Positions 1 to 26,991 of a DNA stretch of 26,991 bases are shown here, in pieces (positions within the stretch are counted from its first letter, which is position 1; each line of letters opens with the position of its first letter). This DNA is from a virus: positions 1 to 26,991 of the IMG/VR virus record IMGVR_UViG_3300031857_001131, one strand, 5' to 3'. Both the position numbers and the translations under genes were made by a program. The notes under the pieces were generated by a model. It was not told the origin of the DNA, did no database searches, and was given only the letters and a program-made list of their open reading frames with translations.

Positions 1-404
1 AACCCATTTGGATTCGTTACGACCGCGACTATATCGCTGGCGAGTTTGATTTCGATGTGGTAGGCGGGTCCACCCGACCGAACAACGAATCGTTCCGTCG
101 TGCCCAAACAGCCGAAATGATTCAAGCATTGGCTCCGTTCGCTGGTGCTGGAGTTATCGACATGGCCAAGTTTGCGGCCTATGTGCTTCAGACCGGGTTT
201 GGTATCAAGAATCCTGAAGCGTTCATTACCCAGCCTGAGCCGCCCGCACCCCCGGAAGGTGTTGGCATGCCTCCTGAATTGATGGCACCACCCGGCCAGC
301 CGATGCCTCCTGAGGATGGCGCGGGTGGTGCTGAAATTCCGCCCGAACTGTTAGCGGCTTTAGCCGCCCAGGGTGGGGGGCAACCGGCTCCGCCGATGAT
401 GTAA
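1..404 (+). CDS. Portal protein, C-terminal part (5' truncated)
   Basis: The reading frame is open from base 3 and runs off the left edge, so only about the last 133 residues are present. The visible part has a run like IRYDRDYIAGEFDFDV followed by GGSTRPNNESFRRAQ and a helical stretch. This resembles the C-terminal wing/crown-side region of phage portal proteins, where an acidic beta strand precedes a Gly-Ser-Thr segment and a long helix. The final ~50 residues are rich in Pro, Gly and Glu and probably disordered. In the family the portal is the dodecameric ring through which DNA enters and leaves the capsid. Its place directly before a scaffold-like and a coat gene fits this role. The Val at base 57 could act as a start but is only an internal codon. 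The call rests on the motif and the gene order. Confidence 0.72.
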   Translation, partial: PIWIRYDRDYIAGEFDFDVVGGSTRPNNESFRRAQTAEMIQALAPFAGAGVIDMAKFAAYVLQTGFGIKNPEAFITQPEPPAPPEGVGMPPELMAPPGQPMPPEDGAGGAEIPPELLAALAAQGGGQPAPPMM

Positions 405-463
405 ACGAACGATAAGCCCTATTGTAGAGCAACCTTCGTGGACTCTCATATCTAGGAGATATT

Positions 464-1252
464 GTGGAAAATTTAAATGCTGAAGTAACGGCCCCCGAAT
501 CGGGACAAGTCGGAACGACAGAAGTTGGGGCTGAGGCACCTGCCGAGGCACCCAGTTACGATTACGTTGACATTGATAGTTATGGCGATAAGTACGTCAA
601 ACTGAAAGTTGACGGAACGGAACTGGATGTTCCTCTGAAGGAGGCTTTGTCAGGCTACCAGCGTCAAGCGGATTATACCCGCAAGACGCAGGAGTTGGCA
701 TCCCAGCGAGAAAACCTACAGCGTGCGGCAACAATCGCTGATGCCCTTGAACGTGACCCGGTGGCAACATTGGATGTTCTGGGACGGTACTATGGAGCGA
801 ACCAGCCGTTCGCCAACCAGCCAGCCGTTCCTCAGGAACCAGAGTTCGCAGACCCACTGGAACGTCAAGTATGGGAGTTGAATCAGAAGATTCAATCGTT
901 TGAACAACTCCAGGCTCAGCAAGAGTTGGAGCGCGAAGTGTCACGGCTACAGTCTCAATACCAAGACTTTAACCCTGTGGAAGTAATTACTGCCGCCCTT
1001 CAGGCGGGCACCGACAACTTGGAAGCAGTCTATAAGCAGATGACTTACGACAAGTTGGTGCGAGAAGTTCAGACATACCGTCAGGCTACTCAAGTGGTTT
1101 CGGACCAGACTAAGGCTATTGAGGATGCTAAACGTCAGGCCGCTTTTGTGGCTGGCGGTGCATCCGCTAATGGTGCGGGGACAGAACCTGTGGGGCGCAT
1201 TTCGTCTGTTCAGGATGCTTGGCTTGCCGCCAAGCGTCAGGCCGGAATGTAA
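464..1252 (+). CDS. Capsid scaffolding protein
   Basis: This 262-aa acidic, mostly helical protein sits between portal and coat, the usual scaffold position. Residues 1-35 are a low-complexity Glu/Ala/Pro leader. Residues ~45-75 contain a short domain with VKLKVDGTELDVPLKEALSGY and a following QADYTRKTQEL segment, a pattern common in phage scaffold proteins. Residues ~75-200 are Gln/Glu-rich and predicted coiled coil. The end (VQDAWLAAKRQ) is a basic helix, as expected for a coat-binding tail in P22-type scaffolds. The GTG start at 464 is chosen because TAGGAGAT lies just upstream. Scaffolds guide procapsid assembly and then leave the shell. Sequence similarity among scaffolds is weak, so the call leans on composition and synteny. 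Confidence 0.72.
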   Translation: MENLNAEVTAPESGQVGTTEVGAEAPAEAPSYDYVDIDSYGDKYVKLKVDGTELDVPLKEALSGYQRQADYTRKTQELASQRENLQRAATIADALERDPVATLDVLGRYYGANQPFANQPAVPQEPEFADPLERQVWELNQKIQSFEQLQAQQELEREVSRLQSQYQDFNPVEVITAALQAGTDNLEAVYKQMTYDKLVREVQTYRQATQVVSDQTKAIEDAKRQAAFVAGGASANGAGTEPVGRISSVQDAWLAAKRQAGM

Positions 1253-1288
1253 ATTAACCAACAACAATTTTCTAGTTAGGAGAATAAC

Positions 1289-2230
1289 ATGCCCGGAAAC
1301 GCTAGTTTCGACGCACTGTTGTCCACGACTCTCGCTAATTACCGCGACCAGTTGACCGACAACGTTTTCACCGCCCGTCCTTTGACCTTCTTCCTCACCG
1401 ATAAGGGTCGTATCCGTATGGTGGATGGCGGAACCAAGATTGTGGAGCCGCTGATTTACGGTCAGAACTCCACTGTCGCATCCTACAGTGGCTACGATAC
1501 CCTGAGCCTGACCGCTCAGGAAGGTATCTCGGCGGCTGAGTTCGAATGGAAGCAGTACGCCGCTTCCATCGCTATCTCGGGTATCGAGGAAGCCAAGAAC
1601 AACGGCGAGCAGGCCATCATTAACCTGCTTGAGGCCAAGATTATGCAGGCTGAAGAGTCCATGAAGGAAGGCTTCAACCAGATGTTCTTCGGCAACGGTA
1701 CCGGCAACTCGGGCAAGAACTGGAACGGTCTTGGCAACCTGGTGTCGTCTGTCGGCACTGTTGGTGGCATTAACCGCGCCACTTCGGGCAACGAGTTCTG
1801 GCGTTCGTATGTGAACCCGAACTCGGGTGCGCTGACGCTTGCTAAGATGGCTACGGCATACAACTCGGTGTCGGTCGGTAACGACCACCCCGACATGGTG
1901 CTGACCACCCAGACCCTGTTTGAGAAGTACGAGTCACTGCTTCAGCCGCAGTTGCGTTACACCGACACCAAGACCGCAGACGCTGGATTCCAGAACTTGC
2001 TGTTCAAGGCGGCCCCGGTGGCTTACGACGTACACTGCCCCGCAGGATACGTCTACTTCCTGAATAGCAAGTATCTCACGCTTGTGGGTCACTCGGGCAA
2101 GTGGTTCGCCCAGACCGAGTTCCAGCGTCCCGAAAACATGGATGCCCGCTACGCGCTGATTATGTGCTACGGTAACCTTACGGTCCGTAACGCCGCTAAG
2201 CAGGGTGTCATCACTGACGCCACTGCCTGA
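1289..2230 (+). CDS. Major capsid (coat) protein
   Basis: This 313-aa protein is the likely coat subunit that builds the icosahedral shell. It starts with a helix (FDALLSTTLANYRDQLTDNV), has a GTKIVEPLIYGQN strand segment, a long central helix region with EESMKEGFNQMFFGNGTG, and a C-terminal strand region ending in DARYALIMCYGNLTVRNAAKQG. These are typical of HK97-fold coats of podoviruses and siphoviruses. TTAGGAGA precedes the ATG at good spacing. Codon choice differs from the flanking genes: C-ending codons (ACC, AAC, GAC, ATC) dominate, while the downstream tail genes favour T-ending codons and TTG. This fits very high expression. It is followed at once by two strong hairpins, so the gene probably ends a highly transcribed unit. 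Gene order supports the call. Confidence 0.85.
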   Translation: MPGNASFDALLSTTLANYRDQLTDNVFTARPLTFFLTDKGRIRMVDGGTKIVEPLIYGQNSTVASYSGYDTLSLTAQEGISAAEFEWKQYAASIAISGIEEAKNNGEQAIINLLEAKIMQAEESMKEGFNQMFFGNGTGNSGKNWNGLGNLVSSVGTVGGINRATSGNEFWRSYVNPNSGALTLAKMATAYNSVSVGNDHPDMVLTTQTLFEKYESLLQPQLRYTDTKTADAGFQNLLFKAAPVAYDVHCPAGYVYFLNSKYLTLVGHSGKWFAQTEFQRPENMDARYALIMCYGNLTVRNAAKQGVITDATA

Positions 2231-2239
2231 TAATACCAC

Positions 2240-2261
2240 GGTGGGGGCTTCGGCCCCCACC
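2240..2261 (+). terminator. Hairpin with UUCG loop after the coat gene
   Basis: A perfect 9-bp stem (GGTGGGGGC / GCCCCCACC) closes on a TTCG tetraloop, ten bases after the coat stop codon. There is no T-run directly after it, so on its own it may be an mRNA 3'-end stabiliser rather than a terminator. It works in series with the next hairpin. Confidence 0.7.
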
Positions 2262-2271
2262 TGGGAGTGGT

Positions 2272-2316
2272 TAACCCCCTCACTGGCTCGAACGCTGGTG
2301 GGGGGGTTATTTTATT
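2272..2316 (+). terminator. Rho-independent terminator after the coat gene
   Basis: A 12-bp stem (2272-2283 with 2298-2309, one G-T pair) has a 14-base loop and is followed by TTTTATT. This is a classical intrinsic terminator. It separates the coat gene from the tail and connector genes and would lower downstream expression relative to coat. Confidence 0.82.
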
Positions 2317-2362
2317 GGTGAACGAAAAGCCCCTAGTAGAAGCCTAGTTTCAAGGAGATATT

Positions 2363-2779
2363 ATGGCCGCCAAGAAGAATAGGTATGGTTCCGCGGACGC
2401 GATGGCCGGTCGCGCCCCGAAGAAAACCAAGCCTTACTCCAGTGAGGGTGTCAAGGGTAAGCGCATCAAGAGTTCGTCGCCGTGGGCGTACGATGACGGC
2501 ACGGGCAACACTATGAGCAATTACCAGACTGGTCCGATGAAAACGTCTGACGCCCTTGTTAAGCCCCGTGTTTCCAAGGTTGCTTCATCTGCCAAGACTG
2601 CTGGTGGCCGTGCTCTTAGTTCATTTTATGGTGGTAAGGGCAAGGGTTCGGCGGATACACAGTCTGCCCGTGGTGCAGCACGCCGCTCGACAACTTACAA
2701 GATGGCTGGGGCAGAAGGACCCAAGAGGTCAGCCGCAAAGAAGCCCACTCGTTCTAGTGTTTCTGCGAAGCGGAAGTAA
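2363..2779 (+). CDS. Small highly basic virion-region protein
   Basis: This 138-aa protein has no family I recognise. It is very rich in Lys, Arg, Ser, Ala and Gly (begins MAAKKNRYGSADAM, ends KKPTRSSVSAKRK), with a short aromatic/acidic patch, SSPWAYDDGTGNTMSNY, near residues 39-55. CAAGGAGAT gives a strong ribosome site before the ATG. It is the first gene after the coat terminator and is followed after four bases by another small basic gene that also starts MAAKK. The composition suggests nucleic-acid binding or a disordered capsid-associated protein packaged with DNA. That role is inference. Confidence 0.7.
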   Translation: MAAKKNRYGSADAMAGRAPKKTKPYSSEGVKGKRIKSSSPWAYDDGTGNTMSNYQTGPMKTSDALVKPRVSKVASSAKTAGGRALSSFYGGKGKGSADTQSARGAARRSTTYKMAGAEGPKRSAAKKPTRSSVSAKRK

Positions 2780-2783
2780 TCAG

Positions 2784-2969
2784 ATGGCCGCCAAAAAGAA
2801 AGCGCCCCAGCCTGCTCGTCCAGCCCGCCTAAAGGAGGGCGGACGTTGGTCCACTAGTTATGGTCCAGAAAAGTCTGTTGGAAATCCTGGCGCTGGTGTA
2901 ACCAAGCGAACCAAGTCAACAAGCGATTACATTCGTCCTCCGATGAAGAAGTCAGGTAAGAAGAAGTAA
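2784..2969 (+). CDS. Small basic protein (61 aa)
   Basis: This short gene begins at the ATG at 2784, four bases after the preceding stop, and ends in a TAATG overlap with the next gene. It encodes 61 residues starting MAAKKKAPQPARPARLKEGG and ending PPMKKSGKKK. The MAAKK start and Lys-rich end mirror the preceding gene, which suggests an old duplication or shared function. It has no recognisable domain. A nucleic-acid-binding or capsid-associated role is possible from charge alone. The tight packing between two genes in matching spacing is the main support that it is real. Confidence 0.62.
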   Translation: MAAKKKAPQPARPARLKEGGRWSTSYGPEKSVGNPGAGVTKRTKSTSDYIRPPMKKSGKKK

Positions 2970-3229
2970 TGGCTATTCCCAAGGGGGCAGTGCCTACTTA
3001 TGCGCTTCATGGCCGTCCGGCCTATGAGGCGCGTTTGGCACACATAGAGAACGCCAGAATTGCGGCACCGTCAGCAGAGTATATCGGTCGCGGAAACAAA
3101 TGTTCCGCTAACGATGACACTTGTGAGGGTGCTCGCGCTAAGGGTACCGAGTTTTGTGTTGGCCATCTTCGTTCGGCCATAAAGAATAAGGAAGTTGTAG
3201 ATGGCACAGACGAGACTGACGAAGGCTAA
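2969..3229 (+). CDS. Small Cys/His protein, possible zinc binder
   Basis: This 86-aa protein starts at the ATG that overlaps the preceding stop by one base. Its centre contains Cys45, Cys52, Cys63 and His66 (KCSANDDTCEG ... FCVGH), a spacing that could hold one zinc ion. The last ten residues are acidic. Its 3' end overlaps the connector gene by 29 bases in another frame. I do not recognise a named family. Small Cys-containing proteins occur in this position in other phages, but the function is unknown. The zinc idea is inference from the four ligands only. Confidence 0.65.
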   Translation: MAIPKGAVPTYALHGRPAYEARLAHIENARIAAPSAEYIGRGNKCSANDDTCEGARAKGTEFCVGHLRSAIKNKEVVDGTDETDEG

Positions 3230-3887
3230 TATTTTACAAGCAGTTCGTGACATTACGGAACTAGATAGTACCGATGTGTCGGACAGTTTGTTGACATTGT
3301 ATTTGCGTGATGGCTATAACCGTATTATTGATTTGGAACGGCGTTGGCCGTTCCTAGAGGTGTCGTTTACGTTGACAACTGTAGCAGACCAGCAGTCTTA
3401 TACTGTTAATAACTTCACTGCTGACGACATCCGCGAAGTCATCAGCGTCGTTGACCCCAATAACATTCGTCTATCATATATTGATTACGATGAAGCAGAA
3501 GCCCAGTTTCTGACTCCCGCCACTCCTGTCGGTCGTCCAGCATTCTTTACTTTCTGGGCTGGACAAATCCATTTCTTTCCCCGTCCGACGGATGCGTATG
3601 CCCTTTCTGTCCGCGCCTACAGGCATCCTAATGATTGGGTGACGGCGGGGACAACGCCAGATGGACCCGACTCTTTTGATTTGCCATTGGTTTATTATGT
3701 GGTGTCGCGTGTTTATCAGTCGCAGGAGGAAATTGGTGTGGCAAACGAATATGAACGTTCGTTTGCTGATGCCATCAGTTTGGCTCGGCGTGACATTATG
3801 CGTCCCGAATCGTATGCCCCCGTTGTGTTTGCTGGCGGTAAGGGTATCCGCCGTTGGAAGGGGACGGACTGGGATAGCGCAGTATGA
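3201..3887 (+). CDS. Head-tail connector protein (T7 gp11 / P22 gp4-like)
   Basis: This 228-aa protein has an N-terminal helical domain (LTKANILQAVRDITELD ... LYLRDGYNRIIDLERRWPFLE) and then beta-rich segments. It resembles the adaptor ring proteins that dock under the portal: a helical bundle followed by a DGYNRI(I)xxxRRWPF-type motif seen in podoviral adaptors. The end is helical and basic. The ATG at 3201 lies inside the preceding gene, and the next gene starts in a 4-base ATGA overlap, so all three are probably translated together. Position between coat and nozzle genes fits. The exact homolog is uncertain. Confidence 0.68.
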   Translation: MAQTRLTKANILQAVRDITELDSTDVSDSLLTLYLRDGYNRIIDLERRWPFLEVSFTLTTVADQQSYTVNNFTADDIREVISVVDPNNIRLSYIDYDEAEAQFLTPATPVGRPAFFTFWAGQIHFFPRPTDAYALSVRAYRHPNDWVTAGTTPDGPDSFDLPLVYYVVSRVYQSQEEIGVANEYERSFADAISLARRDIMRPESYAPVVFAGGKGIRRWKGTDWDSAV

Positions 3888-5539
3888 AGCGTATTATCCA
3901 AGCAGATGATTTTACTGGCGGCCTGAATCTTGAAGCCAACGTTTTTCAGTTGGCGCCCAACCAGTCGTCAGACATGTTGAATGTTGATGTCAACCAGCGT
4001 GGTGGTGTTCAACGCCGTCTGGGTTGCGTCCGCCGCAATACCAGTGCTGTTGGCAGTTTGTCTGCTGGTTCTTTTTCTCCTCAACGTTTGTTTTCTTGGG
4101 ATGCCGACCAGGGTCGCAAGTTGATGCTTAGCACAGACACCAAAGTTTTCCATAGCACGAATGGTGACTTTACTGATTTGGGTGTTACCAGTGATGCGGT
4201 GTTGGGTGCACAGTTCGCTAGTTGGACTAAGGATTCCACTAGTGATTTGTATATGTCTTTGGGTCATACTTATTCTGGACGCAAGTGGGATGGGACAACG
4301 TTAACAACGTTGACTTCTAGTGGTCCGGGTGCTTGGCAGAACGATTTGACAAATCCTAACGGCACTCACATGCCCAAGGCTAATCATGTGGCCGTTCATC
4401 AGGACCGTTTGTGGGTTGCCGATACCAAGGAATCAACAACAACTTATCCGAACCGCGTGCGTTTCAGCCATCCATTGTTCCCTGAGTCTTGGCGCGAAGA
4501 TGATTATGTGGATATTGTTGGTGGTGGGCATGGTATTACTGGGATTGTTCCGTTTTCTGGACATCTGGTAGTTTTTAAACCCAGTGCTGTTTATGCTATT
4601 CATGGTTACAGCGATGATACGTTCCAGGTTGTTGAGTTGACGCGAGTTGTTGGTGCTGTCAACTCCAAGGCTTGGTGTGCTACGGATTATGGTATCTACT
4701 TTTTTTCGTATCCTGAGGGCGTATATTTTTATGATGGCCGCGGTATCCGTGATGTGTTCCAGAATCTAAGACCTATTATTTATACGGCGGAGATTAATGA
4801 AACGGCTTTGGATGAATTGAGTATGGGTTACGCAAACAAGAAGTTGTTTGTGTCATTACCGACGGGCCTTAGTAATACGGTTACTACTACTTATGATAAT
4901 GCTGGTGTTACTTATGACCAGGATGACCGCAAGTATGCGGGCACAAGTAGAACTACCAAGGCAACGGTTTCGTTTGTGTTCAACGAAACTGTTGGCAAGA
5001 CTGGTGCTTGGACTGTATACAGAACCCATGATGAGTATGGCTATATTAGCCCTACTACTTATTTTGATTCTAATGGGAAAACACATTTTGTTGCCGCTCA
5101 TCCTTACCAGCCTTATGTGTTTAACTTTGATGTTACTGATGTTTATACCGATAACATTACTGGAACCGCTACAGCATATGAGTCGTATTATGTGACACCG
5201 TGGTTGGATGCTGGCAATTATGTGTCAAAGAAATTTTGGCGTCGCCCTGATGTTATTGTGCGACGTGAAAACACATCAGTTAATTTGAACATGACTGTAT
5301 ATCATGATTGGGACAGTCTTAGTTCTATTAAATCTTTTTCTGTTTTTGCGCCGGCAGTTGACACTAGTGGTATTTCTTATGAGGGTTGGAATGACCCAGA
5401 GTTTGGTTCTACTTTGCTCAAGGCGGACTCGTTGGGTTTGGCCAGAGCAATCCAGTTGAAGATTGCGGATTCTTCTGGGAATCCGTGGTGTGTCAACTCG
5501 TTGGCTTACAAATATAATCCGCGTGGAGTTGAACTGTAA
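3884..5539 (+). CDS. Tail nozzle / stabilisation protein (T7 gp12- or P22 gp10-like)
   Basis: This 551-aa, beta-rich protein begins with DDFTGGLNLEANVFQLAPNQ and SDMLNVDVNQRGGVQRRLG. This N-terminal GGLN ... DMLNVD ... RGGxxRRxG pattern is typical of podoviral nozzle or packaged-DNA-stabilising proteins, which are beta-propellers at the end of the short tail. Aromatic and Asp-rich repeats through the middle (DYGIYFFSYPEGVYFYDG) fit propeller blades. It is slightly longer than P22 gp10 (472 aa) and shorter than T7 gp12 (794 aa). It overlaps the connector by four bases and the next gene by one. The presence of this gene and the lack of any tape measure is the main reason to infer a short tail. 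Confidence 0.7.
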   Translation: MKRIIQADDFTGGLNLEANVFQLAPNQSSDMLNVDVNQRGGVQRRLGCVRRNTSAVGSLSAGSFSPQRLFSWDADQGRKLMLSTDTKVFHSTNGDFTDLGVTSDAVLGAQFASWTKDSTSDLYMSLGHTYSGRKWDGTTLTTLTSSGPGAWQNDLTNPNGTHMPKANHVAVHQDRLWVADTKESTTTYPNRVRFSHPLFPESWREDDYVDIVGGGHGITGIVPFSGHLVVFKPSAVYAIHGYSDDTFQVVELTRVVGAVNSKAWCATDYGIYFFSYPEGVYFYDGRGIRDVFQNLRPIIYTAEINETALDELSMGYANKKLFVSLPTGLSNTVTTTYDNAGVTYDQDDRKYAGTSRTTKATVSFVFNETVGKTGAWTVYRTHDEYGYISPTTYFDSNGKTHFVAAHPYQPYVFNFDVTDVYTDNITGTATAYESYYVTPWLDAGNYVSKKFWRRPDVIVRRENTSVNLNMTVYHDWDSLSSIKSFSVFAPAVDTSGISYEGWNDPEFGSTLLKADSLGLARAIQLKIADSSGNPWCVNSLAYKYNPRGVEL

Positions 5540-5919
5540 TGGTTGCCATCAAACGCACCTGGACCAGCCCTCAGGTTTATGGTTTGGACGGCCCCGATTC
5601 GGTGCCGTTGCGAACCATCTTTGAATCATTGACAGAGTATTTGCGTGGACACATTGGTGTGTGGGGCACTGTTTCTGGGACCACCAATGGTACTGGATTT
5701 TTCACTTTTACCCATAATGCTGGGTTTGTTCCGTCATCCGTGCTTGTCACCGAAGATTATGTTGATTCAGCCCCCCATGATATGGGTCCTTTCCATTTGC
5801 ACACCATTACGGAAACAACCTGTGAGGTCCATTTTTTGACTAAATCTGGGCAGGACCGCGGAACACATAATGTTCGGGTCCACTATTTGGTTTTGCCTCC
5901 TACCAGGATTCGGAACTGA
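5539..5919 (+). CDS. Small beta-rich tail-associated protein
   Basis: This 126-aa protein starts in a TAATG overlap with the nozzle gene. Residues ~40-75 hold a repeat-like beta pattern (GTVSGTTNGTGFFTFTHNAGF then PSSVLVTED), which is common in small phage tail or fibre-associated proteins. It ends RVHYLVLPPTRIRN. It has no enzyme motif or membrane segment. A role at the tail tip or as an attachment point for a receptor protein is plausible but unproven. No large fibre or spike gene is visible in the window. Confidence 0.62.
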   Translation: MVAIKRTWTSPQVYGLDGPDSVPLRTIFESLTEYLRGHIGVWGTVSGTTNGTGFFTFTHNAGFVPSSVLVTEDYVDSAPHDMGPFHLHTITETTCEVHFLTKSGQDRGTHNVRVHYLVLPPTRIRN

Positions 5920-5936
5920 ACGAAAGGCTATGAGTG

Positions 5937-6374
5937 ATGAGTAGTTTCTATAATCCTAACTATGACCTTGAGGAGGGTGCGGCACGACGCCGTCGTGCTT
6001 TGGCGCGCCGAGGTTACGAATTCGATGTCTCAAATATTGGCCGTGGTGCCCAAGAATCTACTTTGAATGTTAACCGTCAGTATGCTCAGGGTTTGGAGCC
6101 GCGAGCAACTGGTTTCGCCCGTAGAGGTTTGGGCCGGTCTGGTTTGTTACGTCGAGCCATGTCTCAATATGCCAGCGACCAGCAGCGTGCTTTGGCTGAT
6201 ATTACGCGGTCTACTAGTGAGCGTTTGGCTGGCTTGCAGTTGCGTGAGCAACAGTCTCAGCAGGAACTTCAGGATGTGTTGGATGCTATTGCCCGTAATA
6301 AGGCGCAAGAGATTTTTAGTTCTGCGGCCAACCTGAAGGCTTGGGCGCCGTTTACTGGTTTGTATTCTTCTTAG
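5937..6374 (+). CDS. Small internal virion / ejection candidate
   Basis: The product is 145 aa from the ATG at 5937; a GTG at 5934 is an alternative. The AAAGG at 5923-5927 is nine bases from the ATG and six from the GTG. The N-terminus is strongly basic (AARRRRALARRGYEFD), then comes a Gly/Arg segment (ARRGLGRSGLLRRAM) and a long Gln-rich helix (ERLAGLQLREQQSQQELQ). I do not recognise a family. It opens a run of four genes ending in a 1692-aa protein, which resembles the small-to-large order of ejection proteins in T7-type phages (gp14, gp15, gp16). The role is inferred from this order. Confidence 0.6.
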   Translation: MSSFYNPNYDLEEGAARRRRALARRGYEFDVSNIGRGAQESTLNVNRQYAQGLEPRATGFARRGLGRSGLLRRAMSQYASDQQRALADITRSTSERLAGLQLREQQSQQELQDVLDAIARNKAQEIFSSAANLKAWAPFTGLYSS

Positions 6375-6384
6375 GAGTATTGTT

Positions 6385-7407
6385 ATGGCTACTGGTGTTT
6401 TTCGTCCTGATACTGTAGAATCGGCACGCGCCGCTTCGGGGCGCCCCGCCCCGGTTGGCGGTGGTCGTGGTACTGCCGTGAATATTGTGGGTCAACCTGT
6501 TGGTTTGCGTCCCGGTACAACTGCTCCTATTAGCACTGGCCCGCGTATGACTCAGTATGGTCCTGCGTTGCCTTATGGCCAGGGTGGCATCAACGAGGTG
6601 GGTTCCGGTGGTGTGGCCCAAGGTTTTTATACGGGTCGGCCTGGCACTACTGTGGCTAATTCTTTAAACCCGATGGTAATTTGGGGTTCTAACCAGCAGG
6701 GCGGCGGTCCTGCTAGTCCTCCTGTTATTCCGTCTGGTGGCAACCAGGGTGGCGGTTCTCAAGGTGACGGTGGCGCAGGTATGGGTGGCGGTATGGGCGG
6801 CGGAGGTTTTACTCCGCCTGCCGCACAAACTTCTGCTGTATGGGACCAACTACTCAAGGCTTTGTCTGATATCTCTAGTGGTGCGCGTGGACAGATTGGT
6901 ACTGCCGGTGAGCAATTGAAGGGTGCGTTGACTAGTCGTGACCCTGAGGTGTCGTTCCAGTGGAATCCTGCTAGTGTGGTTATTCCTCAGGCTACGCTTG
7001 CTAATTATGTCCAGGCTGTTGGTGGTTCTCCTAGTGAGGTTCAGGCTACTCGTGATTTGGGTCAACAGTTTTTGAATGCGTTTCTTGGTGATGTTGGGCA
7101 GGTTGCTCAGGGTACTGAGGCGGCTTCTCAGGCGTGGCGTGCGCGTCAGCAGGATGTTGGTTCGCAACTTCAGGCTCAGGCTTTGCGTGATTTGGCGTTC
7201 CAGGAGATGGCGGCGCGGCTTGGTATTGAACAAGCACGGGCGTCGGAGCAACGCGATATTCAGAATACTGCTTTGGAGATGGCGCTCAAGTATGCGGAAG
7301 CAGAAAAGAAGAAGCGCAATCTGGGTATTACGGCACCTTCGGTGCCGTTCGATACTGTTGACATTCCGGGTTACGGAAGAATTACGCTTCCGTCAACGTT
7401 GGCTTAG
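6385..7407 (+). CDS. Virion protein with Gly-rich N-terminal half
   Basis: This 340-aa protein has two parts. Residues 1-150 are Gly/Pro/Gln-rich and probably disordered (runs such as GGGSQGDGGAGMGGGMGGGG near residues 121-140). Residues 150-310 are helical, with Gln/Ala-rich segments (LGQQFLNAFLGDVGQVAQG; ARASEQRDIQNTALEMALKY). A short AGGAG lies just before the ATG. It is the second of four consecutive candidate ejection genes. Flexible proteins of this type may unfold to pass through the portal, but no specific function can be read from the sequence. Confidence 0.62.
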   Translation: MATGVFRPDTVESARAASGRPAPVGGGRGTAVNIVGQPVGLRPGTTAPISTGPRMTQYGPALPYGQGGINEVGSGGVAQGFYTGRPGTTVANSLNPMVIWGSNQQGGGPASPPVIPSGGNQGGGSQGDGGAGMGGGMGGGGFTPPAAQTSAVWDQLLKALSDISSGARGQIGTAGEQLKGALTSRDPEVSFQWNPASVVIPQATLANYVQAVGGSPSEVQATRDLGQQFLNAFLGDVGQVAQGTEAASQAWRARQQDVGSQLQAQALRDLAFQEMAARLGIEQARASEQRDIQNTALEMALKYAEAEKKKRNLGITAPSVPFDTVDIPGYGRITLPSTLA

Positions 7408-7416
7408 GAGTAAATT

Positions 7417-8748
7417 ATGGGTACCAGTAATCAGAACGGTGGTAGCCTCGCAGATTTGGGACGTTTGTTCCAGGTTATTGCTGGACAAAACACGGCTATG
7501 TTGCCGAATCTGTCCACGCTTCAACCCGGCATGACCAGTTCACTAATCAGTGGAGCCTTCAGCCCTGAGTCCATGTTTGCCAGCGGTCTATTTAGTCCGC
7601 AGGCTTTACAGTCTAGCATTGATTCAACTTATAATACGTTGTTGAATGAGTATAATCAGAAGATTGCGAAGTTGACACAACTTCCTTTCGAAGCAACTTT
7701 CAATTCTCTTAGCATCAACAATGACCTATTATATGCTCAGGGTACTGAGATTGGTGAGTTGATGCGTGACGCTGTTCAAAGCATCGCGTCAGGTCAAGCC
7801 ACTGCTAGTGGTGCTCTTCAGGCTATTAACACTGGTATTTCTAGTGGTGCTGTCCCCGCTGAAGTCAGCCAGTATGTTGGCAAAATTGGTGAGGACCTAA
7901 AGCGTCTGGAGAACAATGAACTTCCTAGGTATCGTGATGCTATTGCGAAGTATCAGTATGATGCTGAGCAGGCGCTTGCTAGTTCTGGTGTGACTATGCC
8001 GACACGGCAGGATGCGCGTGTCAAGGTATACGGCGATTTGGGTATGCCTCAGTTGGCGCTGTTGCCTGACCCGATGGACCAATATCAGTTTGGTGAGTAT
8101 GATTTTTCTGACCCGAACCTTGTTGCCAAGGCACAAGGTCAGGTTGAACGCGGTGGTGGTGTCGTGGACAGGACGATGGCGGAGTTGGCTCCGCTGATTC
8201 AGCGTCAGTCCACTCAGGGTGTTGAGATGGCGCGGCGTACCGCGCAGGATGTGGCACGCAACAAGGCTACTAGTATTGCTGAGAAAGCCAAGCAAGAGTA
8301 TTTGTCTAAGAATATGACGAAGGATACGCGAGATATTGTTTCCAAGGGTTTGGATTTGCTTGGTGAGGATAGGTTCTTGGGTCCGTTTGTTGGTGGTTCT
8401 GGACGCAAGAAAGAAGTTGAGGCCATTAATCGGCGTGCGCAGGCGGCGTATGATACCGCTTTCCGTACCGCTTATGATAAGGAGATGGGCAAATTTAAGG
8501 TTCCGTCTCAGCGTGTTATTGCTGAGCGCGAGTTGAATAAGTTGGCCGCTACTCGTCCTGATATTAAGCAGGCTCGTAATGAGAAGATTATGGGTGAGAT
8601 GGCGTTGCGTGTGATGGCTGGGCAGAACCGTCCGAAGATTGCGCAGGCACAAACATTCTTGGCGAATGCTGGTATCACACCGTTTAATCAGGCTATGAAC
8701 GAGTTGTTGTTGAATGCTCAGGCTATGGGCACGAAGGTTAGGAAGTAG
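7417..8748 (+). CDS. Helical internal virion / ejection candidate
   Basis: This 443-aa protein is helical from residue ~65 on, with predicted coiled coil near 150-190 (KIGEDLKRLENNELPRYRD) and 260-310. The C-terminal third is basic and Ala-rich (KQARNEKIMGEMALRVMAGQ). No catalytic motif or membrane segment is visible. GGAG precedes the ATG by a few bases. It lies between a Gly-rich virion protein and the giant 1692-aa protein, a place like T7 gp15. I infer an internal virion role from this order and the composition only. Confidence 0.62.
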   Translation: MGTSNQNGGSLADLGRLFQVIAGQNTAMLPNLSTLQPGMTSSLISGAFSPESMFASGLFSPQALQSSIDSTYNTLLNEYNQKIAKLTQLPFEATFNSLSINNDLLYAQGTEIGELMRDAVQSIASGQATASGALQAINTGISSGAVPAEVSQYVGKIGEDLKRLENNELPRYRDAIAKYQYDAEQALASSGVTMPTRQDARVKVYGDLGMPQLALLPDPMDQYQFGEYDFSDPNLVAKAQGQVERGGGVVDRTMAELAPLIQRQSTQGVEMARRTAQDVARNKATSIAEKAKQEYLSKNMTKDTRDIVSKGLDLLGEDRFLGPFVGGSGRKKEVEAINRRAQAAYDTAFRTAYDKEMGKFKVPSQRVIAERELNKLAATRPDIKQARNEKIMGEMALRVMAGQNRPKIAQAQTFLANAGITPFNQAMNELLLNAQAMGTKVRK

Positions 8749-8757
8749 TAGGTTTTA

Positions 8758-11700
8758 ATGGGCAAGTATTCTAACCTGTTTGCTAATGCTGGCGGTGCTG
8801 TCGGCAAGATTGCGCCTGAGGCCAGCGAGTTGGCTGGTGCCGTTCAGTCGGCACAGTATCGCATTGGCTCCAGTCCTGCTATCGCTAGTTCAGGAAAGTA
8901 TGCTGACCTATTTAGTCAGATTGAAAGTATTGCGGCGGGAAAGAAAAAGCCTAGTCGTGGTGTGTGGGGTGCTCTTGGTGGCGGACTGATGAAGGGTCTT
9001 GAGGGTGTCGGTTATGTGTTGGGCACTCCTGTCCGCGCAACGGCAAGTCTCGCCAAGGAAATTACTGATGTTACCCAGGGTCGCGGGTTTTCTCCGACTG
9101 ACCTTGTTAAGCAGGTTGCGGATAAAAACTTTTATCCGTCAACAATGATTCCCAAGAGTGGGAACAAGTGGCTTGATTCTGTTACCGGGTTTGCTGTTGA
9201 CGTGTTGGGTGACCCGACTACCTATGTTACGTTTGGTGCCAGTGCTTGGATGGGTAAGGCTGGCCGTTTGGCGTTGGCCGCCAAAGCGGCAGAGTCTGCT
9301 ACTTTGGCCAAGGCTCCTGGTTTGGCTAACAAGTTGGAAGAGATTGCTCGCCTTGGTGTCCACGCTGATTTGACGGATGTTGAGCGTGCGGTACTTAACG
9401 CACCGCGTGGTGTTTCGTGGACATACGGGGCACGCAAAGGTCAGGTTATTGGTCGTGAAGGTACGGTAACTCGCCGCCTGTCGGAAGAGTTGTCTACGAT
9501 TGTAGGCAAGCCAACCGCCAGGTTGCGTGCCACTATTGGTGATGTGCCGTTCTTGGAACCAGTTCAGAAGGCTGTGTTCAACAAGTCTATTCGTGATGCC
9601 GATTTGATTGGTTTGGGTCGGCGCGGCAAGCCGTATAACCCTAATGAGATTGTGGAGAAGTTGGCTGGCTATAGCGCCGCGCAACGCGGCAAGGCTATGG
9701 CGCGGTCGTTTATTTCGCGTATCGGTTCCACGAACCAGGAGTTGGCTAAGGAAATTTCGCAGTTCGAATCGTCTACTGGTTTGCGTGTCGCACACTTTAT
9801 TGAGGATGAGTCGCTGGTTCCTCCGCCTGAGGCGTTGGATATTGTAAACAAGACCAAGGCTTTTCTCGCTGATGTGCGTAAGCGCGGTAATGATGTTGCT
9901 GGCGAGTTCTCTGTTCGTCGTGGTGTGCGTACTTTTCTTATTGAGCAGGTTGATAACTATGTTCCGCACACCCTTAGTGAGGATGCGCGAGCATGGCTTG
10001 CGTCCAAGCGGTGGCGTGGGACGCCGAACGAAACTTATGTTAAGAATGTTTTGGACCTAAGTCCCGACGAATTCTCCAAGGGTCCTGCTGTTATGCGTGC
10101 CCGTAAACTGAAGCCTGCTGAGCCTGGTCAGCCACCGGTCATGTGGCTGGGTGAAGAAATCAGAACTGGTTCCATTAGGGAAATCAACGATATTACTGAA
10201 CGCAAGTTGGGTTTTAAATGGTTCGAAGAGGACGGCGCAACCTACTTGAATTCGTATATCAACTCTGTTGGTAATCAGGTTAAGCGTGTTGGTTTTGCTG
10301 ACCGCCTGTTTGATTATGGTGTTGATGTTGTCCGCGCAACAAACAAGGTTCTCCAGGCCGACCCCGAGGTTGCTAAGGCATGGGGCAAAGTTACTCGCCA
10401 GTGGGAAAGCATGCTGAAGGGTGTTGTTGCCCAGGACCAGAAGTTGGGTGCTCAAGTCGCAGGCGTTATGGGCAAGGCCACTAATGTGGCCCGTCAAGTT
10501 ATTCAGGACAACAATCGGAAACTAATTTTTTCTCAGCAGGAGATTGGTGTTCTTGAACAGCAGTTGTCACAAATCCAATACTTCTTGGATGTTGCCACCC
10601 AGCGTGCCGCCCAACGGGGCGGCGTTATTCAGCAGGAGTTTGAGGCTGTGGCCGCACCCCTTAGGGCGCGTGTAGCAGAAATCAATCAGGCTTTGTCTAC
10701 TAATGACCAGTTGGAATTGGCCGCTGTTATGTATCTTGAGGAGGCGCATGCGCGCATGTTTCCGCGCATGAAGAACCGTCCTACTGACCCACGGGTTATG
10801 GCTGAGCAAATCCTTGCGAAGTCCGAGTCAACAACCACTAGTCGCCTCAAGGCTTTGGAGACACGACGCAACCGATTGGCGCGGTCGGTCGGTCCGCGTG
10901 GACGAAAGACGAAGTTGGCTGAGTTTGCTGGCGAACAGGCAGATATTGCCAAGGCTGAGCGTGAGGCGTTGGATTCTGAGATTGAGTTGCTGAACGAGGT
11001 TGTTCAGAACGCTAGCGAAGATTTCCCGAATGGTGTTTATTATGTGAGCCGAGCCGATTTGGATATGGCCGCTAGTGGTGGCAAGGCTGGCATCCCCGTG
11101 TATAACGAGTTGCCTGCTGGTGCCAGCATTGATGATTTCATCATTAGTTTGGCACCTGATTTGGCTGGGTCTGGTTCTCAGATTATTCGTCCGTTGGATA
11201 ACTGGGGTCACTATGTGGATTTTGTTAGCGGTATCGGTGACGGTATTGGCTATACGATTGCGCGTTTGGGGGACCGTCAGGGCGCAGAGTTTTTCGATGA
11301 GATGTGGGGCATGGCCATGCGTTCTCAGCGTGGTGGCGTAAATGCTCTTGACCCGACTTGGGTTGATGCCGAACCGGAGTTGGCTGGCATTATTGCTATT
11401 GCTGACCGTATGGGTCGCAAGTATGCGGACGAAGCCACGTTCGAAGGAACTGATTCTGCGGCTCGTCTGGCCGAATTGAATCAAGATATCGAAGATATCG
11501 GCATGCTCATGGATGACTGGTTGGGTCGTCAAGTTGCTGTTAACGGTGCGCCAGATGATGTGTTTGACGACGGCTACGACATGTTGGCTGAAGCCATCTC
11601 GGAGATTGGCAACCCCACTAGCGGTGGGATGAGTGGGATTATCGGTGTCAACCTAGAGGATATTATTCTTGGTGGCACCGAAGCCGGAACTATTCTTAGC

Positions 11701-13836
11701 CGTGACTATGCGCAGAACACGCTGAACGAGGTGCCTGATGCTGTCGCTCAGGCTTTGTCTGGTGGCAAGATGGACCCCACCATGCGTTTGTTGGCGGCGC
11801 AAGGTGAGCGTGAAGCGACCATCGCCGCCTATACGGCACAGAAAGATATGTTGGATGCCGCTGTCGCTGACATTAAAGCAACCAAGGCTGAAGCGGCCCG
11901 CGTGGGCCGTCAGGCTGGTGGTGTCAAGACTAGCGCCCAGCGCCTTCAGGGTCGTGTCCGCGAGGCTGGAGAGACAGTTCGTCGTGCTTCCGAAGAGGTT
12001 CAGATTCCTGATGGCAAGGGTGGCACACGGGTTGTCACCCGTGAAGAAGCCGTCAAGCAACTGAATAAGGATGCCAAGAAGATTGCTAGTGACGAGAAGA
12101 AACTGGCTAGGGCTATTGCTGATGACCCGTTGACCAAGGAAGCACAGCGGGCTGAAAGTGTTTATAACAGGGTTGAGGCCAGTCTCAATGCTTCTAAGGC
12201 TGTGCGTGGACAGGCCGCTGATTGGGAGCAGTCGTATGGTGCGGCGTATCGGGACGACCTCCAGCAGTTGGAGCGTCTATTGGCGGACCAGCCTCCCAAG
12301 GGTGCGTCGGCTGAGGTTGTCAAGGAATGGAACACCCAGGTTCAGCGTGTGTTCGAGCAGATTCGTAACCCACAGATTTTCACTGAACCTCAGCGTGATG
12401 CGTTGGAACGCATCTTCCTTCAGAAGCGCGGCTTGGAGGCTCAGGTTGCGATGCTGGAACAGTATGTTGATTTCGGCAAGTTGATGTTTGCTAAGGCTCA
12501 GACCGGTGAGGTCGGTGGCCGACTGGTTGATGACATTCTTGACGGCTGGGTTGGTATTGAAAGCATGGGCATTCAGATGCCACCGCAGGTGCGTGACATG
12601 CTATTCGGACGCATTGAAAGCCTTAGGGACCCGAAGGAATTCAACAAGTTTTTGGATGCCTACTTCAGGTATCAACGGTTCTTTAAAGTGACAGCGATGT
12701 TGACCCCTGGGTTTATTGTGCGTAACGCCATGACGGCGTCGTTCAACAACTTTGTTGCTGGTGTGAGCGTTGCCGAAACTGCTGAGGGCATCAGGTTTTC
12801 GCAGAACGCACTGAAGTATGGTGTGGAAAAAGCATTGGCGATGGCGCCTGCTGGCGAACGGCGCCTGTATAACGAAGCGTACAATGTGGTTATGGCTACG
12901 GGTGCCGGTCAGACAGCAGACGATTTCTTTTATCCTATTGCTTCCTCTAAGGGTCAGCGTTGGTTGAACTCTAAGCCTGTTACTAAGTGGCGCAACCGTA
13001 ACGAGCAGGTTGAAATGGCGGCTCGCATGTCGCTCGCGTTGTCCTCGCTGAGAAGGGACTTGGGGTTTGATGGTGCCGTTGCTCAAGTGAACCGCTACCA
13101 CTTTGATTATACGGACCTGAGTAAACTCGATGAGGTAGCCAAGACGGTTATCCCGTTCTGGACGTTTGCTAGCCGTAACATTCCGCTTCAGATTATGAAT
13201 CAGATTGCTCGGCCCGGTTTGTATCGTGCGTATGATTCGTTGGAACGGAACTTTGAACCTGATTCAAGTTTGATTATGGCTCCGTGGATGTTGGCCAACC
13301 GTCCCATCAGTGGGCCGGGTGGCCGTGTGTTCATGCCTGACTTGCCGTTCATCGACATGGAAAACCAGTTGCGCATGTTTGCCGACCCGATGCGGTTGGC
13401 ATCACAGTTGAACCCGGCTATCCGGGTTCCGATTGAACTGTTTGGTAGCCGTCAACTAGGTTTGGATATTCCGTTCTCGGAGAAACCATATGAAGTTCGT
13501 GGCCCACTGGATATCCCGTCTGCTATTGGCGGCGCACTATTTGGTCAGACGACCCAGAATGCGGACGGCCAGTGGGTCACATCATCCAAGGCAGGGTATG
13601 CGTTGCCTGCGCTACTGCCAACACTGGCCCAGGTTCAACGGTTGATTCCTCAGGCTGGTGGTAAGGAAACCTATATTGAACGTCAGCCTTACAGCATCCT
13701 TAGTGCTACGACTGGTATTCCGTTGCGTGGTGTTACGGAGCAGGAGCAGGCTAATGAGTTGATTCGTCGGCAGTTCGCGTTGCGCGACCTGCTATCAAAC
13801 CTGACCCGTAGGGGTTATTTGGAACCTAAGGATTGA
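8758..13836 (+). CDS. Giant internal virion (ejection) protein, gp16-like
   Basis: This 1692-aa protein is the largest in the window. Residues 1-150 contain Gly/Ala-rich segments that could be amphipathic (GALGGGLMKGLEGVGYVLG). Residues ~1035-1180 are strongly coiled-coil (repeated Lys/Glu/Ala). Residues ~1308-1510 hold the best-preserved region: FKVTAMLTPGFIVRNAMTAS, then near residue 1449 FDYTDLSKLDEVAKTVIPFW and SRNIPLQIMNQ. That last pattern recalls the region found in many very large phage and mobile-element proteins (LPD38-like); this is my recollection, not a search. No lytic transglycosylase or peptidase motif was spotted, unlike T7 gp16. Length, last place in the virion block and the three preceding helical genes suggest an ejected protein that spans the cell wall. 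The next gene starts around its stop codon. Confidence 0.7.
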   Translation: MGKYSNLFANAGGAVGKIAPEASELAGAVQSAQYRIGSSPAIASSGKYADLFSQIESIAAGKKKPSRGVWGALGGGLMKGLEGVGYVLGTPVRATASLAKEITDVTQGRGFSPTDLVKQVADKNFYPSTMIPKSGNKWLDSVTGFAVDVLGDPTTYVTFGASAWMGKAGRLALAAKAAESATLAKAPGLANKLEEIARLGVHADLTDVERAVLNAPRGVSWTYGARKGQVIGREGTVTRRLSEELSTIVGKPTARLRATIGDVPFLEPVQKAVFNKSIRDADLIGLGRRGKPYNPNEIVEKLAGYSAAQRGKAMARSFISRIGSTNQELAKEISQFESSTGLRVAHFIEDESLVPPPEALDIVNKTKAFLADVRKRGNDVAGEFSVRRGVRTFLIEQVDNYVPHTLSEDARAWLASKRWRGTPNETYVKNVLDLSPDEFSKGPAVMRARKLKPAEPGQPPVMWLGEEIRTGSIREINDITERKLGFKWFEEDGATYLNSYINSVGNQVKRVGFADRLFDYGVDVVRATNKVLQADPEVAKAWGKVTRQWESMLKGVVAQDQKLGAQVAGVMGKATNVARQVIQDNNRKLIFSQQEIGVLEQQLSQIQYFLDVATQRAAQRGGVIQQEFEAVAAPLRARVAEINQALSTNDQLELAAVMYLEEAHARMFPRMKNRPTDPRVMAEQILAKSESTTTSRLKALETRRNRLARSVGPRGRKTKLAEFAGEQADIAKAEREALDSEIELLNEVVQNASEDFPNGVYYVSRADLDMAASGGKAGIPVYNELPAGASIDDFIISLAPDLAGSGSQIIRPLDNWGHYVDFVSGIGDGIGYTIARLGDRQGAEFFDEMWGMAMRSQRGGVNALDPTWVDAEPELAGIIAIADRMGRKYADEATFEGTDSAARLAELNQDIEDIGMLMDDWLGRQVAVNGAPDDVFDDGYDMLAEAISEIGNPTSGGMSGIIGVNLEDIILGGTEAGTILSRDYAQNTLNEVPDAVAQALSGGKMDPTMRLLAAQGEREATIAAYTAQKDMLDAAVADIKATKAEAARVGRQAGGVKTSAQRLQGRVREAGETVRRASEEVQIPDGKGGTRVVTREEAVKQLNKDAKKIASDEKKLARAIADDPLTKEAQRAESVYNRVEASLNASKAVRGQAADWEQSYGAAYRDDLQQLERLLADQPPKGASAEVVKEWNTQVQRVFEQIRNPQIFTEPQRDALERIFLQKRGLEAQVAMLEQYVDFGKLMFAKAQTGEVGGRLVDDILDGWVGIESMGIQMPPQVRDMLFGRIESLRDPKEFNKFLDAYFRYQRFFKVTAMLTPGFIVRNAMTASFNNFVAGVSVAETAEGIRFSQNALKYGVEKALAMAPAGERRLYNEAYNVVMATGAGQTADDFFYPIASSKGQRWLNSKPVTKWRNRNEQVEMAARMSLALSSLRRDLGFDGAVAQVNRYHFDYTDLSKLDEVAKTVIPFWTFASRNIPLQIMNQIARPGLYRAYDSLERNFEPDSSLIMAPWMLANRPISGPGGRVFMPDLPFIDMENQLRMFADPMRLASQLNPAIRVPIELFGSRQLGLDIPFSEKPYEVRGPLDIPSAIGGALFGQTTQNADGQWVTSSKAGYALPALLPTLAQVQRLIPQAGGKETYIERQPYSILSATTGIPLRGVTEQEQANELIRRQFALRDLLSNLTRRGYLEPKD

Positions 13837-13838
13837 TG

Positions 13839-14333
13839 ATGGGATTGTTCGCTAAGAAGCGCAAGTATACGGGATTTGATTCTATTTCTCGTGGACGTAG
13901 AGCAGGTACGAATCGGTTGATTGAGTTCGTATTGTTTTTGAATGGCGGCAAGATTACTAATCTTGGTTCGTGGACAGTTCGGGACATGCGTGGCAAGCCT
14001 GGGAACACCAGTGTCCACGCGACTGGCAGAGCGGTTGACTTTGGTTACGCTAACCGTGAGGATGGGGTTGCGTTGGTTGATTTCTTTGTGCGTAACGCTG
14101 ATGCGTTGGGTGTTGAGATGGTGGCAGACTATTGGCCTAAGCCGTGGGGGCGCACCTGGCGGTGCGACCGTGGCGGCTGGAAGGTGTATACCTCTAAGAC
14201 TATTTCAGGTGCGCCGGGTGGCAAGTGGATTCATGTTGAACTTAGTCCTGCCGTTGCCGATAGTCCTGAATGGTTTGACGCAGTGTTTCAGCATCTGTTG
14301 AAGCCAGCAGAAGGCCATTCCCCTCAGGGATAG
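13839..14333 (+). CDS. Endolysin, M15-type peptidase domain
   Basis: This 164-aa protein has the zinc peptidase M15 (VanY / L-Ala-D-Glu or D-Ala-D-Ala peptidase) signature: SVHATGRAVD at residues 58-67 and WIHVE at 130-134. His60, Asp67 and His132 would bind zinc and Glu134 lies beside the third ligand. The rest of the domain fits (WTVRDMRGKPGNTS before, a Trp/Arg loop between). There is no signal peptide, so a holin would be needed for export. The ATG at 13839 is chosen because TAAGGA lies six bases before it; ATG at 13836 and TTG at 13833 are possible. It closes the rightward block and its last 92 bases overlap a gene on the other strand. Confidence 0.78.
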   Translation: MGLFAKKRKYTGFDSISRGRRAGTNRLIEFVLFLNGGKITNLGSWTVRDMRGKPGNTSVHATGRAVDFGYANREDGVALVDFFVRNADALGVEMVADYWPKPWGRTWRCDRGGWKVYTSKTISGAPGGKWIHVELSPAVADSPEWFDAVFQHLLKPAEGHSPQG

Positions 14334-14574
14334 CAGATACTTCTTTCAGCATTCCCCACGGAATGTTGATAACCATAGCGTAGTTGTTGCCTGTCTCATC
14401 ATAGGTTGAGGCGACCGCAACATAGTTGCGGTTCATCGCAATAGGATACCCGTAGGTTACCATCAGTCTATCTTCGGGGTCGTACACTCCGGCTTCATGC
14501 CATTCACCTTCACCTTCGTATGCGTCTAGCCACACGAACCGTAAGGGATTTACCTTGTTGTTCTCTGCGTCCAT
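14242..14574 (-). CDS. Acidic 110-aa protein of unknown function
   Basis: This is the last gene of the leftward block. The 110-aa product is acidic with many aromatics (FVWLDAYEGEGEWHEAG, then a strand-rich NRNYVAVASTYDETGNNYAM) and ends in a short polar helix with RQTIQDYRQRQD. GAGGATTAG is eight bases before the ATG. It overlaps the membrane-protein gene by 65 bases in another frame, and its C-terminal 30 codons overlap the 3' end of the convergent endolysin gene. I do not recognise a family. The protein-like composition and ribosome site support it as real. Confidence 0.62.
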   Translation of the reverse strand: MDAENNKVNPLRFVWLDAYEGEGEWHEAGVYDPEDRLMVTYGYPIAMNRNYVAVASTYDETGNNYAMVINIPWGMLKEVSAIPEGNGLLLASTDAETLRQTIQDYRQRQD

Positions 14575-14695
14575 TTTCTAATCCTCGGAAGTGTTCTGCT
14601 ACGGCGATAATGAATACGATTGTTCCCAACATCCAGCCTATGGCGAAACTGAATGCCAATAAGAATCCGTTTCTAATAGTCTGTAATGTCGTCAT
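14510..14695 (-). CDS. Small one-pass membrane protein, holin-like
   Basis: This 61-aa protein has one clear hydrophobic segment at residues ~11-33 (FLLAFSFAIGWMLGTIVFII) followed by a polar linker and a strongly basic tail (VRVARRIRR). A single membrane span with a basic C-terminus matches many small holins and membrane accessories, and an endolysin gene ends 180 bases away on the opposite strand. It overlaps the upstream gene by 23 bases and the downstream one by 65. TAGAGG ten bases before the ATG is an acceptable ribosome site. The membrane call is firm; the holin role is a guess. Confidence 0.5.
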   Translation of the reverse strand: MTTLQTIRNGFLLAFSFAIGWMLGTIVFIIAVAEHFRGLENGRREQQGKSLTVRVARRIRR

Positions 14696-14921
14696 CCACT
14701 GAAGCCTCTAGGCGCATCATGATTTTGCCGAACTCTGTCCAACATTTGGCCATGGCCATCGGCTCACCAAGGCGAGCCTGATGCCATGTGTCCAACAACT
14801 CTAGGGCGTCGTTCTGGTTGATGAAGAATGTCATCTCGTAGCCTTCTTGTTCGTGGCGTTCCACTCGGGCTAGACGTTCTGCCATTTCTTCTAGTTCGTG
14901 GGGGTCGAACATGTCGGCCAT
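14673..14921 (-). CDS. Acidic 82-aa protein of unknown function
   Basis: This small protein (MADMFDPHELEEMAERLARV start, VDDDITDY end) is Glu/Asp-rich and helical through most of its length, with a central aromatic segment (EMTFFINQNDALELLDTW). AGGAGG sits five bases before the ATG, a very strong ribosome site. It lies ten bases after the next gene upstream. No domain is recognised. Small acidic proteins near the end of phage early blocks often bind host enzymes, but nothing here shows this. Confidence 0.66.
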   Translation of the reverse strand: MADMFDPHELEEMAERLARVERHEQEGYEMTFFINQNDALELLDTWHQARLGEPMAMAKCWTEFGKIMMRLEASVDDDITDY

Positions 14922-14930
14922 GATGGCCTC

Positions 14931-15167
14931 CTAGTTCTCGTCCTCATCGGGAGAGGTGGCTTTCAACTTCAGGTTGATTTCGTCAACCCGGTCAATAATG
15001 TCCTCTGCGATGTCACTGTAATTGGTGATGTTGTTTTCTTCGAGCACGAACTGTGCGTCCAATGCGATATCTTCCAGCGTCCATACCCGAAAATACAGGT
15101 CGATGATTTCGTCACGGTATGCGCGGTTCTGTCGTTCCAGTTCTTTGCGTGTGATGCGATTAAACAT
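14931..15167 (-). CDS. Acidic helical 78-aa protein
   Basis: The 78-aa product is Asp/Glu-rich and almost wholly helical (RKELERQNRAYRDEIIDLY ... YSDIAEDIIDRVDEINLKLK), ending in an acidic tail (SPDEDEN). A coiled coil is likely at both ends. AAAGGA precedes the ATG. Its start overlaps the stop of the preceding 57-aa gene by eight bases (ATGTTTAA), a typical coupled arrangement. No family is recognised. Confidence 0.64.
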   Translation of the reverse strand: MFNRITRKELERQNRAYRDEIIDLYFRVWTLEDIALDAQFVLEENNITNYSDIAEDIIDRVDEINLKLKATSPDEDEN

Positions 15168-15333
15168 TTTCTGTGGTCCTTTGTTCTAGTTGGTTGATGA
15201 CGTTGATTGCGTCATCTAGTGTACGCACTTTCGACATTGGCAAACCCAATGATACCACCATGGATTTGACATTGTTTAGTTGGCGCTTGGCTTCGCCAAG
15301 GTCGGTGGTTGTGCGATGTTTCCGGGGTGCCAT
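15160..15333 (-). CDS. Tiny 57-aa basic-helical protein
   Basis: This short gene starts at an ATG (15333-15331) that overlaps the preceding stop by one base (TGATG) and ends inside the next gene's start. The 57 residues begin MAPRKHRTTTDLGEAKRQLN, then a hydrophobic stretch (NVKSMVVSLGLPMSK) and a second helix (LDDAINVINQLEQR). GGAGG lies ten bases before the ATG. The exact stop/start overlaps on both sides are the strongest evidence that it is translated. The N-terminus is basic and could bind nucleic acid; the function is unknown. Confidence 0.55.
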   Translation of the reverse strand: MAPRKHRTTTDLGEAKRQLNNVKSMVVSLGLPMSKVRTLDDAINVINQLEQRTTENV

Positions 15334-16160
15334 CAAAACGGGTCCTCCATAACTAGGTCCAGTTGGAATGTTCCATCTTCCAACATTCGTGCGAGGACAG
15401 CGTAGCCGACCATGTCGGTCAATGTGTCCACGATTGTTTCCCCGGCGACACGGTTCTGCTTACCAAGCAGGTTCTTGTAGCGAGCAATCTTGTCACTGAG
15501 GCGTACTGCTACGCCGATAATACCGAACGCATTAATGTTGTCATGCCCATAGTCATGCTGTTTGGAACACAGGGTGTCTTGTAGCGTTTCGATATCCCAC
15601 ACACCCATGGTCACTAGGGCGCGGCCTGCTTCGCATCCTGCGCTCCAACAAATGTCTGCCAGTTTATCGGTGTCCAAACATTTGACGCATGCCCCCATGT
15701 TCCTGAAGTGTGCGTCGAAGATATCGGGTGTGAACTCGCCGCCATTAGCGCATCGGTCCATCGCCCTGAGGTGACGCCACGCGGCGTCTGCCCATGTTTC
15801 GTTACTCATATGTACCTTTCTTTCCATCATCCGAATGATTCTGTAATCTAGTTCCAGTATTTCTTTCAGTTTCTTTTGCGCCGATTTCACTGCGCCGTGC
15901 GCTGATGCTTTCGATGAGTACCCCATCATATCAGCAATCTCAGAGTACGAATGCCCCCAAATGTATACGGCGTCAATCACCCAACGGTCACGTTCACTGA
16001 GACAATCTTTGGCTGACTGGACGGCGGTGGCAACACCGTCGCTTAATGTTCCGGGTTCCAATTCGTTGATGCCGGACATCAATAGTTCTATTGGGTCAGT
16101 CCCGACTTTGTCGAGGATTTCACTGAGGATGAACGGGTCAGTCGGCGTGTGCTTGCTCAT
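15333..16160 (-). CDS. Fusion: sigma-region-4-like HTH + Nmad1 (DUF1599)-like domain
   Basis: This 275-aa protein appears to join two domains. Residues ~54-102 (LSERDRWVIDAVYIWGHSYS then EIADMMGYSS and VKSAQKKLKEIL) match the helix-turn-helix of sigma-70 region 4. Residues ~195-262 (KQHDYGHDNINAFGIIGVAV, RLSDKIARYKNLL, ETIVDTLTDMVGYAVL) match what I know as the nucleotide modification associated domain 1 (DUF1599) of phages. Between them, Met118 (15809) follows a ribosome site, GAAAGG, five bases before the ATG, so a short C-terminal product may also be made. Start choice: ATG 16160 (MSKHTP); ATG 16178 is an in-frame alternative with no better ribosome site. The gene overlaps its upstream neighbour by 23 bases. 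The DNA-binding part could control late genes; the second part may act in nucleotide or DNA modification. Confidence 0.66.
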   Translation of the reverse strand: MSKHTPTDPFILSEILDKVGTDPIELLMSGINELEPGTLSDGVATAVQSAKDCLSERDRWVIDAVYIWGHSYSEIADMMGYSSKASAHGAVKSAQKKLKEILELDYRIIRMMERKVHMSNETWADAAWRHLRAMDRCANGGEFTPDIFDAHFRNMGACVKCLDTDKLADICWSAGCEAGRALVTMGVWDIETLQDTLCSKQHDYGHDNINAFGIIGVAVRLSDKIARYKNLLGKQNRVAGETIVDTLTDMVGYAVLARMLEDGTFQLDLVMEDPF

Positions 16161-16593
16161 CCAAAGGTACACCATCATACTCGGGGTTAGTCAATAGGTC
16201 GGTCACATCCGTAGGTTCAAGCAGATATCCGCGCGAGGCGTTATCGCCACGCACACCAAACAGTTTCAACTCTAGACGGTTCTTGTTCAGTTCGATGTAT
16301 CGGCGTGCTCTGTCCACGTTCACAATAGTGAATGCGCCATCCAGATTGTATTGGTACACCCACCATTTTGCTTCGGTGACTGACAGCCCCGATGGTTTCC
16401 AGCCCCGACCTTTCGGGTTTTGTTCAATCTCTAGAACCATACGACCGTTCCTATAACGGTCGGACTTCACCTCTAGAGAACCCTGGCCGATATCTTTCAG
16501 GAACTGTTCCACTACTGCCTCGCCTCGCTTCCCATATTTCAGGTCGTCAGGGAAGTACGGTTTGGGTATATCGAACGCACTATTCTTGGCCAT
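16138..16593 (-). CDS. PD-(D/E)XK-like nuclease-fold protein
   Basis: This 151-aa protein looks like a small restriction-endonuclease-fold enzyme. The order is a helix with GKRGEAVVEQFL (Glu25), then Asp34, then LEVKSDRYRNGRMVLEIEQN with Glu41-Val-Lys43 forming an E-x-K core, then Glu55/Glu57. Further on come SGLSVTEAKWWVY and a beta hairpin. This D...ExK layout is that of PD-(D/E)XK nucleases such as Holliday-junction or repair-type enzymes. GAAGG is eight bases before the ATG, which overlaps the previous gene by 14 bases. It may process DNA in recombination or packaging; specificity cannot be told. Confidence in the fold is moderate. Confidence 0.58.
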   Translation of the reverse strand: MAKNSAFDIPKPYFPDDLKYGKRGEAVVEQFLKDIGQGSLEVKSDRYRNGRMVLEIEQNPKGRGWKPSGLSVTEAKWWVYQYNLDGAFTIVNVDRARRYIELNKNRLELKLFGVRGDNASRGYLLEPTDVTDLLTNPEYDGVPLDEQAHAD

Positions 16594-16780
16594 TACTTCG
16601 GCCTTCCGAAATAGCCAACGCTTGCCGATACAGGTTCTCGGGGTCGCCTTCCTTCAGGAAGTAGCATTCTGCTACATGTCTCCACAGTTCGCCCATGGCG
16701 GCTTCCTCCGCCAGGGCTTCAATGCCTGCGACAAGCAGTTGGAAACCTACCGCAATAGGGTTGTCTGTTGTTTCGTTCAC
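16580..16780 (-). CDS. Small 66-aa helical protein
   Basis: This protein begins at a GTG that overlaps the resolvase stop (GTGA) and ends inside the start of the next gene. It is mainly helical (AVGFQLLVAGIEALAEEAAM, then a Trp/His/Cys segment GELWRHVAECYFLKEG). No domain is recognised. The 4-base overlap with RusA and the 14-base overlap downstream suggest translational coupling in the recombination cluster. A role is not assigned. Confidence 0.6.
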   Translation of the reverse strand: MNETTDNPIAVGFQLLVAGIEALAEEAAMGELWRHVAECYFLKEGDPENLYRQALAISEGRSNGQE

Positions 16781-17130
16781 TGCTTGTAAACCTCCAGGTA
16801 TACGATTTGGTTGTCGTCATCGTAGGCGATGCCGTTCAATCCATCCATCACTAGTTTAACATAGTTATCTATGTCTCCCCTCAAAGGGGACTGTTCCGCA
16901 TTAGCGATACCGACGGTTACTTCCGTGCCTGCGCGTGAGAACTTGGCTCGCATAAATACGGGGCCTTCAAACTTGGGGCCATCCCATCCTTCACCAATAG
17001 TGTTTTCCGCTAGGTGGGTTTTGATGGGCGTGTATGCTTTGCCGCGCCGCGTCATACGCGGGCGCTGTTTCACTTGTGGCCTAGTGGTATAGACGACGGT
17101 GTGTTCAGTTTTCTTCTTGCGTGTAGCCAC
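16777..17130 (-). CDS. rusA: RusA-type Holliday junction resolvase
   Basis: This 117-aa protein matches the RusA family, which cuts four-way DNA junctions as a dimer. The N-terminal segment has KQRPRMTRRGKAYTP, and the catalytic region is RGDIDNYVKLVMDGLNGIAY (Gly85, Asp86, Asp88, Asn89, Lys92, Asp96) followed by DDDNQIV (Asp104-106), which would bind magnesium. The length is typical (RusA ~120 aa). The start is GTG at 17130, with an AG-rich stretch upstream; it lies inside the end of the preceding gene. In phages RusA resolves recombination or replication intermediates before packaging. It lies two genes downstream of the primase. Confidence 0.9.
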   Translation of the reverse strand: MATRKKKTEHTVVYTTRPQVKQRPRMTRRGKAYTPIKTHLAENTIGEGWDGPKFEGPVFMRAKFSRAGTEVTVGIANAEQSPLRGDIDNYVKLVMDGLNGIAYDDDNQIVYLEVYKQ

Positions 17131-17284
17131 GGCTATACTCTCTGCTTTGGAATACCACTAGGGTTTCTTTGTCGTTGGGACATGGGTCGCCTGCTGGCCA
17201 CTGCGTGTCCATAGGCATCTGTTCGGATACGAACGTGCCGTATGGCTGTTCGGTGATAGTAACTAGACGTACATAGTTACCCAT
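17105..17284 (-). CDS. Small 59-aa protein between primase and RusA
   Basis: The ATG at 17284 overlaps the primase stop by eight bases (ATGGGTAA); an ATG 18 bases upstream, at 17302, would extend into the primase gene. The product begins MGNYVRLVTITEQPYG and has a polar Pro/Asp-rich centre (MDTQWPAGDPCPNDKETLVV). Its 3' end overlaps the RusA start by 26 bases. No family is recognised. The overlaps support translation; the function is unknown. Confidence 0.52.
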   Translation of the reverse strand: MGNYVRLVTITEQPYGTFVSEQMPMDTQWPAGDPCPNDKETLVVFQSREYSRGYTQEEN

Positions 17285-18173
17285 TGTAGGCACGCTCCAC
17301 AATCTTGTTGATTTCCTCTAGGCCACGTTCGCCACGCAAATGATATTTGCCCCATCGTTTGTCGGCGTCGATGACAATAGCACGACACATGCTGGGTGTG
17401 ATGCCTGACCTGAAGCACACATGTGCTAGGCGCATCAGTGCGGTGGAACGGTCCTGTCCCTCTAGGGGTCCTTGCTTCCAGATGACACGGGCCAACGGTG
17501 ATGCTGACCTGAGGGCATCCTCTAGGTCCTCGTCGTCCAACCTGTCGAAGTCAATAGCAGGGCGTGTGGGTTTCGGCGCCACATAGTGTGACGCCAGAAA
17601 CTTGATGCGTTCCGGGTCGGTCATCGTCATTGTTGCGTCAGCAAGAAAGACGTTTAACGGCATCGGGTTGTCGTCCCCATCCAGGATGACACGACGTTCT
17701 GGCGTGGACAGTAAGCCACCCATGTATGGCAGACGTACATAGTTGCCGACTTTGGTTACGGATACGTCGAACTGTTTAGGGTTGACTTCTCGTGCCGGAT
17801 AGTCGGCTACTTGGTGTGCGGCCAATAGCATGTTGCGCATCGCTTCTGCGGGCACTGGGGCACCTGAGAATACCCACACATGGTAACCTTTGGAACGTGA
17901 ACGTTCCACCCAGGAGATAACACCAGCGGCCATTAGTGTGCGCTGTAGCAGACGGGCCGCACCTAAATCTTCTACGTCTATGTCGGAGCATCCCCATACA
18001 CAGAATGCTGGGTTGCCTGGTACTGCCGGGTAGACACCGATGCCACGGTCACCCATCAGATGGGATGAGAACACTTCTCGTGTCAACGGTTGACGTACAC
18101 ATCCGCCTTCGTCGGCGCCGAAACAGTCACCTCGTCCACGAAACAGTTGGATGAATTGGTCGGTTGGGGTCAT
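17277..18173 (-). CDS. Archaeo-eukaryotic-type (AEP) DNA primase
   Basis: This 298-aa protein carries the AEP primase motifs: CSDIDVEDL (Asp64-x-Asp66) for metal binding, ERSRSKGYHVWVF with Ser94-Lys95-Gly96 ... His98 for nucleotide binding, and NYVRLPYM near residues 144-151. The C-terminal 90 residues form a helical domain with acidic and basic patches (DRSTALMRLAHVCFRSGITP) found in phage primases of this class. AAGG seven bases before the ATG overlaps the helicase stop. With the adjacent DnaB-like helicase it forms the likely replisome core, making short primers for the unwound strand. No DNA polymerase is visible in the window. Confidence 0.82.
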   Translation of the reverse strand: MTPTDQFIQLFRGRGDCFGADEGGCVRQPLTREVFSSHLMGDRGIGVYPAVPGNPAFCVWGCSDIDVEDLGAARLLQRTLMAAGVISWVERSRSKGYHVWVFSGAPVPAEAMRNMLLAAHQVADYPAREVNPKQFDVSVTKVGNYVRLPYMGGLLSTPERRVILDGDDNPMPLNVFLADATMTMTDPERIKFLASHYVAPKPTRPAIDFDRLDDEDLEDALRSASPLARVIWKQGPLEGQDRSTALMRLAHVCFRSGITPSMCRAIVIDADKRWGKYHLRGERGLEEINKIVERAYNG

Positions 18174-18184
18174 GGGTCGGCACC

Positions 18185-19276
18185 TTAGTCGAACACCAGG
18201 TCACGAACAACCGGGTCAAATGTCAACTGCTCCGCAGTTGAACCAGGTTCGTTGCGTGATGCGACACTCATATCGTATGGCACACCCAACAAAGGCAACA
18301 GTCGCCCAGTCCCAGGTTCAATCTCATAATCCATGTCATCCAATAGTGTCGATGCTGGACGCTTACACTTGACCAGGTTCAGCGTAACAGTATTCTCATG
18401 AATACGTTCCTCATAACGGAGGAAGTCAAGCCTTTCCAGATGGCGTTCAGTCGCTGTACCCTTGGCAAGTTTCTCATTGATTTCCTGAATCTGTGATTGG
18501 ATTTCAAACTTCTTACGACGCACACCAATAATGTGCGACGCCTGTTGCTCGCCACCATACGCACCTGAACTAATGGTTTGCTTGCGTCCGTCCGCTCCGC
18601 TGTTACGGGACGACTGGTGTAGTACCGCCAAGGGTACATGATGCCGTTTACCGAATGCTTTAATGGTGTTGGCTTTTGACGGTACGTCCTCGCCTCCACC
18701 TTGTAGCAATTCCAAATAGTCGAACACCATCAACGACGGCTTACCCATCACATCAGACACTTCACCAATAGCACGTTCCATATCACTGAGAGTCATCGGC
18801 TGGTCAAACACTGCCAACTTGGGGAACTGTTCCGTAGCAGTAGTTCTCAATAGGTCAATGGCGCGTTGGTCTTTGTCTGCGACTGCTTGCTCTAGTTCGT
18901 TGGCGTGAACACCGTTCGCTACGCATGCCAACTTAACCAGTGTCAGTGTGCGTGGTTCATCTGGACAGAAATAAACTACAGGCTTATCTCTATTGTTTGC
19001 GAGGACAGATAGTAAGAACATGGTCTTACCGCTATGGCTGTAGCCGTTGATGAGTAGCATCTCTGATGGTGCTACGCCTCGCATCTGCGCATCCAGTTGG
19101 TCGAACCCCAAGTAGACTCGTTCTTCTGGTGTCTGCGCCCAGTGTACGAATTCGGTGACCGCTTCGGTCAAAGGTTTATAGTAGGAATGTTGGGGGGCCA
19201 AGTCAGACGGGGCGACCGAAATCGGTTCGCCCCGTCCAAGTGACGCCCAACGCTGTTCTAGCGTTGTGCTATCCAT
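18185..19276 (-). CDS. DnaB-like replicative helicase (RecA-fold ATPase)
   Basis: This 363-aa protein is a single-domain DnaB/RecA-family ATPase. The Walker A loop is GYSHSGKT at residues 78-85, Walker B is SLMVFDYLELL with Asp186, and a later motif VLHQSSRNSG (Gln221) matches motif H3. After it come GAYGGEQQASHIIGVRRKKF and a coiled-coil insertion near residues 255-290, then a beta strand with LNLVKCKRP. It lacks the ~100-aa N-terminal domain of bacterial DnaB, as many phage helicases do. It should form hexamers and unwind DNA ahead of the fork, working with the primase made by the next gene. The ATG overlaps nothing and lies three bases after the previous gene. Confidence 0.82.
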   Translation of the reverse strand: MDSTTLEQRWASLGRGEPISVAPSDLAPQHSYYKPLTEAVTEFVHWAQTPEERVYLGFDQLDAQMRGVAPSEMLLINGYSHSGKTMFLLSVLANNRDKPVVYFCPDEPRTLTLVKLACVANGVHANELEQAVADKDQRAIDLLRTTATEQFPKLAVFDQPMTLSDMERAIGEVSDVMGKPSLMVFDYLELLQGGGEDVPSKANTIKAFGKRHHVPLAVLHQSSRNSGADGRKQTISSGAYGGEQQASHIIGVRRKKFEIQSQIQEINEKLAKGTATERHLERLDFLRYEERIHENTVTLNLVKCKRPASTLLDDMDYEIEPGTGRLLPLLGVPYDMSVASRNEPGSTAEQLTFDPVVRDLVFD

Positions 19277-19279
19277 CCG

Positions 19280-19759
19280 TTACTTCTTCGGAGGCCAGAA
19301 AGCAACGGGCTGACCCTTGGCATTCATCGTACCGTCAGCGGCCTTGAACATGGGCCGACGGTTCTCCGCATTAGCGGTGTCACGATTGTCGTACACCTTG
19401 GTGACGCCAGCACGGCGTGCCTGTTCGGACAACCAGGACGGAATAGGTCCGTGCTGTGTGCCGACGACACGAATGCCAGACGACTGGGTTTCCACCGGGG
19501 TGGCGTTGAACATGTCAATCAACTCGGCTTCGGTAGCCATAGCATTAACGCTAGTGGTTGCCGTAGCGTTGGTGATGGTCACCTGCGGGGTGGTCTGAAT
19601 GTTATGTGCGCCGAACACGACTTCACGAACGAAGTCGAAATGGCTAAGGTATACGGCCTGGATTTGTTCCTGGGAACCGTCAGTCTGGGTGACACCAGTC
19701 AATTCGCTGGCAATCTTGGCCACCACCTGAGTGATGATGGATTCATCCTTGCTAATCAC
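19280..19759 (-). CDS. Possible ssDNA-binding or recombination accessory protein
   Basis: The GTG start at 19759 is chosen because AGGAGG lies four bases before it; longer starts further upstream are much weaker. The product is 159 aa. The N-terminal half is helical then Thr-rich (ITNATATTSVNAMATEAE). The C-terminal half has a compact conserved-looking motif: PSWLSEQARRAGVTKVYDNR, then RRPMFKAADG and the ending VAFWPPKK. I know this WL..QAR.AGV..VYDNRD ... RP.FK ... FWPP end from phage proteins next to replication genes but cannot name its function. The position between nuclease and helicase and a possible promoter 5' of it suggest it acts in DNA replication. The SSB idea is a guess. Confidence 0.68.
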   Translation of the reverse strand: MISKDESIITQVVAKIASELTGVTQTDGSQEQIQAVYLSHFDFVREVVFGAHNIQTTPQVTITNATATTSVNAMATEAELIDMFNATPVETQSSGIRVVGTQHGPIPSWLSEQARRAGVTKVYDNRDTANAENRRPMFKAADGTMNAKGQPVAFWPPKK

Positions 19760-19795
19760 ATACCCTCCTAAGGTTGTGTTGTTGTTGGACACTGT

Positions 19796-19822
19796 ATCAT
19801 ACCGTACCTTCGGTGTTGTCAA
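19796..19822 (-). promoter_or_regulatory. Candidate promoter (TTGACA / TATGAT) for the 19759 gene
   Basis: On the minus strand TTGACA (19822-19817) and TATGAT (19801-19796) are separated by 15 bases, shorter than the usual 17. The -35 lies inside the 3' end of the nuclease gene. Transcription would begin about 30 bases before the GTG at 19759, leaving a short leader with a strong AGGAGG. Confidence 0.42.
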
Positions 19823-20663
19823 CCGACTGGTTCGGCAACACCAAATCACTATCGCGCCAATGAGCGCCCTTACACACCGACCAATAATCACACCACTTGG
19901 AAGAACACAAGTTGTGTTGGTCATTCATCGGCCAATCAGGTTGACCCCACGCAGTAACAGCAGTATTCACCACGCTAAGAACCTGACGTTGAAACCATGC
20001 CACCTGGTCGGCACCTCTAGAGACGGTCACAATCTGCGCCTTAGGTGTAGGTTGACGAACCATAACACCAAACCTAAAGAGATTCACACCATCACTAGGG
20101 ACCAAACCTAGGATACGGGAAGCAGTAATATAGCAGGTCGCCTGATGCGACTGCGACTGCTTCTCCCTAGCGTAATAGGTTCGGCTGGAAGTTTTCCAAT
20201 CCCAAATAACACCATCGGGTGCCACATAATCCATGGTCCCTTCAAGCCATACACCATAACCATTACAAGCGTGGACATTCAAAGGGGCCTGGAACTTATG
20301 TTCAACCAAACCACCAAGAACAACCTGAGGTCTAATGGTATCCCACCATCCACTAGTCATGCTGTCCACGCAAGCCCTAAGGTTTTCGGGGTCATCAGCA
20401 ATACCAGTCAACTTGATATCCTTATCAAGTTCAGAAGCAACAACCAACTGAGTGTATTCCTGGAAAGAATCCAGGTCAGTAATTTCACCAGTCAAATACT
20501 TCTCAATGCCAGCATGGACACCAGTACCAATAGCAGTAGCATCACTGCCGCGTCGCATCGTTGGCATAGCCAACGCATACCTGGCACGCTGTGGACATAT
20601 CAGCGCGTCACCAATCCATGATTGGCGCACATAGATATGTTTCTCATTCGGGTCGAATCTCAT
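19797..20663 (-). CDS. PD-(D/E)XK exonuclease, Cas4/RecB-type with Fe-S cysteines
   Basis: This 288-aa protein has the layout of RecB/Cas4 family nucleases. Cys23 (LICPQRARYAL) is followed by a helix with His50 (GTGVHAGIEKYL), then EGTMDYVAPDGVIWDWKTS with Asp145, Asp155 and Lys157 as the active site, Gln174 and Tyr178 in QATCY, and a C-terminal cluster CSSKWCDYWSVCKG (Cys253, Cys258, Cys264). The four cysteines would hold a 4Fe-4S cluster, as in AddB and Cas4. Such enzymes resect DNA ends for recombination or replication restart. GGAGG lies five bases before the ATG. It sits between the two-HTH regulator and the replication genes. Confidence 0.8.
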   Translation of the reverse strand: MRFDPNEKHIYVRQSWIGDALICPQRARYALAMPTMRRGSDATAIGTGVHAGIEKYLTGEITDLDSFQEYTQLVVASELDKDIKLTGIADDPENLRACVDSMTSGWWDTIRPQVVLGGLVEHKFQAPLNVHACNGYGVWLEGTMDYVAPDGVIWDWKTSSRTYYAREKQSQSHQATCYITASRILGLVPSDGVNLFRFGVMVRQPTPKAQIVTVSRGADQVAWFQRQVLSVVNTAVTAWGQPDWPMNDQHNLCSSKWCDYWSVCKGAHWRDSDLVLPNQSVDNTEGTV

Positions 20664-20683
20664 CTGTACCTCCGCTGGGTTAA

Positions 20684-20714
20684 TGATACCACCCCCTAAT
20701 GGGGGGTGGTATCA
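20684..20714. promoter_or_regulatory. Perfect 13-bp hairpin between regulator and nuclease
   Basis: TGATACCACCCCC and its exact reverse complement flank a five-base loop. It overlaps the stop codon of the upstream gene and ends some 20 bases before the nuclease start. No T-run follows on the minus strand, so it is more likely an attenuator, RNase site or mRNA stabiliser than a strong terminator. Confidence 0.6.
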
Positions 20715-21445
20715 TGGTCTTTCATCCGTGACCTTAGTTTATGTACCGAACCTTTAGTGATGGTGATATTGAACTCGGCTTGGATAACATCCACTATAGC
20801 AGACGACGGGACACCACACAACACCAGTTCACGCATCCGCTTCTGATATGGATGCCCACCCGAACCACGCATCACACGTTCCGTCGGACGATTAGGCCAA
20901 TACCTACGGAACCTAGTGATGCTGTCGTGACTGAGGCCGAACTGTGCTGACATCTGACCAAGCGTTCGCTTGGGGTCCATGATAGCCTGCTCAAACTGAA
21001 CCAAAGTATCCATGTCCATATGCCATGACCCGGTACTGGCGGCTAGCGTGAACTGCTCCGCAGTGAACCGCAACGATTCCAGTACGCTACGAATCCCACT
21101 AGAGTACGACTCCGCCAATGCTTGACGAACCTGAACTCTGATGAGTCGCCACGGATTAATCACATTAGTACCCTTGGCTGGGGTACAAGGTTCCACCTTG
21201 GGTAGTTTCTGTTGAGCGATATACATGTCATGTAGATACACGATATCCACCAGATAGGCCAACACTTCTTGCTCTGTCCACCCGTTGGCACCATGTCCAC
21301 GATACTCGCACAACTCTGGCCCCATCCACATGTCCCGAACAGGGTTGTTCATAATCGGCACAGGGTTGTGGATAACCACATCACACAAACAATCAGGGTC
21401 ATGGTCCGATACGCCACACCCAATCACTGCTTCCACGGATTCCAT
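20696..21445 (-). CDS. DNA-binding protein with two helix-turn-helix segments
   Basis: This 249-aa protein has a Cys-containing N-terminus (Cys10, Cys19, Cys21) and a helical middle. Two HTH-like segments lie in the C-terminal half: TLGQMSAQFGLSHDSITRFR at 161-180 and a second at ~204-240 (LVLCGVPSSAIVDVIQAEFN then GSVHKLRSRMK). Both have the typical helix, tight turn, recognition-helix rhythm. GGAGGT lies six bases before the ATG. It sits ahead of the nuclease, primase and helicase genes, so control of early transcription or an origin-binding role is possible. It has no recognisable effector domain. Which DNA it binds is unknown. Confidence 0.62.
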   Translation of the reverse strand: MESVEAVIGCGVSDHDPDCLCDVVIHNPVPIMNNPVRDMWMGPELCEYRGHGANGWTEQEVLAYLVDIVYLHDMYIAQQKLPKVEPCTPAKGTNVINPWRLIRVQVRQALAESYSSGIRSVLESLRFTAEQFTLAASTGSWHMDMDTLVQFEQAIMDPKRTLGQMSAQFGLSHDSITRFRRYWPNRPTERVMRGSGGHPYQKRMRELVLCGVPSSAIVDVIQAEFNITITKGSVHKLRSRMKDHDTTPH

Positions 21446-22005
21446 CCGTCACCTCCGTTACGTTGGACACTATAGGAATACATCAGCCATGCGGCCAACA
21501 GATTAGTCGCAGGGTCATACAACTTGGAACAATCATCCAACACACCCTGGTCCTGTAACCATCCATTAGGATGGTACTTGGATGACGTACACCAGTAGCC
21601 GTTCACTTGTAGCAAACCATACGACCCACCATGCGGGTCGCCAGCATTATAGGCTGACGGTTGGCATCGTGATTCACGCCACATGATATTGACCAGACGT
21701 TCAATAACCTCCCGGTCCCTAGGCCAGCCAGCCTGGAGGGCCAGGGGAACCCACTCTTGGCATGGGCTAAAGGGGTCCACCAACGCTACCGGGATGGTCG
21801 TGGTTGTCGGCTGGTCAGGATACTGGCCAGAATCTTGCCGGATTGCCTCGTTAATAGCCGCCTGAGACACGCTAGTGGGGGTGATAGTATCAACCACTGG
21901 TGCCAGCGGAACCAGGCTAGGTTCGGGCTGATATTCAGGGGCACACCTCAGGCTGGCAAACAGCACCGCCATTAGCACCCCTAGTCCTAGACCGAATTGT
22001 TTCAT
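21424..22005 (-). CDS. Secreted lytic transglycosylase / lysozyme-like protein
   Basis: The 193-aa product has a signal-type N-terminus (KQFGLGLGVLMAVLFASLRC), a Pro/Thr-rich linker to residue ~80, and a lysozyme-fold domain after it. The catalytic motif is IMWRESRCQPSAYN (Glu111) with GGSYGLLQVNGYW at 126-138, typical of SLT-type or goose-type transglycosylases. The Cys21 position suggests possible lipid attachment, but the residues before it are not a standard lipobox. AAGGAGG lies seven bases before the ATG. It cleaves peptidoglycan glycan strands in the family. It lies in the early block, away from the endolysin, which is unusual. Confidence 0.76.
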   Translation of the reverse strand: MKQFGLGLGVLMAVLFASLRCAPEYQPEPSLVPLAPVVDTITPTSVSQAAINEAIRQDSGQYPDQPTTTTIPVALVDPFSPCQEWVPLALQAGWPRDREVIERLVNIMWRESRCQPSAYNAGDPHGGSYGLLQVNGYWCTSSKYHPNGWLQDQGVLDDCSKLYDPATNLLAAWLMYSYSVQRNGGDGWNPWKQ

Positions 22006-22181
22006 GACTTATCCTCCTTGTTGGGAACCATCATCACCGAATCACGTTGATGAGACTTGTGGCGACACTCCACAGGGAACGTGGAGATATGGGTACGCAC
22101 CTTGGTATCACACCGTGGACATGTCCACAGTGCTGGTGGACACATCGTGTTCCACCGCAACACAGAACTAACACTAGACAT
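22002..22181 (-). CDS. 59-aa zinc-ribbon-like protein
   Basis: The ATG at 22181 follows AGGAGG by four bases, so the 17 residues that a longer frame would add at the N-terminus are left out. The product contains WTCPRCDTKVRTHISTFPVE then CRHKSH, giving Cys-x2-Cys ... Cys-x-His-x3-His ligands that could bind zinc. Its stop overlaps the start of the transglycosylase gene by four bases (ATGA). Small zinc ribbons often bind nucleic acid or serve as adapters; the function here is unknown. Confidence 0.6.
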   Translation of the reverse strand: MSSVSSVLRWNTMCPPALWTCPRCDTKVRTHISTFPVECRHKSHQRDSVMMVPNKEDKS

Positions 22182-22189
22182 CGTTCCTC

Positions 22190-22417
22190 CTACGGGTTCG
22201 GGAAAGCAATCAGCATGCTTTCGTATACGCACACACGACGGTCAATTAACAGTTCGGCATCTTGCCAGTTGTTAATGAACCGTCGCACCACATGACGAAC
22301 GAAAGGTTCGTCGGTTTCAATGATGACCATACGATGGTCAGAATCTCGTGGCGCTCGGGACACATCCACAAGAATACCTACGGTCGCATTACAATACGCA
22401 TCATCATACACAGCCAT
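22190..22417 (-). CDS. Small 75-aa protein of unknown function
   Basis: This protein starts MAVYDDAYCNATVGILVDVS and has a strand-helix rhythm (HRMVIIETDEPFVRHVVRRF, then DAELLIDRRVCVYESML). No motif is recognised. AGGAGG lies ten bases before the ATG. It is packed two bases from the next gene upstream and eight bases from the one downstream. It could be a small regulator, but nothing in the sequence shows this. Confidence 0.6.
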   Translation of the reverse strand: MAVYDDAYCNATVGILVDVSRAPRDSDHRMVIIETDEPFVRHVVRRFINNWQDAELLIDRRVCVYESMLIAFPNP

Positions 22418-22419
22418 AA

Positions 22420-22629
22420 CTAGAACACCTCCTCATCAATAGCATCCAATAGATGGTTCTCATCCAACATCTGAATGAACTTCAGTTCAATGTCAACAGG
22501 TTCAGACTCATCGTTGAACCACACATCATAGTCATCGTCATACCAGTAGCCCATCGTCACGATAGCCCACTCCTCTACGGTGGCGTGACCATGCTTCCTC
22601 AGGTATGTGTTAACAACGTCCTCTAGCAT
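22420..22629 (-). CDS. Acidic 69-aa protein
   Basis: The ATG at 22629 overlaps the stop of the upstream gene (TGATG) and has AGGAGG six bases before it; a GTG three bases upstream would be too close to that site. The product is acidic (YWYDDDYDVWFNDESEPVDI) with helices at both ends. Very acidic small proteins can mimic DNA in phages (for example anti-restriction proteins), but this one has no diagnostic feature and the idea is only a suggestion. Confidence 0.62.
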   Translation of the reverse strand: MLEDVVNTYLRKHGHATVEEWAIVTMGYWYDDDYDVWFNDESEPVDIELKFIQMLDENHLLDAIDEEVF

Positions 22630-23318
22630 CACTCACCTCCTTCGGAGCGTAGGAACTCGTCAATCATCTCATCGGTGACACCGTTTTCCAATAGCGCCAT
22701 ACCTTGGGCGTCATACTTGGGCAACTTCCCAGCGCTACGACCCTTGTGATACAGCACACATGCCAACATCACGTTGTTCACCAACTCAATCTGGCGAGGG
22801 TCCAAGTCTGACATGTCTCGTTCCATCAGACCGAACACATAGTCCATCTCATCCTGACTATAGACTCCATCTTCGATGGCCAACTCCACAGCCGTAGCCA
22901 TTGTGATGGACAACGCATCGGCGTTGCGCACCACCCATTCCAACGTGCCGTCGAACACCTTGTCCGAATACCAGGTGGGCACATCGTAATTGTCCCCGTC
23001 ATACGCACCGTTGGTGGGGTTGGTGCCACTAATGATGACAACGTCACCAACAAGGTCGCGTTGGAACATGATGCTGGCTCGGTCATTGGTTGGCAAACCA
23101 ATAAGCAAACCCTCATCGTGGACGTAGCCACACAACATGAACGTTTCACCATCATGGCCGGGGTCGAACTCACGAGGGTCAACCTTGGTTGACACCGCAT
23201 CGATATGTCCGCCAACATGGCGTTGAATGTCCGTGTAATCCTGGACCGCCAACCAATAAGGCTTACGGTTCATGTCGCTGGGAATCACGATTCCCATAGG
23301 TGCTTTGTGCTTGTTCAT
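22629..23318 (-). CDS. DUF3846-like protein
   Basis: This 229-aa protein has an N-terminal domain (residues ~20-115: DIQRHVGGHIDAVS, YVHDEGLLIGLPTNDRASI, LVGDVVIISG) that resembles DUF3846, a small phage/plasmid domain of unknown function with a G-H-I-D-A start, an N-x-R-A segment and a GDVVI strand. The rest is helical and acidic (DEMDYVFGLMERDMSDLD). GGAGGT precedes the ATG. A promoter candidate lies 50-80 bases upstream, so this may be the first gene of a transcript that includes the small proteins and the transglycosylase. The function is not known. Confidence 0.62.
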   Translation of the reverse strand: MNKHKAPMGIVIPSDMNRKPYWLAVQDYTDIQRHVGGHIDAVSTKVDPREFDPGHDGETFMLCGYVHDEGLLIGLPTNDRASIMFQRDLVGDVVIISGTNPTNGAYDGDNYDVPTWYSDKVFDGTLEWVVRNADALSITMATAVELAIEDGVYSQDEMDYVFGLMERDMSDLDPRQIELVNNVMLACVLYHKGRSAGKLPKYDAQGMALLENGVTDEMIDEFLRSEGGE

Positions 23319-23362
23319 ATGTACCCCACCTCCAGGGGTATGTGCTTGTGATTACCACCCAC

Positions 23363-23392
23363 ACCATAGTGGATGGTCAACGCTGGTGTCAA
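23363..23392 (-). promoter_or_regulatory. Promoter (TTGACA / TATGGT) before the 23318 gene
   Basis: On the minus strand TTGACA (23392-23387) and TATGGT (23368-23363) have an 18-base spacer. It lies in the 135-base gap between two genes, which is the usual place for a promoter. Of the four TTGACA-type sites in the right half it has the best support. Confidence 0.58.
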
Positions 23393-23403
23393 CTAGATAT
23401 GTT

Positions 23404-23418
23404 CGGGGCGTAGCCCCG
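23404..23418 (-). terminator. Short hairpin after the CobT-like gene
   Basis: A perfect 6-bp stem (CGGGGC / GCCCCG) with a three-base loop lies 36 bases after the stop of the 23454-24293 gene and just upstream of the promoter. No clear T-run follows. It may be a weak terminator that separates the two units. Confidence 0.35.
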
Positions 23419-23453
23419 GTGCCTCCCAACGAAACACCAGGGCCACACCACCA

Positions 23454-24293
23454 TCATGCGGATGCGAATTCCAACAAACCCAACTTGTCAAGTTGGAACC
23501 GCACCCATTCTAACGGCTTGTCTACCGGGTCGGGAACCGTAGACGGTTCATTCTCCGCACGTTGAATAACAATGTGAGGCTGGACGTAGTCCAACGTCTC
23601 AGCGATGTGAGGCTGGGTGTGACCAGCCGCACCGTGACCCGTCGTCTTGTCGTAACGGGCTTCGAACATGATGCGACGCAACATGGACGGATGCCCCAAC
23701 GCAAACGCAATAGAGTCCACATTCAACGGGGTGCCAGCCCGATGGACACACACCACAGTGTCGTGATGCTTACCATTAATGGTAACGGGGCTAGCAATCC
23801 ACACTTCGACAGACTTGCCAACCATGCCCAACACATGGACCAGCGCCGCAACCGCACCAGCACGCTTGGTCATCCAATCGGCTGAATACTTCGCTGAGGC
23901 CCCATTGTCCACCAGAATCCTGGTCACCTGACCACTAGTGGTGTCAGGCGTCGGCATGTATTGGACCATACATTCAGGTTCACCCTCCATGTACCGGCCC
24001 ATGTCAGGGTACGCACCAGCGGTGTCGTACACCATCTCCTGGACCATGTCGTGTGCCACCGTCTGAAGTTCACTCTCCAGTGAACCAACGACAGCGTCCA
24101 CCGTCCGACGACCAGCGTCCCAACCATTAGCAAGCATGCTAATGGCGGACGCCAAGTCGGACGAACCGTGCCACTCGTAGTCCCAACTCCCGTCATACGC
24201 AGGCTGGTGGGTGCCACCGTAGGTGGCGATAACGTCGGCCATGTCAGTGAACACGACCTGCTTGCCAGTACCACGGATGCTATTGACAATCAT
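23454..24293 (-). CDS. Partner of the CobS-like ATPase (DUF7192-like)
   Basis: This 279-aa protein starts 17 bases after the AAA+ gene's stop and is probably its partner. It begins MIVNSIRGTGKQVVFTDM, has a helical part (residues ~45-100), and a later domain with GKSVEVWIASPVTIN, TVVCVHRAGTPLNV and HPSMLRRIMFEARY. This looks like the protein class (I recall DUF7192) that accompanies CobS/MoxR-like ATPases in phages, often compared with CobT. The MIDAS motif of true VWA domains (DxSxS) is not seen. Start: ATG 24293 is preferred, with GTG 24302 as alternative. In the family, the ATPase drives conformational change in a partner or substrate. No substrate can be named here. Confidence 0.6.
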   Translation of the reverse strand: MIVNSIRGTGKQVVFTDMADVIATYGGTHQPAYDGSWDYEWHGSSDLASAISMLANGWDAGRRTVDAVVGSLESELQTVAHDMVQEMVYDTAGAYPDMGRYMEGEPECMVQYMPTPDTTSGQVTRILVDNGASAKYSADWMTKRAGAVAALVHVLGMVGKSVEVWIASPVTINGKHHDTVVCVHRAGTPLNVDSIAFALGHPSMLRRIMFEARYDKTTGHGAAGHTQPHIAETLDYVQPHIVIQRAENEPSTVPDPVDKPLEWVRFQLDKLGLLEFASA

Positions 24294-24309
24294 GATTGTC
24301 ACCTACCTT

Positions 24310-25662
24310 TCAACTTGCCAAGGCCGGAACGTTGTTCCGAACCTGGTCCCATGTCTTGGAATCCATACCCTTACGGATACGCACATCGGCCACATACTGG
24401 AAACCGAAACCCTGCTTAAGCAGTTTCGCCCCACCAATAGCGGCTCGTGGTGTCACAGCGATGCGAGCCGAAGTCGCACCGCCCATCGACAGCACATTAC
24501 GACGACACGCCCGGACAATCTCCAGCCACTGGCTGGCAGTACGATGGTCACCATCCAACGCTGACACAGTCAGGTCGTACTCCATATCCTCGTCGTACTG
24601 GAATTCCAGTACGCTGAGACGGTCCTTGGTGCTGAAGTCACTAGCGGACCGACCATTGTACGCACTGGTCGCCCCATCCAATGGCGTGTTACCAGAGAAC
24701 ACCAGCACCGTATCGGGATGAACACCATACGTCCCAGCCGGGGTACTAACCATACGGTTAGCGGAGATGGTGTTGATTGCCACGGCAATAGCCGGGGGAC
24801 AAGCGTCGAACTCATCGAACAGCACGACACCACCCTCACGCAGTGCGGACACCAGCGGTGTCTCACGCACCTCGCCAGTGGCGTCACGGAACCCGACCAG
24901 TTTCGCCTCAGTCGTCTGAGATGAGAACGTGACCAGTTCGAACCTACGGTTCAACACCTTGGTGGCAATAGTGGCCACCGTCGTTGTCTTGCCAGCACCA
25001 GCGCCACCCCACAGGTACAACTCATCACCTGCGGCGATGTGCTTCAGCACATCGTGGAACTGCTTGTGAACACGCTCCGTGATAGCCACCGTAGGTGAAC
25101 CATTCACCGTGATGTTGTTCACCACAGGCCGAGACACAAGGTCATTGACCTTGGCCGTAACCAGGTCACCAATCTTGTCCACGCTAATGGGGTCGAACGA
25201 TGCTAAAGCATCGCTCACCACCCTAGTGGCGGTCTGCTCAGCGACCGCCATGATGACAGCATCCAACGAAGTTGCCGACGTTGGAATCGCCGGGGCAACT
25301 GGCGCCACCACACTGGCAGGTGTGGGGTCGGCGTGGACAGCCGGGGTCGTGGCACTAGGTGCCACGTTGCCGTGGCGTCGGGTGACTAGAACGAAGTTCG
25401 TGTTCGGTTCACAATGTGAAACCGAACCAGCATACTTGGCGACATTAATAATGTCGTTCAGCATCTCGTGATTCTTGCGTTCAGCCGCACCGCTCAGGCC
25501 CAGATGGGCACAGCACCGACGAATGTCGGTCCGACCAAGCCCACCAAGAGCAAACACCTTGGCGTTATCCTTGTCACCGTCAGGTGACCGTAGCACCGTC
25601 ACCGATTCAACGGTTGGGTACCATCTCACTTCGTGAATCCATCCTGCTTTGCTAGCACCCAT
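24310..25662 (-). CDS. CobS/MoxR-like AAA+ ATPase
   Basis: This 450-aa protein has an N-terminal extension (residues 1-100, a small helical domain with GLGRTDIRRCCAHLGLSG) and an Ala/Thr/Pro linker (to ~135), then a AAA+ domain. Walker A is GGAGAGKTTT at 219-228, Walker B is VVLFDEFDACPP with Asp283-Glu284, and a later NTP segment (VFSGNTPLDG) gives Asn325 as sensor. Arg348 in KDRLSV may be the arginine finger. The layout is that of MoxR/CobS ATPases, which form rings and remodel a partner. The next gene downstream is a probable CobT-like partner. AAGGAGG is eight bases before the ATG at 25662; longer frames run into the tRNA-like element and were rejected. Similar pairs are common in phages without a known target. 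Confidence 0.82.
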   Translation of the reverse strand: MGASKAGWIHEVRWYPTVESVTVLRSPDGDKDNAKVFALGGLGRTDIRRCCAHLGLSGAAERKNHEMLNDIINVAKYAGSVSHCEPNTNFVLVTRRHGNVAPSATTPAVHADPTPASVVAPVAPAIPTSATSLDAVIMAVAEQTATRVVSDALASFDPISVDKIGDLVTAKVNDLVSRPVVNNITVNGSPTVAITERVHKQFHDVLKHIAAGDELYLWGGAGAGKTTTVATIATKVLNRRFELVTFSSQTTEAKLVGFRDATGEVRETPLVSALREGGVVLFDEFDACPPAIAVAINTISANRMVSTPAGTYGVHPDTVLVFSGNTPLDGATSAYNGRSASDFSTKDRLSVLEFQYDEDMEYDLTVSALDGDHRTASQWLEIVRACRRNVLSMGGATSARIAVTPRAAIGGAKLLKQGFGFQYVADVRIRKGMDSKTWDQVRNNVPALAS

Positions 25663-25707
25663 TAGGGTGACCTCCTTGTGTGTTGGGATAACCGACGTAG
25701 TCGGTCG

Positions 25708-25774
25708 TGGACTGCCAGGAATCGAACCTGGCGACCCGAATCGTAGACCCGGGTCGGACACCATGTCAAGCCCT
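25708..25774 (-). tRNA. tRNA-like element, degenerate
   Basis: On the minus strand there is a perfect T-arm (CCAGG TTCGATT CCTGG) followed by CAGTCCA. Upstream lies a 9-bp extended hairpin (CGACCCGGG-TCTACGA-TTCGGGTCG, two G-T pairs) in the anticodon-arm place and a short D-like hairpin (GACA-TGG-TGTC). The 5' acceptor side pairs only partly (GGGCT with AGTCC). It overlaps promoter hexamers. It could be a tRNA remnant, an attachment-site-like fragment or a structured leader. I cannot read a normal anticodon; the loop has C, not U, at the position before the triplet. Confidence 0.3.
25740..25769 (-). promoter_or_regulatory. Candidate promoter (TTGACA / TACGAT) for the AAA+ gene
   Basis: TTGACA (25769-25764) and TACGAT (25745-25740) have an 18-base spacer on the minus strand, the same spacing as at 23363-23392. 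It would start a transcript with a ~70-base leader holding the T-arm hairpin, a 6-bp hairpin (25691-25705) and AAGGAGG before the AAA+ ATG. It sits within the tRNA-like element, so one of the two readings may be wrong. Confidence 0.42.
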
Positions 25775-25779
25775 AATTG

Positions 25780-25796
25780 TGACCCCTAGGGGGTCA
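25780..25796 (-). terminator. Hairpin at the end of the 26156 gene
   Basis: TGACCCC pairs with GGGGTCA over a three-base loop; it includes the stop codon of the 25794-26156 gene. No T-run follows on the minus strand, so strength as a terminator is doubtful. Confidence 0.35.
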
Positions 25797-26156
25797 GTGG
25801 GGGAACCGACGCACACCGTCAGTGTGCTCGTACCGGGCGACGCCACCGTTCCTACGGAACTGCCAGCCGGTCCCGAACAGAATCTTGTTCATGCCCTGCT
25901 GGTCCGATGACGAACCATGCCCCGTGGACAGGGGAGCGAACTGGAACACTTCGTGTTCATTAGCACCCTGACCAGTGGTGTAATTCGCCACCAGTTTGTA
26001 GAACTCACCCATAAGGGTGCCGTAATGCCACACCTGACGGAACTGGATTCCATCGGAATCCACCTCGTCCTTGAGCGTCCACATCCCCATGCGGATGTGC
26101 CTGCCTACCGGCCTAAAGGCCAGCCCTGTGTTGGGATTCATGTCTGCCAGTTTCAC
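25794..26156 (-). CDS. Unknown 120-aa protein
   Basis: GTG at 26156 follows AAGGAGG by four bases; the longer frame upstream would run into the tRNA-like element. The product has 120 residues: a Met/Arg-rich start (RHIRMGMWTLKDEVDSDG), an aromatic strand region (FRQVWHYGTLMGEFYKLVAN), a Gly/Ser-rich loop (APLSTGHGSSSDQQG) and a strand-rich end (ILFGTGWQFRRNGGVARY). I do not recognise a family. It is the first protein-coding gene of the leftward block in the window. Its DNA is crowded with perfect three-base-loop hairpins. Function unknown. Confidence 0.6.
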   Translation of the reverse strand: MKLADMNPNTGLAFRPVGRHIRMGMWTLKDEVDSDGIQFRQVWHYGTLMGEFYKLVANYTTGQGANEHEVFQFAPLSTGHGSSSDQQGMNKILFGTGWQFRRNGGVARYEHTDGVRRFPH

Positions 26157-26195
26157 TGGTCCTCCTTGTGTATAATTATTCACTGTTGTGAATAG

Positions 26196-26270
26196 TGGCA
26201 AGAACGGGAATCGAACCCGTCGCACCGTCCACCGAAGGTGGCTGGGTGCCGTACTACCTATACGCTTGCC
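26196..26270 (-). tRNA. Putative tRNA, unusual anticodon arm (tRNA-Glu TTC?)
   Basis: A 75-base element on the minus strand starts GGCAAGC and ends TCTTGCCA, so the acceptor pairs in 6 of 7 positions. The T-arm is perfect (ACGGG TTCGATT CCCGT). A D-like hairpin (GTAT-AGGTA-GTAC) follows the acceptor. The middle forms one long hairpin (GCACC ... CCACC-TTC-GGTGG ... GGTGC) instead of a normal 5-bp anticodon stem. Read with a 7-base loop, the triplet would be TTC (Glu), but the base before it is C instead of the near-universal U. It may be a real but divergent tRNA, or a tRNA-like RNA. Confidence 0.45.
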
Positions 26271-26295
26271 TGACGGCTTAAGCCGTTCGTGGACA

Positions 26296-26313
26296 CACTA
26301 GGCTCACTAGGCT
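26296..26313. repeat. Tandem 9-base repeat, CACTAGGCT twice
   Basis: CACTAGGCT occurs at 26296-26304 and again at 26305-26313 without a gap, in the untranslated stretch upstream of the putative tRNA. It could be an iteron-like site or just chance slippage; only two copies are present. Confidence 0.6.
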
Positions 26314-26879
26314 AATCTTCCACTTCGTCGTAGACGACACTTCCCTTGGCGGTCCCACCAGGCAACCGTAGGTTGGCAATAGTCGGGTACTCCGACCACC
26401 TACGGTGATAACCAGGCTGGGTCATACCCCCTAGGGCGTCTGTCCATGCTCCGTGGCTTCTCAGACTTGCTACGAACTTCGTTCGGGTTCCCCCCGTCAA
26501 CCGACTTCGTCGGTATCACTGCGAGGTCCAGCGAACTACGTTCGTGGCGCTACTGACATGGCTATCGAACCTCACGCCGATTTAGACGTTCTTGGCCGTG
26601 ACCATGAGGGTATCGGCGTTGTCGCTCCAGACGGCTCACGCTCTCTCACCGATACTCCCGGACGGCTTCACCCTGCTGGGCCGCTCTCGTCCTGCCACCG
26701 AATCGGGTCGCACTTCCCGGTCGGTCTGCCCCACACCCTAGAACACCGTCGGACCGAAATCAAACATCCCCGACTCCGCACCTTTCCGCGCTGTTCTCCG
26801 CCCCGGAAACACGCCGTCGGCCTGCGCACACCCATACACACGGCGCACACACACGCTCGCACCGCGCATGTTCGCCTGC

Positions 26880-26908
26880 CCGATAGCCGCCCCAATCGTG
26901 CTTGTCAA
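26880..26908 (-). promoter_or_regulatory. Candidate promoter (TTGACA / TATCGG)
   Basis: On the minus strand TTGACA (26908-26903) and TATCGG (26885-26880) have a 17-base spacer. It would read leftward into the gene-poor region and on toward the tRNA-like elements and the AAA+ gene. The -10 is weak. Confidence 0.35.
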
Positions 26909-26991
26909 GTCATACGGTTAGACCACACTAGTTGGATGTGGATACCAGGTACAACACCGACCCGTAACACGCGACACGCACCCCTGGGGGT

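Follow-up and report, generated by a model that had tools for sequence, protein, structure and literature searches.

Short inverted repeats in genes are usually put down to mutation or to mRNA structure. Katz and Burge, cited in PMC4060949, described genome-scale ordered RNA structure with selection on the structure of coding mRNA. The mitochondrial genes of Nematomorpha carry coding palindromes of unknown cause, with repeats of up to 284 bp (PMC6649704). The early promoters of phage N4 are hairpins with 5-7 bp stems and a three-base loop that are extruded by supercoiling; physiological levels of supercoiling are enough for small hairpins of this kind to emerge from duplex DNA, and they influence transcription (PMC4496689).

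We analysed a 26,991-nucleotide stretch of viral DNA (the window; IMG/VR record IMGVR_UViG_3300031857_001131) together with its relatives. The hairpin pattern found in this family of water-borne phages acts at the level of DNA, treats both strands largely alike, depends on stability, is specific to the lineage, varies in strength along the genome and comes with constraint on synonymous sites.

The reported stem cluster and the window-wide excess

The original prediction described a cluster of eight perfect hairpins with three-base loops between 25691 and 26544. All eight are present with matching positions and arm lengths, and the five stems of at least 6 bp, the reused arm pairs and the further examples to the left (23404, 24213 and 25348) were likewise correctly described. 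The region contains 12 maximal loop-3 stems with arms of at least 5 bp, four of which had been overlooked:

25691-25705: 6-bp stem, loop GTA; c(GTA)g on the + strand
25780-25796: 7-bp stem, loop TAG
25848-25860: 5-bp stem; c(GTA)g on the - strand; within the gene at 25794-26156
25944-25958: 6-bp stem; c(GAA)g on the - strand; within the gene
26044-26062: 8-bp stem, loop ATC; within the gene
26147-26159: 5-bp stem; t(GAA)a on the - strand; at the gene start; overlooked
26229-26241: 5-bp stem; c(GAA)g on the + strand; within a tRNA-like element; overlooked
26325-26337: 5-bp stem; c(GTA)g on the + strand; overlooked
26363-26375: 5-bp stem; c(GTA)g on the + strand; overlooked
26473-26485: 5-bp stem; c(GAA)g on the - strand
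26500-26514: 6-bp stem; c(GAA)g on the - strand
26532-26544: 5-bp stem; c(GTA)g on the - strand

Nine of the 12 have C(GAA)G or C(GTA)G as loop and closing pair on either strand. Their spacing is indistinguishable from random and shows no regularity. Shuffles of the region average 0.85 loop-3 stems with a maximum of 5 (n=200), which agrees with the earlier estimate of about one by chance. Every other loop size from 0 to 12 is represented by 0-3 stems, and the loop-3 density of the region exceeds the window's own average with a binomial P of 1e-6.

The region is therefore really enriched, as had been claimed, but the excess is not merely local: across the window, stems with arms of at least 6 bp number 32 for loop 3 and 29 for loop 4, against 4.8 and 5.0 in dinucleotide shuffles. 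Similarly, the preference for three-base loops over loops of two, four or five bases holds within the region but not window-wide, where loops of three and four bases are favoured alike and the excess fades to background at loops of about 9-11 bases or more. Expected counts were taken from local dinucleotide shuffles and from synonymous shuffles. The excess of perfect short inverted repeats goes beyond codon and dinucleotide expectation: it persists in shuffles that keep proteins, codon usage and dinucleotides (loop 3, 24 vs 5.2; loop 4, 26 vs 4.5). The enrichment of loop-3 stems climbs with stem length and flattens near 7-8 bp.

Transcription terminators were rejected as a general explanation: most stems are intragenic (50 of the 61 window stems with arms of at least 6 bp sit within genes), and one terminator-like stem was seen. 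This stem, at 2240-2261, has 9 bp and a TTCG loop, lies directly 3' of the capsid gene and is likely a terminator. A 14-bp perfect hairpin with a five-base loop, far longer than the others, lies at 20683-20715 between two leftward genes. An assembly artefact is unlikely, with the window sequence recurring in other metagenome contigs at 99.8-100% identity and the hairpin pattern recurring in about 100 contigs and in MW202803.

Searches of the window returned no RNA family at the Rfam gathering threshold, no tRNA gene by ARAGORN and no tandem repeats. Two tRNA-like elements on the - strand (25706-25773 and 26197-26270), missed by ARAGORN and below Rfam thresholds, have good T-arms (TTCGATT) and altered anticodon arms, and each immediately precedes a gene. 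RNase P/Z punctuation and degenerate tRNAs are possible identities. One contig (L002) is 100% identical to the end of the window over 2578 bp and extends about 2.9 kb beyond its right edge (L002 1-2942); it is the only relative that overlaps the reported region, and is identical there.

Gene map, enrichment gradient and relatives

The genes of the window and the enrichment of loop 3-4 stems in them are as follows:

57-14333, + strand: structural half (scaffold, capsid and virion proteins); 1.6-5x where homologues are many
15333-23318, - strand: remaining leftward block; mostly 3.5-8x
23454-24302, - strand: DUF7192 gene; homologues 85 vs 7.9, or 10.8x
24310-25662, - strand: AAA_5 (MoxR/CobS-like) ATPase gene, the enrichment peak; homologues 206 vs 12.6, or 16.3x; window gene 8 vs 0.5
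25794-26156, - strand: small gene of the leftward block; homologues 19 vs 1.5, or 12.7x

The start codon of the small gene was picked by reading the sequence. Summed over homologues, the gradient runs from 1.6x in the capsid gene through 3-5x in most other structural genes and 3.5-6x in replication genes to its peak, which is where the reported cluster falls; the small gene is the next one upstream of the AAA_5 ATPase gene. The peak genes are the promoter-proximal ones of the leftward block, which the AAA+ ATPase gene opens. From its position and gene content, this block is probably expressed early. Its remaining part encodes a DUF3846 protein, a lytic transglycosylase-like protein, a PD-(D/E)XK nuclease, a DnaB-like helicase, an AEP primase and RusA; the primase and helicase are present with no recognised DNA polymerase in the window. 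The product of 15333-16178 (- strand) fuses a sigma-70 region-4-like part with a DUF1599 nucleotide-modification-associated domain.

At least 593 capsid-protein relatives were found among viral contigs, and in about 100 related podovirus contigs perfect stems of 6-8 bp with loops of three or four bases are strongly over-represented, mostly within genes and even against synonymous-codon shuffles. For loops of 3-4 bases and arms of at least 6 bp, capsid-neighbourhood loci show a pooled excess of 3.46x (67 loci, 839 kb) and helicase-neighbourhood loci one of 5.2x (41 loci, 638 kb), the pooled relatives being uncultured and not independent of one another. The best single related contig reaches 11.5x, and strength varies among relatives from about 2x to 11x. 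MW202803, an annotated podovirus with 42% capsid identity, shows 3-4x overall and 7.7x around its own ATPase gene.

As a comparison, random viral contigs give 1.24x (n=97, picked by one arbitrary 14-mer). T7, P22 and Mx8 lie at about 1x, lambda and LeBron at 1.5-1.6 and N4 at 2.0; in prophage relatives from bacterial genomes, whose capsids are 33-39% identical, the excess is absent. One random viral contig not known to be related (L094) has a 3-4.7x excess of such stems. A relative with 55% capsid identity (L250) lies on a contig binned as a Euryarchaeota MAG, has a 2.4x excess and is probably a misbinned phage. Candidates for a gene that tracks hairpin richness were rejected: the only ones are confounded by the part of the genome that each contig covers, and the best-looking one is without a known domain. 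We consider it very probable that the hairpins are a DNA-level property of the whole lineage.

Mutation or selection

In the most enriched genes, hairpin arms of close pairs diverge at synonymous third positions by 0.064 (0.046-0.082) against 0.139 elsewhere, a ratio of 0.46 to the normal rate. In the same genes control arms diverge by 0.138 and loops by 0.122, and the arms are conserved relative to both loops and flanks. Relatives thus conserve the synonymous sites of such arms in the gene block to which the reported cluster belongs. Replication genes show less of this constraint and late genes none, in parallel with the enrichment gradient, and double changes that preserve pairing are far above control. 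At larger distances the arms diverge like the flanks, and therefore individual hairpins turn over; relatives often differ by the gain or loss of a hairpin. Part of the sharing of positions among relatives is due to amino-acid motifs common to them that leave room for hairpins, such as DFV. The constraint of 0.46 falls short of what a simple selection model needs for a 16x enrichment (about 0.2, calculated).

Sequence-directed mutagenesis, in which template switching or hairpin repair during replication or transcription perfects imperfect DNA hairpins with no need for a function, is the main rival, a possible but rather unlikely source of the pattern. It is a known process, invoked to explain why coding sequence has more short inverted repeats than expected (Ladoukakis and Eyre-Walker, in PMC4060949). 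It would be DNA-level, strand-symmetric, dependent on stability and demanding of perfect pairing, as is seen here; a connection with high transcription is possible (PMC3820800) and would agree with the gradient, and the frequent gains and losses also speak for it. However, the footprints expected of template switching (one arm rewritten, clusters of changes copying the neighbouring complement, inverted loops) did not appear: changes within hairpins are not concentrated in one arm relative to controls, as multi-base arm conversion would have them, clusters of three or more substitutions are not copies of the nearby reverse complement, and loop inversions stand at expectation (13 vs 12.3). Extension of loop-3 stems is, moreover, nearly neutral beyond 7 bp, and the slower evolution of arms than of other synonymous sites in the most enriched genes also counts against this process.

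That slower divergence of arms than of loops and other synonymous sites would be expected if paired bases in transiently single-stranded DNA were less damaged, so that hairpins accumulate without selection. We regard such protection as an improbable cause: a roughly two-fold lower loss rate is by itself insufficient for 16-30x enrichment, and the compensating double changes lie far above control.

Together, the results favour constraint, though paired bases that mutate less often could give the same picture as selection, and we put the chances that selection rather than mutation maintains the hairpins at about even.

Pairing rules and comparison with known systems

Selection on mRNA would place stems containing G.U pairs between perfect and mismatched ones. 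Within the coding sequence of relatives from the capsid neighbourhood, enrichment is 4.5x for perfect 7-bp stems, 1.56x for those with one G.U, 1.80x for those with one A.C and 1.5-1.7x for those with other mismatches; the corresponding values in the most enriched genes are 23x, 2.6x, 1.5x and 1.5-1.7x. G.U slightly exceeds A.C in the latter (2.62+-0.31 vs 1.46+-0.25), and a small RNA contribution is therefore possible, although both are an order of magnitude under perfect pairing.

C(GNA)G mini-hairpins and C(GNNA)G tetraloops are extraordinarily stable in DNA and are the source of the loop and closing-pair rules considered here. Among triloops, c(GNA)g is enriched 3.6x and g(GNA)c only 1.2x. 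Among tetraloops, c(GNNA)g is enriched 2.9x, and c(GNYA)g (3.1x) does not fall behind c(GNRA)g (2.6x). On the mRNA strand GNA (102 vs 47) and its complement TNC (85 vs 39) are favoured alike, and the enrichment of loops correlates with that of their own reverse complements (rho 0.61); this symmetry of the strands is incomplete for loop 4 in coding sequence. DNA folding energy fits equally well on the two strands (logL -21254 and -21251) and much better than RNA energy (-21394 and -21417), which adds only 4.5 units when combined with it.

Selection on mRNA structure, whether for RNA processing, stability or genome-scale ordered RNA structure, would suit the intragenic position of most hairpins and the slight surplus of G.U over A.C in the most enriched genes. 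It is nevertheless highly improbable as the cause: G.U stems are barely enriched, GNRA and UNCG tetraloops get no special preference in genes, GNA and TNC triloops are equally favoured on the sense strand, and RNA energy explains less than DNA energy. Of the two options in the original prediction, DNA signals (cruciform, origin, recombination or packaging) and RNA processing sites, there is good support for a DNA-level cause, whereas RNA processing is unlikely: on either strand the loops follow the rules of DNA mini-hairpins, stems hardly accept G.U pairs, and DNA energy outperforms RNA energy. An origin, a packaging site or another single-site signal is also unlikely, because the hairpins occur genome-wide, their arm sequences are unrelated and they share no flanking motif.

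Hairpin promoters of the N4 type, recognised by a phage RNA polymerase, are the least probable explanation: N4 early promoters have the same stem range and loop size (PMC4496689), and most local loops are c(GAA)g or c(GTA)g (9 of 12), but many other loops occur, the hairpins number in the hundreds, are intragenic and lie on both strands, and 139 c(GNA)g hairpins in the relatives are without a common flanking sequence. The same scan picks up two 7-bp stems with TCC loops in N4 (557 and 4546), taken to be early promoters. A large virion protein has no similarity to RNA polymerase by sequence or profile, and sequence and profile searches of the partial genome returned no virion RNA polymerase. 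With no shared flanking motif and no RNA polymerase found, we do not class the hairpins as N4-type promoters, even though their stem and loop sizes agree with those of N4 hairpins (5-7 bp stem, three-base c(GRA)g loop). The early region of N4 itself (L260, 1-8000) has a 4.0x excess of loop 3-4 stems (15 vs 3.75), which exceeds the share of its three early promoters.

The explanation that we propose, with confidence evenly divided, is that this podovirus family favours short perfect DNA stems (6-8 bp, loops of 3-4 bases, preferably C(GNA)G) under selection for a putative function. Hairpins would be favoured genome-wide wherever the protein sequence permits, and above all in the genes with which the leftward block begins. 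We infer that the constraint may reflect a selective advantage of DNA in which hairpins extrude or fold while it is negatively supercoiled or single-stranded, which could occur during early transcription, entry or replication. Hairpins might help by modulating supercoiling and transcription, by offering the phage AEP primase and DnaB-like helicase sites for priming or loading, or by protecting the entering DNA. More tentatively, this double-stranded DNA phage family may use synonymous codons to fill its first-expressed genes with extrudable hairpins, densely (up to one per about 80 bp) and independently of sequence, as a structural signal carried by the DNA: a topological or transcription switch, priming or helicase entry points, or armour for the DNA as it enters.

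These results suggest that the physical folding of DNA, besides the protein code, shapes these genomes. The system combines a large excess, pairing rules that separate DNA from RNA, and a strength that varies among relatives; the old question of whether short inverted repeats are made by mutation or kept by selection is therefore directly testable in it. If they are selected, phage genes carry an additional layer of information in the secondary structure of their DNA, and codon-based analyses of such phages would be misled if the hairpin constraint were ignored.

The N4 promoter hairpins are likewise small DNA hairpins with three-base loops, but N4 has three early promoters with conserved bases (PMC4496689), whereas here there are hundreds of hairpins with free arm sequences and no polymerase was found. 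The coding palindromes of Nematomorpha are also perfect inverted repeats inside coding sequence that are gained and lost between relatives (PMC6649704); theirs reach 284 bp, while those described here are viral and nearly all of 6-9 bp with 3-4-base loops. Stable DNA mini-hairpins obey the C(GNA)G and C(GNNA)G rules that the favoured loops and closing pairs follow here, but they are biophysical motifs rather than a genome-scale pattern. The repeats ascribed to sequence-directed mutagenesis are similarly short, perfect, intragenic, with small spacers and beyond codon-preserving expectation; the excess here is far larger (to 16x per gene), is graded along the genome, obeys DNA triloop rules, and comes with constrained synonymous sites and no template-switch footprint. 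Genome-scale ordered RNA structure shares with our system a structure encoded by synonymous codons genome-wide, but the present hairpins pair by the rules of DNA, and for triloops the two strands behave alike. If the more tentative reading is true, the hairpins of this podovirus family would be its DNA counterpart.
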